From Streptomyces sp. Mut1 (GTDB lineage: Bacteria; Actinomycetota; Actinomycetes; Streptomycetales; Streptomycetaceae): DNA of 64,000 bases. Below the pieces are notes generated by a model. That model searched no databases and was not told the DNA's origin. It was given only the letters and a program-made list of their open reading frames with translations. Within the stretch, counting starts at the first letter, position 1; every line of letters begins with the position of its first letter. Positions 1 to 64,000 of the stretch are shown here, in pieces. Where the stretch lies: positions 4,661,501 to 4,725,500 of the forward strand of contig NZ_CP120997.1 in assembly GCF_030719295.1 (NCBI RefSeq), given 5' to 3'. A program made the position numbers and the translations under genes.

Positions 1-1244
1 ACGGGTACGAGGGACTGCGCAAGGCCCTCGCCATGTCCCCGGACGACCTCATCGCGTACGTCAAGGACTCCGGTCTGCGCGGACGCGGCGGCGCAGGCTT
101 CCCCACCGGGATGAAGTGGCAGTTCATCCCGCAGGGCGACGGCAAGCCGCACTACCTGGTGGTCAACGCCGACGAGTCGGAGCCGGGGACCTGCAAGGAC
201 ATCCCGCTCCTCTTCGCCAACCCGCACAGCCTCATCGAAGGCATCGTGATCGCCAGCTACGCGATCCGCTGCTCGCACGCCTTCATCTACCTGCGCGGCG
301 AGGTCGTCCCCGTCCTGCGCAGGCTGCACGAGGCCGTCCGCGAGGCGTACGAGGCGGGCTACCTCGGCAAGGACGTCCTGGGCTCCGGGCTCGATCTGGA
401 GCTCACCGTGCACGCGGGCGCCGGCGCGTACATCTGTGGTGAGGAGACCGCACTCCTCGACTCGCTCGAAGGACGGCGCGGCCAGCCCCGGCTGCGGCCC
501 CCCTTCCCCGCCATCGCCGGTCTCTACGCCTGCCCCACCGTGGTGAACAACGTCGAGTCCATCGCCTCGGTTCCCGCGATCCTGAACAAGGGCAAGGACT
601 GGTTCAAGTCGATGGGCAGCGAGAAGTCCCCGGGCTTCACGCTCTACTCGCTCAGCGGCCACGTCGCGGGCCCCGGCCAGTACGAGGCCCCGCTCGGCAT
701 CACGCTGCGCCAGCTCCTCGACATGAGCGGCGGCATCCGCCCCGGCCACCGCCTGAAGTTCTGGACCCCGGGCGGCTCCTCCACCCCGATGTTCACCGAG
801 GAGCACCTCGACGTGCCCCTCGACTACGAGGGCGTCGGGGCGGCCGGATCCATGCTCGGCACCAAGGCGCTCCAGTGCTTCGACGAGACGACCTGCGTGG
901 TGCGGGCCGTCACCCGCTGGACCGAGTTCTACGCGCACGAGTCCTGCGGCAAGTGCACACCCTGCCGCGAAGGGACGTACTGGCTCGTCCAGTTGCTGCG
1001 CGACATCGAGGCCGGCAAGGGCCGGATGTCCGACCTCGACAAGCTGAACGACATCGCCGACAACATCAACGGCAAGTCGTTCTGCGCCCTCGGCGACGGC
1101 GCCGCCTCGCCGATCTTCTCCTCGCTGAAGTACTTCCGCGAGGAGTACGAGCAGCACATCACCGGCAAGGGCTGCCCCTTCGATCCCGCCAGGTCGACCC
1201 TCTGGGCCGACGACAAGAACGCACCCCAGGGGGTGAACGCATGA
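1..1244 (+). CDS. nuoF: NADH-quinone oxidoreductase subunit F, 5' truncated by window edge
   Basis: This is the FMN/NADH-binding subunit of respiratory complex I, which takes hydride from NADH and passes electrons to the iron-sulfur chain. The open frame enters from the window edge in the frame beginning at base 3, so the ATG at 33 is internal; about 30 residues are missing against the usual ~440. The glycine-rich FMN/NADH motif [10 protein letters not shown] lies near the start. The 4Fe-4S (N3) ligands sit in [12 protein letters not shown], with the fourth cysteine in SFCALGDG near the C-terminus. The stop overlaps the nuoG start (ATGA), so the two are translationally coupled. Identity is clear; only the missing N-terminus cannot be judged. 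Confidence 0.97.
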
Positions 1245-3748
1245 CAGTCACCACGAGTGCGCCCTCCGGGGGCGGCGAAGCGGCGATCCCGCCCGAGGAC
1301 CTGGTCACGCTGACCATCGACGGCATCGAGATCAGCGTGCCCAAGGGCACCCTGGTCATCCGCGCCGCCGAACTCCTCGGCATCGAGATCCCGCGCTTCT
1401 GCGACCACCCCCTCCTCGACCCGGCCGGCGCCTGCCGCCAGTGCATCGTCGAGGTCGAGGGCCAGCGCAAGCCGATGGCGTCCTGCACCATCACCTGCAC
1501 CGACGGCATGGTCGTCAAGTCGCAGATCACCTCGCCGGTCGCCGACAAGGCGCAGCGCGGCGTGATGGAGCTGCTGCTCATCAACCACCCGCTGGACTGC
1601 CCGGTCTGCGACAAGGGCGGCGAGTGCCCGCTCCAGAACCAGGCGATGTCGCACGGCGACGCGACCTCCCGCTTCGACGGGAAGAAGCGGACGTACGAGA
1701 AGCCCGTCCCGATCTCCACCCAGGTGCTGCTGGACCGCGAGCGGTGCGTGCTGTGCGCGCGCTGCACCCGGTTCTCCAACCAGGTGGCGGGCGACCCGAT
1801 GATCGAGCTGATCGAGCGCGGCGCGCTCCAGCAGGTCGGCACCGGCGAGGGCGACCCGTTCGAGTCGTACTTCTCCGGCAACACCATCCAGATCTGCCCG
1901 GTCGGCGCGCTGACCTCGGCGGCGTACCGATTCCGTTCCCGCCCCTTCGACCTGGTGTCGACGCCCTCGGTGTGCGAGCACTGCGCCGGGGGCTGCGCCA
2001 CCCGCACCGACCACCGGCGCGGCAAGGTCATGCGGCGCCTCGCCGCCAACGACCCCGAGGTCAACGAGGAGTGGCTCTGCGACAAGGGCCGCTTCGGCTT
2101 CCGCTACGCCCAGCAGCGCGACCGGCTCACCACCCCGCTGGTGCGGGGCGAGTCCGGCGAGCTGGAACCGGCGAGCTGGCCCGAGGCGCTGGCCGCGGCG
2201 GCCGAGGGGCTGGCCGGGGCGCGCGGCAGGACCGGTGTCCTGACCGGCGGCCGGCTGACCGTCGAGGACGCCTACGCGTACGCCAAGTTCGCCCGGGTCG
2301 CCCTGGACACCAACGACATCGACTTCCGGGCCCGGGTCCACAGCGGCGAGGAGGCCGACTTCCTGGCCGCCCGGGTCGCGGGGCGCGGCAAGGATCTGGA
2401 CGGCGGCGGTGTCACGTACACCTCGCTGGAGAAGGCGCCGACCGTGCTGCTGGTCGGCTTCGAGTCGGAGGAGGAGGCGCCCGGCGTCTTCCTGCGGCTG
2501 CGCAAGGCCCACCGCAAGGGCGGGCAGCGCACCTTCGCCGTCGCCTCGCACGCCACCCGCGGCCTGGAGAAGGCGGGCGGCACGCTGCTGCCCGCCGCCC
2601 CCGGTACGGAGACGGAGTGGCTGGACGCCATCGCGGGCGGTGTCGGCCTGGACGGCGACGGTGCCGTGGCGGCCGAGGCGCTGCGCGGTGAGGGCGCGCT
2701 GATCGTGGTCGGTGAGCGGCTGGCCGGGGTGCCCGGCGGGCTGACCGCCGCGGTACGGGCGGCGACCGCGACCGGGGCGCGCCTGGTGTGGATTCCGCGC
2801 CGGGCGGGCGAGCGCGGTGCGGTGGAGGCGGGCGCGCTTCCGTCGCTGCTGCCCGGCGGCCGCCCCGCCACCGACCCGCGGGCCCGCGACGAGGTCGCGG
2901 CAGCCTGGGGCGTCGCCGAACTCCCGTCCCGCTTCGGCCGCGACACCGGCCAGATCATCGAGGCCGCGGCCACCGGTGAGCTGGGCGCGCTGCTCGTCGG
3001 CGGCGTCGGGACCGAGGACCTGCCCGATCCGGCGCGGGCCCTGGAGGCCCTGGACCGGGTCGGCTTCCTGGTCTCGCTGGAGCTGCGGCCCAGCGAGGTC
3101 ACCGACCGCGCCGATGTGGTGCTCCCGGTCGCCGCGGTCGCCGAGAAGTCCGGCACCTTCCTCAACTGGGAGGGCAGGGCGCGGATGTTCGAGGCCGCGC
3201 TGAAGCCCGAGCAGATGACCCGGAACCTGGCGCCGGGCGATGCCCGGGTGCTGCACATGCTGGCGGATGCCCTTGACGTCCACTTCGCGCTGCCGGACCT
3301 GAAGGCCGCCCGCCGCGAGCTGGACCGGCTCGGCGGCTGGCAGGGCGGGTACGCGGACGAGCCGCGCGCCTCGGCGCAGCCGCTGCCCCGGCCCGGTGAC
3401 GGCGAGGCGGTCCTCGCGGGCCACCGGATGCTGCTCGACCTGGGCCGGCTCCAGGAGGGCGACACCGCGCTGGCCGGGACCCGGCACGAGGCGGTGGCCC
3501 GGCTCTCCGCCACCACCGCGGCCGAGACCGGCGTCAAGGACGGTGACCTGCTGGCCGTCTCCGGCCCCGCGGGCAGCGTCGAACTCCCGCTCCGGGTCAC
3601 CGACATGCCGGACCGCGTGGTCTGGGTGCCGCTGAACTCCGTCGGGCGGGGCGTGCCGGTCACGACCGGGGCCCGCCCCGGCGGCCTGGTCCGGATCGGC
3701 CCCGCCGCTCCCGGTACTCCCGACGTCACACCGGAGGTGCGGGCGTGA
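1241..3748 (+). CDS. nuoG: NADH-quinone oxidoreductase subunit G
   Basis: This is the large iron-sulfur subunit of the complex I NADH module, 835 residues. An N-terminal 2Fe-2S ferredoxin domain has Cys54, 65, 68 and 82. The His-Cys3 4Fe-4S site follows (His116, Cys120, 123, 129), then further 4Fe-4S ligands in [10 protein letters not shown] and the later [11 protein letters not shown] motif with a distal Cys in EWLCDKG matches the extra N7-type cluster of the molybdopterin oxidoreductase-like domain. The C-terminal half is an Ala/Gly-rich molybdopterin-type fold. The ATG overlaps the nuoF stop, which fixes the start; the longer upstream frame is a shadow of nuoF. Its stop overlaps the nuoH GTG. 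Confidence 0.97.
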
Positions 3749-5148
3749 CCGCCTTCGCTCAACTGGCCGCAGGACCGCACAGCGCGGTGCTCGCCGCCGA
3801 GGACCTGTCGATGTTCGGCAACGACCCCTGGTGGCTCGTCGTCGTCAAGGCCGTCTTCTGCTTCGCGTTCCTGATGGTGACCGTGCTGTTCTCCATCGTG
3901 TGGGAGCGCAAGGTCGTCGCCTGGATGCAGCTGCGCATCGGCCCCAACCGGCACGGCCCCTGGGGCATGCTCCAGTCGCTCGCCGACGGCATCAAGCTGA
4001 TGCTGAAGGAAGACGTCATCGTCAAGCGGGCGGACAAGGTCGTCTACGTCCTCGCCCCGATCATCGCCGCGATCCCGGCGTTCATGGCGATCGCGGTGAT
4101 CCCCTTCGGCCCGTCCGGCAACGAGGTCTCGATCTTCGGCCACCGTACGGCGATGCAGCTCACCGACCTGCCGATCGCGATGCTGTACATCCTCGCGGTC
4201 GCCTCGGTCGGGATCTACGGCATCGTGCTGGCCGGCTGGTCCTCCGGATCGACGTACCCGCTGCTCGGCGGACTCCGCTCCTGCGCGCAGATGATCTCGT
4301 ACGAGATCGCGATGGGTGCCGCGTTCGCCTCGGTCTTCCTCTACTCCGGGTCGATGTCGACCTCGAAGATCGTGGAGGCGCAGGAGGACCGCTGGTTCGT
4401 CATCCTGCTGCCGGTCTCCTTCATCATCTACATCGTCACGATGGTCGGCGAGACCAACCGCGCCCCGTTCGACATGCCGGAGTCCGAGGGCGACCTCGTG
4501 GGCGGCTTCAACACCGAGTACTCGTCGATCAAGTTCGCGATGTTCATGCTCGCCGAGTACGTCAACATGGTGACGGTCTCGGCGGTCTCGGTGACCCTGT
4601 TCCTGGGCGGCTGGCGGGCCCCGTGGCCGGTCAGCACCTTCTGGGAGGGCGCGAACCACGGCTGGTGGCCGATGCTCTGGTTCGTCCTCAAGGTCCAGCT
4701 GCTGCTGTTCTTCTTCATCTGGCTGCGCGGCACGCTGCCCCGCGTCCGCTACGACCAGCTGATGAAGCTGGGCTGGAAGGTCCTGATCCCGGTCTCCGTC
4801 GTCTGGCTGATGCTGGTCGCGACGGTGCGGGCGCTGCGCAACGAGGGCCACGACTTCTCGAAGATCCTGCTCTATGTGGCCGGGGCCGTGATCGCGGTCC
4901 TGCTGATCTCGTTCGTGGTCGACATCTTCCGCGACAAGAAGGAGAAGGCCGCGGCCGCCGAGGCGGGCCCGGAACCGGCGTTCGACCCGATGGCGGGCGG
5001 ATTCCCGGTGCCGCCGCTGCCCGGACAGACCCTGCCGCCCGTGCCGCGGCGCAGGCCGCGCCGCGAGCGGGAGCTCGTCGTCAGTGGTGGCGTGGATACT
5101 CAGAGTGACGGAAATCCGAGTGACGGAAAGGAGGCCGACGGTGTCTGA
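3745..5148 (+). CDS. nuoH: NADH-quinone oxidoreductase subunit H
   Basis: This membrane subunit of complex I helps form the quinone-access channel and connects the Q module to the pump arm. The 467 residues carry about eight hydrophobic segments. Family motifs include [17 protein letters not shown] early and [19 protein letters not shown] in the middle, the conserved loop facing the Q site. After the last helix there is a proline-rich, basic cytoplasmic tail of about 70 residues, longer than in proteobacterial NuoH but usual for actinobacteria. The GTG start overlaps the nuoG stop. The 3' end runs through the ribosome-binding region of nuoI. Confidence 0.97.
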
Positions 5149-5842
5149 ACTGCCTGATTCGCCGGGGTCCAAGAGGCCGGCGGAGTCCACCGGGCCGACG
5201 GGGTCGACGGCGTCCTCGCAGTCCTCCCAGTCCTCGGAGGACAAGTTCCTGAATCCGGTGGCCGGCTTCGGCGTGACCTTCAAGGCCATGTTCAAGAAGC
5301 GGCTCACCGAGCAGTATCCGGAGACGCCGAAGGTGACGGCGCCCCGCTTCCACGGCCGCCATCAGCTCAACCGCCATCCGGACGGCCTGGAGAAGTGCGT
5401 CGGCTGCGAGCTGTGCGCCTGGGCCTGTCCGGCGGACGCGATCTACGTGGAGGGCGCGGACAACACCGAGGAGGAGCGCTACTCCCCGGGCGAGCGCTAC
5501 GGCCGCGTCTACCAGATCAACTACGCGCGCTGCATCCTCTGCGGACTGTGCATCGAGGCGTGCCCGACCAGGGCGCTCACGATGACCAATGAGTTCGAGC
5601 TCGCCAACACCACCCGCGAGAGCCTCATCTACACCAAGGACGAGCTGCTCGCGGGCCTGGAGGAAGGCATGGTCGACAGCCCGCACGCGATCTTCCCCGG
5701 CACGGACGAACAGGACTACTACCAGGGCCTGGTCACCGAGGCCGCCCCCGGTACGGAGCGCCAGCTCGCCGTCTCCAAGGGCGAGAAGCCGTCCGACGAG
5801 GCCGGCGAGAACAACGGCGCCACGCAGGAGGTGGACGCATGA
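5141..5842 (+). CDS. nuoI: NADH-quinone oxidoreductase subunit I
   Basis: This peripheral subunit carries two 4Fe-4S clusters (N6a/N6b) that relay electrons from NuoG towards NuoB. The GTG at 5141 is preferred because AAAGGAGG lies at 5127-5134, six bases upstream; a longer frame from 5084 would overlap nuoH deeply and has no such site. With this start the protein is 233 residues. Cluster ligands are Cys86, 89, 92, 96 and Cys131, 134, 137, 141, each ending in the usual CP. A Ser/Thr-rich N-terminal stretch of about 30 residues precedes the conserved part. The nuoH stop overlaps the start region. Confidence 0.96.
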
Positions 5843-6666
5843 CCGGCCTGGCCGCAGCGGCCTCACAGACCTCGACCGGCGAGGCCTTCCAGTTCTGGGT
5901 GCTCGGCACGGTCGCCGTGATCGGCGCCCTGTCCACCGTGCTGATGAAGAGGGCCGTGCACAGCGCGCTGAGCCTCGCCGGGACGATGATCATCCTGGCG
6001 GTGTTCTACCTCGCCAACGGCGCCTACTTCCTCGGCATCGTGCAGATCGTCGTCTACACCGGCGCGATCATGATGCTGTTCCTCTTCGTGGTCATGCTCG
6101 TCGGTGTCACGGCGGCGGACTCGCTGAAGGAGACCATCAAGGGCCAGCGCTGGCTGGCCGCCGGATGCGGCATCGGCTTCGGCATCCTGCTGATTGCCGG
6201 AATCGGCAACGCCTCGCTGACGAGTTTCAACGGCCTGGGCACCGCCAACGCCGTGCACGGCGGAAACGTGGAGGGGCTGGCCAGCCTCATCTTCACCAAG
6301 TACGTCTTCGCCTTCGAGATCACCGGCGCCCTGCTGATCACCGCGACCGTCGGCGCGATGGTGCTCACGCACCGCGAGCGCACCGAACGGGCCAAGACCC
6401 AGCGGGAGATGTCCGAGGAGCGCGTGCGCGGACAGCACCTCCCGCCGCTGCCCGCCCCCGGCGTCTACGCCCGGCACAACGCGGTCAACATCGCGGGCAT
6501 GCTCCCCGACGGCACCCCGTCCGAACTCACCGTCATGCAGACGCTGCGCAAGCGCGGCCAGATGCGCGATGTGTCCCACGAATCACTGGCCGGCCTCAAG
6601 GCACTGGAGCAGCGCTCCGGTGAGCGGCTCGGCCGGGACACCGAAGAAGAGGAGGTCGCCAAGTGA
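5839..6666 (+). CDS. nuoJ: NADH-quinone oxidoreductase subunit J
   Basis: This membrane subunit of complex I lies in the pump arm next to NuoK. The 275 residues have five predicted membrane segments in the first ~180 positions, including the conserved stretch [19 protein letters not shown], then a charged cytoplasmic tail of about 90 residues typical of actinobacterial NuoJ. The ATG is preceded by GGAGGTGG and overlaps the nuoI stop by four bases. The stop overlaps the GTG of nuoK. Confidence 0.96.
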
Positions 6667-6962
6667 ATCCGGTCAACTACCTCTATCTCGCCGCCCTGCT
6701 GTTCACCATCGGCGCGGCCGGGGTGCTGATCCGGCGGAACGCGATCGTGGTGTTCATGTGCGTGGAGCTGATGCTCAACGCCTGCAACCTCGCGTTCGTC
6801 ACCTTCTCCCGTATGCACGGCAACCTCGACGGCCAGATCATCGCCTTCTTCACGATGGTCGTCGCTGCCGCGGAGGTCGTGGTCGGGCTCGCGATCATCG
6901 TGTCGTTGTTCCGTTCCCGCCACTCGGCCTCGGTCGACGACCCCAGCCTGATGAAGCTGTAG
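6663..6962 (+). CDS. nuoK: NADH-quinone oxidoreductase subunit K
   Basis: This small three-helix pump-arm subunit is 99 residues, the normal family length. The two membrane glutamates needed for proton transfer are present: Glu35 in [11 protein letters not shown] and Glu71 in [11 protein letters not shown]. The start is a GTG overlapping the nuoJ stop, with GAGGAGG just upstream. A 16-base gap containing AGGGGCG separates it from nuoL. Confidence 0.97.
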
Positions 6963-6978
6963 AGGGGCGCTGGACCCA

Positions 6979-8886
6979 ATGAACGCAGAGAACCTGATTG
7001 CGCTGCTCGTCGCGGCGCCCCTGCTCGGAGCGGCGGTGCTGCTGTGCGGCGGCCGGCGCCTCGACCGTGCCGGGCACTGGCTCGGCACCGTGCTCGCCGC
7101 CGCCTCGTTCGTCGTCGCCGTGGTGCTCTTCACCGACATGCTCGGCAAGGGCGCCGAGGACCGGGCGCTGCACCAGAAGCTGTTCAGCTGGATTCCGGTC
7201 GAGGGCTTCCAGGCCGATGTGGCCTTCCAGCTCGACCAGCTGTCGATGACCTTCGTCCTGCTGATCACCGGTGTGGGCACGCTGATCCACATCTACTCGA
7301 TCGGCTACATGGAGCACGACGAGCGCCGGCGCCGCTTCTTCGGCTATCTGAACCTGTTCCTCGCGGCGATGCTGATCCTGGTCATCGCCGACAACTACCT
7401 GCTGCTGTACGTCGGGTGGGAGGGCGTCGGTCTGGCGTCGTACCTGCTGATCGGCTTCTGGCAGCACAAGCCCAGCGCGGCCACCGCCGCGAAGAAGGCG
7501 TTCCTGGTCAACCGCGTCGGCGACATGGGCCTGTCGATCGCGATCATGCTGATGTTCACCACCTTCGGCACCTTCGCCTTCGCCCCCGTCCTGGAGGCCG
7601 CCGAAGGCGGTCAGCCGAGCGAGGGCAAGCTGACGGCGATCGGCCTGATGCTGCTGCTCGCGGCCTGCGGCAAGTCCGCCCAGGTGCCGTTGCAGTCCTG
7701 GCTCGGTGACGCGATGGAGGGCCCGACCCCGGTCTCGGCCCTGATCCACGCCGCCACCATGGTCACCGCCGGTGTCTACCTCATCGTCCGCTCGGGCGCG
7801 ATCTTCAACGCCGCCCCCGACGCCCAGCTGGTCGTCGTGGTCGTCGGCGCGGTCACGCTGATCTTCGGGGCGATCGTCGGTTGCGCGAAGGACGACATCA
7901 AGAAGGCCCTCGCCGGCTCAACGATGTCGCAGATCGGCTACATGATCCTGGCCGCCGGGCTCGGCCCCATCGGCTACGTCTTCGCGATCATGCACCTGGT
8001 GACGCACGGCTTCTTCAAGGCCGGTCTCTTCCTCGGCGCCGGTTCGGTCATGCACGGCATGAACGACGAGGTCGACATGCGGAAGTTCGGCGGTCTCCGG
8101 AAGTACATGCCGGTCACCTTCGTCACCTTCGGGCTCGGCTACCTCGCGATCATCGGCTTCCCCGGTCTGTCCGGCTTCTTCTCCAAGGACAAGATCATCG
8201 AGGCGGCCTTCGCCAAGGGCGGCACCGAGGGCTGGATCCTCGGCGCCGTGACGCTGCTGGGCGCCGCGATCACCGCGTTCTACATGACGCGCGTGATGCT
8301 GCTGACGTTCTTCGGCGAGAAGCGCTGGCAGCCCGACGGGGAGGGCCACGAGCCCCACCCGCACGAGTCCCCGAAGTCCATGACCATCCCCATGATCGTC
8401 CTGGCCTTCGGTTCGGTCTTCGCGGGCGGCTTCTTCTCCATCGGCGACCGCTTCCTGCACTGGCTGGAGCCCGTCACCGGCCACGACCACGGGGACGCCC
8501 CGATCGGCGCGACCACCGTCACGGCCGCCACCATGGTGGTGCTCGTCGTCGGTGTCGCCATCGCCTGGGTGATGTACGGCCGCAAGCCGGTGCCCGTGGT
8601 CGCCCCGCGCGGCTCGCTGCTCACCCGGGCCGCGCGCCGCGATCTCCTCCAGGACGACTTCAACCACGTGGTCCTGGTCCGCGGCGGCGAGCACCTGACC
8701 CGCTCCCTGGTCTACGTCGACCACACCCTGGTCGACGGCGTCGTCAACGGCACGGCCGCCTCGATGGGCGGGCTCTCCGGCCGGCTGCGCAAACTGCAGA
8801 ACGGCTACGCCCGCTCCTACGCGGTCTCGATGTTCGGCGGTACGGCGGTTCTCATCGCCGCGACCCTGCTGATGAGGGCGGTCTGA
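6979..8886 (+). CDS. nuoL: NADH-quinone oxidoreductase subunit L
   Basis: This is the distal antiporter-like pump subunit of complex I, 635 residues with 14-16 predicted helices. The key glutamate of the fifth helix is present (Glu148 in [12 protein letters not shown]), as are the [12 protein letters not shown] and [15 protein letters not shown] motifs of the Proton_antipo_M domain. The long C-terminal lateral helix region is basic and ends in a final hydrophobic anchor. The ATG follows nuoK by 16 bases. Confidence 0.97.
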
Positions 8887-8890
8887 TCAC

Positions 8891-10462
8891 ATGTCCTTTC
8901 CTCTCCTGACAGCGACGGCGGCGCTCCCGGCCATCGGCGCGATCGCCACCGCCGCCGTCCCGGCGGCCAGGCGCACCACCGCGAAATGGCTGGCGCTGGT
9001 CTTCTCGCTGGCCACGCTCGTGCTCGCGGGCATCGCGCTCGCCCGCTTCGAGCCCGGCGGCGACCGCTTCCAGCTCACCGAATCGCACGCCTGGATCAAG
9101 GACTTCGGCGTGCGCTACGAGCTGGGCGTGGACGGCATCGGGGTGGCGCTCATGGCGCTCACCGCGCTGCTGATCCCCTTCGTCATCCTGGCCGGCTGGC
9201 ACGACGCCGATCCCCTGGAAACACAGTCCTCCCGCTGGCGCCCCACCCAGGGCTTCTTCGCCCTGATCCTGATGGTCGAAGCGATGGTGATCCTCTCCTT
9301 CGAGGCCACCGACGTCTTCCTCTTCTACATCCTGTTCGAAGCCATGCTCATCCCGATGTACTTCCTCATCGGCGGCTTCGGGGACCGGGCCCACGCCGGG
9401 AGCGACGAGAACGCGGCGGCGCAACGCTCGTACGCCGCGGTCAAGTTCCTCCTCTACAACCTGGTCGGCGGCCTCATCATGCTGGCCGCGGTCATCGGGC
9501 TCTACGTGGTCGCGGGCTCGTTCTCGCTCTCCGAGATCGCCGAGGCCCGCGCCAACGGCTCGTTCACCATGGCGACCAGCACCGAGCGGTGGCTGTTCCT
9601 CGGGTTCTTCTTCGCCTTCGCGGTGAAGGCCCCGCTGTGGCCGCTGCACACCTGGCTGCCCAACGCCATGGGCGAGGCGACCTCCCCGGTCGCCGTGCTG
9701 CTCACCGCGGTCGTCGACAAGGTCGGCACCTTCGCGATGCTCCGCTTCTGCCTCCAGCTCTTCCCGGAGGCCAGCAAGTGGGCGACGCCGGTGATCCTGG
9801 TCCTGGCGCTGATCAGCATCGTCTACGGGGCGCTGCTCGCGGTCGGCCAGCGCGACATCAAGCGGCTGATCGCCTACGCGTCCATCTCGCACTTCGGCTT
9901 CATCGTGCTGGGCATCTTCGCGATGACCAGCCAGGGCCAGTCGGGCGCGACGCTGTACATGGTCAACCACGGCATCTCGACGGCCGCGCTGATGCTGGTG
10001 GCGGGCTTCCTGATCACCCGGCGCGGCTCGCGGCTCATCTCCGACTACGGCGGAGTGCAGAAGGTGGCCCCGGTCCTGGCCGGCACCTTCCTGATCGGCG
10101 GCCTGGCCACGCTGTCGCTGCCGGGGCTCGCCCCGTTCGTCAGCGAGTTCCTGGTCCTGGTCGGCGCGTTCGCGGCGTATCCGGTGGTCGGCATCATCGC
10201 CACCACCGGCATCGTGCTCGCCGCGATCTACGTCCTGGTCCTCTACCAGCGGACCATGACCGGGCCGGTCAAGGCGGAGGTGCAGGGCATGGCGGACCTC
10301 AAGGTCCGTGAGCTCGCGGTGGTCGTCCCGCTCATCGCGCTCCTGCTCTTCCTGGGTGTCTACCCGAAGCCGCTGACGGACATCGTCAATCCGGCGGTGC
10401 GGCACACCATGTCGGACGTACAGAAGAAGGACCCCCAGCCCGAGGTGGAGGCCGCCAAGTGA
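8891..10462 (+). CDS. nuoM: NADH-quinone oxidoreductase subunit M
   Basis: This is the middle antiporter-like proton-pumping subunit, 523 residues with about 14 helices. The essential helix-5 glutamate is present (Glu150 in LFEAMLIPMYFLIGG). The half-channel segments PLWPLHTWLPNAMGEA and RDIKRLIAYASISHFGF are intact. The start lies four bases after the nuoL stop. The stop overlaps the GTG of nuoN. Confidence 0.97.
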   Translation: MSFPLLTATAALPAIGAIATAAVPAARRTTAKWLALVFSLATLVLAGIALARFEPGGDRFQLTESHAWIKDFGVRYELGVDGIGVALMALTALLIPFVILAGWHDADPLETQSSRWRPTQGFFALILMVEAMVILSFEATDVFLFYILFEAMLIPMYFLIGGFGDRAHAGSDENAAAQRSYAAVKFLLYNLVGGLIMLAAVIGLYVVAGSFSLSEIAEARANGSFTMATSTERWLFLGFFFAFAVKAPLWPLHTWLPNAMGEATSPVAVLLTAVVDKVGTFAMLRFCLQLFPEASKWATPVILVLALISIVYGALLAVGQRDIKRLIAYASISHFGFIVLGIFAMTSQGQSGATLYMVNHGISTAALMLVAGFLITRRGSRLISDYGGVQKVAPVLAGTFLIGGLATLSLPGLAPFVSEFLVLVGAFAAYPVVGIIATTGIVLAAIYVLVLYQRTMTGPVKAEVQGMADLKVRELAVVVPLIALLLFLGVYPKPLTDIVNPAVRHTMSDVQKKDPQPEVEAAK

Positions 10463-12123
10463 GCGCAACAGCTGTCCACAGTCTGTGGACGACGGCGGGC
10501 GGGGTGACGACTGCCGCCCCGGACGAGAAGTTCAACGCCCCGGTCATCGAGTACACCCAGCTGACCCCGGTCCTGATCGTGATCGGCGTCGCCGTCCTCG
10601 GCGTGCTCGTCGAGGCCTTCGTGCCGCGCCGGGCCCGCTACTACACGCAGGTCTTCCTGACCGTCGTCGCCCTGGTCGCCGCGTTCGCCGCGGTGGTCGG
10701 CCTGGCGGCCGGCGGATACGGGACGACCAAGGCGCACATCGCCGCGATGGGCGCCATCGCCGTCGACGGACCGGCCCTGTTCCTCCAGGGCGTCATCCTC
10801 CTGACGTCCCTGGTCGCGGTCTTCACCTTCGCGGAACGGCGGCTCGACCCGGAGTCGCACGGAAACAGGGTGGACTCCTTCGCCGCGCAGGCCGCGTCCG
10901 TGCCCGGCAGCGACAGCGAGAAGGCCGCGGTCAGGGCCGGCTTCACCACCACCGAGGTCTTCCCGCTGGTGCTGTTCTCGGTGGCCGGCATGCTGGTCTT
11001 CCCGGCGGCCAACGACCTGCTGACGCTGTTCGTGGCCCTGGAGGTCTTCTCCCTCCCGCTCTACCTCCTGTGCGCCGTCGCCCGCCGCAAGCGGCTGATG
11101 TCGCAGGAGGCCGCGGTGAAGTACTTCCTGCTCGGCGCGTTCTCCTCGGCGTTCCTGCTCTTCGGGATCGCCCTCCTCTACGGGTACGCGGGCTCCGTCT
11201 CGTACGCCCAGATCGCCACCGTGGTCGACGGCTCGATCCAGAAGATCGACCCGGCGCTCGCCGACACCATGGGCAACGACGCGCTGCTGCTCATCGGCGG
11301 CGCGATGATCCTGACCGGCCTGCTCTTCAAGGTCGGCGCCGTCCCGTTCCACATGTGGACCCCGGACGTCTACCAGGGCGCCCCGACCCCGGTCACCGGC
11401 TTCATGGCCGCGGCCACCAAGGTCGCCGCGTTCGGCGCGCTGCTGCGCCTGCTGTACGTGGTGCTGCCGGGCCTCACCTGGGACCTGCGGCCGGTCATGT
11501 GGGGCATCGCGATCGTCACGATGGTGGGCGGCGCGATCGTCGCGATCACCCAGACCGACATCAAGCGGCTGCTGGCCTACTCCTCGATCGCGCACGCCGG
11601 GTTCATCCTGGCCGGTGTCATCGCGGCTACCCCCGAGGGCATCTCGTCCGTCCTCTTCTACCTCGGCACGTACTCCTTCGTGACGGTCGGCGCCTTCGCC
11701 GTCGTCACGCTGGTGCGGGACGCGGGCGGCGAGGCGACGCACCTGTCGAAGTGGGCGGGGCTCGGCCGGCGCTCGCCGCTGGTCGCCGCGGTCTTCGCGG
11801 TGTTCCTGCTGGCCTTTGCCGGTATTCCGCTCACCTCGGGCTTCTCCGGGAAGTTCGCCGTGTTCAAGGCGGCGGCGGACGGCGGCGCGGGCGGTCTGGT
11901 CGTGGTCGGTGTGATCTCCTCGGCGATCGCCGCGTTCTTCTACATCCGGGTCATCGTGCTGATGTTCTTCAGCAAGCCGAAGGCGGACGGCCCCACGGTC
12001 GCCGTCCCGTCCCCGCTGACGATGACCACGATCGCCGTCGGCGTGGCCGTCACCGTGGTGCTGGGCCTGGCCCCGCAGTACTTCCTGGACCTGGCGAGCC
12101 AGGCCGGAGTGTTCGTGAGGTAG
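10459..12123 (+). CDS. nuoN: NADH-quinone oxidoreductase subunit N
   Basis: This is the antiporter-like pump subunit closest to NuoK and the last gene of the first nuo operon, 554 residues. Pump residues are kept: Glu195 in VALEVFSLPLYLL and the lysine/histidine helices around FKVGAVPFHMWTPDVYQG and TDIKRLLAYSSIAHAGF. A region of about 60 residues between early helices (HGNRVDSFAAQAAS...) is hydrophilic and longer than in Escherichia coli. The GTG start overlaps the nuoM stop. A strong hairpin follows 22 bases after the stop. Confidence 0.97.
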   Translation: MSATAVHSLWTTAGGVTTAAPDEKFNAPVIEYTQLTPVLIVIGVAVLGVLVEAFVPRRARYYTQVFLTVVALVAAFAAVVGLAAGGYGTTKAHIAAMGAIAVDGPALFLQGVILLTSLVAVFTFAERRLDPESHGNRVDSFAAQAASVPGSDSEKAAVRAGFTTTEVFPLVLFSVAGMLVFPAANDLLTLFVALEVFSLPLYLLCAVARRKRLMSQEAAVKYFLLGAFSSAFLLFGIALLYGYAGSVSYAQIATVVDGSIQKIDPALADTMGNDALLLIGGAMILTGLLFKVGAVPFHMWTPDVYQGAPTPVTGFMAAATKVAAFGALLRLLYVVLPGLTWDLRPVMWGIAIVTMVGGAIVAITQTDIKRLLAYSSIAHAGFILAGVIAATPEGISSVLFYLGTYSFVTVGAFAVVTLVRDAGGEATHLSKWAGLGRRSPLVAAVFAVFLLAFAGIPLTSGFSGKFAVFKAAADGGAGGLVVVGVISSAIAAFFYIRVIVLMFFSKPKADGPTVAVPSPLTMTTIAVGVAVTVVLGLAPQYFLDLASQAGVFVR

Positions 12124-12144
12124 CCGGAAGCTGTTGCCGGACGC

Positions 12145-12179
12145 CGCCGGACGGGCTTGGAAGTCAAGCCCGTCCGGCG
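12145..12179 (+). terminator. Hairpin terminator of the first nuo operon
   Basis: A perfect 14-bp stem (12145-12158 with 12166-12179) closes a 7-base loop. There is no U-tract, which is common for Streptomyces terminators. It lies between nuoN and recQ, both on the + strand, so it probably separates the two transcripts. Confidence 0.8.
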
Positions 12180-12252
12180 TTGTCGTACGCGGCGCCTATC
12201 GTGGCAGGGGAGAGCGCTGGGACGCAGCGGGACCGGTACGGGGGACAGAGCG

Positions 12253-14379
12253 ATGAGCGGGACGGGCGTGACGGGCATGACCACGGATGTGACCACGGGC
12301 GGGGCCGCCGGGGCGACCGAGAGCGAGGCGCGGCGGACCCTGCACCGCGTCTTCGGGTACGAGGCGTTCCGCGGCGAGCAGGAAGCGGTCGTCGACCATG
12401 TGGTGGCCGGCGGGGACGCCGTCGTGCTCATGCCGACCGGTGGCGGCAAGTCCCTCTGCTACCAGATCCCGGCCCTGGTCAGGCGGGGCACCGGCATCGT
12501 GATCTCCCCGCTGATCGCCCTCATGCAGGACCAGGTGGACGCCCTGCGCGCGCTCGGTGTGCGGGCCGGCTTCATCAACTCCACGCAGGACTTCGACGAG
12601 CGCCGCTCGATGGAGGCCCAGTTCGTCGCCGGTGAGCTGGACCTGCTCTACCTGGCCCCGGAGCGGCTGCGGCTGGACGCCACCCTGGCCCTGCTCTCCC
12701 GGGGCGAGGTCTCCGTCTTCGCCATTGACGAGGCGCACTGCGTCGCCCAGTGGGGCCACGACTTCCGCCCCGACTACCTCGCCCTGTCGGTGCTCGGCGA
12801 GCGCTGGCCCGACGTGCCGCGCATCGCCCTGACGGCCACCGCGACCGACGCCACGCACCGCGAGATCACCCAGCGCCTGGGCATGCCCGACGCCAGGCAC
12901 TTCGTGGCCAGCTTCGACCGGCCCAACATCCAGTACCGCATCGTGGGCAAGGCCGACCCGAAGAAGCAGCTGCTCTCCTTCCTCAAGGAGGAGCACGCAG
13001 GGGACGCGGGCATCGTCTACTGCCTCTCCCGCGCCTCCACGGAGAAGACCGCCGAGTACCTCTGCCGCAACGGCATCGAGGCCGTCCCGTACCACGCGGG
13101 GCTCGACGCCGGGACCCGCGCGGTCCACCAGTCCCGCTTCCTGCGCGAGGAGGGCCTCGTCGTCGTCGCGACGATCGCCTTCGGCATGGGCATCGACAAG
13201 CCGGACGTCCGCTTCGTCGCCCACCTGGACCTGCCGAAGTCCGTCGAGGGCTACTACCAGGAGACCGGCCGTGCGGGCCGCGACGGAGCCCCGTCCACGG
13301 CCTGGATGGCGTACGGCCTCCAGGACGTCGTCCAGCAGCGCAAGCTCATCCAGGGCGGCGAGGGCGACGAGTCCTTCCGCCGCCGGGCCGCCTCCCACCT
13401 GGACTCCATGCTGGCCCTGTGCGAGACCGCCCAGTGCCGCCGCGCCCAGCTCCTCACCTACTTCGGCCAGGACCCCACCGCCGCCTCCTGCGGCAACTGC
13501 GACACCTGCCTCACCCCGCCCGAGACCTGGGACGGCACGGTGGTCTCGCAGAAGCTGCTGTCCACGGTCGTACGGCTGAAGCGGGAGCGCGGGCAGAAGT
13601 TCGGCGCCGGCCAGATCATCGACATCCTGCTCGGCCGCCGCACGGCCAAGATCATCCAGTTCGACCACGACCAGCTCTCGGTCTTCGGCATCGGCGACGA
13701 GCTGGCCGAGGCGGAGTGGCGCGGCGTCGTGCGCCAGCTCCTCGCCCAGGGCCTGCTGGCCGTCGAGGGCGAGTACGGCACGCTGGTCCTGACCGAGGAG
13801 AGCGGAGCCGTCCTCGGCCGGGAGCGCGAGGTGCAGCTGCGCAAGGAGCCGAAGAAGCCGACGGCCTCCCGCTCGTCGTCGCGGGGCGAGCGCAAGGGCA
13901 AGGCGGCCGTGGCCGCCGACCTCCCCGGGACGGCCGTCCCGGTCTTCGAGGCCCTGCGCGCCTGGCGCGCCGCCCAGGCCAAGGAGCTGGGCCTCCCGGC
14001 GTATGTGATCTTCCACGACGCGACCCTGCGCGAGATCGCGACGGTCCGCCCGGCGACGCTCGGCGAGCTGGGCGGGATCAGCGGCCTGGGCGAGAAGAAG
14101 CTCGCGACGTACGGGGAGGGCGTGCTGGAGGTGCTGGCCGAGCTGCCGGCCGCGGCGGAGGCGGAGGCGGAGGCCGCGACCCCGGCGAAGGCCGCACTCC
14201 CGGAGACGGCACCCCCGGCGGAAGCGCCCCCGGCCCCCGCGACCCAGACCCCCGCAGCCCCGGCCCGCGTGCCCGCCCCGGCGCCGTCCCGCGCCCCCGC
14301 CAGGACGCCCGCTCCGGCCCCCGCCCCCGCCGACGACTCCGAGTTCGGCTGGGACGAGGAGCCGCCGGAGTGGGAGTGA
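12253..14379 (+). CDS. recQ: ATP-dependent DNA helicase RecQ
   Basis: This is a 3'-5' superfamily 2 DNA helicase for recombination and replication repair. With the ATG at 12253 it is 708 residues; a longer frame would run into the nuo terminator. Walker A is at residues 60-67 (MPTGGGKS), the DEAH box at 159-162, and a C-terminal helicase core contains [16 protein letters not shown]. The RecQ zinc site uses cysteines in [12 protein letters not shown] and CGNCDTCL. An HRDC domain lies at about 555-640. The last ~65 residues are an Ala/Pro-rich tail ending in an acidic patch. It is monocistronic and converges on fahA. Confidence 0.95.
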
Positions 14380-14447
14380 GCCCGGCGGCCTCCTCGTACG
14401 AGCAGCGCCTCACGCCCCGCTGACCGCCACCCGCCCCGTCCGCGCCG

Positions 14448-14479
14448 GGCCCGGACGCGCCCCGGCCCGGACGCGCCCC
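14448..14479. repeat. 16-bp exact tandem duplication in a convergent spacer
   Basis: Two adjacent identical 16-base units (14448-14463 and 14464-14479), beginning GGCCCGGACG, lie between the convergent recQ and fahA genes. The spacer is extremely GC-rich and self-complementary, so it may serve as a bidirectional terminator, but no single clean stem dominates. Confidence 0.6.
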
Positions 14480-14506
14480 GGGCGGGGAGCGGCCGGGCCG
14501 TCGGGG

Positions 14507-15736
14507 TCAGGCCGTCGGGGTGATGCGGCCGGTGACCTCGCCGAGGCCGACGCGGGTGCCGTCCGGGCCGGGGGCCCAGGCGGTGATGGTCACCGTGTCG
14601 CCGTCCTCCAGGAACGTCCGCTTGCCCTCGGGCAGCTCCAGCGGGTCGCGGCCGTTCCAGGTGAGTTCGAGCAGGGAGCCGCGCTGGGCGGGTTCGGCGC
14701 CGCTGATGGTGCCGGAGCCGTAGAGGTCGCCGGTGCGCAGCGAGGCGCCGTTGACCGTCATCTGGGCGAGCTGCTGGGCGGCCGTCCAGTACATCGTGGA
14801 GAACGGGGGCTCCGCGACGACCTGGCCGTTGATCGCGACGGAGAGCCGCAGGTCGTAGCCGCCGGGCTCGTCCTCCTCGGCGTCGTCCAGGTAGGGCAGC
14901 AGCGGGAAGTCGCGGGCGGGCGGGGCGGTCCGCGCGGCGTCCAGGGCCTCCAGCGGGGTCACCCACGCCGAGACGGAGGTGGCGAAGGACTTGCCGAGGA
15001 AGGGGCCGAGCGGGACGTACTCCCAGGCCTGGATGTCGCGCGCCGACCAGTCGTTGAGCAGGGACAGGCCGAAGACGTGCTCGCGGAAGTCGGCCAGCGG
15101 CACGGGCCTGCCGTGCTCGGACGGGGTGCCGACGACGAAGCCGACCTCGGCCTCGATGTCGAGCTTGACGGACGGGCCGAAGACGGGCGCCGGGTCGGCG
15201 GGGGCCTTGCGCTGGCCCGCCGGGCGCACCACGTCCGTGCCGGAGACGACGACGGTGCCGGCCCGGCCGTGGTAACCGATCGGCAGGTGCTTCCAGTTGG
15301 GGGTGAGCGCGTCGCCGTCGGGGCGGAAGATCCGGCCGACGTTGGTGGCGTGGTGCTCGCTGGCGTAGAAGTCCACGTAGTCCGCGACCCGGTACGGCAG
15401 GTGCATGGTCACCGTGTCCACGGGGTGCAGGAGCGGCTCTATGTCGGCGCGGTGGGCGGGGACCGTCACCCAGGCGGTCAGCGCGCGGCGCACATCGCGC
15501 CAGGCGGTGCGGCCGGCCGCGAGCAGGGCCGTCAGGTCCGGCTGGGCCAGCAGTTGGGCGTACGGCGAGCCGAGGGCGAGCGCGGCGGCCCCGGCGTCCA
15601 GGACGTGGGCGCCGATGCGGACACCGACGCGTCGCTCCCCGGCCCGGTCGGGGGTGGAGAACACGCCGTAGGGCAGGTTGTGCGGGCCGAAGGGATCGCC
15701 CTCGGCCAGATCGAGCGGGCTGCTCTGCTCGGGCAT
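14507..15736 (-). CDS. fahA: Fumarylacetoacetase
   Basis: This enzyme splits 4-fumarylacetoacetate to fumarate and acetoacetate, the last step of tyrosine degradation through homogentisate. The 409 residues match the full-length family: an N-terminal SH3-like domain (PFGPHNLPYGVFSTPD) followed by the FAH catalytic domain. Metal and active-site segments are visible in DFYASEHHATNVGRIFRP, DIEAEVGFVVGTPSEHGRP and LLNDWSARDIQAWEYVPLG. The ATG is the first in frame; only a weak AGCGAGG lies upstream. The preceding gene on this strand ends 115 bases away, so it may have its own promoter. Homogentisate dioxygenase is not next to it. Confidence 0.95.
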   Translation of the reverse strand: MPEQSSPLDLAEGDPFGPHNLPYGVFSTPDRAGERRVGVRIGAHVLDAGAAALALGSPYAQLLAQPDLTALLAAGRTAWRDVRRALTAWVTVPAHRADIEPLLHPVDTVTMHLPYRVADYVDFYASEHHATNVGRIFRPDGDALTPNWKHLPIGYHGRAGTVVVSGTDVVRPAGQRKAPADPAPVFGPSVKLDIEAEVGFVVGTPSEHGRPVPLADFREHVFGLSLLNDWSARDIQAWEYVPLGPFLGKSFATSVSAWVTPLEALDAARTAPPARDFPLLPYLDDAEEDEPGGYDLRLSVAINGQVVAEPPFSTMYWTAAQQLAQMTVNGASLRTGDLYGSGTISGAEPAQRGSLLELTWNGRDPLELPEGKRTFLEDGDTVTITAWAPGPDGTRVGLGEVTGRITPTA

Positions 15737-15851
15737 CTGTTGCTGCCTCGCTTTCCAGGTCGCTTGGGAGACACGTTACGTCGGGCACACCACCCGGCGG
15801 CAGTGCCCCAGCCCTCCCCGATGCCTCGGAATGTGCGGCTGCGTGTCCGCC

Positions 15852-17846
15852 CTAACCTGCGGTTCTGGGGATGCTCTTCTCCCAGGTCCGGTGGAAGACG
15901 ACCTCGCCGCCCTCGGTGCAGACGACCTCGTTGACGGTGTGGAAGTCGTCCGCGTCGGCGGTGATCTCCGAGCGGGTGTCGATCTGCACGTCCCACGCCA
16001 TCTCCGGCCGGTGCAGCCGGATCGTCCAGTCGGACCGGGTGCGCGCGGAGAGCGGGTCGGCCTCCTGGATCGTGTACGTCTCCACCGCTTCCTCGGTGAA
16101 CTCCAGCCCGTCGGGGTAGACGCGCGTGCCGCCGTAGCGCGGGTCGACCTCCATCCGCCACTGGCCCTTGGCGACATCGCGGACGATCAGCCGTTCGGGG
16201 CGTGGCGGGTCGAGTGTTTCGGGGTAGACGACGCCGAGCGGCTCGGACTGTTCGGGCTCCTCGAAGCGGATCGCCGGGTCCTCGGTGTGCCGCCGCACCG
16301 GCAGCTCCACCAGGCTCTCGTCGGCCTCCAGGGTGAATCCGGCCGAGCCGGCCTGCGGCCAGATCCACGGCCAGTACGAGGAGGAGAGGGCGAGTCTGAT
16401 GCGGTGGCCGGGCGGGAAGGTGTGGCCGATGCCGTTCAGTTCGAAGGTGACGTCCTCGGTGGCCCCGGCCGGCCAGTCGTCGGTGCGGTCGCGGCCGTTG
16501 CGGGCGGCGAGGTTGAGGGCGCCGCGCGTGACGAGGGTGGAGGAGCCGTCGGGGGCGACGTCGCAGAGCCGGGCGATGGCCTGGCCGCGCGGTACGTCCA
16601 TCCGGATGCGCAGCTTCACCCGGGGACGGCCCAGGATCTCGATCGGCGCGTCGGCGACCGGGAATTCGAAGCAGAGCGACTTGGCGTCCTCGTCCCGCTG
16701 GTCCGGCGGCAGGTCGGCGTCGTTGCCGAAGGGGAAGAACCGGCCCGCGTCGAGCCCGGTCTGCTGCGGCGAGTGGACGATCTGCGGCCCGCCCTGGAGG
16801 GCGTACGCCACCGGGGTGACGTCCTGCGACGGCCAGCTGGTCTCCCCGACCCAGCGGCCGGGCAGCGTCTCGTAGACCGTGGCGGGCCGGTGCGACTCGC
16901 TGATCCAGGACCGCAGCAGCGGCTCCGCCATGACGCCGGTGTCCTCGTCCTTCAGGTGCTGGTCCCACCAGCGCAGCGTCTCCTGGAGAAAGCCGATCGC
17001 GGGTCCCGGCGGCAGCCCCCGGTCGGGGTACTGGTGCGACCAGGGCCCGATGATCCCGCGCACCTTCGCCGGGTCGAGGTGCTCGACCAGCCTGAGGACG
17101 GTGTCGCGGTACGGGTCGTGCCAGCCGCCGACCGCCAGGACACTGGCCTTGATCGCGGAGTAGTCCTCGCAGACGCTGCCGTGCTTCCAGTAGGCGTCGC
17201 GGGTCTGGTGCGAGAGCCAGGTGTGGATGAAGGGGTCGACGGCCTCCAGCCGGTCCAGCCACATCTGGCGCCAGTCGTCGCCGACGTCCGCCGGGTCGGG
17301 CGGCCGGCAGACGAAGGCCAGCATGGTCGCCGCCCAGGCGTGCATGTCCACGGCGAGGACCGAGCCGCCCATGTAGTGGACGTCGTTGTCGTAGCGGTCG
17401 TCGGCCGAGCACACCGTGACGATCGCCTTCAGCGGCTCCGGGGCGAGCGCGGCGATCTGGAGCGAGTTGAAGCCGCCCCAGGAGATCCCGAACATGCCGA
17501 CCCGGCCCGAGCACCACTCCTGCTGGGCCAGCCAGTGGATGACGGCGACGCCGTCGGCCAGCTCCTGCGCGTCGTACTCGTCCCCCGGCATGCCCTCGCT
17601 GTTGCCGTGGCCGCGCACGTCGACCCGGACCGAGGCGTAGCCGTGGCCCGCGTACCAGGGGTGGCGCTGCCAGTCGCGCGGCGCGGTCCAGTCGCTCAGC
17701 CGGTAGGGCAGGTACTCCAGGAGCGCGGGGACGGGTTCGTCCGTGACCGGCCGCCAGATCCGGGCGTACAGCTGCGTGCCGCCCGGCAGCGGGATATAGA
17801 GGTCCTCGCGGGTCGTCTCGTACGGGAACGCGGTCTGGATGTGCAT
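15852..17846 (-). CDS. CocE/NonD family alpha/beta hydrolase
   Basis: This 664-residue serine hydrolase belongs to the CocE/NonD group, which includes cocaine esterase and X-Pro dipeptidyl peptidases. The nucleophile elbow GISWGG places the catalytic serine at residue 122. The N-terminal catalytic domain is followed by the C-terminal jelly-roll domain seen in this family, recognisable by FPPGHRIRLALSSSYWPWIWP. There is no signal peptide, so it is probably cytoplasmic. It lies nine bases downstream of the peptide transporter gene on the same strand, suggesting one transcript that imports and cleaves peptides, but esters or amides are equally possible substrates. Confidence 0.85.
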   Translation of the reverse strand: MHIQTAFPYETTREDLYIPLPGGTQLYARIWRPVTDEPVPALLEYLPYRLSDWTAPRDWQRHPWYAGHGYASVRVDVRGHGNSEGMPGDEYDAQELADGVAVIHWLAQQEWCSGRVGMFGISWGGFNSLQIAALAPEPLKAIVTVCSADDRYDNDVHYMGGSVLAVDMHAWAATMLAFVCRPPDPADVGDDWRQMWLDRLEAVDPFIHTWLSHQTRDAYWKHGSVCEDYSAIKASVLAVGGWHDPYRDTVLRLVEHLDPAKVRGIIGPWSHQYPDRGLPPGPAIGFLQETLRWWDQHLKDEDTGVMAEPLLRSWISESHRPATVYETLPGRWVGETSWPSQDVTPVAYALQGGPQIVHSPQQTGLDAGRFFPFGNDADLPPDQRDEDAKSLCFEFPVADAPIEILGRPRVKLRIRMDVPRGQAIARLCDVAPDGSSTLVTRGALNLAARNGRDRTDDWPAGATEDVTFELNGIGHTFPPGHRIRLALSSSYWPWIWPQAGSAGFTLEADESLVELPVRRHTEDPAIRFEEPEQSEPLGVVYPETLDPPRPERLIVRDVAKGQWRMEVDPRYGGTRVYPDGLEFTEEAVETYTIQEADPLSARTRSDWTIRLHRPEMAWDVQIDTRSEITADADDFHTVNEVVCTEGGEVVFHRTWEKSIPRTAG

Positions 17847-17855
17847 GGGCGTACC

Positions 17856-19355
17856 TCAGTGGACGGGGTGCATGGTGCGCTTGAGCCAGGGGGCGGCGGC
17901 GATGACGGCCACACCGGCCACCACCGCGACAGCGCCATTGACACCGAAGTAGGCGGGGTTGGACACCTCGCCGTACAGCTTCACGATCTGGGCCTGGATG
18001 CCGTTGGCGAGGGCCAGTGAGAGGAACCAGAGCGCCATGGTCTGGCTGGAGAACGCCCTGGGGGCGAGCTTGGTGGTCGCGGACATCCCGGAGGTCTCCA
18101 GCAGGATGTCGCCGAGCCCGAGCAGCAGGTAGGAGCCGACGATCCACCAGGCGGCCATCTTGTACGTGTCGCCCGAGTGGCCGGAGGTGGGCAGGACCAT
18201 CAGCAGGAACGAGAGGCCGCCGAGGACCACCCCGATGGCGATCTTGTTGGACGCGTGCGGCTGGCGCGGCCCCATCCTCGCCCAGACGGCCGCGACCACC
18301 GGGGCGAGCGCCACCTCGAAGGCGCCGAGCGCCGAGGCGTACCAACTGGCCGGGAAGTGGAAGCCGAAGACCTCCGTACGGGCGTTGGTCGACGCGAGCA
18401 GCATCATGGTCGAGTACGCCTGGAAGAGGATGAAGTTGAAGACGACGGAGGCCAGGAACAGCACCACGTACGGGCGCAGCCTGCCGCGCTCCTCGGCGGT
18501 GACGCGGGGGCTGCGGAACATCACCACGAAGTAGACGACCGGGGCGATCACCGAGATGAGGGTGAGCACGTCCACGAACCGGTCCATGGTCAGCCAGCCG
18601 GCCAGGGCCAGCCCGGTGGCCGCCGCCGCGACCACCACGGCCCCGACGACGATGAGCAGGACCGCGCGGCGCATGGGTCCGGGGGCCAGCGCGTATTCGG
18701 CGGCGTGCTTTCGCCCGGCCAGGTGACGGCGGCCCGCCACGTACTGGATGAGGCCGAGCGTCATGCCGAACGCGGCGGCCGAGAAGCCCCAGTGCCAGCT
18801 CGCGTGGTCACCCAGCCAGCCGGTGATCAGGGGGCCGAGGAACGCGCCGATGTTGATGCCCATGTAGTAGAGGGCGAAGCCCGCGTCCCGGCGCTCGTCC
18901 TCGGTCCGGTAGAGCTTGCCGACCATCGTGGCCACATTGGGCTTGAGCAGCCCCGTACCGGCACTGATCAGGCCGAGGCCCACCCAGGTCATGGCATCCG
19001 TGGGCACCGCCATGGCGTAGTGCCCGCAGGCGATGAGGATGCCGCCGTACAGGACGGCCCGGTACGAGCCGAGGATGCGGTCGGCGAGCCAGCCCCCGGC
19101 CACCGACACCAGATAGACGAGCGTGCCGTACGCGGCGGAGACGGAGGCGGCGGTCCCGGGCTCCATGCCCATGCCGCCGTGCGCGACCGTGTCCGCGAAA
19201 TAGAGGACCAGGATCGCCTGCATGCCGAGGAACGAGAACCGCTCCCACACCTCCAGGCCGGACAGGGTCATCAGACCCCGGGGCTGGCCGAAAAAGGCAT
19301 GGTCGTCAGCCGGGGGCGGCTGCGCCGGTTCGGTCTCTGCGGCTGCGTGGGACAA
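17856..19355 (-). CDS. POT/PTR-family proton-coupled peptide transporter
   Basis: This major-facilitator transporter takes up di- and tripeptides with protons. It has 499 residues and about 14 hydrophobic helices. The PTR signature FALYYMGINIGAFLGPLITG and the earlier GGWLADRILGSYRAVLYGG are clear. The start is placed at a TTG at 19355 because AGGAG lies eight bases upstream and the next residues SHAAAETEP begin the expected short cytoplasmic N-terminus; no ATG or GTG fits. The next gene on the strand is the CocE/NonD hydrolase after nine bases. A gene for polyprenyl synthase starts divergently 156 bases away. Confidence 0.92.
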   Translation of the reverse strand: MSHAAAETEPAQPPPADDHAFFGQPRGLMTLSGLEVWERFSFLGMQAILVLYFADTVAHGGMGMEPGTAASVSAAYGTLVYLVSVAGGWLADRILGSYRAVLYGGILIACGHYAMAVPTDAMTWVGLGLISAGTGLLKPNVATMVGKLYRTEDERRDAGFALYYMGINIGAFLGPLITGWLGDHASWHWGFSAAAFGMTLGLIQYVAGRRHLAGRKHAAEYALAPGPMRRAVLLIVVGAVVVAAAATGLALAGWLTMDRFVDVLTLISVIAPVVYFVVMFRSPRVTAEERGRLRPYVVLFLASVVFNFILFQAYSTMMLLASTNARTEVFGFHFPASWYASALGAFEVALAPVVAAVWARMGPRQPHASNKIAIGVVLGGLSFLLMVLPTSGHSGDTYKMAAWWIVGSYLLLGLGDILLETSGMSATTKLAPRAFSSQTMALWFLSLALANGIQAQIVKLYGEVSNPAYFGVNGAVAVVAGVAVIAAAPWLKRTMHPVH

Positions 19356-19511
19356 AGCGGCAACTCCTGATCGTATGAGCTGATCCCGAACATACCGGCG
19401 GTGGCGGGAAGGCGCCCACGGTGATCCAAAGGGGACCGGATACGCTGACTTGAGTGATGACAACGACACATCGACATTCCGTGTGATCGTCAGCAGACAG
19501 GAGATCCCCTC

Positions 19512-20522
19512 GTGACCGTCGTCGGGCCGTTCGGACTGAGCGTGCGGGACCAGGCTCTTGAGACCGGTGTCCAGGCCGGTTTGGCTGCTGTCGAGTCGGG
19601 CCTGCTCGATGCCACCAAGAGCGACGTGCCCTTCATCACGGAAGCCGCTCAGCACCTGGTGCGGGCGGGTGGCAAGAGGTTCCGGCCGCTGCTGGCGATG
19701 CTGGCCGCCCAGTTCGGGGACTCCGAGGCCCCGGGCGTGGTGCCCGCCGCCGTGGTCGTGGAGCTGACCCACCTCGCGACGCTGTACCACGACGACGTCA
19801 TGGACGAGGCCGATGTGCGGCGCGGGGTCCCCAGCGCCAATTCCCGCTGGGGCAACTCGGTCGCCGTGCTGACCGGCGATTTCCTCTTCGCGCGCGCGTC
19901 GCACATCCTGGCCGACCTCGGCCCCGAGGCCGTCCGCATCCAGGCGGAGGCGTTCGAGCGCCTGGTCACCGGCCAGATCCTGGAGACGGCAGGACCGCGC
20001 GACGGCCGCGACCCCGTCGAGCACTACCTCGAAGTGATGCGCGGCAAGACCGGCTCGCTGATCGCCGTCGCCTGCCGGTTCGGCGCGATGATGTCCGGCG
20101 CAGGCGAGCCCACGACCGACATCCTCACCCAGTACGGTGAACGGCTCGGCGTGGCCTTCCAGCTCGCCGACGACGTCCTCGACATCGCGTCCGACTCCCA
20201 CGAGTCCGGCAAGACGCCCGGCACGGACCTGCTGGAGGGCATCCCGACCCTCCCCGTCCTCCACCTCAGGGCGCAGGCCGAGGCCGACGGCAAGCCGGAC
20301 GACCTGGCCCTGGTCGAACTGCTCGACGGCGACCTCGGCGACCCGGACGCGCTCGCCGAGGCGTTGCGCCTGCTGCGCGCCCACCCGGCACTCGCCCAGG
20401 CCCGGCGCGACACCGTCAGGTACGCCCAGGAGGCGCGGGCCACGCTGAAGCCGCTGCCCGAGTGCTACGCCAAGCTCGCGCTCGAAGAGATGTGCGACGC
20501 GGTGGTCCACCGCGCGGGCTGA
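19512..20522 (+). CDS. Polyprenyl diphosphate synthase, probable menaquinone side-chain enzyme
   Basis: This long-chain trans-polyprenyl diphosphate synthase condenses isopentenyl diphosphate on an allylic primer. The 336 residues contain the first aspartate-rich motif DDVMD at 94-98 (extended to EADVRRG) and the second, DDVLD, at 220-224, plus GGKRFRPLL near residue 53. Bulky residues before the first motif (LATLYHDD) suggest a long product; chain length cannot be set exactly. The GTG at 19512 has AGGAG seven bases upstream. Placement near a nuo operon fits a role in making the menaquinone tail, which is an inference from neighbourhood. Its gene is divergent from the peptide transporter. Confidence 0.9.
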   Translation: MTVVGPFGLSVRDQALETGVQAGLAAVESGLLDATKSDVPFITEAAQHLVRAGGKRFRPLLAMLAAQFGDSEAPGVVPAAVVVELTHLATLYHDDVMDEADVRRGVPSANSRWGNSVAVLTGDFLFARASHILADLGPEAVRIQAEAFERLVTGQILETAGPRDGRDPVEHYLEVMRGKTGSLIAVACRFGAMMSGAGEPTTDILTQYGERLGVAFQLADDVLDIASDSHESGKTPGTDLLEGIPTLPVLHLRAQAEADGKPDDLALVELLDGDLGDPDALAEALRLLRAHPALAQARRDTVRYAQEARATLKPLPECYAKLALEEMCDAVVHRAG

Positions 20523-20631
20523 GCGGGCCCTCGGCCCAACCCCTACTGGACGGCGGAGAAATGGCGCCTCGGGGTCATACCGAAGAGGTACGCGCAGTTG
20601 CTCCCGGGGGTTGACGCCTGTGGCCGCCCGA

Positions 20632-20666
20632 TTTGGTCAGATGGAGAACAACCACTCCTGACCAAA
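20632..20666. promoter_or_regulatory. Inverted repeat upstream of the LolA-like gene
   Basis: A perfect 9-bp inverted repeat, TTTGGTCAG (20632-20640) and CTGACCAAA (20658-20666), is separated by 17 bases and lies 75 bases before the start of the next gene. A TTGACG at 20611-20616 could be a -35 element, but no convincing -10 was seen at the right distance. It may be a regulator binding site or an RNA stem. Confidence 0.4.
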
Positions 20667-20740
20667 ACGGGTGAGAATGGCGGCACGGAGTGGACGAGTG
20701 CATCCCGACGGAAGCCGCCGACCACGGAGGTAGGGCACAC

Positions 20741-21988
20741 ATGGCACCGAACGACAGCGCGGAGACCAACGGCACGGCCGCTCGGGGGAGCGCCGGCCGC
20801 CGCAAGGCGGCGCGCTACATCGTCCCCGTAGCGGTGGCGGGGGTGGCGGCCGCGACGATCGGCCTGGTCCCGGCGCTCGCCAGCTCGGGCGACCCCGATC
20901 TGCCGAAGATCACCGCCCAGGAACTCATCGAGAAGATCGCCGCGTCGGACACGCAGCAGCTCTCCGGCACGGTGAAGATCAGCACGGACCTCGGCATCCC
21001 GTCCCTGGGCGGCCTGGCCGGCTCCCTGATCCCGGACACGGGCGGCAAGGACGGCTCCGGCGCCGACCCGCAGGCCAAGCTCACCGAGCTGGTCTCCGGC
21101 ACGCACACCCTGCGGGTCGCCGTGGACGGCCCCGACAAGCAGCGCCTCGCCATCCTGGACAAGGCGTCCGAGTACAGCCTGATCCACAACGGCGACGAGG
21201 TCTGGGCCTACGACAGCGCGTCCAACGAGGCGTACCACGCCGACGCCGAGGGCAAGCAGTCCGCCCACGACAAGTCCGCCCGGGGCAAGGACCAGGCACT
21301 CCCCGACGGCATGCCCACCACCCCGAAGGCCCTGGCCGAGCAGGCGCTGAAGGCCGCCGACGGCAACACGTCCGTCACGGTCGACGGCACCGCCCGGGTC
21401 GCCGGACGTGACGCGTACCGCCTGGTCCTCAAGCCGGAGCAGAGCGGCTCCACGATCGGCTCCATCACCGTCGCCGTGGACGCGGAGAACGGCGTCCCGC
21501 TCAAGTTCACGCTCCAGCCCAGCAGCGGCGGCAAGGCGGCGGTCGACGCCGGGTTCACCTCGGTCGACTTCGCGAAGCCCGCCGCCTCCTCGTTCACCTT
21601 CACCCCGCCCAAGGGCGCGAAGGTCACCGAGGCCGACGAGGCGGAGCGGGCCGGGGGCCACGAGAAGGAGGCCCACAAGGCGATCGAGGAGGCCAAGGGC
21701 GACCTGGGTGCCTTCGAGGGGCTCAACGTGATCGGCGAGGGCTGGAACAGCATCGCCGAGATCAAGACCCCCGGCGGCGCGGCCCTTCCCTCCGAGGCGT
21801 CGGACGAGCTGCCGGCCGAGGCCCAGCAGTTCATGGACGCGCTCGGCGACAAGGTCACCGGCAAGTTCGGCTCGGGCACGGTCTTCAAGACCCGCCTGGT
21901 CAACGCCCTGATGACGGACGACGGCCGGGTCTACGTGGGCGCGGTCACCAAGGACGCGCTGGTCGAGGCCGCGAACAACGCGGGCTGA
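20741..21988 (+). CDS. Secreted or anchored LolA/DUF2092-like protein
   Basis: This is a 415-residue exported protein. The ATG at 20741 is preceded by CGGAGGTAGG, so the longer frame is rejected. Residues ~22-52 form a basic-then-hydrophobic export signal (YIVPVAVAGVAAATIGLVPA, then ALASSGD). The mature part resembles the LolA/LppX/RseB beta-fold seen in actinobacterial DUF2092 proteins: GTVKISTDLGIP, DGTARVAGRDAYRLVLKP and FTPPKGAKV are typical strands. Gram-positive bacteria have no outer membrane, so a lipid-handling or envelope-sensing role is only a family-based guess. The following ABC transporter genes start 148 bases later on the same strand and might be functionally linked. Confidence 0.75.
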   Translation: MAPNDSAETNGTAARGSAGRRKAARYIVPVAVAGVAAATIGLVPALASSGDPDLPKITAQELIEKIAASDTQQLSGTVKISTDLGIPSLGGLAGSLIPDTGGKDGSGADPQAKLTELVSGTHTLRVAVDGPDKQRLAILDKASEYSLIHNGDEVWAYDSASNEAYHADAEGKQSAHDKSARGKDQALPDGMPTTPKALAEQALKAADGNTSVTVDGTARVAGRDAYRLVLKPEQSGSTIGSITVAVDAENGVPLKFTLQPSSGGKAAVDAGFTSVDFAKPAASSFTFTPPKGAKVTEADEAERAGGHEKEAHKAIEEAKGDLGAFEGLNVIGEGWNSIAEIKTPGGAALPSEASDELPAEAQQFMDALGDKVTGKFGSGTVFKTRLVNALMTDDGRVYVGAVTKDALVEAANNAG

Positions 21989-22136
21989 CACCACGCCGTA
22001 CCGCACCTCACCCGCCCCGCCGTGCGCGCCCTGCACGGCGGGGCGGGCGCGATGGGCGACCATCGCCCGTACGAGGCGGGCCCGTGCCCGGGACCGCGAC
22101 CGCCGCCGTCCGCACCGCGACCGAGGGGGAGCACAC

Positions 22137-23180
22137 ATGACAGGGCCCGGCGCAGAGCCCGAGACCGAGCCGCCCACCACGGAGCCACGGGTGCCCGAGC
22201 CGGCCGTGATCGAGGCGCCCGAGACCGAGCCACGGGTGACCGAGCCGGCCGTGATCGAGACGCGGGGGCTGACCAAGCGCTTCCGGGGCGGTCAGCTCGC
22301 CGTGGACGGGCTCGACCTCACCGTCCCCGCCGGCAGCGTCTTTGGCTTCCTCGGGCCCAACGGCTCGGGCAAGACCACCACCATCCGCATGCTCATGGGC
22401 CTGATCGCCCCGACCTCCGGCACCGCGAGCGTCCTCGGCCGCCCCATGCCGGACGCGTCGCGCACGGTGCTCCCGCAGGTCGGCGCGCTGATCGAGGGCC
22501 CCGCGCTGTACGGGTTCCTGAGCGGCCGGGACAACCTCGTGCGCTACGACCGGGCCGACCCCACCGCCGACCCGCGCACCCGCACCGCCCGCGTCGGCGA
22601 CGCCCTGGAACGGGTCGGGCTCGCCCCGGCGGCCGGCAAGAAGGCCCGCGCCTACTCGCTGGGCATGAAACAGCGACTGGGCCTGGCCGCCGCCCTGCTC
22701 AGACCCCGCAGGCTCCTCGTCCTGGACGAGCCGACCAACGGCCTGGACCCGCAGGGCATGCGCGAGATCCGCGCCCTGGTCCGCGAACTGGCGGCGGACG
22801 GCACGACCGTGTTCCTCTCCTCGCACCTCCTGGACGAGATCGAGCAGGTCTGCACGCACGCCGCGGTGATGGCCCGGGGCCGGCTCCTCACCCAGGGCCC
22901 CGTCACCGGCCTCGCCGCGGGCACCGGCGGCCGTCTCGCGGTCACCACCCCGGACCCGGCCGACGCCGCGCGCGTACTGAAGGAGCACGGGCTCACCGGC
23001 ATCACGCTGGACGGCGACCGGGTACGCGCCGAGGCCCCGCCGGCCACGGCCGAACTCGCCGACCTCACGGCGGCATTGGTACGGGAAGGCGTCCGGGTGC
23101 GCGCGTTCGGCGTCGAACGGGCGTCGCTGGAGGACGCGTTCGTGGCTCTGACGGGAGAGGGATTTGATGTCGCAGGCTGA
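22137..23180 (+). CDS. ABC transporter ATP-binding protein
   Basis: This is the nucleotide-binding subunit of an exporter-type ABC system, 347 residues. Walker A is GPNGSGKT at 73-80, the signature is YSLGMKQRLGLA, and Walker B is LLVLDEPTNGLDPQG. The last ~70 residues form the C-terminal extension seen in CcmA/DrrA-type ATPases. An unusual acidic/proline N-terminal arm of about 40 residues holds a duplicated EPRV-EPAVIE peptide. GGGGGAG precedes the ATG. The permease start lies inside the 3' end of this gene, so the two are coupled. Substrate is unknown. Confidence 0.92.
   Translation: MTGPGAEPETEPPTTEPRVPEPAVIEAPETEPRVTEPAVIETRGLTKRFRGGQLAVDGLDLTVPAGSVFGFLGPNGSGKTTTIRMLMGLIAPTSGTASVLGRPMPDASRTVLPQVGALIEGPALYGFLSGRDNLVRYDRADPTADPRTRTARVGDALERVGLAPAAGKKARAYSLGMKQRLGLAAALLRPRRLLVLDEPTNGLDPQGMREIRALVRELAADGTTVFLSSHLLDEIEQVCTHAAVMARGRLLTQGPVTGLAAGTGGRLAVTTPDPADAARVLKEHGLTGITLDGDRVRAEAPPATAELADLTAALVREGVRVRAFGVERASLEDAFVALTGEGFDVAG
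22182..22259 (+). repeat. 33-bp imperfect direct repeat inside the ABC ATPase gene
   Basis: Units at 22182-22214 and 22227-22259 differ at one base and are 45 bases apart. They encode the repeated EPRV(P/T)EPAVIE in the N-terminal arm, before the conserved ATPase domain starts at TRGLTKRF. The frame is kept because the offset is a multiple of three. Confidence 0.85.
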
Positions 23181-24042
23181 AACCGTGGGCGCGGGACGCA
23201 ACCCCCTGTGGACGTTCGGCATCCTCCGCTCCGAACTGACCACCACCCTGCGCCGCTGGCGCACGCTCGCCCTGCTCGGGGTGCTGGCCGCCGTCCCCGT
23301 ACTGATCGGGATCGCGGTCCGCATCGAGACGGCCGACGGCTCGTCGGCCGGTCCGGGCGGCGGGGAGGGCGGCCCGGCGTTCCTGTCCCAGGTGACCAAC
23401 AACGGCCTCTTCCTGGTCTTCGCCTCCCTCGCCGCGACCCTGCCCGTCTTCCTGCCCATGGCGGTCGGCGTCATTGCGGGCGACGCCGTGGCGGGCGAGG
23501 CCAACGCGGGCACGCTGCGCTATCTGCTGGTCGCCCCGGCCGGCCGGACTCGGCTGCTCCTCGCCAAGTACGCCGCAACGCTGGGCTTCTGCCTGGTCGC
23601 GACGCTCGTCGTGGCCGCGTCAGCGCTGGCGGTCGGCGCGCTGCTGTTCCCCCTGGGCGAGGTCACGACGATCTCCGGGACCACGATCGGCTTCGGCGAG
23701 GGGCTGCTGAGGGCGGGGCTCGTCGCGGTGTTCGTCGCCGCGTCCCTGACCGGTTTCGCGGCGCTCGGCCTCTTCGTCTCGACGCTCACCAACAGCGGGA
23801 TCGCGGCCATGGCGGCGACGGTCGGGGTGCTCATCACCGTACAGATCGTGGACACCATTCCCCAGCTGAGCGGGGTCCACCCCTACCTCTTCCCGCACTA
23901 CTGGCTGTCCTTCGCGGACCTGCTGCGCACACCCGTCTACTGGGACGAGGTACTGAAGAACCTGGAGCTCCAGGCGTTGTACGCGGCGGTGTTCGGCTCG
24001 GCGGCCTGGGCACGCTTCACGGCGAAGGACATCACCGCGTGA
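23167..24042 (+). CDS. ABC-2 type transporter permease
   Basis: This is the membrane partner of the ATPase gene that it overlaps by 14 bases. The 291 residues have six predicted helices, with the first near residues 30-50, a Gly-rich extracytoplasmic loop, and the NAGTLRYLLVAPAGRTRLLLAKY segment typical of ABC-2 permeases. The ATG at 23167 is chosen over the TTG three bases earlier because GGGAGAGGG sits at normal spacing. The pair is of the kind used for drug, lipid or peptide export; nothing in the sequence names the substrate. Confidence 0.88.
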   Translation: MSQAETVGAGRNPLWTFGILRSELTTTLRRWRTLALLGVLAAVPVLIGIAVRIETADGSSAGPGGGEGGPAFLSQVTNNGLFLVFASLAATLPVFLPMAVGVIAGDAVAGEANAGTLRYLLVAPAGRTRLLLAKYAATLGFCLVATLVVAASALAVGALLFPLGEVTTISGTTIGFGEGLLRAGLVAVFVAASLTGFAALGLFVSTLTNSGIAAMAATVGVLITVQIVDTIPQLSGVHPYLFPHYWLSFADLLRTPVYWDEVLKNLELQALYAAVFGSAAWARFTAKDITA

Positions 24043-24189
24043 TACGGGAACGGGCTGATACGAGAACGGCGGCCGTACCGTCGGCCGGCGAGCCGTCCCC
24101 CGATCGGCTCGTCGCGGCACGAACGGCACGAACGGTGCGAAAAGCGAGGGAACGAGCCGACACGGTACGTTCCGTTTCCGCCTGAGCAT

Positions 24190-24235
24190 TGTTCGACTTC
24201 GAGCGACGGACTGTCAACAAGGATTGGCTCGAACA
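24190..24235. promoter_or_regulatory. Spaced inverted repeat before a TetR gene
   Basis: TGTTCGA (24190-24196) and TCGAACA (24229-24235) form an inverted repeat with a 32-base spacer, ending 16 bases before the TetR start. Half-sites this far apart could bind two dimers or be chance. TATGCT at 24240-24245 could be a -10 element for a leaderless or short-leader transcript. Confidence 0.3.
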
Positions 24236-24251
24236 GACCTATGCTCACCGA

Positions 24252-24854
24252 ATGAACACATCGCCGAGTTCATCGCCCAGCTCAATGCGCCGGAGCGAGA
24301 GCTCACGCAGAGCGACCCTGGACGCCGCACTGGACCTGTGCACGGAGAGGGGCTACGGCCGGGTCACGATCGAGGCGATCGCGGCGCGGGCGGGTGTCAG
24401 CAAGAAGACGATCTACCGCTGGTGGCCGTCGAAGAGCGCGGTGCTGCTCGAAGCGTTCACGGAGATGCTGGTGACGGCGACCCCCTTCACCGACACCGGG
24501 GACATCGCCGAGGACCTGCGCACCCATATCTCGGGCGCGGTCGCCGTCCTCGCCGTACCCCCCTTCGGCCCGGCGTACGCGGGGATACTCTCCGAGGTCC
24601 ACCACGACGACGAGCTGGCCGAAACGGTACGCACCCAGCTGATCGAACCCCGCGTCCAGGAGGCGGTCGACCGCCTGCGTAGCGCCCAGACCCAGGGCCA
24701 GATCCCCCCGGACGCCGACCTGCACCTCGCGGTGGAGATGCTCTACGGCCCCGTGTACTACCGCCATCTGCTGCGCAAGCCGATGCAGGACGAGGCCGCG
24801 GTGGCGAAGCTGGTCGACCACGTACTGCGGTCGCTGGGGGCGGCGGCGGGCTGA
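24252..24854 (+). CDS. TetR/AcrR-family transcriptional regulator
   Basis: This 200-residue one-component repressor has an N-terminal TetR helix-turn-helix (RVTIEAIAARAGVSKKTIYRWW at about residues 37-58) and a C-terminal ligand domain resembling TetR_C 11/16 types (HISGAVAVLAVPPFG, MLYGPVYYRHLLRKP). The ATG at 24252 is preferred to the TTG 21 codons earlier, since the extra residues do not resemble the family. It lies 209 bases after the ABC permease gene on the same strand and may control it, an inference from position only. Confidence 0.88.
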   Translation: MNTSPSSSPSSMRRSESSRRATLDAALDLCTERGYGRVTIEAIAARAGVSKKTIYRWWPSKSAVLLEAFTEMLVTATPFTDTGDIAEDLRTHISGAVAVLAVPPFGPAYAGILSEVHHDDELAETVRTQLIEPRVQEAVDRLRSAQTQGQIPPDADLHLAVEMLYGPVYYRHLLRKPMQDEAAVAKLVDHVLRSLGAAAG

Positions 24855-24868
24855 CAGGGCGGGGCGGG

Positions 24869-25675
24869 TCAGCCGAAGACCCGCTCCAGGACGACCGCTA
24901 TCCCGTCGTCCTCGTTGGACAGGGTCACCTCGTCGGCCACCGCGCGCAGCGTGGGGTGGGCGTTGCCCATCGCGACGCCGTAGCCGCAGCTGCGGAACAT
25001 CGGCAGGTCGTTGGGCATGTCCCCGAAGGCGATCGACGCGCGCGGGTCCACCCCCATCTCCTCGGCGGCCAGCGCGATCCCGGCGCCCTTGTCGACCCCG
25101 TACGGCTGGAGCTCGACGGTCCCGGGCCCGGAGTGCGTCACGGTGGCGAGGTCCCCGACGACCGCCCGAGCCTCGGCGGCCAGCGCCTCGTCACTCAGCT
25201 CCGGGTGCCGGATGAGCACCTTGATGACCGGCTCCGCCCACAGCTCGTCCCGGTGCCGGGTGCGCTGGGCGGGCAGCGTGGCGTGCGGCATCCGGTACCC
25301 GGGCTCGATCAGGGTCCGCCCATGGGCCCCGTCCTGATCGACGGCCGCGAAGACCTGCCCCACCTGCGCCTCGATCTTCCCGAGCGCCGCGTCGGCCGCC
25401 TCCGCGTCGAGCGTGACCACCCGGACGGTACGCCCGGCCCCGGCGTCGTACACCTGAGTCCCCTGCCCGCAGACGGCGAGCCCCTGATACCCGAGCCCCG
25501 CCAGCAGCTCCCGCACCCCGGGCACCGGCCGCCCGGTGACCACCAGATGCCGGGCCCCGGCGTCCCGGACCAGACCGAGCGCGGCGCGGGTGCGGGGGCC
25601 GACGGTGTCGTCGCCGCGCAGCAGGGTGCCGTCCAGGTCGGTGGCGACGAGCGCATATGCGGGTGGGATGGGCAT
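24869..25675 (-). CDS. Cof-type HAD-superfamily phosphatase
   Basis: This 268-residue HAD hydrolase of the Cof/YbiV type acts on small phosphorylated compounds, often sugar phosphates. All four motifs are visible: DLDGTLL with Asp13 and Asp15, VTGRP, the Lys in GVDKGAGIA, and FGDMPNDLPMF. The C2-type cap lies between motifs II and III. The ATG is the only start near motif I; the upstream sequence shows no clear ribosome site. It is divergent from the SnoaL-like gene that begins 108 bases away. The substrate cannot be stated. Confidence 0.9.
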   Translation of the reverse strand: MPIPPAYALVATDLDGTLLRGDDTVGPRTRAALGLVRDAGARHLVVTGRPVPGVRELLAGLGYQGLAVCGQGTQVYDAGAGRTVRVVTLDAEAADAALGKIEAQVGQVFAAVDQDGAHGRTLIEPGYRMPHATLPAQRTRHRDELWAEPVIKVLIRHPELSDEALAAEARAVVGDLATVTHSGPGTVELQPYGVDKGAGIALAAEEMGVDPRASIAFGDMPNDLPMFRSCGYGVAMGNAHPTLRAVADEVTLSNEDDGIAVVLERVFG

Positions 25676-25783
25676 GGAATCCAGCGTAGGCGGTGGCTGC
25701 CGGAGCCCTGCCGGAGTTGTGGCGGGGCGGGGACGTCCGGTAAGGGAGGGGGCCCTGTCAGTGGCGCGGTGCAGGATACGGCC

Positions 25784-26161
25784 ATGGAACCTTCCGAGAC
25801 CGTCCAGCTGCTCTGGGACCGCATGCAGGACCGCGACTGGCCGGGCCTCGGCCGCCTCCTCGCGCAGGACGTGGTGGTGGAGTGGCCGGTCAGCGGCGAA
25901 CGCATCCTCGGCCGCGACAACTACGTGCGCGTCAACGCGGAGTACCCGGAGGGCTGGTCGATCAAGGTCCTGCGCATCGTGGCGTCGGGGGACGAGGTGG
26001 TCAGCGAGGTGGAGGTCCCGCACGACACGATGGGCGTCCACCGGGTGGCATCCTTCTGGACCGTTCACAACGGCCTGATCACCAACGGCCGCGAATACTG
26101 GACGGAGCTGGGCACGGACCCGTCGCCCGACTGGCGCGCCCCGTACGTCGAGCGCGTCTGA
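25784..26161 (+). CDS. SnoaL-like nuclear transport factor 2 fold protein
   Basis: This small protein of 125 residues has the NTF2/SnoaL cone fold pattern: an N-terminal helix (ETVQLLWDRMQDRDWPGLGRLL), then VVVEWPVSGERILGRDNYV and C-terminal strands ending in FWTVHNGLITNGREYW. The family includes polyketide cyclases, isomerases and many uncharacterised proteins, so no reaction is assigned. The ATG at 25784 gives full family length. GGATAC lies four bases before the ATG with no good ribosome site, so a leaderless mRNA is possible. Confidence 0.8.
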   Translation: MEPSETVQLLWDRMQDRDWPGLGRLLAQDVVVEWPVSGERILGRDNYVRVNAEYPEGWSIKVLRIVASGDEVVSEVEVPHDTMGVHRVASFWTVHNGLITNGREYWTELGTDPSPDWRAPYVERV

Positions 26162-26204
26162 GGCCCTGGACCTGAGCGGGGCCCCGCTACACCTCTCGCC
26201 GGTG

Positions 26205-26786
26205 TCAGGCAGTGCCGAAGAGGGCCTTCACCGCGGAGGGCCCGGCGAACTCCTTCGCGAGGGCGTCGAAGACCAACTCGTCACACGTCTCCCCGAGCCA
26301 GTACCCCGCCTCCCGCAGTCGGCCGGCGCTCCGGAACCCGGCCTTCTCGTACGCGCGGATCGCGGCAATGTTGGGCGCCAGCACCTTCAGCCAGACCGCG
26401 CGGAGATTGGCCACGTGAAAGCCGTAGTCGAGCGTCAGCCGGGTCGCTTCCGTCCCGAGCCCCCGGCCACGGGCATCCTTGCCGAGCATGATGACGAACT
26501 CGGCAGTACGGACGGCCTCGTCCGGCAACAACGTGCTCACCCCGACCGGCACGGGCGCGCTTTCAGCAAGGTCGTAGACCGTGAAGCGCAGGTTCGCCCC
26601 CCGGAGCTGATGGGCCATGCCCTCGGCACGGGCCTCCACCGACTCCGGCGCCTGACGCCCGTAGCCGACCATCAGGGTCGGCTCCTGCTCCCACCACCAG
26701 TACGTCTCGACCAGGTCGGCACGGTAGGGGCCGAGGCCGCAGGTGTCGGTAGTGACCCAGAGGGTCGGCTCGGGCTGTTCGGTCAC
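26205..26786 (-). CDS. GNAT-family N-acetyltransferase
   Basis: This 193-residue protein is a GCN5-related acetyltransferase of the RimJ/RimL type. The acetyl-CoA loop is GKDARGRGLGTEATRL, followed by NLRAVWLKVLAPNIAAIRAYEKAGFR, the usual motif B. The start is a GTG just five bases after the stop of the DUF397 gene, so the two are almost certainly co-transcribed. The acceptor substrate is not known. A longer frame upstream is the shadow of the DUF397 gene. Confidence 0.85.
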   Translation of the reverse strand: MTEQPEPTLWVTTDTCGLGPYRADLVETYWWWEQEPTLMVGYGRQAPESVEARAEGMAHQLRGANLRFTVYDLAESAPVPVGVSTLLPDEAVRTAEFVIMLGKDARGRGLGTEATRLTLDYGFHVANLRAVWLKVLAPNIAAIRAYEKAGFRSAGRLREAGYWLGETCDELVFDALAKEFAGPSAVKALFGTA

Positions 26787-26791
26787 GGAGA

Positions 26792-27001
26792 TCAGACGGT
26801 GTCGAACCCGCCGCGCCTGACGCCGTCCACGAAGGTGGCGAACGCGTCGGCGTGGAGGCCCAGGGTGGGGCCGGCGGGGTTCTTGGAGTCGCGGACGGGG
26901 ACCAGGCCGGTGGTGGCGGCGAGGTTGGTGGCGACCTGGACGCACTGGCCGCCGTTGTTGCTGTACGAGGAGGTGTACCAGCGGGGGGATTCGGTCGTCA
27001 C
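26792..27001 (-). CDS. DUF397 domain protein, partner of the XRE regulator
   Basis: This 69-residue protein matches the DUF397 pattern: WYTSSYSNNGGQCVQVA, then VPVRDSKNPAGPTL and ATFVDGVRRG. In Streptomyces such proteins are nearly always encoded next to an Scr1-type XRE regulator, as here, and some pairs behave like regulator and antagonist. The GTG start overlaps the stop of the XRE gene (GTGA), so translation is coupled. The GNAT gene follows after five bases. Confidence 0.92.
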   Translation of the reverse strand: MTTESPRWYTSSYSNNGGQCVQVATNLAATTGLVPVRDSKNPAGPTLGLHADAFATFVDGVRRGGFDTV

Positions 27002-27834
27002 GATGTGCCCTTTCGCAGTTGCCTGATCATGGCTACGGATGCTGATTGAGACAGCGACTCGGCCTGTAGCTGATGGTATGCCGTCAGCATGGGAAGCACC
27101 GACGTGCTTTCTCGGTCCAGGTGGCCTTGAGCCTGGGACTCGGCGTAACAGACGACGGACCGGTCCGGAAGAGTCAGGAGGGTAACGGGCAGGTCGAACG
27201 TGCGCCGTTCCCCTATCTCGTACGGGGCGATCTGAAGCAGGGTGTTGGGCATCTCGGCGACCTCGATCAGCCGTTCCAGCTGGGCGTCCATGACTTCCGG
27301 GCCGCCCACGGGGCGGCGGACGCAGCTTTCGTCCATGGTGACGAACAGCATGGGCGGCTTGGCGCGCACGAGGGCCGCCTGCCGTTCCGCCAGGACCGAG
27401 ACGCGTTCGTCCGCTTGCTCCTGCGCGATCGCCCCACGCCGCACCGCGCTTTCGGCCAGCACCCGTGCGTAGTCCGGGGTTTGCAGCAGGCCCGGGATGA
27501 TCCCGATCTCGTACAGGCGGAGTTCGACCGCCCGGCCCTCGTATCCGACGTACTGGGGGAAGCCCTCCAGAAGCGAGCCGTGCTTGATCTCCCGCCACTC
27601 GCGCTCGAACGTGTCAGCGGTCTCCTCAATGCCGAACGCCCTGTCAGCTTGGCGTGCGAAACGGAGGGTTGGATTTTTGCGCCCGGTTTCCACGGCCGAG
27701 ATGTGGGTGCTGGAGTAGCCCGTGTGTTCGGCGACGTCCTCCTGCTTCCATCCCCGGGCCTCACGCAGGCTGCGGAGGCGCGCGCCGAAGGCGGCCTGAG
27801 GGCTGCTGTCGGGCTCCAACTCCTTGCGGTTCAA
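26998..27834 (-). CDS. XRE-family regulator with DUF5753 domain (Scr1 type)
   Basis: This 278-residue DNA-binding protein has an N-terminal XRE helix-turn-helix at about 14-70 (LRSLREARGWKQEDVAEHTG, THISAVETGRK) and a C-terminal DUF5753 domain from ~95 (YEGRAVELRLYEIGIIPGLL). The start is a TTG, the first possible start after an in-frame stop; no better ATG exists before the HTH. The family regulates development and antibiotic production in Streptomyces. It starts the three-gene set XRE-DUF397-GNAT and is divergent from a set of tiny genes. Confidence 0.92.
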   Translation of the reverse strand: MNRKELEPDSSPQAAFGARLRSLREARGWKQEDVAEHTGYSSTHISAVETGRKNPTLRFARQADRAFGIEETADTFEREWREIKHGSLLEGFPQYVGYEGRAVELRLYEIGIIPGLLQTPDYARVLAESAVRRGAIAQEQADERVSVLAERQAALVRAKPPMLFVTMDESCVRRPVGGPEVMDAQLERLIEVAEMPNTLLQIAPYEIGERRTFDLPVTLLTLPDRSVVCYAESQAQGHLDRESTSVLPMLTAYHQLQAESLSQSASVAMIRQLRKGTS

Positions 27835-27939
27835 GGGGCGTCACCGACCTTTCGTTCGGAACTGACACGTTGAACGGTTATTGACTCTAGGCCACGCTGA
27901 GTCCGCTTGGTAGTGGAATGACTACGGAGAGGAGCGGTC

Positions 27940-28212
27940 GTGTCCGCAGAGAAGGCTCCACCGCCCGGTCAGGGCGCCCTGCAAACCCAACTCCCCGCCC
28001 CCGGCGCACTCGTCGCAGACGTCAGCCGGCGGGACCGTATCCGCGTCGGGGAGTTCCGAGGGGTCGCCGGCCCCTACTGGATGCTCCGGCCCGCGAAGGG
28101 CGGGGCCGAGTGGGAGGTGCTGCCCGAGTACACGCGGGCGGCGACGCCCGCCGAGCGGCTCGGGGCCAGGACCGCGCGGGAGAACGCCCGGAGCCGGGGT
28201 GAGGTGGCATGA
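27940..28212 (+). CDS. Small conserved-looking hypothetical protein
   Basis: This gene encodes 90 residues with no domain I can name. It is hydrophilic, with a proline-rich N-terminus, a middle segment RDRIRVGEFRGVAGPYWMLRP rich in aromatic residues, and a basic C-terminus. AGGAG precedes the GTG start at good spacing, and the stop overlaps the next ATG, so it looks like a real gene. It is divergent from the XRE gene; small unknown proteins in this position are common in Streptomyces. Confidence 0.65.
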   Translation: MSAEKAPPPGQGALQTQLPAPGALVADVSRRDRIRVGEFRGVAGPYWMLRPAKGGAEWEVLPEYTRAATPAERLGARTARENARSRGEVA

Positions 28213-28397
28213 GCGGCCAGGGCCAGGAAGACCCGCGGGCAACCGAATGCCGTACGTGTCAGGAGTTCGACCTCGAAGAGGCCGTCGCCCGGAGTGAACG
28301 GGACGGCAGCCGGGAAACGGACTGCCGGGTGCTGCGCCGGCGCCACATCGCCGCGGAGCACGCACAGCACGCGGAGTGCGGGGAGCCGCAGCCGTGA
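28209..28397 (+). CDS. Small cysteine-containing hypothetical protein
   Basis: The gene encodes 62 residues. CRTCQEF near residue 14 and two later cysteines (DCRVL and ECGE) suggest a small zinc-binding fold; a related pattern is common in tiny Streptomyces proteins, but I cannot name the family with confidence. The ATG overlaps the previous stop (ATGA), showing translational coupling, and the stop in turn overlaps a GTG that opens a further short frame. Confidence 0.55.
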   Translation: MSGQGQEDPRATECRTCQEFDLEEAVARSERDGSRETDCRVLRRRHIAAEHAQHAECGEPQP

Positions 28398-28537
28398 CGC
28401 CGTGGCGGTTGCGGATCGTACTCGCCGCAGGTGCGGCGGAGGTGCGGCTACGGGCCCGGTTCCCCCGGCTCACGTGGGCGCTCACGTGCCGACCCGCTCA
28501 GCGCCCCACCAGCCGTTCACGGCCCTGCTCCGGATGA
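28394..28537 (+). CDS. Possible third coupled micro-ORF
   Basis: A GTG overlapping the preceding stop (GTGA) opens a 47-residue frame, very basic and Arg-rich (WRLRIVLAAGAAEVRLRARF). The overlap geometry matches the two genes before it, but nothing else supports it, and Arg-rich peptides arise easily in wrong frames of GC-rich DNA. It may be a real micro-ORF, the start of a frameshifted gene, or chance. Confidence 0.25.
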   Translation: MTPWRLRIVLAAGAAEVRLRARFPRLTWALTCRPAQRPTSRSRPCSG

Positions 28538-28782
28538 AATGCGGCGACCGCTCCACCGCGTCGCGCCGGCCGCCCCCGCCTGCGGGCCCGGCACCCTCCG
28601 TCTCTGTCCGGAGCGCGGACGCAGGGCTTCAAGATTCCGCTCCGGGAGGTGCCAACGCGCGTGGGGCGAGGTCACGCACATCGTCCGGCAGGGAGTAACC
28701 CGACTTCACCGTCCGCCCTGTGCCCTCGCGCCCGGCCCGGCCGCGAGGTGTCACATCGACTCGACGCGTCCTTCCGTCGCCG
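28538..28782. other. Spacer without a convincing gene
   Basis: These 245 bases lie between the micro-ORF and the convergent TetR gene. All frames are short or have Arg/Pro/Ala-rich shadow composition. A frame from 28431 that runs through here contains a Cys/Trp-bearing segment (RCQRAWGEVTHIVRQGV), which could be the tail of a decayed gene, but no start or second match supports it. No strong hairpin was found. Confidence 0.4.
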
Positions 28783-29373
28783 TCAGTGCTCATCGCTGTC
28801 TGTGGCGGCGATGGCGTTGTCGATGAGGGCGGCGGCGATGGCGGCGGCGGTGGGGAAGGCGTCGGCGTCGAGGACCCGCGTACGGGCCGCGGCGCCGTCG
28901 AGGAGCAGCGCGAGCTGCTCGCCGAGCCGTTCGGGGTCGGCGGCGCCGGCTTCGCGGGCGGTGTCGGCGAGCCGCGCGGCGACGGCGTTCTTGTAGTCGC
29001 GCGCGTACTGGGACGCGGGGTGCTGGGGGTCGTGGAGTTCGACGGCAGCGGCGATATAGGGGCACAGCGGTGTGGTGGGGGGGATCTCGAAGGCGGCGAG
29101 GAGCCGTTCGCGGGGTGTGAGGTCGGCGTGGTCGAGCACGCCGGACAGGACTGTGGGGTCGAACCGGCGCAGGTACTCGGCGACGAGTTCGTCCTTGCTG
29201 GAGAAGTGCTGGTAGGCCGTGCGCTTGGACACCTCGGCCGCCGCGCACAGCTGTTCCATGCCGGTGCGGTTGATGCCCTGCTCGCGGAACAGCCGCTGGG
29301 ACGCGCTGAGGATGCGCTCGCGGGCGCCCCGGCCGCGGCGGCGACCCGTGGGGCCTTTCTCCAACTCCGTCAT
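28783..29373 (-). CDS. TetR/AcrR-family regulator facing an SDR gene
   Basis: This 196-residue repressor has the TetR helix-turn-helix at about 30-60 (NRTGMEQLCAAAEVSKRTAYQHF) and a C-terminal domain with ERLGEQLALLLDGAAARTRV, typical of regulators of dehydrogenases and quinone- or aldehyde-handling genes. The ATG at 29373 gives a standard length. It is divergent from the SDR gene, and a perfect palindrome lies between them, so it probably represses the SDR operon and perhaps itself. The inducer is unknown. Confidence 0.9.
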   Translation of the reverse strand: MTELEKGPTGRRRGRGARERILSASQRLFREQGINRTGMEQLCAAAEVSKRTAYQHFSSKDELVAEYLRRFDPTVLSGVLDHADLTPRERLLAAFEIPPTTPLCPYIAAAVELHDPQHPASQYARDYKNAVAARLADTAREAGAADPERLGEQLALLLDGAAARTRVLDADAFPTAAAIAAALIDNAIAATDSDEH

Positions 29374-29416
29374 GGGCCCAGCGTACCGCAGGTGGGTAAC
29401 GACCGGTGTACATAGT

Positions 29417-29445
29417 TTGCGTCCCGGCCGCGCTCGCCGTACGTT
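29417..29445 (+). promoter_or_regulatory. Candidate promoter of the SDR operon
   Basis: TTGCGT (29417-29422) and TACGTT (29440-29445) are separated by exactly 17 bases. The -10 element overlaps the left arm of the palindrome at 29443, which is the geometry expected for repression by occlusion. The SDR start is 71 bases downstream of the -10 element. Confidence 0.5.
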
Positions 29446-29470
29446 AAGTACACGAGGCGGTGTACTTAAC
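29443..29470. promoter_or_regulatory. Perfect palindromic operator between TetR and SDR genes
   Basis: GTTAAGTACAC (29443-29453) and GTGTACTTAAC (29460-29470) form a perfect 11-bp inverted repeat with a 6-base spacer. It is AT-rich against a GC-rich background. A related half-site GTGTACATAG lies upstream at about 29406-29415. Size and place are typical of a TetR-family operator; the adjacent divergent TetR protein is the obvious candidate ligand. Confidence 0.8.
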
Positions 29471-29516
29471 CCGTCGTCCCAGGCACACCCGGCACCACCG
29501 ACCCAAGGGAATGATC

Positions 29517-30251
29517 ATGGGAAAGCTCGACGGCAAGGTCGCGGTCATCACCGGCGGCACCTCTGGCATGGCGCTGGCAGGCGCGAAGCTGTTCGTAGAA
29601 GAGGGAGCACATGTCTTCATCACCGGCCGTCGCCAGGACGCCCTGGACGAGGCCGTGAAGCAGATCGGCCGCAACGTCACCGGCGTCCAGGGCGACGCCG
29701 CCGACCTGGACGACCTGGACCGGCTGTACGACACCGTCAAGCGGGAGAAGGGAAGCCTCGACGTGCTGTGGGCCAGTGCCGGCGGAGGCGAGCCCGCCCC
29801 GCTCGGCGAGATCACCGAGGCCCAGTTCGACACCTGGTTCGGGCTCAACGCCCGCGGCACCCTGTTCACCGTCCAAAAGGCCCTGCCGCTCCTCAACGAC
29901 GGCGGCTCCATCCTCATGACCGGTTCCAACGCCTCCCTCGGCGCCTTCCCCGGCTGGAGCGTCTACGCCGGCAGCAAGGCCGTCCAGCAGGCATGGGCAC
30001 GCGTCTGGCTCAACGAGCTCAAGGACCGCCGCATCCGCGTCAACGTCCTGACCCCCGGCCAGGTCGCCACCGCCAAGCAGGCGGAACTCTTCGACGAGGC
30101 CACCAAGCGCCAGTTCGAGTCCCTCATCCCCCGCGGCCAGATGGGCCGCCCCGATGAAATCGCCACCGCCGCCCTCTTCCTCGCCTCCGACGACTCCAGC
30201 TACGTCAACGGCATGGAACTCGTCGCGGACGGCGGCACCACCGCCCTCTGA
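29517..30251 (+). CDS. Short-chain dehydrogenase/reductase
   Basis: This 244-residue oxidoreductase has a Rossmann fold and the classical SDR layout. The cofactor motif at 12-19 reads TGGTSGMA, where the last position is normally glycine. The active-site set is present: Ser137, Tyr150 and Lys154 (YAGSK), with the helix-4 Asn in GLNARG. The C-terminus has VNVLTPGQVATAK and YVNGMELVADGGTTAL. The ATG at 29517 is preferred over that at 29511 because AAGGGA is better spaced. It is the first gene after the palindromic operator and is followed 32 bases later by an NADP-binding protein. Confidence 0.92.
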   Translation: MGKLDGKVAVITGGTSGMALAGAKLFVEEGAHVFITGRRQDALDEAVKQIGRNVTGVQGDAADLDDLDRLYDTVKREKGSLDVLWASAGGGEPAPLGEITEAQFDTWFGLNARGTLFTVQKALPLLNDGGSILMTGSNASLGAFPGWSVYAGSKAVQQAWARVWLNELKDRRIRVNVLTPGQVATAKQAELFDEATKRQFESLIPRGQMGRPDEIATAALFLASDDSSYVNGMELVADGGTTAL

Positions 30252-30283
30252 ACCGAACCACCACAACCAGGACAGGACATCTC

Positions 30284-30913
30284 ATGAGCAGCATCAGCAT
30301 CAGCGTCATCGGCACCGGGAACATGGCCCGCACCATCGGCGCGCGGGCGATAGCGGGCGGCAACACCGTCGAGATCATGGGCCGCGACCGGTCCAAGGCT
30401 GCCGAGCTGGCCAAGGCTCTCGGCGACGGCGCCTCGCAGGGGGAATGGGGCGCGACCCCGGCCGGGGACATCGTCATCGTGGCCCTGTTGCACGACGGTG
30501 TCGTGCCGGTCGTCGCCCACTACGGAGACGCTCTCGCGGGCAAGGTCATCGTCGACATCAGCAACCCCTTCAACCCCACGTTCGACGGGCTGGCCCACCG
30601 TGAGGAGACCTCGATCGCGCAGGAAGCCGCCAAGGCGGCCCCGGCCGGCGCCGACGTGGTGAAGGCGTTCAACACCGTCTTCCGCCATGTCCTGGAGAAG
30701 GGTCGGCCCGACATCTTCATCGCCGGCGACAACGCCCAGGCCAAGGCACGTGTGGAGGCGTTCGTCGAAAGCCTGGGGATGCGCCCGCTGGACGTCGGCG
30801 GCCTGAAGATGGCGCACTGGCTGGAAGGGGCGGGCCTGATCACGGTGGGCCTCGCGAACCACGGGGTGGGGGGCTTGGACTTCGCCCTCGGCGTCGCAGA
30901 ACTTTCCGCCTGA
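30284..30913 (+). CDS. F420-dependent NADP reductase-like NAD(P)-binding protein
   Basis: This 209-residue protein resembles NADPH:F420 oxidoreductases and related NADP-binding proteins (NpdG type). The N-terminal Rossmann motif is VIGTGNMA, followed by GRDRSKAAELA, a typical NADP-phosphate-binding turn, and DISNPFNP and KAFNTVF later. It could reduce F420 with NADPH or act on another partner; the family contains both. It sits 32 bases after the SDR gene with GGACAGGACA upstream, so the two are likely one TetR-controlled operon. Confidence 0.8.
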   Translation: MSSISISVIGTGNMARTIGARAIAGGNTVEIMGRDRSKAAELAKALGDGASQGEWGATPAGDIVIVALLHDGVVPVVAHYGDALAGKVIVDISNPFNPTFDGLAHREETSIAQEAAKAAPAGADVVKAFNTVFRHVLEKGRPDIFIAGDNAQAKARVEAFVESLGMRPLDVGGLKMAHWLEGAGLITVGLANHGVGGLDFALGVAELSA

Positions 30914-30939
30914 GCGAAGCGGTCAAAGGTCTGCCCCGG

Positions 30940-30960
30940 CCACGGGCCCTCCCCCCGTGG
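30940..30960. terminator. Hairpin between convergent genes
   Basis: CCACGGG (30940-30946) and CCCGTGG (30954-30960) form a 7-bp stem with a C-rich 7-base loop, placed 27 bases after the reductase stop and before the convergent hydrolase end at 31032. It can terminate transcription from either side. Confidence 0.5.
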
Positions 30961-31031
30961 GTCTCACCTTCGACCCGGGCCCGCCTGTTCACCGGTCAGG
31001 AACTCGACCGCCACGATGCCCGGGAGATCGG

Positions 31032-31904
31032 TCAGGCGACAGCCGCCCCTTGCCGGGTCAGCCAGAAGTCGAGGAGCGCGGAGGCGGCCTCGGCGGGGCG
31101 GTGGACGTTGGGGGAGTGGCCGCCGCCCTCGATCCGGACGAACGCGGCGCCCAGCCGGTGGGCCATGCGCTCGACGGCGTCGGGGGCCCAGGTCTCGTCG
31201 GGGGTACCGGAGACCACCGAGAGGGGAACGCCCGTCCCGGCCAGCGCTTCGGTGGTGTCCGTCTCGTCCAGCATGTGGCGGGCGAGGGCGGCGAGTTGGC
31301 TCGGGCTGTTGGCCAGCCACCGCAGTTCGAGGAAGCGTTCGACGTCCGGGGGAGTCGTCGTGTCCTTGGTGCGGACGAAGGGCCACATCTCGGCCAGGGG
31401 CATCGAGCCGATGACGGACAGGAGGAGGTTGAGCCGTTCCTGCTGCCAGGGGGAGACGCCGGCGGGCCCGAAGTTCATGAGCGTCGCCGACGCCCAGAGG
31501 CCCGGGTCTCCCCCGGTCGCGATGGCGGCCGCGCGGACGAGGCTGCCGCCGTAGGAATGACCCAGGAGATGGACGGGGCCCGCGTCCAGCGCGCGGGTGA
31601 CGGCGACGAGATCGGCGGCGAGGTCGTCACGGGCGTACGAGGGGGCGGGCGAGGCGTCGCCCGTCTCGTACTGGCCCCGGCAGTCGACGGCCACGACGCG
31701 TACGCCGCCGGCGCTGAGCGCGGGCAGCATGGGGAGGAAGTCCTCCTTGCTGCCCATGAAACCCGGGACGAGCAGCGCGGTGCCCCGCACCGGGGACGAC
31801 GGTCCGGTGGGCGGGACGTCCAGCGCGGCGAAGACGCCCCGCCCGGTCCGCAGCCGCACCGGGCGCGCGTGGTCCGGGGCTTCCAGGCTCAGCAACTGGC
31901 TCAT
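31032..31904 (-). CDS. Alpha/beta-fold hydrolase
   Basis: This 290-residue protein has the alpha/beta hydrolase pattern: oxyanion-side LLVPGFMGSKEDF, the nucleophile elbow GHSYGG, a late acidic residue in VVSGTPDETW and the catalytic His in EGGGHSPNVHRP. The start at 31904 is preferred because TATCAT lies seven bases upstream of this ATG, the spacing of a leaderless transcript; an in-frame ATG eight codons earlier is possible. Substrate is unknown; the family includes esterases, lipases and haloperoxidase-like enzymes. Confidence 0.85.
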   Translation of the reverse strand: MSQLLSLEAPDHARPVRLRTGRGVFAALDVPPTGPSSPVRGTALLVPGFMGSKEDFLPMLPALSAGGVRVVAVDCRGQYETGDASPAPSYARDDLAADLVAVTRALDAGPVHLLGHSYGGSLVRAAAIATGGDPGLWASATLMNFGPAGVSPWQQERLNLLLSVIGSMPLAEMWPFVRTKDTTTPPDVERFLELRWLANSPSQLAALARHMLDETDTTEALAGTGVPLSVVSGTPDETWAPDAVERMAHRLGAAFVRIEGGGHSPNVHRPAEAASALLDFWLTRQGAAVA

Positions 31905-32003
31905 GGACAGAATGATAGGCACGGCCATGAGGCGGTCCCGGCGCTGTTCGAACGCCGTCAGAAACACAACCCGGCCGGTTCGAGGCGGAGTTCGAAGCCC
32001 GCT

Positions 32004-32465
32004 CTACCCTTCGGGTTCCGTCCTCGGCTCCGGCACCCGGACCGGCTCGGCACGATGCCAGCCGCCGAAGCGCCCGAGGGCCTTCCAGAACCCCTTCTCG
32101 CTGTTGCGCTCGGTCTGCCGGCTGGACTCCCAGGTGAGGATGGGCCGCCCGTAGACCTGGCGCGACAGATCGTTGACGTCGTCCTCGATGAGCCGCAGGT
32201 GCGAGCCCAGCCGCTGGATGCCGTCGTTGCTGTCCCGCAGATACAGGTACGCGATGAGGAGGACGAGCCCGACGACCAGGACCCGCCAGAGGCCGAGGCC
32301 ACTGCCGAGCGTGGCCGCGATGGCGGTGGCCGCGCCCGCGTACCCGGCCAACTGCTGCCGCGCCCCGATCCGCTGGACGACCTCGGACCGCAGGGACTCG
32401 TACTCCCTCATCCTGAGGCCGATGACCTCGATGATCTGCTCGCGCTCGCTCGTACTCCCGCTCAC
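32004..32465 (-). CDS. Small membrane protein of unknown function
   Basis: This encodes 153 residues. An N-terminal charged helix (REQIIEVIGLRMREYESLRS) is followed by two hydrophobic segments at about 45-85 (TAIAATLGSGLGLWRVLVVG and LVLLIAYLYLRD), then a charged cytoplasmic tail. The GTG at 32465 is chosen because GAGGAGG lies just upstream; a longer frame has shadow composition. I do not recognise the family. It lies between two hydrolase genes on the same strand, about 100 and 180 bases from them. Confidence 0.65.
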   Translation of the reverse strand: MSGSTSEREQIIEVIGLRMREYESLRSEVVQRIGARQQLAGYAGAATAIAATLGSGLGLWRVLVVGLVLLIAYLYLRDSNDGIQRLGSHLRLIEDDVNDLSRQVYGRPILTWESSRQTERNSEKGFWKALGRFGGWHRAEPVRVPEPRTEPEG

Positions 32466-32643
32466 GGGCACCTCCTCGCCGCTGAGGATGTATGCCCATC
32501 CACGAAGCGGGCCACGCGCGGCCGGCCGGCGGCCTGGGGAGGGGCGAGTCACGGCGGGTGGCGTCCTGTCGGGGTCGAGGCCGGCGCCCCAACGATCCGG
32601 CAGGCCGGCCACCGTGCCCCCGGCCCCGGAGCGCACCGGGCCG

Positions 32644-33591
32644 TTACTCGCCCGGTGGCCCTCCGGACACGCCCGCACTGTCCGGCCGCGACTGGCGGGC
32701 CGCCAGGTCGCCGACCTGGTGGGCGATGTCGGTCCACAGGGCGGCGGGGAGGTCGTGGCCGACGCCCGGGTAGGTCACCAGGCGGGCGCCGGCGATGGCG
32801 CGGGCGGTGGCGCGGCCCGCGCCGACACGCAGGATCGGGTCCTGCTCGCCGTGCAGGACCAGGGCGGGGCTGCGTAGCTCCTTGAGCCTGGGGCCGTGCC
32901 ACTGGGCTCCGATCTGGCGGCTCTGCGCCTTGGTGTCGCGCGGGCCGCTGTCCACGTCGGCCTCGACCCAGGCGCGGGCGGCGGCCTCGTCGAAGGGGTA
33001 GCCGGGGGAGGCGACGCCGCGCCAGACGGCGAGGGCGGCCTCGATTTCGCCCTCGCGTCCCTCGGGGAACTTGGTCCGGGCGAGCTTGGCGAGCAGGCCG
33101 AAACGCAGGTAGCGCAGGACCCCCGGACCGGAGGTGTCGCTGGGCAGGGCCGCCGAGGAGGTGACGCTGAGCACCCGGTGGGGGTGTCGCAGCGCGATCC
33201 GCTGGGCGATCGCGCCGCCCAGCGAATGGCCGAAGACGTGCGCTCGCTCCCAGCCGAGTTCGTCCATCACGGCGATGGCGTCGTCGGTCATGTCCTCGGA
33301 GGTGTAGGCGTCCCCGCGCTTGCCGAACAGGGCCTTGAAGGGGTTGGTGGTGGCGGTGTCCGGCATCCGGGTCGACTCGCCGGCGTCGCGCTGGTCGTAG
33401 CGGGCCACGGCGAACCCGGCGTCCGCGAAGGCCCGGCACAGTCCGGCCGGCCACCAGAACCGGGCGACGGCCAAGCCCATGATGAGCAGCAGCGGTTCCC
33501 CCTCGGAGCCATTCAGTTGGTCGAAGGCCACGCGCACGTCGCCGTTGTGCGCGTACCGGGTCGGCGTCCACTCCTGCTGCGGCTGGGGCAT
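32644..33591 (-). CDS. Alpha/beta hydrolase, probably TetR-controlled
   Basis: This 315-residue alpha/beta hydrolase has the elements LLLIMGLAVARFWWP, YDQRDAGEST, the nucleophile elbow FGHSLGGAIAQ, LHGEQDPI for the acid and GVGHDLP for the His. It resembles the EstX/DhaA-like esterase groups often annotated in Streptomyces near TetR genes. AAAGGGAG precedes the ATG. It is divergent from a TetR gene with two operator-like repeats between them, so expression is probably induced by its own substrate or product. Confidence 0.88.
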   Translation of the reverse strand: MPQPQQEWTPTRYAHNGDVRVAFDQLNGSEGEPLLLIMGLAVARFWWPAGLCRAFADAGFAVARYDQRDAGESTRMPDTATTNPFKALFGKRGDAYTSEDMTDDAIAVMDELGWERAHVFGHSLGGAIAQRIALRHPHRVLSVTSSAALPSDTSGPGVLRYLRFGLLAKLARTKFPEGREGEIEAALAVWRGVASPGYPFDEAAARAWVEADVDSGPRDTKAQSRQIGAQWHGPRLKELRSPALVLHGEQDPILRVGAGRATARAIAGARLVTYPGVGHDLPAALWTDIAHQVGDLAARQSRPDSAGVSGGPPGE

Positions 33592-33618
33592 GTCGGCTCC
33601 CTTTCACTTACTGCCTTA

Positions 33619-33637
33619 CTGCGATCGTTGTTCGCAG
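33619..33637. promoter_or_regulatory. Operator 1 of a tandem pair
   Basis: The 19-bp site begins CTGCGA and ends TCGCAG, a perfect inverted repeat with a 7-base core; with the flanking A and T it extends to seven bases per arm. It lies in the 96-base gap between the divergent hydrolase and TetR genes and overlaps a possible -35 element TTGTTC at 33628-33633. Confidence 0.75.
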
Positions 33638-33655
33638 TGCATGTGGCCTAAGATA

Positions 33656-33674
33656 CTGCATACGTCGTTCGCAG
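33656..33674. promoter_or_regulatory. Operator 2 of a tandem pair
   Basis: This second 19-bp site matches operator 1 at 15 of 19 positions, in the same orientation and 37 bases away. Its left arm is altered (CTGCATA), its right arm TCGTTCGCAG-like part is kept. It overlaps a possible -10 element GATACT at 33652-33657 and ends 13 bases before the TetR start. Confidence 0.7.
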
Positions 33675-33687
33675 AAAAGGAGGGGTC

Positions 33688-34470
33688 ATGACCGAGCCGT
33701 CCGCCCGCAGCATCTGGCTGCGCCCCGCACGTGCCGGACGCGGTCCGGCGCCCACGTTCGACCGCGACCGCATCGCCGCCGCCGGGGTCGCCCTGGCCGA
33801 CGCGGACGGCCTGCCCGCCGTCACCATGCGGGCCGTGGCGGTCGCCCTCGGGGCCGGACCGGCGTCCCTCTACCGGTACGTGGCCACCCGCGACGAACTG
33901 CTCGAATTGATGATCGACCAGGTCAACGGCGAGATCTCCTACGCCGGGCTCGGCTCCGGACACTGGCTCGACGACCTGCTCGCCCTGGCCCGGCAGAGCA
34001 GGGGCGTCTACCTCGCGCACCCATGGCTGCTCGACGCGACCGCGACCAGGACCCCGATGGGGCCGCACACGGTCACCTACCTGGAACATGCCCTGGCCGC
34101 GCTCGCCGGCCTCGACGCCAGTCCCCGGACCAAACTGGAGGCCATCGCCGTCCTCAGCGCCGTCGTCTCCACTCTGACCCGCGCCGAGGTGACCCAGCAG
34201 CTCGCCGGGCAGACCATCCCGCAGTGGCAGCAGGCCGAGGCGGAATACCTCACCCAGGTCGCCATGGCGGGCCACCACCCGCACCTCGCCGCCGCCCTGA
34301 TCGGGCAGCCGCCCGAGGCCGAGGACTCCCCGGACTCGCTCCTGGCCCGCATCCTCACCCGCGTACTCACCGGGCTCCTTCAGCCCGACGGCATCCAAGC
34401 GGACTCCGTGCGCGGCGGCGCGGCGGCGGAGCCGCCCGTGGCCGGTCCGGGGGCGGCCGCGACCCCCTGA
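33688..34470 (+). CDS. TetR-family regulator of the divergent hydrolase
   Basis: This 260-residue repressor has an N-terminal extension, a helix-turn-helix at about 28-75 (TMRAVAVALGAGPASLYRYV) and a C-terminal domain of the TetR_C_1 kind (LAHPWLLDATATRTPMGPH, YLEHALAALAGL). AAAAGGAGGGG lies immediately upstream of the ATG, a very strong ribosome site. Two near-identical 19-bp repeats in the short divergent spacer are its probable binding sites, which would couple its own expression to that of the hydrolase. Confidence 0.9.
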   Translation: MTEPSARSIWLRPARAGRGPAPTFDRDRIAAAGVALADADGLPAVTMRAVAVALGAGPASLYRYVATRDELLELMIDQVNGEISYAGLGSGHWLDDLLALARQSRGVYLAHPWLLDATATRTPMGPHTVTYLEHALAALAGLDASPRTKLEAIAVLSAVVSTLTRAEVTQQLAGQTIPQWQQAEAEYLTQVAMAGHHPHLAAALIGQPPEAEDSPDSLLARILTRVLTGLLQPDGIQADSVRGGAAAEPPVAGPGAAATP

Positions 34471-34535
34471 TGTCTCATCGGTGGGGGTGCGGTCGCCCCC
34501 GAAGGGCCTTCGGCGTCGGCCACTAGGGTTCGGCC

Positions 34536-35318
34536 ATGTCTCCGTCCGCTGTTCCGAAGAAACGCACGCTCGCCGAGGAGTTGTCGCTGCTACGACAGCG
34601 GCAGCGCGACCGCAGGCGGCGGTTGGCCACGGCTGCCGGGGCCGGACTCGCCGTGATCGTCGGAGGGGTGTGGCCTCTTCTGGGCGCGGGGCTCCAACCG
34701 GGCGGCCACGCGCCCATGCCCATATGCGCCATCGGCAGCACCGCGCTGCGCGCCGACGTGGACGCCGACGGGCGCCCGGACGAGATCCGCGGCCTGAACC
34801 GCGAGGGCGCCGGCTCGGTGGTCTTCCGGAGGGGCGGTGACCTCACCACTGTCCGCGTCGACGACGCCCGCGGGTTCTGGCCGAAGCTGCGCGGCGCACC
34901 GAAGGAGGACATGGCGACGCGGGGGACCTTCGGCGACTTCGACGGTGACGGGTACCTCGATCTGGCGCTCTTCTACAGCCAGCGCGACGAGGGCGACAGC
35001 CCGCGGGACAGCATGCTGGTGCACGAGGTGCGCTACGGGCCCCTCGCCCGCGACCTGAGCAGCGACCGGACCGGCCCCATCCGCATAGGGTGGTCGGCGT
35101 TCGTGTACGGGGTGTGGACCACCGACACCGACCACGACGGCCGCGCTGAGCTTCAGGTCTCCCAGTCGGAAGGGGACGGCATGGCCGCCCGCCATGTCGG
35201 CCGTCAGCACGGTGACGGGATCTCCGTGAGCGACGACGACGCCGACTTGTACGCGGGGGCGGACTGGCCCGAGCCGGAGCTCGGGCGGCTCGACTTCCCC
35301 GCCTGCGCGGCCCGCTAG
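34536..35318 (+). CDS. Membrane-anchored protein with FG-GAP/VCBS-like calcium motifs
   Basis: This 260-residue protein has a basic N-terminal segment (RQRQRDRRRR), one membrane helix at about 32-52 (LATAAGAGLAVIVGGVWPLLG), and an extracytoplasmic part with three Asp-rich loops: DVDADGRPDEI, DFDGDGYLDLALF and DTDHDGRAELQV. These match the DxDxDG calcium-binding loops of FG-GAP/VCBS repeats, which form small beta-propellers or partial ones. No enzyme motif is seen. Its stop codon lies within the left arm of a hairpin. Function unknown. Confidence 0.75.
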   Translation: MSPSAVPKKRTLAEELSLLRQRQRDRRRRLATAAGAGLAVIVGGVWPLLGAGLQPGGHAPMPICAIGSTALRADVDADGRPDEIRGLNREGAGSVVFRRGGDLTTVRVDDARGFWPKLRGAPKEDMATRGTFGDFDGDGYLDLALFYSQRDEGDSPRDSMLVHEVRYGPLARDLSSDRTGPIRIGWSAFVYGVWTTDTDHDGRAELQVSQSEGDGMAARHVGRQHGDGISVSDDDADLYAGADWPEPELGRLDFPACAAR

Positions 35319-35352
35319 GGCCTGTCCGACTCGTCGCGACGACAGGTCCTAG
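35315..35352. terminator. Hairpin overlapping a stop codon
   Basis: A 12-bp stem (35315-35326 with 35341-35352) with one G-U pair closes a 14-base loop. It includes the stop codon of the preceding gene and ends ten bases before the truncated WYL frame. It can act as a terminator; it could also be the relic end of an inserted element, since it borders a broken gene. Confidence 0.55.
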
Positions 35353-35361
35353 CAGCCCCGC

Positions 35362-36078
<717 letters not shown>

Positions 36079-36098
36079 ACCCTGCGGGCCAACACGCT

Positions 36099-37163
36099 TC
36101 AGCGCGGGACGGCCAGCGCGTCGACCAGTTGCCGGGCGCGTGTCCCCTCACCGAGGAGCGCCTCCACCAGCGGGCCCGTGCCCGGATCGGCGGTGGCCTG
36201 CTCCTTCGTCCGGTCCGGGGTGCTCGTCTCGTCGGTGTACTGCTCGACGGGGTGGGGGTCGGCCGTCAGATGGAGCCGGTCATCGGCGGTCAGGGCCCTG
36301 TGGACCGAGGCGTAGTCGATGCCCAGACCGGCCAGCCGCTCGCCGCCCGCGTACCGGGAACCGGTGTCCGGGGCGTTCTCCCGCGCCAGGTGCGGGTACC
36401 GGAGCGCGACCTCGTGCGTGGCGAGCACCGCGAGCAGCACGTGCTCGGTGCCCACCGCGGTGCCGCCGAGGCGGTGCGCCTGCTCGTAGGTCTCCATGCG
36501 CACCCACCAGGCGGGTCGCGCCGCCCAGTTGACTCCGCTCAGCTTGAAGAGCAACCGCATCCACAGAGGTGTCCGGCGACGGTAGGTGCTGTGTCCGAGC
36601 AGGATGTCGCGGGTCGGGTGCAGGAGCGGATCGAGGCCGTCGTCCCGGCTGTCCTCCGTGGTCCCCGCGCTTCCGGTTGTTGCGGTGTCCGCGTCGAGGC
36701 GGGCCAGCACGGCTTGCGGTGAGACCTCGCAGGCACCCAGCATCTCCACCGCGCGGTTGTCCTCCCGCAGCAGCCCGCGCAGCAGGTGCTCGGCGCCGAA
36801 CTTTCCGGCGCCCTCCTGTTCGGCCTCCTCCCGCGCGGCGGTCAGGGCTCGGGCCGCCGCGCCGGTGTAGCGCCTGTGCGGCTCGCCCTCCTCGCCCAGG
36901 ACGTCCCTCTCGGTGACGGCTTGGGCCGCGCCGTCGTCCGTGCTCCACGCGGTGTCGTGGTCCGGCCGGGCCCGGAGCACCGACAGCAGCGCGACCTTGG
37001 TCAGCCCCTCGGCCGCCAGCGCCTTCCGGGCGGCGCCTCTGGCCGTGGCGATCCCGGCCAGCAGGTGCTGGCTGCCTATGGGTCCTTCGGCGTCCGTCCG
37101 GGCACCGCGCGCGGCCCCCAGGATTCCCGTGACGGCCCAGTCCGGCGACGTGGTCGCTCCCAT
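36099..37163 (-). CDS. Clp N-terminal (Clp-R) repeat protein without an AAA domain
   Basis: This 354-residue protein carries Clp-R-type repeats but no ATPase. Three copies of the pattern can be seen: PIGSQHLLAGI near residue 28, FGAEHLLRGLL near 122 and VGTEHVLLAVL near 239, each followed by a short helix pair. In ClpA/ClpC this domain binds adaptors and substrates. A segment with LWMRLLFKL and WAARPAWWV between repeats 2 and 3 is aromatic and may touch the membrane. Such proteins are widespread in Streptomyces, usually with unknown roles. AGAGGAA precedes the ATG. Confidence 0.82.
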   Translation of the reverse strand: MGATTSPDWAVTGILGAARGARTDAEGPIGSQHLLAGIATARGAARKALAAEGLTKVALLSVLRARPDHDTAWSTDDGAAQAVTERDVLGEEGEPHRRYTGAAARALTAAREEAEQEGAGKFGAEHLLRGLLREDNRAVEMLGACEVSPQAVLARLDADTATTGSAGTTEDSRDDGLDPLLHPTRDILLGHSTYRRRTPLWMRLLFKLSGVNWAARPAWWVRMETYEQAHRLGGTAVGTEHVLLAVLATHEVALRYPHLARENAPDTGSRYAGGERLAGLGIDYASVHRALTADDRLHLTADPHPVEQYTDETSTPDRTKEQATADPGTGPLVEALLGEGTRARQLVDALAVPR

Positions 37164-37375
37164 GCGGTGTTCCTCTTCTCGGTGGTCCTGCGCACCACTC
37201 TTCCCGCCGGACGACGGCGCTTCGTCAGCCCCTCGAAGGATCTCCGCCCTCCGCCTTTGGGATGCCCCCGGCGCGGACCGAGCCGGAATGACCGGCCGTC
37301 AGTGCGGCCCGTCAGCAGGCGTCCTGGCGTCCGACGTGGTCCGCGGCGGCCTCCGCGAACGCCTTCAGGGCCTCG
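37164..37375. other. Spacer without a convincing gene
   Basis: These 212 bases lie between the VOC gene end and the Clp-R gene start region. On the minus strand, just after the VOC stop, a frame reads EALKAFAEAAADHVGRQDAC then stop at 37312, which looks like an ordinary protein tail but has no start of its own. It may be the remnant of a longer 3' coding part lost by a frameshift. Confidence 0.35.
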
Positions 37376-37825
37376 TCACTGCACGCAGAACTCGTTCCCT
37401 TCCGGGTCCGTGAGTACCGTCCACCTGCCGCCCGGCTCGTCCACCTCGCGCTCGGCCCTCGCGCCCAGGGCCTCCAGCCGGGCCACCTCGGCCTCGCGGC
37501 GGGCCGGGCCCGCGTGGAGGTCGAGGTGGAGGCGGTTCTTCACCGTTTTGGGTTCCGGGACGCGCTGGAAGAGGAGCCGGCGGCCGTGGCCGGTGCCGCT
37601 CTCCTCGTCGTACGGGTCGTCGGGGTGGCGTACGGCCGCCAGATCGAGCCAGGCGCGGCGGCCGTGGGCGGTCGTGGTGAGCGCTTCCGGGACGGCGCCG
37701 GCGCTCAGGAGGCGTTCGATCAGGGGGCTGTTGTCCTCGATCTCGTAGCCGAGGGCCTCGGACCAGAAGCCGGCCTGCGCGTGCGGGTCGGCGGAGTCGA
37801 CGACGACTTTCCACTCAAGAGTCAT
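37376..37825 (-). CDS. VOC-superfamily (glyoxalase/bleomycin-resistance-like) protein
   Basis: This 149-residue protein has two vicinal-oxygen-chelate modules: WKVVVDSADPHAQAGFWSEA for the first and NRLHLDLHAGP with TVLTDPEGNEFCV for the second. The His in the HLDL strand and the Glu in GNEFCV match metal-ligand positions. The ATG at 37825 is the family-like start; an in-frame ATG at 37834 is also possible. Either start lies inside the 3' end of the sortase gene, so the two are coupled. Substrate unknown. Confidence 0.82.
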   Translation of the reverse strand: MTLEWKVVVDSADPHAQAGFWSEALGYEIEDNSPLIERLLSAGAVPEALTTTAHGRRAWLDLAAVRHPDDPYDEESGTGHGRRLLFQRVPEPKTVKNRLHLDLHAGPARREAEVARLEALGARAEREVDEPGGRWTVLTDPEGNEFCVQ

Positions 37826-38504
37826 GATCGGCATTCTGTCCCGGAATGGTGGGTTCCGGGGTTTGGACCGAGGACAGGCGGGCGAAGGCGACCACATTGG
37901 CCTGGTAGCCGCCCGCGTCCGGGTCGTAGGCGCCGCCGCAGGTGAGCAGACGGAGTTCGGCGTCCTCGGTCGGGCCGTAGACGCGGTCGCTCGGGAAGTC
38001 GCTCTTCTCGAACTCCTCGACCGCGTACAGGCGGAACACCGCCACCCTCCCGTCCGCCCGCCGCACCTCCACCCGCGCGCCCGGCCGCAGCGTGTCGAGT
38101 CCGGCGAAGGCCGCAGGTCCGGCGGGTGTGTCGACGTGGGCGACCACGATCGCGTTGCCCGGGGAGCCCGGCGTCACCCCGTCCCGGTACCAGCCGGCGA
38201 GGTTGCGGGCGTCCGGGTCGGGTACGCCGAGCCTGCCCGAGGCGTCCAGGGTCAGGTCGACCAGGGGCGCGCTGACGTCGAGCGCGGGGATCTCGACGCG
38301 GACGGGGCGGGACGGGGCGAGCGGGGCCGTCGCGGAGGACGCGGGGCCGGGCAGCGGGCCGGGTGCCGGTGCGGCTTCCCGGACCGGGGAGCCCAGAAAC
38401 ATGGCCAGGGCCGCCGCGATGGCCGGAACGAGACCGGCCACCGCGATCAGGCGCGGGAAGGGCCGCCGGGGCGACGGCCCTTCCCGCCGGGCACGGGTGC
38501 TCAA
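37815..38504 (-). CDS. Class F sortase
   Basis: This 229-residue transpeptidase is a class F sortase, the actinobacterial type. It has an N-terminal membrane anchor at about 19-37, a Pro/Ala-rich stalk, and a beta-barrel domain with His123 (VAHVDTPAG) and Cys189 (LLTCGGAYD) and an Arg near 209 (FARL). The start is a TTG that overlaps the stop of the upstream gene (TTGA), so it is co-translated with the probable substrate protein. It would cut the substrate sorting motif and join it to the cell wall. Confidence 0.9.
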   Translation of the reverse strand: MSTRARREGPSPRRPFPRLIAVAGLVPAIAAALAMFLGSPVREAAPAPGPLPGPASSATAPLAPSRPVRVEIPALDVSAPLVDLTLDASGRLGVPDPDARNLAGWYRDGVTPGSPGNAIVVAHVDTPAGPAAFAGLDTLRPGARVEVRRADGRVAVFRLYAVEEFEKSDFPSDRVYGPTEDAELRLLTCGGAYDPDAGGYQANVVAFARLSSVQTPEPTIPGQNADHDS

Positions 38505-39943
38505 ACCCGTCGGCGCCGGGCCGCGCGCAGGCCGCCGAGCGCCGCGCCCGCCACGGCCAGCAGTCCGGCCGCTCCGGCAGCCGCCAGGAGTCCCGGACCG
38601 GACGGGCTCGTGCCGGACAGGGCGGTGGAGCCGTCACCCGCGTCGACCGGGCCGTCCGGGACGGGGCCGTTGCCGTGACCGCCGCCCCAGTGGCCGCCAC
38701 CGCCACCGGGGTGCGACGGCTTCGGGGTCGGCTTGGGGTGGTGGGTGTGGGTGGGCGAGGGGCTCGGCTCCACGTCCGCGGTGATCGTGGTGTGGCCCGT
38801 CGCCAGGACGCCGGTGCGCAGCGGGCCTTCCACGCCCGCGATCTCCACGGTCAGCTCGGTCGTCACGTCGAGCCGGCCCGTGGGGGCGCCCTCGGCCGCC
38901 GCCAGGGTGAACGCCGCCCCGGCCGAACCGCCCGGCTCCAGCGTGCCGCCCGCGCGGAGGTTGGTCCGCAGCCGGCCGGTGAGCGTGCCGTCCGGCTCCT
39001 GGGTCAGGGGGACCTCGGCGCCCTCGGAGGTGACGGTCAGCTGGTCCGCCCGCAGGTCGTCCGGGCCCTTGAGGGTGAGGCGCGTACCGATGCCCGGGTA
39101 CTGCGGGCCGTCCGCCGGGTCGGTGTAGGAGACGTCGGCGGGGCGGGGTCCGTCGCCCGCCTCGATCTCCTCGGGGAGGGTCAGCGCGGCCGAGGCCCGT
39201 CCGTCCACGGCGAAGTCCCAGACCGTGCCCTGGGCCGTGATGTTGTCGACGTACGTGTTGAGCGTGCCGTTCGTGTCGCCGAGGCGGCCGATGTTGGCGA
39301 TCACGCCGTACGCCCCCTCGCACTGGGCGACGAAGTGCGACAGCGGGGCGTCGCCGCCCGCCGGGATGCCGGCGACCGCCCGCGAGGTGCGGACCACCGA
39401 GTCCCCGGTGAAGCGGTACTTCTGCCAGGTATCCGGTTTCAGCGACTGGCCGTCCACGTCCGGGTTGCTGCCCGGCTCGAACGACAGGGTGGTGAAGCCG
39501 CCGCAGGAGGCGGGGAGCTGGAGGTTCGCGCCGATGCTGGTGACCGAGGAGCCTTCGGTCGCGGTGTACGCCCAGTAGGAGATGCCCGCGTCCAGCAGCG
39601 GCTGCATCGGCACGGGGGTCCACGTCGCGTTGAAGTAGTGCGCGGCCTGGGCCTGTTCGCCGGCACCGATGGACAGGTGCAGGCTGCCGTTCAGGTGGAC
39701 CGGGTCGGGCTTGGGGGAGACCTCCTGGATGCCCGGGTCCCGGTCGGGGGTGGTTTCCTGGAGCCGGAACCAGGGGCCCGCCGGGCCGAGGCCCGACGGG
39801 CCGACCGTCTGTACGGTGTCGTCCGCGTTCGCGGAGGGGGCGATTCCGCAGGCGAGGACGGACAGGGTGGACAGAGCGGCGGTGGCGGTCGCGGTGCGCA
39901 GAAGCGTGCGGGACGAGCCGGACGCGCGCAGAGATCGAATCAT
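38501..39943 (-). CDS. Secreted surface protein, probable sortase F substrate
   Basis: This 480-residue exported protein has a Sec signal (basic MIRSLRASGSSRTLLRT, hydrophobic core to about residue 38, ANADD cut site), a large extracellular part rich in beta-strand patterns with two cysteines, a Pro/His/Gly-rich wall-spanning stretch (SPTHTHHPKPTPKPSHPG), then LSGTS at 442-446, a hydrophobic helix and RRRRV. That tail has the shape of a sortase signal, but the expected LPxTG-like motif reads LSGTS. The gene is directly upstream of the class F sortase with overlapping stop and start. The ectodomain family was not recognised. Confidence 0.8.
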   Translation of the reverse strand: MIRSLRASGSSRTLLRTATATAALSTLSVLACGIAPSANADDTVQTVGPSGLGPAGPWFRLQETTPDRDPGIQEVSPKPDPVHLNGSLHLSIGAGEQAQAAHYFNATWTPVPMQPLLDAGISYWAYTATEGSSVTSIGANLQLPASCGGFTTLSFEPGSNPDVDGQSLKPDTWQKYRFTGDSVVRTSRAVAGIPAGGDAPLSHFVAQCEGAYGVIANIGRLGDTNGTLNTYVDNITAQGTVWDFAVDGRASAALTLPEEIEAGDGPRPADVSYTDPADGPQYPGIGTRLTLKGPDDLRADQLTVTSEGAEVPLTQEPDGTLTGRLRTNLRAGGTLEPGGSAGAAFTLAAAEGAPTGRLDVTTELTVEIAGVEGPLRTGVLATGHTTITADVEPSPSPTHTHHPKPTPKPSHPGGGGGHWGGGHGNGPVPDGPVDAGDGSTALSGTSPSGPGLLAAAGAAGLLAVAGAALGGLRAARRRRV

Positions 39944-40015
39944 AAGTGTGAGGAAAATATAAGCAGCGCGTTATGGCCGCATTGCTCCCCGTGACACGCG
40001 CTCGCTCGCTCCAAT

Positions 40016-40131
40016 GCCGCAGCGGTCAGACCGGTTGCGCCACCGCAGCGGTCGGACCCGCTGCGCCACCCCACCGTTCAGACTCGTTGCGCCACCCCAC
40101 CGTTCAGACTCGTTGCGCCACCGCACCGTTC
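40016..40131. repeat. 26-bp tandem repeat spanning the monooxygenase stop codon
   Basis: Four 26-base units lie at 40028-40053, 40054-40079, 40080-40105 and 40106-40131, with a partial unit from about 40016. The third and fourth differ at one base; the others are diverged. On the minus strand the unit starts GAACGGTG and contains the last codons of the FAD monooxygenase; the gene's stop falls at the unit 4/unit 3 junction (40104-40106), so the downstream units are copies of the coding end. Confidence 0.9.
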
Positions 40132-41666
40132 AGATAGGCCACGATCGCCCGGCTGTCGCCGCCCGGGGCGATCAGAGCCACATGGTTGTCGGGGCGGACC
40201 AGGATCAGCAGCTCGTCGTCCGGTCCGATGCCGTACGCCGAGTGCGCGTGCCCCTCATGGTCGGCCAGGCCACCCGGGCCGCCCGCGTCCACCCCGTACG
40301 CCCGCAGGTGCCCGCCGTGGGCCTCGGTCGCCTCGGCGAGCGCCCGCGCCGTGCCCGCACCGAAGCCGAGCAGGGTGAAGTGCGGTCCGGCGAAGGCCTC
40401 GAAGAGGCGGAGCGGGGCGCCGGTGGCCGCGTCGCGGCAGGGCGCGTCGGGGGCGCGGTCGCCCGCCCGGAGGCGGGGCGTGGCGAGCGGGGAGGCGGCG
40501 AGCGAGCTCCAGCGGTAGCCGCCGCCCAGGCCGTTGGTGCCGGGGCCGACCGCCGAGTCGAGCCCGCCGCCCGGCTTCTTGATCGCTTCGAGCGTGGCCC
40601 GCAGCCGTTCCGCGCTGATGTCCAGGACCTCGGCGGCGACGGGCAGCCGCTCCTCCTCGTAGGTGTCGAGCAGGGCGGGGCCCGCGAGCCCGGAGGCGAC
40701 CCGGGCGAGCTTCCAGCCCAGGTTGTACGCGTCCTGGATGCCGGTGTTCATGCCCAGGCCGCCCGCGATCGAGTGGACGTGCGCCGCGTCCCCGGCGAGC
40801 AGGACCCGGCCCGCCCGGTAGCGCGCGGCCAGCCGTTCGTTGACCCGGTACGTGGAGAGCAGGGCCGCCCGTGAGAGCCGGTCGCCCGGCAGGCCGGTGT
40901 GCTTGGCGAAGAGGCGGCGGAAGCCGGCGAGCGACGGGGGTACGGGGGCGCCCGACGCGTCGGTCTCGGGGCCGGCCTGGAACCACCAGCCCGACCGGGT
41001 GCCGGGGATCGGGCAGAGCATCACCGCGCCGTCCTCGTCGAACCACTGGTGCCAGAACCCCCGGTCGAGCCCTTCGATCTCGACGTCCCCGCACACCATC
41101 TGCTGCGTCTCGTCCGTCTTCCCCTCGAACGGGATGCCGAGGAGCTTGCGCACCGCGCTGTGGCCGCCGTCGCACCCGGCCACGTACGACGCCTCGATCC
41201 GCGCGCCGTCGGCCAGGGTGGCGGTCACGGACGCCTCGCCCTCGGCCAGCGCCACCAGCTCGGAGCCGAGTTCGACGCGCACGCCGTACTCCGCGAGGCG
41301 GGCCCGCAGCACCTCCTCCAGCTGCCACTGGGCGATCATCAGGGGGCGGTCGTAGGGCGCGTCCGGGGTCGGCCGCAGGCCTGCGAACGGCTCGGCGTCG
41401 GCGATCACGGCCCCGCCCCGGTACTTGCGCATCGGCAGCGGCGCGGCCCCCGCGGCCAGTACCGCGTCGACGACCCCGAGGTCCTCCAGGACCTCCAGGG
41501 AGCGCGGGTTGGGGCCCTTGGCGCGCGAGCTGCGGGGGAAGTCCGCGGACTTCTCGATGATCCGTACGCCGACGCCCCGGCGGGCGAGATCGATGGCCAG
41601 GGTCAGTCCGGTCGGGCCTGAGCCGACGACGAGGACGGGGGCCGAGGAAGGGGTGGAGTCGGGCAT
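40104..41666 (-). CDS. FAD-dependent aromatic monooxygenase
   Basis: This 520-residue flavoprotein belongs to the PheA/TfdB group of class A hydroxylases (phenol, salicylate and polyketide hydroxylases). Features are the N-terminal FAD dinucleotide motif VVGSGPTGLTLAIDLARRG, the DG motif in AGCDGGHSAVRKLLG, and the second FAD motif VLLAGDAAHVHSIAGGLGMN. A thioredoxin-like C-terminal domain (DELLILVRPDNHVALIAPGG) is present. AGGAG precedes the ATG at 41666; the longer frame is a shadow of the upstream gene. It probably hydroxylates a phenolic compound with NAD(P)H and oxygen, but the substrate is unknown. Confidence 0.9.
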   Translation of the reverse strand: MPDSTPSSAPVLVVGSGPTGLTLAIDLARRGVGVRIIEKSADFPRSSRAKGPNPRSLEVLEDLGVVDAVLAAGAAPLPMRKYRGGAVIADAEPFAGLRPTPDAPYDRPLMIAQWQLEEVLRARLAEYGVRVELGSELVALAEGEASVTATLADGARIEASYVAGCDGGHSAVRKLLGIPFEGKTDETQQMVCGDVEIEGLDRGFWHQWFDEDGAVMLCPIPGTRSGWWFQAGPETDASGAPVPPSLAGFRRLFAKHTGLPGDRLSRAALLSTYRVNERLAARYRAGRVLLAGDAAHVHSIAGGLGMNTGIQDAYNLGWKLARVASGLAGPALLDTYEEERLPVAAEVLDISAERLRATLEAIKKPGGGLDSAVGPGTNGLGGGYRWSSLAASPLATPRLRAGDRAPDAPCRDAATGAPLRLFEAFAGPHFTLLGFGAGTARALAEATEAHGGHLRAYGVDAGGPGGLADHEGHAHSAYGIGPDDELLILVRPDNHVALIAPGGDSRAIVAYLNGAVAQRV

Positions 41667-41710
41667 GCGTGCTCCTGGGGTCGGTCGGTGCCGTGAAACC
41701 CAAGGGAAAC

Positions 41711-41740
41711 GCAACTGAGTTAAAAAAGCAACTAGGTTGC
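41711..41740. promoter_or_regulatory. AT-rich repeated half-sites before the monooxygenase
   Basis: GCAACT occurs at 41711-41716 and again at 41728-41733; the second forms a small palindrome GCAAC-TAG-GTTGC (41728-41740). The region is AT-rich (a run of A) and lies 45-75 bases upstream of the monooxygenase start, overlapping the rarD stop. It resembles a MarR or TetR binding region, with no adjacent regulator gene. Confidence 0.4.
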
Positions 41741-42709
41741 GGTAGTGCTGGTCTCTGTCCGGTCCGGGCCGGCGGGTGCGGCCGTCGCCGCCGCGGCCAG
41801 CCGCGCCGCCTGCGCCCGCGCCCTCGTGCGCCGAGCCGTCCGCAGCGCGTCCCAGGTCAGTACGGTGAGCGCCACCCACACCAGCGCGAACCCGGCCCAC
41901 CGCTCCGGCGGCATCTCCTCGTGGAAGTAGGCGATCCCCAGCAGGAACTGGAAGACCGGGGTCAGATACTGGAGCAGCCCGATCGTCGAGAGCGGTACGC
42001 GGATCGCGGCGGCCCCGAACAGGATCAGCGGCACCGCCGTGACGACGCCGGTCGACGCGAGCAGCGCCGTGTGCCCGGCGCCCTCGGAGGTGAGGGTCGA
42101 CGTGCCCCGGGCGCCCAGCCACAGCAGGAATCCGAGCGCGGGCAGGAAGAGCACGGCGGTCTCGACGGTGAGCGATTCGAGACCGCCCATGTCGACCTTC
42201 TTCTTGACCAGGCCGTACGTCGCGAACGAGAACGCCAGGCCCAGCGAGATCCACGGCGGCTTGCCGTAGCCGACCGCCAGCACGAGGACCGACGCGACAC
42301 CGGTGCCGACCGCGGCCCACTGTGCCGGGCGCAGCCGTTCGCCCAGGAGTAGGACGCCCATGGCGATGGTGACCAGCGGATTGATGAAGTAGCCGAGCGA
42401 CGCCTCGACCACATGGCCGCTGTTGACGGCCCAGATGTACAGGCCCCAGTTGATGGTGATCACCAGGGCCGCGACGGTGAGCAGCCCCAGCTTGCGCGGC
42501 TGCCGCAGCAGCGGGCCGATCCAGGACCAGCGGCGCAGTACGAGCAGCAGGATCGCCACCACACCCAGCGACCACACCATGCGGTGGGCCAGGATCTCGA
42601 CCGCGCCGGTCGGCTTCAGCAGCGGCCAGTACAGCGGGACGACTCCCCACATGCCGTACGCGGCGAACCCGGACAGGAGCCCGGCCCGTTGGTCATTCGT
42701 CCCCTTCAC
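41732..42709 (-). CDS. rarD: EamA-family transporter RarD
   Basis: This 325-residue inner-membrane protein has ten predicted helices in two EamA halves and matches RarD proteins: GFAAYGMWGVVPLYWPLLKP at the start, SLGYFINPLVTIAMGVLLLGERLRP and LQYLTPVFQFLLGIAYFHEE later. RarD was named from chloramphenicol sensitivity in E. coli; the substrate remains unclear. The start is a GTG with AGGAGGGG upstream. A long inverted repeat lies between it and the NmrA-type gene on the same strand. Confidence 0.88.
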   Translation of the reverse strand: MKGTNDQRAGLLSGFAAYGMWGVVPLYWPLLKPTGAVEILAHRMVWSLGVVAILLLVLRRWSWIGPLLRQPRKLGLLTVAALVITINWGLYIWAVNSGHVVEASLGYFINPLVTIAMGVLLLGERLRPAQWAAVGTGVASVLVLAVGYGKPPWISLGLAFSFATYGLVKKKVDMGGLESLTVETAVLFLPALGFLLWLGARGTSTLTSEGAGHTALLASTGVVTAVPLILFGAAAIRVPLSTIGLLQYLTPVFQFLLGIAYFHEEMPPERWAGFALVWVALTVLTWDALRTARRTRARAQAARLAAAATAAPAGPDRTETSTTAT

Positions 42710-42773
42710 GGGCCCCTCCTGGCGGATGTCTGCCGTACGACCGTCGACCAGATGAAGGTAACGCCGACGGGAC

Positions 42774-42815
42774 CCGGTGTCATACCCGTATCGTCAGACG
42801 GTCATGACACCGGGC
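42774..42815. terminator. Inverted repeat after the NmrA-type gene
   Basis: CCCGGTGTCAT (42774-42784) and ATGACACCGGG (42805-42815) form a perfect 11-bp stem with a 20-base loop, and a GGG/CCC pair extends it past one mismatch. It lies downstream of the NmrA-type gene and 65 bases before rarD on the same strand. It fits a terminator; a regulator site for rarD is also possible. Confidence 0.6.
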
Positions 42816-42835
42816 CCCGCCCGTGCGGACGCGGC

Positions 42836-43702
42836 CTACAGCGCGGCGACCGCGGCGGCGAGGGTGTCGGCCAGCGGGGTCGTCGGGCGGCCGATCAGGC
42901 GGGCCAGATCGCCGCTGGTGCCGGCCAGCCGCCCGCGCCGGACCGCCTCGTCCACGTCGACCAGGATCGCCGCGAAGGCCTCCGGCACCCCGGCGCCGGT
43001 CAGGATCTCCTGGTGCACGGCGGCCGGGACGTCGTTGTGGGCGATCTCCTTGCCGGTGGCCTTCGCGACCTGCGCCGCGTATTCGGCGTACGACCAGGCG
43101 GTGTCCCCGCTCAGCTCGTACGCGCGGTTCAGGTGGCCCTCGCCGGTCAGGACGGCGGCGGCCGCGGCCGCGTAGTCGTCGCGGGTGGCGGAGGCGATCC
43201 GGCCCTCGCCCGCGTTGGCGACGACCGCGCCGTGCGCGAGGACGGGAGCCAGGTTCTCGGTGAGGTTCTCCGTGTACCAGCCGTTGCGCAGGAACGTGTA
43301 CGGCAGGCCGGAGTCGAGGATCAGCTGCTCGGTCGCCCGGTGCTCGTCGGCCAGCACGAAGTCCGCGTCGGGCCCGCCGAGGATGCCGGTGTACGCCAGC
43401 TGGGCCACGCCCGCCGCCTTCGCCGCCTCGATGACCGCGGTGTGCTGGGCGATCCGGCTGCCGACCGCGTTGCCGGAGATGAGGAGCACCCGGTCGCCGG
43501 GCCGGAACGCCCCGGCCAGCGTCTCGGGCCTGTCGTAGTCGGCGATGCGCAGCTCGACGCCCCGGGCGGCCTGGCCGGCGGCCTTCTCCTTGTCGCGCAC
43601 GACGGCGGCGATGTCGCCCGCCGGGACGGCTTCGGTGGTCAGCAGGTGCTCGACGACGAGGCGGCCGAGTGCTCCGGTGGCTCCGGTGACGACGATGCTC
43701 AT
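42836..43702 (-). CDS. NmrA-like SDR, probable NAD(P)H:quinone reductase
   Basis: This 288-residue protein is an atypical SDR with the cofactor motif TGATGALG at 6-13 and NmrA/QorB-type strands: VVRDKEKAAGQAARGVELRI, RVLLISGNAVGSRIAQH, YTGILGGPDADFVLADEHRATEQLI. It lacks the classic YxxxK arrangement, as is usual for NmrA-like members. QorB-like enzymes reduce quinones; others sense redox state. AGAGGAG precedes the ATG. The promoter region has an AT-rich stretch with a CGCT/AGCG pair that resembles HxlR sites, though no HxlR gene is adjacent. Confidence 0.85.
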   Translation of the reverse strand: MSIVVTGATGALGRLVVEHLLTTEAVPAGDIAAVVRDKEKAAGQAARGVELRIADYDRPETLAGAFRPGDRVLLISGNAVGSRIAQHTAVIEAAKAAGVAQLAYTGILGGPDADFVLADEHRATEQLILDSGLPYTFLRNGWYTENLTENLAPVLAHGAVVANAGEGRIASATRDDYAAAAAAVLTGEGHLNRAYELSGDTAWSYAEYAAQVAKATGKEIAHNDVPAAVHQEILTGAGVPEAFAAILVDVDEAVRRGRLAGTSGDLARLIGRPTTPLADTLAAAVAAL

Positions 43703-43742
43703 GGGGGTATCTCCTCTTTGTTCGCTTCTCTCTCACACCACC

Positions 43743-43772
43743 CTACGGAATGCGCTAACTAAAAGAAAGCGT
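43743..43772. promoter_or_regulatory. Promoter region of the NmrA-type gene
   Basis: On the minus strand TTTCTT and TAGGGT are 17 bases apart just upstream of the gene, a weak but well-spaced promoter. An imperfect inverted repeat CGCT...AGCG surrounding an AT-rich core overlaps it; this is where an HxlR-type redox regulator would be expected to bind, by analogy with other qorB-like genes. Confidence 0.35.
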
Positions 43773-43793
43773 AACGGGGTGCGGGAACGAAGA

Positions 43794-43834
43794 AGCGCGC
43801 CGGACCCGCCCCTCACGGGCGGAACCGGCGCGCT
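43794..43834 (-). terminator. Terminator of the kor operon
   Basis: A two-part stem begins 22 bases after the korB stop: AGCGCGCCGG (43794-43803) pairs with CCGGCGCGCT (43825-43834), and inside it CCGCCC (43806-43811) pairs with GGGCGG (43817-43822). It is the strongest hairpin in this part of the window and separates korAB from the NmrA-type gene promoter. Confidence 0.85.
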
Positions 43835-43855
43835 CCCGCGTGCCAGGGCCGGCGG

Positions 43856-44914
43856 TCAGCCGACCACCGTCCAGTTGTCGTTGCCCGCGAGCAGCGCGGC
43901 CAGGTCGCCCTTGCCGTCCCGCTCCACGGCCGCGTCCAGCTGCTCGGCCATCTTCGTGTCGTACACCGGCCGCTCCACGCTGCGCAGCACCCCGATCGGA
44001 GTGTGGTGCAGGGTGTCCGTGTCGGCGAGCCGCGACAGGGCGAACGCCGTCGTCGGGCTCGGGGCGTGGGCGTCGTGGACGAGGATCTGCGACTTGTTCT
44101 CCTCGGTGACCGCGACCACGTTCAGATCACCGGTCAGCGAGTCCCGTACGACCCCCTTGGCCCCGTCGGCGCCGAAGACGATCGGCTGCCCGTGCTCCAG
44201 GCGGATCACCGCCTCCTGGGCCTGCTCCTTGTCCTTCAGGACCTCGAACGCGCCGTCGTTGAAGATGTTGCAGTTCTGGTAGATCTCCACCAGCGCCGTG
44301 CCCGGGTGGTCGGCGGCGGCGCGCAGCACGCTCGTGAGGTGCTTGCGGTCGGAGTCGATCGTGCGGGCGACGAACGACGCCTCCGCGCCGATCGCCAGGG
44401 ACACCGGGTTGAACGGGGCGTCCAGCGAGCCCATCGGCGTCGACTTGGTGATCTTGCCCAGCTCGGAGGTGGGGGAGTACTGGCCCTTGGTCAGCCCGTA
44501 GATCCTGTTGTTGAACAGCAGGATCTTCAGGTTCACATTGCGGCGCAGCGCGTGGATCAGGTGGTTGCCGCCGATGGACAGCGCGTCGCCGTCCCCGGTG
44601 ACCACCCAGACCGACAGGTCCCGCCGCGAGGTGGCCAGACCCGTGGCGATGGAGGGGGCGCGGCCGTGGATCGAGTGCATCCCGTAGGTGTTCATGTAGT
44701 ACGGGAAACGGGAGGAGCAGCCGATGCCGGAGATGAAGACGATGTTCTCCTTCGCCAGACCGAGGTCGGGCATGAAGCCCTGCACGGCGGCGAGAACCGC
44801 GTAGTCACCGCACCCGGGGCACCAGCGCACTTCCTGGTCGGACTTGAAGTCCTTCATGGACTGCTTCGCCTCGGCCTTGGGCACCAGCTGGAGCAGTTCG
44901 TTCGTCTCAGGCAT
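43856..44914 (-). CDS. korB: 2-oxoacid:ferredoxin oxidoreductase, beta subunit
   Basis: This thiamine-diphosphate subunit of 2-oxoglutarate (or related 2-oxoacid):ferredoxin oxidoreductase helps turn the 2-oxoacid and CoA into acyl-CoA, CO2 and reduced ferredoxin. The 352 residues include the cluster motif CPGCGDY (Cys32, Cys35), GIGCSSR, and the TPP motif starting GDGDALSIGG at 107-116 and ending RRN. The ATG at 44914 overlaps the korA stop by eight bases, with GAGGAGG upstream. No separate ferredoxin gene is seen next to it. Confidence 0.95.
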   Translation of the reverse strand: MPETNELLQLVPKAEAKQSMKDFKSDQEVRWCPGCGDYAVLAAVQGFMPDLGLAKENIVFISGIGCSSRFPYYMNTYGMHSIHGRAPSIATGLATSRRDLSVWVVTGDGDALSIGGNHLIHALRRNVNLKILLFNNRIYGLTKGQYSPTSELGKITKSTPMGSLDAPFNPVSLAIGAEASFVARTIDSDRKHLTSVLRAAADHPGTALVEIYQNCNIFNDGAFEVLKDKEQAQEAVIRLEHGQPIVFGADGAKGVVRDSLTGDLNVVAVTEENKSQILVHDAHAPSPTTAFALSRLADTDTLHHTPIGVLRSVERPVYDTKMAEQLDAAVERDGKGDLAALLAGNDNWTVVG

Positions 44915-46859
44915 CGATGGCCTCCTCAAGAGCTGTCGCCAGCTGCTCGGCCTTGAACGGCATACCGTTGACCTGGTTGTAACTGTGCGCGTCCACCAGG
45001 TACTTGGCGCGGATCAGCGTGGCCAGCTGACCGAGGTTCATCTCGGGGACGACCACCTTGTCGTAACGCTTCAGGACCTCGCCGAGATTCCGCGGGAACG
45101 GGTTGATGTGGCGCAGATGGGCCTGGGCGATGGGGCGTCCGGCGGCGCGCAGCCGGCGCACGGCCGCGGTGATGGGTCCGTACGTCGAACCCCAGCCCAG
45201 CACGAGGGTCTTCGCCTCCGCGGGGTCATCGACCTCCACGTCCGGGACCTCGATGCCGTCCACCTTGGCCTGGCGGGTACGGACCATGAAGTCGTGGTTG
45301 GCGGGGTCGTACGAGATGTTGCCCGTGCCGTCCTGCTTCTCGATGCCGCCGATGCGGTGTTCGAGACCGGGCGTGCCGGGGACGGCCCAGGGGCGGGCGA
45401 GCGTCTGCGGGTCGCGCTTGTACGGCCAGAACACCTCGGTGCCGTCGGCCAGTTCGTGGTTCGGGCCGCCCGCGAACTGGACGCGCAGGTCCGGGAGCTG
45501 GTCCAGCTCCGGGATGCGCCAGGGCTCGGAGCCGTTGGCGAGGTAGCCGTCGGAGAGCAGGAAGACCGGGGTGCGGTAGGTCAGGGCGATCCGGGCCGCG
45601 TCCAGGGCCGCGTCGAAGCAGTCCGCCGGGGTCATCGGCGCCACGATCGGCACCGGGGCCTCGCCGTTTCGCCCGTACATCGCCTGGAGCAGGTCGGCCT
45701 GCTCGGTCTTGGTGGGCAGTCCGGTGGACGGGCCGCCGCGCTGGATGTCGATGATGAGGAGCGGCAGCTCCAGGGAGACCGCGAGGCCGATGGTCTCCGA
45801 CTTCAGGGCGACCCCGGGCCCGGACGTGGTCGTCACGGCGAGCGACCCGCCGAAGGCGGCGCCCAGTGCGGCGCCGATGCCCGCGATCTCGTCCTCGGCC
45901 TGGAAGGTGCGTACGCCGAAGTTCTTGTGCCGGCTCAGCTCGTGCAGGATGTCGGAGGCCGGGGTGATCGGGTACGAACCGAGGTACACCGGCAGGTCGG
46001 CCTGCCGGCCCGCGGCGATCAGCCCGTAGGCCAGGGCGAGGTTCCCCGAGATGTTGCGGTACGTGCCGGTGGGGAAGGCCTGCGAGGCCGGGGCGACCTC
46101 GTAACTGACGGCGAAGTCCTCGGTGGTCTCACCGAAATTCCAGCCGGCCCGGAACGCGGCCACGTTCGCCTCGGCGATCTGCGGCTTCTTCGCGAACTTG
46201 GCGCGAAGGAACGCCTCGGTGCCCTCGGTCGGGCGGTGGTACATCCAGGACAGCAGCCCCAGCGCGAACATGTTCTTGGAGCGCCCGGCCTCCTTGCGGG
46301 AGAGCTCGAACCCCTTCAGCGCCTCGATGGTGAGCGTGGTCAGCGGCACCGGATGGACGTTGTACGCCTCCAGCGAGCCGTCCTCCAGCGGGCTTGTCCC
46401 GTAGCCCACCTTCGCCATCGGCCGCTTGGTGAACTCATCGGTGTTCACGATGATTTCGGCACCGCGCGGCACATCGGCGATGTTCGCTTTCAGCGCCGCC
46501 GGGTTCATCGCCACCAGCACGTTCGGCGCGTCGCCCGGGGTCAGGATGTCGTGGTCGGCGAAGTGCAGCTGGAACGACGAAACCCCCGGCAGGGTGCCTG
46601 CGGGGGCGCGGATCTCGGCGGGAAAATTGGGCAGCGTGGAGAGGTCGTTCCCGAAGGACGCCGTCTCGGAGGTGAACCGGTCACCCGTGAGCTGCATGCC
46701 GTCACCCGAGTCACCCGCGAAGCGGATGATCACCCGGTCCAGACGGCGGACCTCCTTGCCGTTCCCCGTGGCTGCGGACTGGGGGGCACGCGGTCCCCCT
46801 ACGAGCGCGTCACTGGCCTCGTCGGCCTGTTCCGCTGGGCTACTGACCTGGCTGGTCAC
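44907..46859 (-). CDS. korA: 2-oxoacid:ferredoxin oxidoreductase, fused gamma-alpha subunit
   Basis: This 650-residue protein fuses the gamma domain (residues ~40-220, IIRFAGDSGDGMQLTGDRF) to the alpha/pyrimidine domain (from ~255, LPVYLGSYPITPASDILHEL, and the C-terminal transketolase-like part). The YPITPAS motif is typical of oxoglutarate-type enzymes in actinobacteria. With KorB it replaces or supplements 2-oxoglutarate dehydrogenase and gives reduced ferredoxin. The GTG at 46859 has GGGAGG upstream. The N-terminal 40 residues are hydrophilic and variable. It is first in the kor operon. Confidence 0.95.
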   Translation of the reverse strand: MTSQVSSPAEQADEASDALVGGPRAPQSAATGNGKEVRRLDRVIIRFAGDSGDGMQLTGDRFTSETASFGNDLSTLPNFPAEIRAPAGTLPGVSSFQLHFADHDILTPGDAPNVLVAMNPAALKANIADVPRGAEIIVNTDEFTKRPMAKVGYGTSPLEDGSLEAYNVHPVPLTTLTIEALKGFELSRKEAGRSKNMFALGLLSWMYHRPTEGTEAFLRAKFAKKPQIAEANVAAFRAGWNFGETTEDFAVSYEVAPASQAFPTGTYRNISGNLALAYGLIAAGRQADLPVYLGSYPITPASDILHELSRHKNFGVRTFQAEDEIAGIGAALGAAFGGSLAVTTTSGPGVALKSETIGLAVSLELPLLIIDIQRGGPSTGLPTKTEQADLLQAMYGRNGEAPVPIVAPMTPADCFDAALDAARIALTYRTPVFLLSDGYLANGSEPWRIPELDQLPDLRVQFAGGPNHELADGTEVFWPYKRDPQTLARPWAVPGTPGLEHRIGGIEKQDGTGNISYDPANHDFMVRTRQAKVDGIEVPDVEVDDPAEAKTLVLGWGSTYGPITAAVRRLRAAGRPIAQAHLRHINPFPRNLGEVLKRYDKVVVPEMNLGQLATLIRAKYLVDAHSYNQVNGMPFKAEQLATALEEAIDA

Positions 46860-46978
46860 TTACTGGACCTCCCTCGGCGCGGCGGCTCGGAACCGTCCGG
46901 CCCGCCGGAGGTCCCGAGCCCCACCCTACGTCTGTAAGGGTCGCCTTCCTCTGGCCGATCACATGATGGACGGCATTT

Positions 46979-47012
46979 TGAGACGCTTCATTTCAAGATG
47001 GTGAGACGTTTC
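46979..47012. promoter_or_regulatory. Direct repeat upstream of korA
   Basis: TGAGACGCTTC (46979-46989) and TGAGACGTTTC (47002-47012) match at 10 of 11 bases with 23-base spacing, about two helical turns, so a regulator could bind both on one face. They lie about 120-150 bases upstream of the korA start in the otherwise geneless 271-base spacer after the response regulator gene. Confidence 0.5.
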
Positions 47013-47130
47013 CCGGCGCTGTTCCGTCATGATTCACCAGCAGCCTCGTTCCCCGTCGGACCCTCGCTGGAGACACCCGGCGACTTCAGTCTGACAGACC
47101 GTCAGGAATGGGGGAGCCCGGCCGGCCGGG

Positions 47131-47805
47131 TCAGGAGTTCAGATAGGTCAGTACGGCCAGCACCCGCCGGTGGTCGCCCTCGCTCGGGGCCAGCCCCAGC
47201 TTCTGGAAGATGTTGCTGACGTGCTTCTCCACCGCCCCGTCGCTCACCACCAGCTGCTTGGCCACCGCCGAGTTCGTACGCCCCTCCGCCATCAGCCCCA
47301 GCACCTCGCGCTCGCGCGGCGTCAGCCCCGCCAGCACATCCTGCTTGCGGCTGCGGCCCAGCAGCTGCGCCACCACCTCGGGGTCCAGCGCCGTACCGCC
47401 CTGGGCCACCCGGACCACCGCGTCCACGAACTCCCGCACCTCGGCGACCCGGTCCTTCAGCAGATACCCCACACCCCGGCTGGACCCGGCCAGCAGCTCG
47501 GTGGCGTACTGCTCCTCCACGTACTGCGAAAGGACCAGCACCCCGATCCCCGGGTAGTCCCTGCGCAGCCGCACCGCCGCCCGCACACCCTCGTCGGTGT
47601 GGGTCGGCGGCATCCTGACGTCCGCGACCACCACATCGGGCAGCGCGCCCTGCCCGGCGAGGTCGCCGATCGTCTTGATCAGCGCCTCCGCGTCCCCCAC
47701 CCCCGCGACGACGTCGTGCCCGAGATCGGTCAGCAGCCGGGTCAGTCCCTCCCGGAGCAGTACCGAATCCTCGGCGATGACCACACGCACCCTGTCCTCC
47801 ACCAC
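47131..47805 (-). CDS. NarL/LuxR-family response regulator
   Basis: This 224-residue response regulator has a receiver domain with the acidic pocket (AED at 11-13), phospho-acceptor Asp62 (VVADVRMP) and a conserved Lys in YLLKDRV. A LuxR-type helix-turn-helix follows (LTPREREVLGLMAEGRTNSA...VVSDGAVEKHVSNIF). The GTG at 47805 is preferred, with GGGGGA upstream; the next codon is also GTG, so the start is uncertain by one residue. It is the last gene after two histidine kinases and the first before korAB, all on one strand. Confidence 0.9.
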   Translation of the reverse strand: MVEDRVRVVIAEDSVLLREGLTRLLTDLGHDVVAGVGDAEALIKTIGDLAGQGALPDVVVADVRMPPTHTDEGVRAAVRLRRDYPGIGVLVLSQYVEEQYATELLAGSSRGVGYLLKDRVAEVREFVDAVVRVAQGGTALDPEVVAQLLGRSRKQDVLAGLTPREREVLGLMAEGRTNSAVAKQLVVSDGAVEKHVSNIFQKLGLAPSEGDHRRVLAVLTYLNS

Positions 47806-47962
47806 GACGCTGATTCCCCCACCTGCTTGCTCGCTGTTGCGATCCGTATGCCGTCCAGCATCCCAGTAACGGCAGTGACGTCGCGAGTGCGCGCGGGGTT
47901 GACCGCGCCCCGGGGGAGGCTCCCCCCGGGGCGGTACGGCCGACGAGCGGCGAAATCTCCGG

Positions 47963-49318
47963 TCAGCCGCGCCAGGGCAGCTCGGCGGTGACCTTGGTCG
48001 GGCCGCCCACCGGGGAGTCGACCACCAGGACACCGTCCACGGCCTCCAGCCGCTCGGTCAGCCCGGCGAGACCGCTGCCCCCCGCCAGGTCGGCGCCCCC
48101 GCGCCCGTCATCGGTGACCTGGAGCAGCAGCCGGTCCTCCGTGCGCCACACGTCGACCGAGGCGCGGGTGGCGGCGGAGTGCTTGCTGACGTTCTGGAGG
48201 AGCTCGGAGACCGTGAAGTACGCGATGCCCTCGATGGCCTGGGCGGGACGGGACGCCAGGTCGACCTCGACCGTGACGGGGACCGTGCACCGGGAGGCGA
48301 CGGCGGAGAGGGCGGCGTCCAGGCCGCGGTCGGTGAGAACGGCCGGGTGGATGCCGCGGGCCAGGTCGCGCAGCTCCTGGAGGGCGACCTTGACCTCCCC
48401 GTGCGCCTCGTCGACCATCTTCGCCGCGGCCTCCGGGTCGTCGGTCAGCTTCTCCTTCGCGAGCCCCAGGTCCATGGCGAGGGCGACGAGCCGGGCCTGC
48501 GCCCCGTCGTGCAGATCGCGCTCGATGCGGCGCAGGTCGGCGGCGGCCGTGTCCACCACGACACCACGGTCCGACTCCAGCTCCGTGACGCGCTCCGCCA
48601 GCCGGGACGGGCTCAGCAGCCCGGCCACCAGCAGCCGGTCGACCGAGGCCAGCCCCCGGATCACCCACGGCGACAGCAGGACGACGCCCAGCCCCATCAC
48701 GCTGGTGAGGGCCAGCTCGGCGGGCGAGTCCAGATAGACCTCGTGCGTGGCGTCCCCGTACAGCTGAATCCCCTGGACCCCGGCGTGCGAGGGGACGGCC
48801 CAGTGCCACAGCGGGTAGGTGAGGGCCGCCCAGCCCCAGGACCACAGCGTCAGCGAGACGCAGAACGCGAAGACCGCCCACGGGAAGTGCAGCAGCGAGT
48901 AGAGCAGGTGGCGCCAGGACACCCCGCTCTTCAGGACCGCCCCGACCCAGGACATCAGCCCGCCGGTCCGGCCGCGCACCGGCGCCGGGTCGGCCACGTC
49001 CAGCCCCAGCAGGGCCCGCGCCCGGGTCCGCTCCAGCATCCCGAAGCCCCGGCACATGACCAGGCCGGCCGCCAGGACCGGAATCCCCAGGAAGGTGACG
49101 AGCAGCCCCGCGCCCAGCGAGACCATGGTGATCGAGAAGGCGAAGAGCACGATGCTGATCGGCAGGCTCAGCATCAGATAGCAGAACTCGCGCCAGGTCC
49201 TGGCCTCCAAGGGGGCCCGCAGCGCGGCCGGCAGGACGCGCCGCGTCGCCGGGCGGTTGCCGGAACCGCTTCCCGACCGCTGAGGGTCCCGTGTGTCCGG
49301 TCCGTATGCCGTGGCCAT
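47963..49318 (-). CDS. Sensor histidine kinase (HisKA_3), copy 1
   Basis: This 451-residue membrane kinase has a hydrophobic N-terminal region with about four to five helices, including LMLSLPISIVLFAFSITMVS and WAVFAFCVSLTLWSWGWA, then a HisKA_3 dimerisation domain with the phospho-His in RIERDLHDGAQARLVALAM, and a HATPase domain (DDGRGGADLAGGSGLAGL). There is no large extracellular sensor domain, so it is of the intramembrane-sensing type. The ATG at 49318 is preferred; an in-frame ATG eight codons earlier is possible. It follows copy 2 after 175 bases and precedes the response regulator. Confidence 0.88.
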   Translation of the reverse strand: MATAYGPDTRDPQRSGSGSGNRPATRRVLPAALRAPLEARTWREFCYLMLSLPISIVLFAFSITMVSLGAGLLVTFLGIPVLAAGLVMCRGFGMLERTRARALLGLDVADPAPVRGRTGGLMSWVGAVLKSGVSWRHLLYSLLHFPWAVFAFCVSLTLWSWGWAALTYPLWHWAVPSHAGVQGIQLYGDATHEVYLDSPAELALTSVMGLGVVLLSPWVIRGLASVDRLLVAGLLSPSRLAERVTELESDRGVVVDTAAADLRRIERDLHDGAQARLVALAMDLGLAKEKLTDDPEAAAKMVDEAHGEVKVALQELRDLARGIHPAVLTDRGLDAALSAVASRCTVPVTVEVDLASRPAQAIEGIAYFTVSELLQNVSKHSAATRASVDVWRTEDRLLLQVTDDGRGGADLAGGSGLAGLTERLEAVDGVLVVDSPVGGPTKVTAELPWRG

Positions 49319-49357
49319 GGGTTCCGTCCGTTTCTTCTGCATCCGGTGGTCTGGGGC

Positions 49358-49391
49358 TGTGCGTGCGTGCTGTCTGTGCGTGCGCGCTGTC
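49358..49391. repeat. 17-bp tandem repeat between the two kinase genes
   Basis: Two 17-base units (49358-49374 and 49375-49391) differ at one base, both rich in alternating GT and GC and starting TGTGCGTGC; a partial third unit follows. They lie in the 175-base gap between kinase copies. A GGGG-TTTT-CCCC hairpin at 49469-49480 is also in this gap, just after the copy 2 stop. Confidence 0.75.
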
Positions 49392-49493
49392 TGTTCGTGC
49401 CGGCTTCTGGTTCAAGAGTGCTGGGTCGGGCGCCGGCACACCATGAGGACGGTCTCCGTCTCGGGCCGGGGGTTTTCCCCACCCCTGCGGTTC

Positions 49494-50696
49494 CTACGCC
49501 GCACGACCGCCGCCGGCCGCGCTCCTCCCGGTCTCCCGGTCGCGCCACGGCAGCTCGGCGGTGACGGTCGTCGGGCCGCCAACGGGGGAGTCCAGGACGA
49601 AGACCCCGTCGACCGCGTCCAGCCGCTCCGCGAGCCCCGCCATCCCCGTACCGCCGTCCATCGAGGCCCCGCCGCGCCCGTCGTCGCCGACCTGGAGCAG
49701 CAGCCGGTCGCCCGTGCGCCACACGTCGACCGAGGCGCGGGTGGCGGCGGAGTGCTTGCTGACGTTCTGGAGGAGCTCGGAGACCGTGAAGTACGCGATG
49801 CCCTCGATGGCCTGCGCCGGACGCCCCGGCAGGTCCACCCGCACGGTGACCGGGACGGTGCACCGGGAGGCGATGGCGGAGAGGGCGGCGTCCAGGCCGC
49901 GGTCGGTGAGGACGGCCGGGTGGATGCCGCGGGCCAGGTCGCGCAGCTCCTGGAGGGCGACCTTGACCTCGCCGTGCGCCTCGTCGACCATGCGGGCCGC
50001 CGCCTCCGGGTCGTCGGTCAGCTTCTCCTTGGCCAGACCGAGACCCATGGCGAGGGCGACGAGCCGGGCCTGCGCCCCGTCGTGCAGATCGCGCTCGATG
50101 CGGCGCAGGTCGGCGGCGGCCGTGTCGACCACCACACCCCGGTCCGATTCGAGTTCGGCGATGCGGCGTTCCAGGTCGTCGGAGGGGGAGAGCAGACCGC
50201 GCACCATGGCCCGGTCCGCGTTGGCCATGAGCCGCGACGTATAGGGGAGCGCCGGCCACAGGACGAGGCACAGCAGCGTCACCACGAAGGTGAGGATGCC
50301 CCACGGCAGCCGTACGAACGAGTACAGCGCCGACCGCCAGGCCACCGGGTCCATCAGGCTCGACCACAGCCAGGCGAAGAACCCCTCGTCCCGGCGGCCC
50401 AGGGCCGCCGGACTCGGCTCGTCGACCCGGACCCCCAGCAGCTTCCGCGCCCGTTTCCGCTCGGCCCGCCCGATGAGCCGGGAACCCTGGAGCCCGGCGG
50501 CGAGCAGCGGCAGACCGACGACGGTGACCGCGAGGCCCACACCGATGGCGATCATCAACACTGTGTAAACAAAACCGACGACCGCCATCGGAAAGTTGCT
50601 GAGGAGGTGCGCGACCTCCTTCCACGTCCACCGGCCGAAGGCGAAGCGGACAGGAGGCGGCCCGTCGTTGGAGGGCACCTGGGGGCTCATGGTCAT
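49494..50696 (-). CDS. Sensor histidine kinase (HisKA_3), copy 2
   Basis: This 400-residue kinase is a tandem paralogue of the gene downstream. The N-terminal membrane part differs (LLSNFPMAVVGFVYTVLMIA, LPWGILTFVVTLLCLVLW) but the HisKA_3 and HATPase parts are almost the same, down to long runs of identical DNA. The same phospho-His segment LHDGAQARLVALAM and VWRTGDRLLLQVGDDGRGG are present. The ATG at 50696 follows GGCAGG. Its promoter region faces the second nuo cluster. Two different membrane sensors with a shared kinase core and one response regulator suggest two inputs to one output. Confidence 0.88.
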   Translation of the reverse strand: MTMSPQVPSNDGPPPVRFAFGRWTWKEVAHLLSNFPMAVVGFVYTVLMIAIGVGLAVTVVGLPLLAAGLQGSRLIGRAERKRARKLLGVRVDEPSPAALGRRDEGFFAWLWSSLMDPVAWRSALYSFVRLPWGILTFVVTLLCLVLWPALPYTSRLMANADRAMVRGLLSPSDDLERRIAELESDRGVVVDTAAADLRRIERDLHDGAQARLVALAMGLGLAKEKLTDDPEAAARMVDEAHGEVKVALQELRDLARGIHPAVLTDRGLDAALSAIASRCTVPVTVRVDLPGRPAQAIEGIAYFTVSELLQNVSKHSAATRASVDVWRTGDRLLLQVGDDGRGGASMDGGTGMAGLAERLDAVDGVFVLDSPVGGPTTVTAELPWRDRETGRSAAGGGRAA

Positions 50697-50790
50697 ACGA
50701 CCAGCCTGCCGGGCGGGGCCTGTGGATGCCATGGGGCTCGTGGGTGAGGGCGAAGTAGGGATATCCCCACCGTGTCCCGCCCAACCCCGT

Positions 50791-50809
50791 CAGTTGCCCG
50801 ACGCAACTG
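50791..50809. promoter_or_regulatory. Perfect palindrome before the second nuo cluster
   Basis: CAGTTGC (50791-50797) and GCAACTG (50803-50809) form a perfect inverted repeat with a 5-base spacer, in the gap between the divergent kinase and nuoA2. It lies just upstream of the -35 region of the proposed nuoA2 promoter, a position suited to either activation or repression. Confidence 0.6.
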
Positions 50810-50837
50810 CTTACCCGTCCTTTACAGGGCCTAGACT
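50809..50837 (+). promoter_or_regulatory. Candidate promoter of the second nuo cluster
   Basis: TAGACT at 50832-50837 is a good -10 element. At 17-base spacing the -35 region reads GCTTAC (50809-50814), a poor match, so an activator may be needed. The nuoA2 GTG is 48 bases downstream of the -10, and GAGGGGG provides its ribosome site. Confidence 0.45.
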
Positions 50838-50885
50838 CCCGTGCGTACAGATCGTCGAACGGTTAGAGGGAGCGAGGGGGCGGAC

Positions 50886-51356
50886 GTGGCCGACGTGACG
50901 GACCTTCCGGGCGCGGCATACCTGCCGGGCCCGTCGGAACTTCCGGACGTGGCGCACCCGCCGGGACCGGCGCCCGCCGTGCTCGCCTCGGACTACTTCC
51001 ACAGCTACTCGGTCGTCGGACTGCTCGCCGTCGTCGGCGTCCTGTTCGTCGCGGTCGCCTTCGGGGCCGGCCGGCTGCTGCGCCCCGTGGTCCCGACGCC
51101 GGAGAAGCTCCTCACCTACGAGTGCGGCGTCGACCCCGTGGGGGAGGGCTGGGCACACACCCAGGTCCGCTACTACGTCTACGCCTTCCTGTACGTGATC
51201 TTCGCCGTCGACTCGATCTTCCTCTTCCCCTGGGCGACCGTCTTCGCCGCACCCGGATACGGCGCGACGACGCTCGTGGAAATGTTCATCTTCCTCGGTT
51301 TCCTGGCCGTGGGACTGCTCTACGCATGGAAGAAGGGCGTCCTCGAATGGACGTGA
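50886..51356 (+). CDS. nuoA2: NADH-quinone oxidoreductase subunit A, second cluster
   Basis: This membrane subunit links the Q module to the pump arm. The GTG at 50886 is preferred to that at 50841 because GAGGGGG lies just before it; the protein is then 156 residues with a 25-residue variable N-terminus. Three helices are seen, and the family loop [20 protein letters not shown] with its conserved Cys is intact. [16 protein letters not shown] and [19 protein letters not shown] are typical. The stop overlaps the nuoB2 start by 10 bases. Confidence 0.93.
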
Positions 51357-51988
51357 CGAGCCCGTCGTCCGCCGAAGCGGGGGCCGAACCCGCCGCCGTA
51401 CCCACGTTCCTCCCGGAACCCAAGCGCCTGGGCGTACTGTCCCGGCTCGCACCGGAGCCGATGAAGGTGGTCCTCAACTGGGGCCGCCGCTACAGCCTCT
51501 GGGTCTTCAACTTCGGACTCGCCTGCTGCGCCATCGAGTTCATCGCCGCGTCCATGGCCCGCCACGACTTCATCCGGCTGGGCGTCATCCCGTTCGCGCC
51601 CGGCCCCCGCCAGGCCGACCTCATGATCGTCTCCGGCACGGTGACGGACAAGATGGCCCCCGCGGTGAAGCGCCTGTACGAGCAGATGCCCGAGCCCAAG
51701 TACGTCATCTCCTTCGGCGCCTGCTCCAACTGCGGCGGCCCGTACTGGGACTCGTACTCGGTGACGAAGGGCGTCGACCAGATCATCCCGGTCGACGTCT
51801 ACGTACCCGGCTGCCCGCCCCGGCCCGAGGCCCTGCTCCAGGGCATCCTGAAGCTCCAGGAGAAGATCGCCCGCGAGTCGCTGGGCGAGCGCTACGCGAC
51901 GGCCGCGGGCGACCGCCCCTCCACGGCGGCCCTGCGCAGCGGCCTGGTGACCCCGCCGGCCGCTCCGGGGGAGGGCGAGGAGAAGTGA
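51347..51988 (+). CDS. nuoB2: NADH-quinone oxidoreductase subunit B, second cluster
   Basis: This subunit holds the last 4Fe-4S cluster (N2), which gives electrons to quinone. The 213 residues keep the adjacent pair Cys60-Cys61 ([10 protein letters not shown]), Cys126 (GACSNCGG) and Cys156 (VPGCPPRPE). The N-terminal 25 residues are variable. The ATG at 51347 lies inside the nuoA2 end and the stop overlaps the nuoC2 GTG. NuoB normally packs against NuoD, for which there is no gene in this cluster. Confidence 0.95.
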
Positions 51989-53391
51989 CCGCCGAGACCT
52001 CCTTCGACCGGCTGCCGGACGACGTCACGGAACTCTTCGGCGACGACGCCACCGCGGAGCGGGCCTACGACCTGCTGACCGTCGACGTCCCGCCCGCCGC
52101 CTGGATCACCGCCCTGGAAACGGCGCGGGACGCACTCGGCTGCACCTACTTCGACTGGCTGAGCGCGGTCGACGAGCCGGGCACCGGCTTCCGCGTCTGC
52201 GTCCACGTCGCCGCGCTCCCCTCGGCGGGAACCGGCGTACGCCGGCTGCTGATCCGTACGACCGTCCCGCACGAGGCGGCCGTCCTGCCGACCGCGATCG
52301 GCGTCTACGCCGGAGCCGCCTGGCACGAGCGCGAGACCCACGAGATGTTCGGCATCGACTTCGCGGACCACCCGCACCTCGTCCCGCTGCTCCTGCCCGA
52401 GGGCTTCGAGGGCCACCCCCTGCGCAAGGACTTCGTCCTGGCCGCCCGCGTGGCGAAGGCGTGGCCGGGCGCGAAGGAGCCGGGCGAGTCGGAACACGGC
52501 GGCCCGAAGCGCCGCACGATGCTGCCCCCGGGCGTCCCCGACCCGAACGAGTGGGGCCCCCTCAAGGGCCAGCTCCCCCCGGCCCCGTCCCGCCCCGCCC
52601 GCACACCGAGGGCCGCGGGCGACCGCCCCCCGAGGCGAACCCGCACAGCGGGCGAGGCGACACCGACGACCCCGGGAACGGCGGAACAGAGCGCTGCCCC
52701 GCCGCGCCGCACCCGCACCGCGAGCGAGGCCACACCCGGCGCCCCCGCGGCCCCGCCCCGCCGCAGCCGCAGCGCATCGCAGGGCTCGGCGAGCCAGCGC
52801 GGCGCGGAGGCGCCGGCGGACACGGACGCGGCCGCCGACGCGGAGCCCACCGCGGACGGCGGCGCGACGGCGGCATCGGACGCACCGTGGCACAACGCCC
52901 GCCCGGCGTTCACGGAGGAACCGCCGGAGGGCGAGGAGTCTTCGGAGAGCGGCACCTCCAAGCCTCTCCGGCGTTCGGAGGGCGGTGCCTCCGAGCCCTC
53001 CCGGCGTTCGGAGGCCGCCACATCCCAGCCTTCGGGGAGCGGCGGCACATCCCAGCCCTCCCAGCCTTCGGAGAGCGGCGGCACATCTCAGCCCCTCCGG
53101 CGTTTGAGGAGCGGGGGTCCGGGGGCGGAGCCCCCGGTTCGGGAAGGGGCGGGTAGGGGAGAAGCCCAGCGCAGCGAACCCCCCACCACCCCCGAAGCCG
53201 CACCGGACACCGACCCCGCACCGGACACCGAAGTCGCACCGGACACCGACCCCGCACCCGACACCGACCCCGCACCGGACACCGAAGTCGCACCGGACAC
53301 GGACCCCACCGCCCACGAAGCCGCGCCCAACACCACCCCCGCCCCGGACCCCACCCCCGACAACACCCCCACCGGAGGCGATCCCGAGTGA
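51985..53391 (+). CDS. nuoC2: NADH-quinone oxidoreductase subunit C with a long low-complexity tail, second cluster
   Basis: The first ~155 residues are a normal 30-kDa-subunit domain ([41 protein letters not shown]). The remaining ~310 residues, out of 468, have no counterpart in ordinary NuoC: they are rich in Pro, Ala, Arg, Ser, Thr and Glu, with internal repeats (SGGTSQP blocks and six [12 protein letters not shown] units). Part of the tail is encoded by DNA that matches a dispersed Streptomyces intergenic repeat. The GTG start overlaps nuoB2 and the stop overlaps nuoH2, so the tail is truly in the operon. No NuoD domain is fused. Confidence 0.9.
52958..53165 (+). repeat. Dispersed Streptomyces-type intergenic repeat inside nuoC2
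   Basis: Variants of a CCTCTCCGGCGTT(C/T)G-GAG unit recur in this stretch, ending in the core starting CAGCCCCTCCGGCGTTTGAG at 53089 and running through a GGGGGC/GCCCCC hairpin to GGGAAGGGGCGGGTAGGGG. From memory, this core is a common repeat between genes of Streptomyces genomes. Here it is read in frame as part of NuoC2. Confidence 0.7.
53119..53137 (+). terminator. Terminator-like hairpin within nuoC2
   Basis: CCGGGGGC (53119-53126) pairs perfectly with GCCCCCGG (53130-53137) over a 3-base loop. It lies in the repeat-derived part of nuoC2, upstream of nuoH2-N2. It could pause or partly stop transcription or translation, lowering the pump-arm genes relative to A, B and C, but this is not shown. 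Confidence 0.4.
53200..53307 (+). repeat. 18-bp tandem repeat encoding [12 protein letters not shown]
   Basis: Six 18-base units run from 53200 to 53307 within nuoC2. They encode [30 protein letters not shown] and APDTDP. The pattern suggests duplication of a two- or three-unit block by slippage. Confidence 0.9.
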
Positions 53392-54356
53392 ACGACGTAC
53401 TGGACGTCGCCCTCCGCATCGTCATCGTCTTCGCCGTCTTCATGGTCCTCCCCCTCGTCGTCGGCCAGACCGAACACAAGGTGATGGCCCACATGCAGGG
53501 CCGCCTGGGCCCGATGTACGCGGGCGGCTTCCACGGCTGGGCCCAGCTCGTCGCGGACGGCGTGAAGTTCGCGCAGAAGGAAGACATCGTCCCGGCCGGC
53601 GCCGACCGCAAGGTCTTCCGCCTCGCGCCGGCCGTCGCGCTGCTCCCGTACCTGCTGGTGATCGTCGCGATCCCGGTCGGCCCGGGGGAGGGCGCGGTAG
53701 GCCAGGTCATCGACGCGGGCATCTTCTTCGTGCTCGCGGTGATGGGCGTCGGCGTACTCGGCTCGCTGATGGCCGGCTGGGCGTCGGCCAACAAGTTCTC
53801 CCTGCTCGGCGGCCTCCGCACCGCCGCCCAACTGCTCGCGTACGAACTGCCGATGCTGCTCGCCGCCGCCTCGGTGGCGATGGCGGCCGGCACGGTCTCG
53901 CTGCCCGGCATCCTCGACGCGTTCGAGTGGTGGTGGCTGCCGTGGCAGATCATCGGCGCGCTGGTCTTCTTCGTGGCCGGGCTCGCCGAACTCCAGCGCC
54001 CGCCCTTCGACATGCCGGTCGCCGACTCGGAGATCATCTTCGGTGCGTACACCGAGTACACCGGCCTCCGCTTCGCGCTGTTCCTGCTCGCCGAGTACGC
54101 CGGCATCGTCGTGCTGTGCGGGCTGACCACCGTCCTGTTCCTCGGCGGCTGGCACGGCCCGATGGGCGCCGACGGGCTCGGCTGGGTCTGGACGCTCCTG
54201 AAGACCGGCATCCTCGCCTTCGTCGTCATCTGGCTGCGCGTGAGCTACCCGCGCCTGCGCGAGGACCAGTTGCAGAAGCTCGCCTGGACCACACTCATTC
54301 CGCTCGCTCTCGCGCAGATCGCGCTCACCGGCATCGTGAAGGTGGCGATCATCTAG
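53388..54356 (+). CDS. nuoH2: NADH-quinone oxidoreductase subunit H, second cluster
   Basis: This membrane subunit is 322 residues with about eight helices and the family motifs [31 protein letters not shown] and [20 protein letters not shown]. It lacks the long C-terminal tail of the first NuoH. The GTG start overlaps the nuoC2 stop, and the stop TAG shares its G with the start of nuoI2. No nuoD or remnant lies before it. Confidence 0.95.
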
Positions 54357-54949
54357 TGCCCCCGATCCCCGGCTCAGGCCTGGCCAAGGGTCTCGCCGTC
54401 ACCCTGCGGACGATGACGAAGAAGACCGTCACCGCCCAGTACCCGGACGTGCAGCCCGAACTCCCGCCCCGCTCCCGGGGCGTCATCGCGCTGTTCGAGG
54501 AGAACTGCACGGTCTGCATGCTGTGCGCCCGTGAGTGCCCCGACTGGTGCATCTACATCGACTCCCACAAGGAGACCGTGCCCGCCGCGGCCCCCGGCGG
54601 GCGCGAGCGCAGCCGCAACGTGCTGGACCGCTTCGCGATCGACTTCTCGCTCTGCATGTACTGCGGCATCTGCATCGAGGTGTGCCCGTTCGACGCGCTG
54701 TTCTGGTCGCCGGAGTTCGAGTACGCGGAGACGGACATCCTGGAACTCACCCACGAGCGCGACAAGCTCCGCGAGTGGATGTGGACCGTTCCGGAGCCGC
54801 CCGCGCTCGACCCGCGCGCCGAGGAACCGAAGGAGATCGCCGCCGCCCGCAAGACGGCCGACAAGCTCCGCGCCCAGCGGGAGCAGGAAGCCGCGCAGGA
54901 GCAGGAAGCCCAGCAGGAGCAGGAAGCCGCGCAGGAGGCCCAGGAGTGA
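54356..54949 (+). CDS. nuoI2: NADH-quinone oxidoreductase subunit I, second cluster
   Basis: This two-cluster ferredoxin-like subunit is 197 residues. Cluster ligands are Cys51, 54, 57, 61 and Cys100, 103, 106, 110, all present. In complexes without the NADH module this subunit is the point where ferredoxin can donate electrons. The GTG at 54356 overlaps the nuoH2 stop. The last ~25 residues are a Gln/Glu/Ala repeat ([20 protein letters not shown]), a probable coiled coil or spacer. Confidence 0.94.
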
Positions 54950-55545
54950 TCACCGCCCCCGCCCTCGCCGCGGCCACCGGCCACCACCCCGGCTTCCTCT
55001 CCCCGACCGGGGTCGAGATCGCCTTCGTCCTCGTCGGCATCGCCACCCTCGGCGCGGCCCTGGTGACCGTCACGACCAGGCAGCTGGTGCACGCCGCCCT
55101 CTGGCTGATCGTGGCGCTCGGCGGCCTCGCCGTCGAATACCTCCTGCTCACCGCCGAGTTCATCGCCTGGGTGCAGGTACTGATCTACGTGGGTTCCGTC
55201 GTCGTCCTCCTCCTGTTCGGCCTGATGCTCACCCGGGCCCCCATCGGCCGCTCCCCGGACGCCGATTCGGAGAACCGCCGGGCCGCCCTCGCGGTGGCCG
55301 TCGCCGCCGCCGGCACCCTCGTCTGGGTCGTCGTGGACGCCTTCCGCACCACCTGGATCGAGCTGGACGGGCCCGCCCAGGGCTCCACCGAGGCCACCGG
55401 CTCCTTCCTCTTCCGGAACTGGGTGCTCCCCTTCGAAGCACTCTCCGTCCTGCTGCTCGCCGCCCTGGTCGGCGCGATCGTCCTGTCCCGCAAGGGCCGC
55501 GCGAGCACCAACCCGGCCGGCCCGCACCGAGAGGACAAGAGCTGA
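54946..55545 (+). CDS. nuoJ2: NADH-quinone oxidoreductase subunit J, second cluster
   Basis: This pump-arm membrane subunit is 199 residues with five helices and the NuoJ segment [20 protein letters not shown]. The GTG at 54946 overlaps the nuoI2 stop (GTGA); the longer frame upstream is a shadow. It lacks the long charged tail of the first NuoJ. A moderately hydrophilic loop ([20 protein letters not shown]) precedes the last helix. Confidence 0.93.
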
Positions 55546-55970
55546 TGCACCTCGCCTATCCCGCCGTGCTCGCCGCCCTCCTCTTCTGCACCGGGCTGTA
55601 CGGAGTCCTCGCCCGCCGCAACGCGATCCTCGTCCTGATGTCCGTCGAGCTGATGCTCAACGCCGTCAACCTCAACCTGGTCGCCTTCGACGTCTGGCTC
55701 CGCGACACCCTGCACTCCGGCCAGGCCCTCACCCTCTTCACCATCGCCATCGCGGCGGCGGAGATCGGCATCGGCCTGGCGATCGTCCTCGCCGTGTACC
55801 GCAACCGCGGCACCTCCGACATCGACCGCCTCCGCGACACCGCCGAGACCGACGAGGCCGAAACGGTCCCGGCCGGCGACGACGAGGGCGACGACCCCAC
55901 GGGCACCGCCCCCGAAGACCAGGCCACTGCTGCGGCAGGGAAGGCAAAGAAGGCAGAGGCCACCGCGTGA
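55545..55970 (+). CDS. nuoK2: NADH-quinone oxidoreductase subunit K, second cluster
   Basis: This three-helix subunit has both pump glutamates: Glu35 in [12 protein letters not shown] and Glu73 in [11 protein letters not shown]. At 141 residues it is about 40 longer than usual because of an acidic C-terminal tail ([20 protein letters not shown]) ending in a Lys/Ala patch. The ATG at 55545 shares a base with the nuoJ2 stop, with GAGGACAAG upstream; the long frame before it is a shadow. Confidence 0.94.
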
Positions 55971-57967
55971 CCACCACGACCCTCGCCGTCCTCGTCCCCC
56001 TCCTCCCGTTCCTCGGAGCCGCGGCCGGCCTCCTCACCGGCCGCACCGCCCCCGGCTACGTCCGGCCGCTCGCCGTCCTGCCCTCCCTCGCCTCCCTCGT
56101 CCTCGCGGCCGTCGTCGCGGCACGCCAGGGCGGCGGCCGGGCCATCGACGCCGCGACCCAGCTCACCCCCACCGGCTCCGTCCCGATCGACCTCGCGCTG
56201 CACCTCGACGGCTTCGCCGTCCTCGTCGCCGTGCTGGTCGCCCTCGTCGCGAGCTGCGTGCAGATCTACTCGACCGCCTACCTGCGCGACGACCCCCGCT
56301 ACCCCTCGTACGCGGCCCTCGTCTCCCTCTTCACCTCCGCGATGCTGCTCGTCGTCTACTCCGGCGACCTGATGGTGCTCCTGGTCGGCTGGGAGATCAT
56401 GGGCATCTGCTCCTACTTCCTGGTCGGCCACTACTGGGAGACGCCCGAGGCCCGCGCCGCCTCCCTCAAGGCGTTCCTGGTCACCAAGCTCGGCGACGTC
56501 CCCTTCCTCATCGGCCTGTTCGCCCTCGCCGCCGACACCGGCACCTTCCGCATCACCGGCATCCTGGGCGCCGTCGCCCACGACGGCCTCGATCACCCCA
56601 CCCTCATCGCGCTCCTCCTGCTCGCCGGGGTCGCCGGCAAGTCCGCGCAGTTCCCCCTGCACACCTGGCTGCCCGACGCCATGGCCGGCCCCACCCCCGT
56701 CTCCGCCCTGATCCACGCGGCGACGATGGTCGCCGCCGGCATCTACTTCGTGGCCCGGCTCCTCCCCGTCTTCGCGGCATCCGGCGCCGCCCTCGTCGTC
56801 CTCGCCGTGATGGCGGCCGTCACGATGATCGGCTCCGGGCTCGCCGCGCTCGCCCAGGACGACATCAAGCGCGTCCTCGCCTACTCGACCATCGGCCAGC
56901 TCGGCTACATGTCCGGCGCCCTGGCCGTCGGCGACCGCGGGGCCGCCGTCTTCCACCTCGTCTCGCACGGTGCGTTCAAAGCCGTCCTCTTCCTCGCGGC
57001 GGGCGTCGTCATCCACGCCGCCGGCACCAACTCACTGGCCGCCATGTCCCGGATGAGCGGCCTGGCCCGCCGCATCCCCGACGCCTACTGGACGATGACC
57101 GTCGCCCTGCTCGCCCTGGCCGCCATCCCCCCGTTCGCCGGCTTCTTCTCCAAGGAAGCCGTCCTCGTCGCCGCCGAGCACACCGCCCTCGGCGACCGGC
57201 ACGTCGCCCCGGCCGCCGCCGGCTGGACGGTCCTCGTCGCCGGGCTCCTGGCCGCCGTGCTCACCGCCGCCTACGCCACCCGGCTCTGGCTCCTGGCCTT
57301 CCGGGGCCGGGGCGCCGAGGCCCCCGACCACGGCAGGCAGCCCGTCGCCATGACCGCCGTCCTGTGGGTGCTGGCCATCCCCACCATCGGGCTCGGGCTG
57401 ACCGTCGGCGTGATCGGCGACTGGTTCGACGGCCACCGCCTCACCCCGTCCCTGACCACCGCCGTGCTCTCCACCGGCGTCGGCCTCGTCGGCGGCATCG
57501 TCACCTACGGGGCCTGGCGCCACACCACGGCACTCGCCGCCCGCGTCCCCATGGGCTCGGTCGTCGCCCACCCCGACGCGGAACCCGCCCTGGTCGAGAT
57601 CGAGGCCATCGAGGCCCGTACCGCCGCCTACGGCACGGCCGGTGACGCCCCCGACCCCGCCGACCCCGGCCGCCTGCTGCTCGGCCCCCTCCACCGCCAC
57701 GCGGCCACCGGCTTCCACCTGGACGCCCTGTACGCGGCGCTGTTCGTCCGGCCCGTCCAGGCGGCGGCACGCCTCGTCCGCTTCCTGGACCGCGAGGTCG
57801 TCGACACCTACGTACGCGGCTCCGCCCTCGGCGCACGCCGGCTCGGCACCGCCGTCCGCCGCGCACAGACCGGCAACGTGCAGACCTACGTCAGCGCACT
57901 GCTCGCCGGTTCCCTGGTCCTGGCGGTCGCCGCCGTCGTCTTCGCCAACGTCAACGCGGGGTCCTGA
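55967..57967 (+). CDS. nuoL2: NADH-quinone oxidoreductase subunit L, second cluster
   Basis: This distal antiporter-like pump subunit is 666 residues. The helix-5 glutamate is Glu143 ([15 protein letters not shown]), and [20 protein letters not shown] and [18 protein letters not shown] are intact, so proton pumping is expected. The C-terminal lateral-helix region is present. The GTG start overlaps the nuoK2 stop. nuoM2 begins three bases after its stop. Confidence 0.96.
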
Positions 57968-57970
57968 GCC

Positions 57971-59545
57971 GTGATCGATATCAGCGCGTCCGTGATGCAG
58001 TTCCTTCTGGCGTTCGTCGTCGTCGCCCCGCTCATCGGCGCCGTCGCGGCCCTGCTCCCGGCCCCGCCCGGACTGAAGGGCCGCGGCCCCGACCAGGCCG
58101 TGCTCCGCCACGGTGTGACCGTCACCGGGGTCATCCTCCTGGCGACGCTCGTGCTGGCCGCCGGCTTCGACCACGACCACCCGTCGAAGATGCAGGCCAC
58201 CACCGACATCAGCTGGATCCCGGCGCTGGATGTGCGCATCCACCTCGGCATCGACGGCATTTCGCTCCCCCTGCTCGTACTGACCGCGCTGCTGACCTTC
58301 CTCTGCGCGCTCTACAGCTACTTCAAGATGCCCTCCGGCCCCTCCCCGAAGGCCTTCGTCGCGCTGATCCTCGTCCTGGAGTCCGGCACCCTCGCCACCT
58401 TCGCCGTCCTCGACCTGATCCTGTTCTTCCTGGCGTTCGAGATGGTGCTCATCCCGATGTACTTCCTCATCGCCCGCTGGGGCGGTGCGCAGAGGCAGGC
58501 GGCCGCCTGGAAGTTCATCCTCTACACACTGCTCGGCTCGGTCGTCATGCTGCTGGGCCTGCTCCTCATCGGACTGAAGAGCGGCACCTTCGACATGGTG
58601 GCACTCGCCACTGACAACGGCCGGGGTCTCACCTCGTCCGTGCAGGTCATCGCGGTTCTCGCGATCGGTGTCGGTCTCGCGGTGAAGACCCCGATGTGGC
58701 CGCTGCACAGCTGGCTGCCCGACGCCCACACCGCCGCCCCGACGGTCGGCTCCGTCCTCCTCGCGGGCGTCCTGCTGAAGATGGGCACGTACGGGTTCGT
58801 CCGGATCCTGCTCCCGGTCGCCCCCGACGGCATGCACACCTTCGCCCCGTACCTCGCCGCCTTCGCCGTCGCCGGCATCATCTACGGGTCGCTCGCCTGC
58901 CTGGCGCTGGCCCGCCCCGGCGCCAAGGGCGACCTGAAGCGGCTCATCGCCTACTCCTCCGTCGGCCACATGGGCTTCGTCCTCCTCGGCATCGCGAGCA
59001 TGACCCCCACCGGGGTCAACGGCGCGCTCTTCGCCAACATCGCCCACGGACTCATCACCGGCCTGCTGTTCTTCCTGGTCGGCGCGGTCAAGGACCGGTA
59101 CGGCACCGCCGACCTCGACACCCTCGCCGGGGCCACGGGCGCCGCGCTCTACGGCCGCGCGCCCCGCCTCGGCGGCCTCCTCGCGTTCGCCGCGATCGCC
59201 TCGCTCGGCCTGCCCGGACTCGCCGGCTTCTGGGGCGAGATGCTCGCCCTGTTCGGCGCGTTCGACCCCGCCGAAGGGCTCAGCAGGCCCGCCTTCCTGA
59301 CGTTCATGTCGATCGCCGCGTTCGGCACCCTGCTCACCGCCGCGTACCTCCTGATCGTGGTCCGCCGCGTCTGCATGGGCGCCACGCGCGAGGAACCGCA
59401 GCCGATCGCCGACGTGCAGAGCTACGAATTCGCCGCCTGGACCCCCCTCGCGGCCCTCACCGTCCTCGCCGGCCTCTGGCCCGCCGTCCTCCTCGGCCTC
59501 ACCGACCCGGCCGTGCAGAAGCTCCTCGCAGGAGGCAAGTCGTGA
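57971..59545 (+). CDS. nuoM2: NADH-quinone oxidoreductase subunit M, second cluster
   Basis: This antiporter-like subunit is 524 residues with about 14 helices. Glu157 (LAFEMVLIPMYFLIARW) matches the essential helix-5 glutamate; TPMWPLHSWLPDAHTAAP and GDLKRLIAYSSVGHMGFVLL are the half-channel motifs. The start is a GTG, three bases after the nuoL2 stop. The stop overlaps the nuoN2 GTG. Confidence 0.96.
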   Translation: MIDISASVMQFLLAFVVVAPLIGAVAALLPAPPGLKGRGPDQAVLRHGVTVTGVILLATLVLAAGFDHDHPSKMQATTDISWIPALDVRIHLGIDGISLPLLVLTALLTFLCALYSYFKMPSGPSPKAFVALILVLESGTLATFAVLDLILFFLAFEMVLIPMYFLIARWGGAQRQAAAWKFILYTLLGSVVMLLGLLLIGLKSGTFDMVALATDNGRGLTSSVQVIAVLAIGVGLAVKTPMWPLHSWLPDAHTAAPTVGSVLLAGVLLKMGTYGFVRILLPVAPDGMHTFAPYLAAFAVAGIIYGSLACLALARPGAKGDLKRLIAYSSVGHMGFVLLGIASMTPTGVNGALFANIAHGLITGLLFFLVGAVKDRYGTADLDTLAGATGAALYGRAPRLGGLLAFAAIASLGLPGLAGFWGEMLALFGAFDPAEGLSRPAFLTFMSIAAFGTLLTAAYLLIVVRRVCMGATREEPQPIADVQSYEFAAWTPLAALTVLAGLWPAVLLGLTDPAVQKLLAGGKS

Positions 59546-61074
59546 TCACGGCATCCGAAAACGCCTCCGGCGTGGCAAGCCTCGTCCAGTCCGTCGACTG
59601 GCTCGCCCTCGCGCCCCCCGTCGCCGTCGCGGCCGTCGCCGTCGTCATCCTGGTCGCCGACCTCTTCGTCCCCGAGGCCCGCAAACCGCTCCTCGGCCAC
59701 GGAGCCGTCGCCGGTCTCGTCGCCGGGCTCGCCCTGATCATCCCGCTCCACGAAGGCGACCGCTCCACCTTCTGCCTCACCACCGGCAGCCACGCGTGCA
59801 GCTACACCGCCGACCACTTCACCCTGGTCATCCAGGCCCTCGTCCTCGGCGGCGCCCTGCTCACCGCACTGCTCTCCATCGGCGACACCCGCAAGCTCCC
59901 GGCCGGCGAATACTGGTTCCTGCTGCTGTCGTCCGCCGCGGGCGCCGCGCTCCTGCCCGCCGCCCGTGACCTGGCCACCCTCGTCATCGCCCTCGAAGTC
60001 GCCTCGCTGCCCGCGTTCGCCCTCGTCGGCATCAAGCGCGGCGACCGGCGCTCCTCCGAGGCCGCGCTGAAGTTCTTCCTGTCCTCCGTGACCGCGACCG
60101 CCGTGATGCTCCTCGGCGTCAGCTTCGTCTACGCGGCCACCGGCACCCTCCACCTCACCGACCTCGCCGGCGCGCTCGACGACGTACCCGGCCGGCTCTC
60201 CACGCTCGCCGGGGCGGGCGTCGCCCTGACCCTGGTCGGCTTCGCCTTCAAGACGGCCGCCGCGCCCTTCCACTTCTGGGTCCCCGACACCTACGTCGGC
60301 GCCCCCCTCCCGATCGCCGCCTACCTCTCGGTCGTCGGCAAGGCGGTCGGCTTCACCGGCCTCATCCTCGTCACCGTCATCGCCTTCCCGGCGTACGCGG
60401 ACGTCTGGGGCCCCGCCCTCGCCGTACTCGCCGCGCTCACCATGACCGTCGGCAACGTCGCCGCGCTGCGCCAGAGCGCCACCCGCGCCCGCAGCGCCGT
60501 ACGCCTGCTCGCCTGGTCCTCCGTCGCCCAGGCCGGCTACCTCCTGGTGCCGATCGCCGCCGCCGCGTACGCCGGGGACCGCCGGATCGGGTCCACCGTC
60601 GCATACGCCCTGATGTACGCCGTCGTGAACCTCGGCGCGTTCGCGGTCGCCGCCCTCGTCGCCCGTACCCACCCCGGCAACCGCCTCGCCGACTACCGCG
60701 CGCTGTACGCGACCCGGCCGCTCGCCGCCCTCGCGCTGGCCTTCTTCCTGCTCTGCCTGGCCGGGCTGCCGCCGGGCATCATCGGCCTCTTCGCCAAGGT
60801 CACGGTCTTCTCCGCGGCCGTCGACGCCGGACTGGGCTGGCTCGCCGTCGTCATGGCCGTCAACGTGGTCATCGCGCTCTACTACTACCTCCAGTGGACC
60901 GCCGCCCTGTTCCGCGCACCCGAGGCGGACAGCACGCACCAGCCGGCGCCCGCTGCCCGGCACCGCACCCCGGCAACCCTCACCGCCGCGATCGTCCTCA
61001 CCGCCGTCGCCGGCATCGTCCTGTCGGGCGCCCCGCAGACCGTGCTCAGATTCGCCGCCGTCAATCTGTTCTGA
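59542..61074 (+). CDS. nuoN2: NADH-quinone oxidoreductase subunit N, second cluster
   Basis: This is the last gene of the second cluster, 510 residues. Glu152 (VIALEVASLPAFALVG) and FKTAAAPFHFWVPDTYVGAP are present, as in active NuoN. The GTG at 59542 overlaps the nuoM2 stop, with GGAGGC upstream; the long upstream frame is a shadow of nuoM2. The mechanosensitive channel gene follows after 119 bases. Confidence 0.95.
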   Translation: MITASENASGVASLVQSVDWLALAPPVAVAAVAVVILVADLFVPEARKPLLGHGAVAGLVAGLALIIPLHEGDRSTFCLTTGSHACSYTADHFTLVIQALVLGGALLTALLSIGDTRKLPAGEYWFLLLSSAAGAALLPAARDLATLVIALEVASLPAFALVGIKRGDRRSSEAALKFFLSSVTATAVMLLGVSFVYAATGTLHLTDLAGALDDVPGRLSTLAGAGVALTLVGFAFKTAAAPFHFWVPDTYVGAPLPIAAYLSVVGKAVGFTGLILVTVIAFPAYADVWGPALAVLAALTMTVGNVAALRQSATRARSAVRLLAWSSVAQAGYLLVPIAAAAYAGDRRIGSTVAYALMYAVVNLGAFAVAALVARTHPGNRLADYRALYATRPLAALALAFFLLCLAGLPPGIIGLFAKVTVFSAAVDAGLGWLAVVMAVNVVIALYYYLQWTAALFRAPEADSTHQPAPAARHRTPATLTAAIVLTAVAGIVLSGAPQTVLRFAAVNLF

Positions 61075-61193
61075 CGGCCGTCACCCGGCCCCAAGATCAA
61101 GATCGGTTTGCCCTCGGCACCCCCCACAGGGCAGGGTCATGCCCGCGCGTGGGCGCGTACCACCTTTCACATCACCACAGAGGAGCCACAGCA

Positions 61194-61658
61194 GTGCTGA
61201 GCGGGTTCAAGGAATTCATCCTGCGCGGGAACGTCATCTCCATGGCGGTCGGTCTCGCCGTCGGAGCCGCCTTCACCGCGGTCGTCACCGGGTTCAGCAA
61301 CGCCTTCATCGTCCCGCTGATCGGCGTCATCACGCGCGGAACCGGCGACTTCAGCAAGGCCGAGTTCGAGCTCGACGGCGTGAACTTCCCGTACGGCCTC
61401 TTCATCAGCGCCGCCATCGCCTTCCTCATCACCGCCTCGGTCCTCTACTTCTGCGTCGTCGTGCCCATGTCCAAGGTGCAGGACCGGTTCACCGCCAAGA
61501 AGGACCAGGAAGCGATCGACATCAAGGCCGCCCTGCGCGACTGCCCCCGCTGCTACACCGAGATCCCCGCCATCGCCTCCCGCTGCCCCCACTGCACCAG
61601 CGAGGTCGAGCCCGACCCGGAGGCCGTCGAGCTCGCGAAGCTCCCCGCCCAGCGCTGA
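61194..61658 (+). CDS. mscL: Large-conductance mechanosensitive channel with C-terminal zinc ribbon
   Basis: This is MscL, the channel that opens under hypo-osmotic stress to release solutes. The 154 residues include the N-terminal helix (LSGFKEFILRGNVISMAVGL), TM1, a periplasmic loop and TM2 (FISAAIAFLITASVLYFCVV). Past the usual end is a short treble-clef-like pair, Cys117/Cys120 and Cys131/Cys134 (CPRC and CPHC), which ordinary MscL proteins lack. The GTG at 61194 has GAGGAG upstream. The ribbon may bind zinc and stabilise the cytoplasmic bundle. Confidence 0.93.
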   Translation: MLSGFKEFILRGNVISMAVGLAVGAAFTAVVTGFSNAFIVPLIGVITRGTGDFSKAEFELDGVNFPYGLFISAAIAFLITASVLYFCVVVPMSKVQDRFTAKKDQEAIDIKAALRDCPRCYTEIPAIASRCPHCTSEVEPDPEAVELAKLPAQR

Positions 61659-61784
61659 GCGCGCCGCGCCCCCACCCGTACGGACCAGCGCGTCCTCGGG
61701 CGCTCGCGCCGGGGACGGCCGGGGCCGCCCGCCCCCGCGCACAAGGGAACTAGCTCACTTCGCCTCGCGTTGACCGGTACGGGA

Positions 61785-61806
61785 GGCTCCACTGGGGAGT
61801 GGAGCC
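61785..61806. promoter_or_regulatory. Inverted repeat in the htpX leader region
   Basis: GGCTCCAC (61785-61792) and GTGGAGCC (61799-61806) form a perfect 8-bp inverted repeat with a 6-base spacer, 46 bases before the htpX GTG. A TTGACC at 61770-61775 could be the -35 element of the same region. It could be an operator or an RNA stem; it does not match the CIRCE or HAIR heat-shock sites. Confidence 0.45.
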
Positions 61807-61851
61807 CCACCCAGCAAGGGTTCCCCTGCTGCACGACTTGGAGGGCGTACC

Positions 61852-62715
61852 GTGCACCGCCGGCACAACGGGCTGAGAACCGCCGTACTCCTCGGGGGCC
61901 TGTCCGCACTCATCATTCTCATCGGCAGCTTCTTCGGCCGTACGGGCCTGATCGTCGCGCTCCTGATAGCCGTCGGCACCAACGCCTACGCCTACTGGAA
62001 CAGCGACAAGCTGGCGCTGCGGGCCATGCGCGCCCGCCCGGTGAGCGAGTTCGAGGCGCCGCAGCTCTACCGCATCGTCCGCGAGCTCTCCACCTCCGCG
62101 CGCCGGCCCATGCCCCGGCTCTACATCTCCCCGACCCAGGCACCCAACGCCTTCGCGACCGGCCGCAACCCGCGCAACGCCGCGGTCTGCTGCACCGAGG
62201 GCATCCTCCAGCTCCTGGACGAGCGGGAGCTGCGCGGCGTCCTGGGACACGAGCTCAGCCATGTCCACAACCGCGACATCCTCATCTCGTCCGTCGCCGG
62301 CGCGCTCGCCTCCGTCGTGATGTTCCTGGTCAACTTCGCCTGGCTGGTTCCGGTCGGCCGGTCCAACGACGACGAGGGCCCCGGCATCCTCGGCATGCTG
62401 CTGATCATGATCCTGGGCCCGCTCGCAGCCTCCGTGATCCAACTGGCCGTCAGCCGCTCCCGGGAGTACGAGGCGGACGCCTCGGGCGCCCGGCTCACCG
62501 GCGACCCGCTGGCCCTGGCCGACGCCCTGCGGAAGCTGGAGACCGGCACCCAGCAGCTCCCGCTGCCCCCGGAGCCGCGGATCGAGACCGCGAGCCACAT
62601 GATGATCGCGAACCCGTTCCGCGCCGGGCAGGGCATGTCCAAGATGTTCTCGACCCATCCGCCGATGGCGGAGCGCATCGCCCGACTCGAACAAATGGCA
62701 GGTCCTCGCCCGTGA
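61852..62715 (+). CDS. htpX: HtpX-type membrane zinc metalloprotease
   Basis: This M48-family protease degrades damaged membrane proteins. It has 287 residues with two N-terminal helices ([20 protein letters not shown] and [19 protein letters not shown]), the zinc motif HELSH at 133-137, two further helices, and the third ligand in [13 protein letters not shown]. The start is a GTG with GGAGGG upstream. The stop overlaps the GTG of the YccF gene, so the two are coupled. Confidence 0.94.
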
Positions 62716-63104
62716 AAACCATTCTGAACGTCATCTGGCTGATCCTGTGCGGCTTCTGGATGTTCCTCGGCTATCTGCTCGCGGGACTCCTGCTCTGCGT
62801 CACGATCATCGGCATCCCGTTCGGTCTGGCCGCCTTCCGGATCGGCGTCTACGCCCTGTGGCCCTTCGGCTACCGGGTCGTCGACCGCCGGGACGCGGGC
62901 GGCCCGTCCTGCGTCGGCAACGTCCTCTGGCTGATTCTCGCCGGCTGGTGGCTGGCGCTCGGCCACATCACCACCGGCATCGCCCTGTGCATCACGATCA
63001 TCGGCATCCCCCTGGGCATCGCCAACTTCAAGCTGATCCCGGTGTCCCTGATGCCCTTCGGCAAGGAGATCGTCAGGACCGACGAACAGTTCGCGGGCTG
63101 GTAG
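62712..63104 (+). CDS. yccF: YccF-domain inner-membrane protein
   Basis: This 130-residue membrane protein has two copies of the YccF (DUF307) unit: [20 protein letters not shown]...[14 protein letters not shown] and [20 protein letters not shown]...[14 protein letters not shown]. Each has two helices and the conserved TIIGIP(F/L)G turn. Function is unknown. The GTG at 62712 overlaps the htpX stop, which suggests a shared envelope role. Confidence 0.88.
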
Positions 63105-63140
63105 ACGCGACAACGCCGAGGGCCGTGCCGTGCAACCACC

Positions 63141-63155
63141 CGCCCGTCGCGGGCG
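63141..63155. terminator. Small hairpin after the htpX-yccF pair
   Basis: CGCCCG (63141-63146) pairs with CGGGCG (63150-63155) over a 3-base loop, 36 bases after the yccF stop. It is short but GC-only, and directly adjoins the palindrome that follows. Confidence 0.45.
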
Positions 63156-63171
63156 TCTTGGATTCCAAGAC
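63155..63171. promoter_or_regulatory. 17-bp palindrome upstream of the GlsB-type gene
   Basis: GTCTTGGA (63155-63162) and TCCAAGAC (63164-63171) flank a single central T, a perfect 8+1+8 palindrome. It covers the -35 region of the proposed promoter (-10 TAGGTT at 63183-63188), so a dimeric regulator is likely to act here. Confidence 0.6.
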
Positions 63172-63182
63172 CGAGTGACGGG

Positions 63183-63188
63183 TAGGTT
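63183..63188 (+). promoter_or_regulatory. -10 element for a leaderless transcript
   Basis: TAGGTT lies seven bases before the ATG of the GlsB-type gene, so transcription would begin at or next to the start codon. No ribosome site precedes the ATG, in agreement with a leaderless mRNA. Confidence 0.5.
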
Positions 63189-63195
63189 CGCACGC

Positions 63196-63468
63196 ATGAC
63201 CATTATCGGCTGGATCATTCTTGGGCTTGTCGCCGGCGTCATCGCCAAGGTTCTGCTGCCGGGGCGCGACCCCGGCGGCGTGTTGGGCACCACCCTCATC
63301 GGCGTCATCGGTGCCTTCCTCGGTGGCTGGATATCGTCGCGCTTCCTGGACCGCGAGATCACCAAGGACTTCTTCGACCCGGCGACCTGGATCGCGGCCA
63401 TCGGCGGCTCGCTGGTCCTGCTGATCGCCTACCGGCTGCTCTTCGGCAATTCCCGCGCCCGCCGCTGA
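63196..63468 (+). CDS. GlsB/YeaQ/YmgE-family small membrane protein
   Basis: This 90-residue protein has three hydrophobic segments and the family pattern GLVAGVIAKVLLPGRDPGG...LIGVIGAFLGGW. The family (Transgly_assoc domain) is small, membrane-embedded and often stress-linked; the biochemical role is not known. The ATG at 63196 is chosen because the conserved part starts there and a -10 element is placed for a leaderless mRNA; a longer frame from 63130 has no supporting features. Confidence 0.85.
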   Translation: MTIIGWIILGLVAGVIAKVLLPGRDPGGVLGTTLIGVIGAFLGGWISSRFLDREITKDFFDPATWIAAIGGSLVLLIAYRLLFGNSRARR

Positions 63469-63474
63469 CGCCTC

Positions 63475-64000
63475 CTACACCCGCCCCAACCCTGTCTCAC
63501 GCAACGTCACATTGAGCCGGCCACCGCTCATCCCCGTACCGGGAGGGGCGGTGCCCGGCCGGACCGACGGCACCCCGTGGAACGCGCGCCGCGAAGGCCC
63601 GCCGAAGACGAACAGGTCCCCGGACGCCAGCTCCACGTCCGTGTAAGGACGCCCCCGGCCCTCCGCATGGCCGAAGCGGAAGACGCACGTGTCGCCGATG
63701 CTGAACGACACCACCGGCGCCCCGGACCGCTCCTCGTTGTCCTGGTGCATGCCCATCCGGGCCGTGCCGTCGTAGAAGTTGACCAGCGCGGCGTCCGGCG
63801 CGTACGCCTCCGCGCCGTCCCCGGGCCCGTACGCCTCCGCCACCGCCTCCCGCCCCAGCTCCACGAGCCAGTCCGGAAACGGGGCGACCCGTGCGCCGTT
63901 CACATCGTCCGCCGTACGCGAGTAGCGGTACGGCTGCCAGTGCCAGCCCAGGCACACCGTCCGCACCGACATCACCCCACCGCCCGGCAACGCCGTGTGC
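63475..64000 (-). CDS. AlkB-like 2-oxoglutarate/iron dioxygenase, 5' truncated by window edge
   Basis: This is the C-terminal ~174 residues of an AlkB-type protein that oxidatively removes alkyl groups from DNA bases using Fe(II), oxygen and 2-oxoglutarate. The iron triad is visible as His and Asp in MHQDNEE and a later His in RAFHGVP. The RLNVTLRETG segment near the end carries the 2-oxoglutarate-binding Arg. VNFYDGTARMG and SIGDTCVFRFG are family-typical. The frame remains open to the window edge (HTALPGGG before the TTG at 63990), so the start is outside the window. It is convergent with the GlsB-type gene. Confidence 0.92.
   Translation of the reverse strand, partial: HTALPGGGVMSVRTVCLGWHWQPYRYSRTADDVNGARVAPFPDWLVELGREAVAEAYGPGDGAEAYAPDAALVNFYDGTARMGMHQDNEERSGAPVVSFSIGDTCVFRFGHAEGRGRPYTDVELASGDLFVFGGPSRRAFHGVPSVRPGTAPPGTGMSGGRLNVTLRETGLGRV

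Follow-up and report, generated by a model that had tools for sequence, protein, structure and literature searches.

A second complex I gene cluster in Streptomyces sp. Mut1 and its displaced nuoD: a probable 11-subunit enzyme with an altered quinone site

Layout of the nuo2 cluster

The second complex I cluster of Streptomyces sp. Mut1, here called nuo2, comprises ten intact nuo genes in the order A-B-C-H-I-J-K-L-M-N at positions 50886-61074 (+) of the window, the 64,000-nucleotide stretch of DNA analysed (Table 1). It lies ~39 kb from the main nuo operon. Subunits A, B, C, H, I, J, K, L and M were assigned by family models and N2 by its identity to NuoN1. The first-pass annotation described the genes as overlapping end to end; neighbours do overlap by 1-10 nt, including the 4 nt shared by nuoC2 and nuoH2 that it had pointed out, but nuoL2 and nuoM2 are separated by a 3-nt gap.

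Table 1. Features of nuo2 and its surroundings, with positions in the window
Feature	Position	Strand	Evidence or remarks
korB-like, beta subunit (TPP domain)	43856..44929	-	PF02775
korA-like, 2-oxoacid:ferredoxin oxidoreductase alpha subunit	44907..46859	-	PF01855, PF01558, PF17147
two-component system: response regulator and two PF13796 sensor kinases	47131..50732	-	between korAB and nuo2
nuoA2	50886..51356	+	PF00507, E 2.4e-32
nuoB2	51347..51988	+	PF01058; N2 ligand Cys present; Thr98 at Nqo6-Arg83 position
nuoC2	51985..53391	+	PF00329, residues 33-155
nuoH2	53388..54356	+	PF00146, E 1.6e-99
nuoI2	54356..54949	+	ligands for two [4Fe-4S] clusters
nuoJ2	54946..55545	+	PF00499
nuoK2	55545..55970	+	PF00420
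nuoL2	55967..57967	+	PF00361 and PF00662
nuoM2	57971..59545	+	TIGR01972, E 1.8e-165
nuoN2	59542..61074	+	37% identity to NuoN1; channel motifs

NuoC2 is 468 residues long, the first ~190 forming the NuoC domain and the rest a repetitive tail, within which no nuoD remnant was detected. Searching the window by tblastn with D1, D2, E1, F1 and G1 returned three chance-level matches (best E 0.11), in agreement with the earlier view that nuo2 holds no remnant of nuoD. The NADH module (E, F and G) was also correctly reported as missing from the cluster; nuo2 does not have the module of its own that marks a 14-subunit NADH:quinone oxidoreductase, and a genome-wide search placed the single NuoF of this genome in the main operon. 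An extra conserved gene acting as electron input was sought by eye on the same strand in the H2-I2 gaps of some relatives, with none in common. The sole weak match to a Rex site in the window is at position 30657, away from nuoA2.

The pump glutamates (K2 Glu35 and Glu73, L2 Glu143, M2 Glu157, N2 Glu152) were confirmed, NuoB2 retains the Cys pair, Cys126 and Cys156, and nine Cys are present in NuoI2. That the cluster is under selection, as had been argued from these residues, is borne out by dN/dS values of 0.03-0.49 across the ten genes (NG86, against six Streptomyces relatives; for C2, over the NuoC domain).

The displaced nuoD2 and its lineage

The first-pass annotation had named a second, co-expressed nuoD elsewhere in the genome as a finding that would count against its reading, and a whole-genome search showed that a second nuoD is present. 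This full-length nuoD2 (C1:3394993-3396135; 380 aa, no stops) lies 1.3 Mb from nuo2 near midA, a MidA/NDUFAF7-family methyltransferase gene, and the genome holds a complete 11-subunit set, with ten genes in nuo2 and D2 elsewhere. NuoD2 is present in 118/121 Streptomyces genomes and, among 394 genomes sampled across the class, in 94 of the 96 with NuoH2 (absence being defined as no match at E<=1e-75 for NuoD2 and E<=1e-70 for NuoH2); the two genomes with NuoH2 alone have completeness values of 72% and 80%.

In other classes of the phylum, D sits between C2 and H2 in 15/20 nuo2 loci. These in-cluster copies are 46-60% identical to NuoD2 versus 34-38% to NuoD1, and they share with NuoD2 its Trp and Arg and the absence of a segment of ~40 alignment columns found in NuoD1 (15/15 each). 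The displaced NuoD2 proteins form one clade (100/100) within the in-cluster lineages, in a tree built without f55-type genomes with displaced nuoD2. Judged by sequence comparison, nuoD2 is intact and of the same lineage as the in-cluster nuoD of other classes, and the tree implies that, within the Streptomyces-class lineage, it departed from the cluster and came to lie near midA. Since D is in the cluster in other classes, nuo2 would be an 11-subunit complex I from which the D gene has moved away, which answers how nuo2 could work with no nuoD inside it.

The protein encoded next to nuoD2 matches PF02636 at 61.5 bits (cut-off 23.3) and NuoD2 carries the target Arg, as expected for a MidA/NDUFAF7 pair. 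Within the Streptomyces class MidA is nearly restricted to NuoD2 genomes. Among those lacking NuoH2, 17 have no MidA in the locus, and 13 of the 15 re-tested have none genome-wide. In other classes MidA is missing from 11/15 genomes with an in-cluster D while the Arg is still kept, so methylation is not required by the whole lineage.

Streptomyces nuo2 (SCO4599-SCO4608, with nuoD2) is the same cluster as that described here. The available parts of PMC3765725 and PMC8388888 already name nuoD2 as a separate Streptomyces gene, unexplained, and do not tie it to MidA, the N2 switch, Tyr87, KorAB or an in-cluster nuoD. A literature search, mainly of journals outside subscription, found no paper joining Streptomyces NuoD2 with MidA or KorAB. 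In its available text PMC9239103 states that nuo2 lacks C, D and L, whereas C2 and L2 are present here; it agrees with the first-pass annotation that the function of the second cluster is unsettled.

Two further changes were considered as marks of nuo2. NuoA2 has FAxD for FDxE in 20/21 loci of the Streptomyces class and in 0/20 of other classes, so it does not mark the whole lineage, and the loss in NuoB at the bovine Arg77 position was set aside as this residue is also missing in 2/3 main-operon copies of relatives.

The quinone site and the N2 switch

The quinone-binding Tyr is generally treated as central in mechanistic work on complex I. Of the His/Tyr pair, NuoD2 keeps only His38, as H29; Tyr87 (Nqo4 numbering) is replaced by Trp78. 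Trp occupies this position in 112/112 covered NuoD2 rows, and could mean weak or absent quinone reduction; nuo2 is a naturally occurring complex I that lacks this quinone-binding residue. The quinone hairpin is kept in 54/54 NuoD2 proteins from genomes with NuoH2 versus 5/53 from those without, a pattern only, as the tree requires just 4 NuoH2 state changes (3-4 independent pairs) and statistical dependence did not reach significance. One partial NuoD2 (G140) is excluded from the Trp, Arg and hairpin counts, a second genome (G212), in which hairpin and Arg are uncovered, from those two, and four Streptomyces with NuoH2 untyped from the NuoH2 tables. Both hairpin and Arg are found in 80/80 named loci, counts that are biased because the search patterns contained both, though not the Trp.

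At the residue switch beside N2, the meaning of which we take from the available text of PMC8042128, NuoB2/NuoD2 read Thr/Arg and NuoB1/NuoD1 read Arg/Thr. The Thr was seen in NuoB2 of 42/42 cluster loci and the Arg in 111/111 covered NuoD2 rows; NuoB1 Arg and NuoD1 Thr each hold in this organism's own copy and in 3/3 relatives. As the Thr of NuoB2 matches the Arg of NuoD2 and not the Thr of NuoD1, these residues strongly suggest that NuoB2 pairs with NuoD2, giving two separate complexes and no hybrid, and NuoD2 is likely to assemble with the nuo2 products. One cell would then hold two complex I enzymes in opposite switch states, which makes hybrid assembly directly testable. Mitochondrial complex I with NDUFAF7/MidA resembles nuo2 in its MidA-family enzyme, in the target Arg within an HRG motif and in having Arg on the NuoD side and Thr on the NuoB side, but differs in its NADH module and in having Tyr where nuo2 has Trp.

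Proposed enzyme, alternatives and relatives lacking the membrane arm

Genes for a ferredoxin-reducing KorAB-type enzyme lie 4 kb from nuo2 and adjoin it in some relatives; the intervening two-component system occupies the place of AbrC1/2/3 in S. coelicolor (PMC9739823, in the part available). korA lies beside nuo2 in 6/22 Streptomyces-class loci showing nuoA2/B2, most korA-negative ones covering <=3.4 kb of upstream sequence (L143 covers 7.5 kb, with no korA), and in 0/20 other-class loci. Gene proximity of this kind is weak support for assigning a donor; we propose korAB as a candidate source of reduced ferredoxin.

Overall, we consider it probable (about 0.72) that nuo2 and NuoD2 form a respiratory pump of 11 subunits whose quinone site is altered and whose donor is probably not NADH; donor and quinone chemistry are inferred. 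MidA would methylate NuoD2 Arg55 during assembly. Reduced ferredoxin from the neighbouring KorAB-type enzyme would deliver electrons at the two NuoI2 [4Fe-4S] clusters, from where they would pass to N2 in NuoB2; menaquinone would be reduced at the site with Trp78 for the usual Tyr, and the antiporter-like subunits would pump protons. The same subunits, without NuoEFG, make up the Bacillota NuoABCDHIJKLMN enzymes (Desulfitobacterium) and the EFG-less complex I of Anaerosomatales (Coriobacteriia). In contrast to these, nuoD here lies beside midA far from the cluster, the organism additionally has a full 14-subunit operon, and NuoD2 has Trp at the Tyr87 position, a residue read on the nuo2 side only. 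The donor of 11-subunit enzymes is unsettled, with ferredoxin proposed (available parts of PMC11238625 and PMC9686372), and KorAB is a candidate physiological donor for a question that PMC11238625, as far as its available text goes, leaves standing.

NuoD2 might instead complete nuo2 while NuoE/F/G of the main operon dock onto it, yielding a 14-subunit isoform with NADH as donor and a shared NADH module. In keeping with such sharing, the genome encodes a single NuoF and neither NuoC2 nor NuoI2 is damaged, but E, F and G occur in 0/20 other-class nuo2 loci, 15/20 of which are full 11-gene sets within the sequence covered, and the NuoD1-type segment is missing from all the in-cluster NuoD2-type copies. 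We regard this arrangement as unlikely.

Somewhat less likely still is a hybrid in which nuo2 borrows NuoD1, and perhaps NuoE/F/G, giving the NADH-oxidising enzyme a second isoform. Hybrid machinery is proposed in the available text of PMC9239103, where nuo and nuo2 expression shift oppositely in a gbn mutant, and the lone NuoF and the closeness of the two clusters would fit it. Against this, nuoD2 exists, its lineage is located inside nuo2 in other classes, and NuoD2 is without the segment of NuoD1. A NuoB2/NuoD1 pair would be Thr/Thr at the switch and so have no arginine, and PMC8042128, in its available text, describes R121M/K in Yarrowia as losing the N2 signal together with quinone reductase activity. 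The first-pass annotation had left three options: borrowing NuoD1 is disfavoured, since nuoD2 exists, shares the in-cluster lineage and fits NuoB2 at the switch; another partner is what we find, in nuoD2; and unusual quinone reduction stands in part, through the Trp at Tyr87.

That nuo2 is silent or decaying is very improbable, given the purifying selection, the retained catalytic residues and the presence of NuoH2 in each of the 40 Streptomyces that the class sample contains. RNA-seq suggests a single nuo2 operon with a conserved antisense RNA (PMC3765725, in part), and S. coelicolor has nuo2 products at much higher abundance than S. lividans does (PMC9739823, in part). In favour of decay, NuoH2 has no match in 54 of the 148 NuoD2 genomes of the class sample, absence being common outside the genus, and it matches only piecewise in one relative (L250).

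The persistence of NuoD2 in these 54 relatives points to some use of it beyond the full complex. In the six such loci that were read, B2-C2-I2 alone are retained and every cluster cysteine stays; where NuoH2 is absent the NuoD2 hairpin is mostly altered, while Trp and Arg stay. In one genome (G187) the missing genes probably reflect incomplete draft sequence and no true loss, because nuoC2 runs off the contig end (L251), and in G136 the contig likewise stops soon past nuoC2 (L252). We tentatively put forward a joint picture, which we rate a little below even: the whole complex I lineage would reduce quinone via Trp for the catalytic Tyr87, fed by ferredoxin from a KorAB-type enzyme, and much of the Streptomyces class would have dropped the membrane subunits while keeping an arm-less NuoB2-C2-D2-I2 Q-module, in most cases together with MidA, that serves as a soluble electron-transfer enzyme. 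In some of these relatives the arm-less genes adjoin korAB or AtuA genes.

An intact cluster and a separate nuoD

The window lies at C1:4661501-4725500 (contig NZ_CP120997.1) of an 8.0-Mb genome that groups with Streptomyces, to which its closest named and published clusters belong. Nine subunits of its second complex I cluster (nuo2) were assigned by family models and NuoN2 by alignment, and the pump residues and cluster cysteines listed in the first-pass annotation were confirmed. The genes, described there as overlapping end to end, do so by 1-10 nt per junction, except at L2-M2, where a 3-nt gap was found. The earlier view that nuo2 is under selection was borne out by codon comparison with six Streptomyces relatives, which gave dN/dS values of 0.03-0.49 across the ten genes (C2 through its NuoC domain only). 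Judged by its sequence, nuo2 is an intact cluster. Its proteins share 29-51% identity with the main-operon copies, indicating an old paralogue set rather than a recent duplication. A nuo2 cluster without C, D and L, of unclear function, is described in an excerpt of PMC9239103; contrary to this, the present cluster clearly has both C2 and L2. No NuoD, NuoF or NuoG sequence was found hidden within the 64-kb window.

NuoC2 ends in a low-complexity tail (window 52450-53391), about 280 codons long and in frame, which contains 18-nt tandem repeats and also a stretch that appears to resemble a dispersed Streptomyces repeat. Downstream of nuoN2, reading by eye suggests an MscL-like channel gene (window 61195-61658) with a C-terminal zinc-ribbon look.

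A second, co-expressed nuoD elsewhere in the genome had been raised as a counter to the original reading. As far as presence goes, such a gene exists: the genome-wide family search found two nuoD genes, and the separate nuoD2 encodes a stop-free protein of 380 residues. NuoD2 occurs in 118 of 121 Streptomyces genomes, one copy being cut at a contig end, and the three genomes that lack it are draft assemblies in 460-1300 contigs. The available text of PMC3765725 lists nuoA2, B2, D2 and H2-N2 with nuoD2 set apart, a listing repeated for S. ambofaciens in that of PMC8388888.

Features of nuo2 and its associated genes (C1, own contig; L-numbers, fetched loci of relatives)
Feature	Location	Remark
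nuo2, ten nuo genes	window 50886-61074	+ strand
KorAB-type 2-oxoacid:ferredoxin oxidoreductase genes	window 43856-46859	4.0 kb upstream of nuoA2
nuoD1	main operon	
nuoD2	C1:3394993-3396135	1.3 Mb from nuo2
midA, PF02636 (MidA/NDUFAF7 family)	directly upstream of nuoD2, 56 nt	same strand as nuoD2
AtuA-family gene	L254:963-2687	divergent from nuoB2-C2-I2; also AtuA ferredoxin-like domain
AtuA-family gene	L256:3460-5244	divergent from nuoB2-C2-I2

Gene order, co-occurrence and residues of NuoD2

Three lines, namely gene order, co-occurrence and a residue switch beside cluster N2 of NuoB, all argue that NuoD2 belongs to nuo2. Gene order was read in 20 nuo2 loci belonging to further classes of the same phylum. 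Fifteen have the order A-B-C-D-H-I-J-K-L-M-N as far as their contigs reach, and the in-cluster D is 46-60% identical to NuoD2 versus 34-38% to NuoD1. The other five, all of one family (f55), are without D in the cluster, like Streptomyces; a complete NuoD2-type gene lies elsewhere in four of these genomes, and in the fifth it is split into pieces at contig ends. No D, E, F or G was seen in 24 nuo2 loci of the Streptomyces class, with C2 and H2 both visible in 23. A tree was built from 15 of the 113 displaced NuoD proteins together with 15 in-cluster and four main-operon ones. The displaced proteins form a single clade (100/100) that branches from within the in-cluster set, so that departure from the cluster is the derived state. 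NuoD2 shares, on this tree, its lineage with in-cluster nuoD.

In a sample of 394 genomes of the class, NuoD2 was matched in 148 and NuoH2 in 96. NuoD2 accompanies NuoH2 in 94 of these 96; the two genomes where it does not have a completeness of 72% and 80%.

According to an excerpt of PMC8042128, an Arg of the NuoD subunit in Yarrowia and an Arg of the NuoB subunit in Thermus occupy the same space, with a Thr of the partner subunit opposite in each case. With residue numbering checked against the Thermus chains, the genome's own pairs read Arg/Thr for NuoB1/NuoD1 and Thr/Arg for NuoB2/NuoD2. The NuoB2 Thr is present in 42/42 cluster loci and the NuoD2 Arg in 111/111 covered rows, while three of three relatives share the NuoB1 Arg and NuoD1 Thr. 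The sequences show a switch between the pairs, and a NuoB2/NuoD1 hybrid would be without arginine at N2.

The quinone site of NuoD2 is also unusual. Tyr87 (Thermus numbering), which ligates the quinone head group in the same excerpt of PMC8042128, is replaced by Trp in 112/112 covered NuoD2 rows, in 15/15 in-cluster copies and in 80/80 named loci (Streptomyces, Kitasatospora, Actinomadura, Kribbella, Micromonospora, Janibacter and others). His38 is retained in 54/54 covered genomes with NuoH2 and 45/53 without. NuoD2-type proteins miss a segment of ~40 columns found in NuoD1, and the Glu of the NuoH1 PExE motif is Val, Ile or Leu in NuoH2 (24/24 and 20/20 loci).

MidA and the candidate electron donor

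Excerpts of PMC3829151 and PMC3750175, respectively, report that NDUFAF7 dimethylates Arg85 of human NDUFS2 and that this mark occurs in Paracoccus, not in E. coli. NuoD2 keeps the target Arg, whereas NuoD1 has Thr at that position. In the class sample, the nuoD2 locus as fetched contains MidA in 49 of 55 NuoH2 genomes (counting the own one) and in 37 of the 54 that have no NuoH2. It was found elsewhere in all four tested of the six remaining NuoH2 genomes, and in two of 15 tested among the 17 remaining without NuoH2. Three of 61 tested genomes among the 246 without NuoD2 have MidA, all drafts of 380-450 contigs. Within the class, these counts associate MidA with NuoD2. However, MidA is absent from 11 of the 15 other-class genomes whose D lies in the cluster, yet the Arg is retained, which counts against a simple MidA-NuoD2 story. 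In another class, an 11-gene nuo2 cluster ends in nuoN2 followed immediately by a MidA-like gene (L167:4111-5100).

The only NuoF of the genome lies in the main operon, which together with the korAB neighbourhood suggests, as our best guess, that reduced ferredoxin may feed NuoI2. An AbrC-like two-component system (cf. an excerpt of PMC9739823) stands between korAB and nuoA2. A korA divergent from nuo2, 91-2779 bp away, was seen in six of 22 class loci covering nuoA2 or nuoB2; most of the remainder cover ≤3.4 kb of upstream sequence, and one with 7.5 kb has no korA there. In other classes, korA adjoins nuo2 in 0/20 loci. The S. avermitilis numbers given in parts of PMC5107987 (korA, sav_4877) and PMC3765725 (nuoL2/M2, sav4888-4889) would fit the same layout.

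Genomes with NuoD2 and no NuoH2 match

Of the 148 genomes with NuoD2, 54 gave no NuoH2 match. Family searches of these 54 found a NuoH in 52 (exactly one in 47), a main-type NuoD in 50 and at least two NuoB matches in 49, the second NuoB being typed in part of the latter. Six loci were read (L254-L259, 6-6.5 kb each), and all have open nuoB2-nuoC2-nuoI2 frames that retain every N2 cysteine, the Thr and nine or more cysteines of NuoI; A2, H2 and J2-N2 were not seen within them. L255 and L259 each include the end of a main-type NuoN at their margin. In the loci read, B2-C2-I2 survive together with D2. Directly divergent from them is korAB in L257 and L258, replaced by an AtuA gene in L254 (Pfam) and L256 (by eye). 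Further NuoH2-negative genomes have korA at L251-L253, L251 probably being a draft gap. L250 shows what reads as a recent loss in process: its NuoH2 match is fragmented, whereas the B2, C2 and I2 frames are open.

The NuoD2 quinone hairpin GPQHP[SA]THGVLR is altered in 48/53 covered rows without NuoH2 versus 0/54 with it. As four changes of NuoH2 state suffice on the tree, this pattern stems from few independent events and is not significant.

Some relatives' loci depart from these arrangements. One genome (G153; L142, L143) has two NuoH2 copies, at 65% and 61%, and in L143 the nuo2 A-B-C-H run adjoins NuoJ-N genes closer to the main-operon type. In L134, nuoH2 and nuoI2 stand some 5 kb apart, with other sequence between them (L134:5235-10354). 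Additional low-similarity NuoH/NuoD/NuoB/NuoL-like matches in L148, G131, G139 and G316 are possibly of the membrane-bound hydrogenase type.
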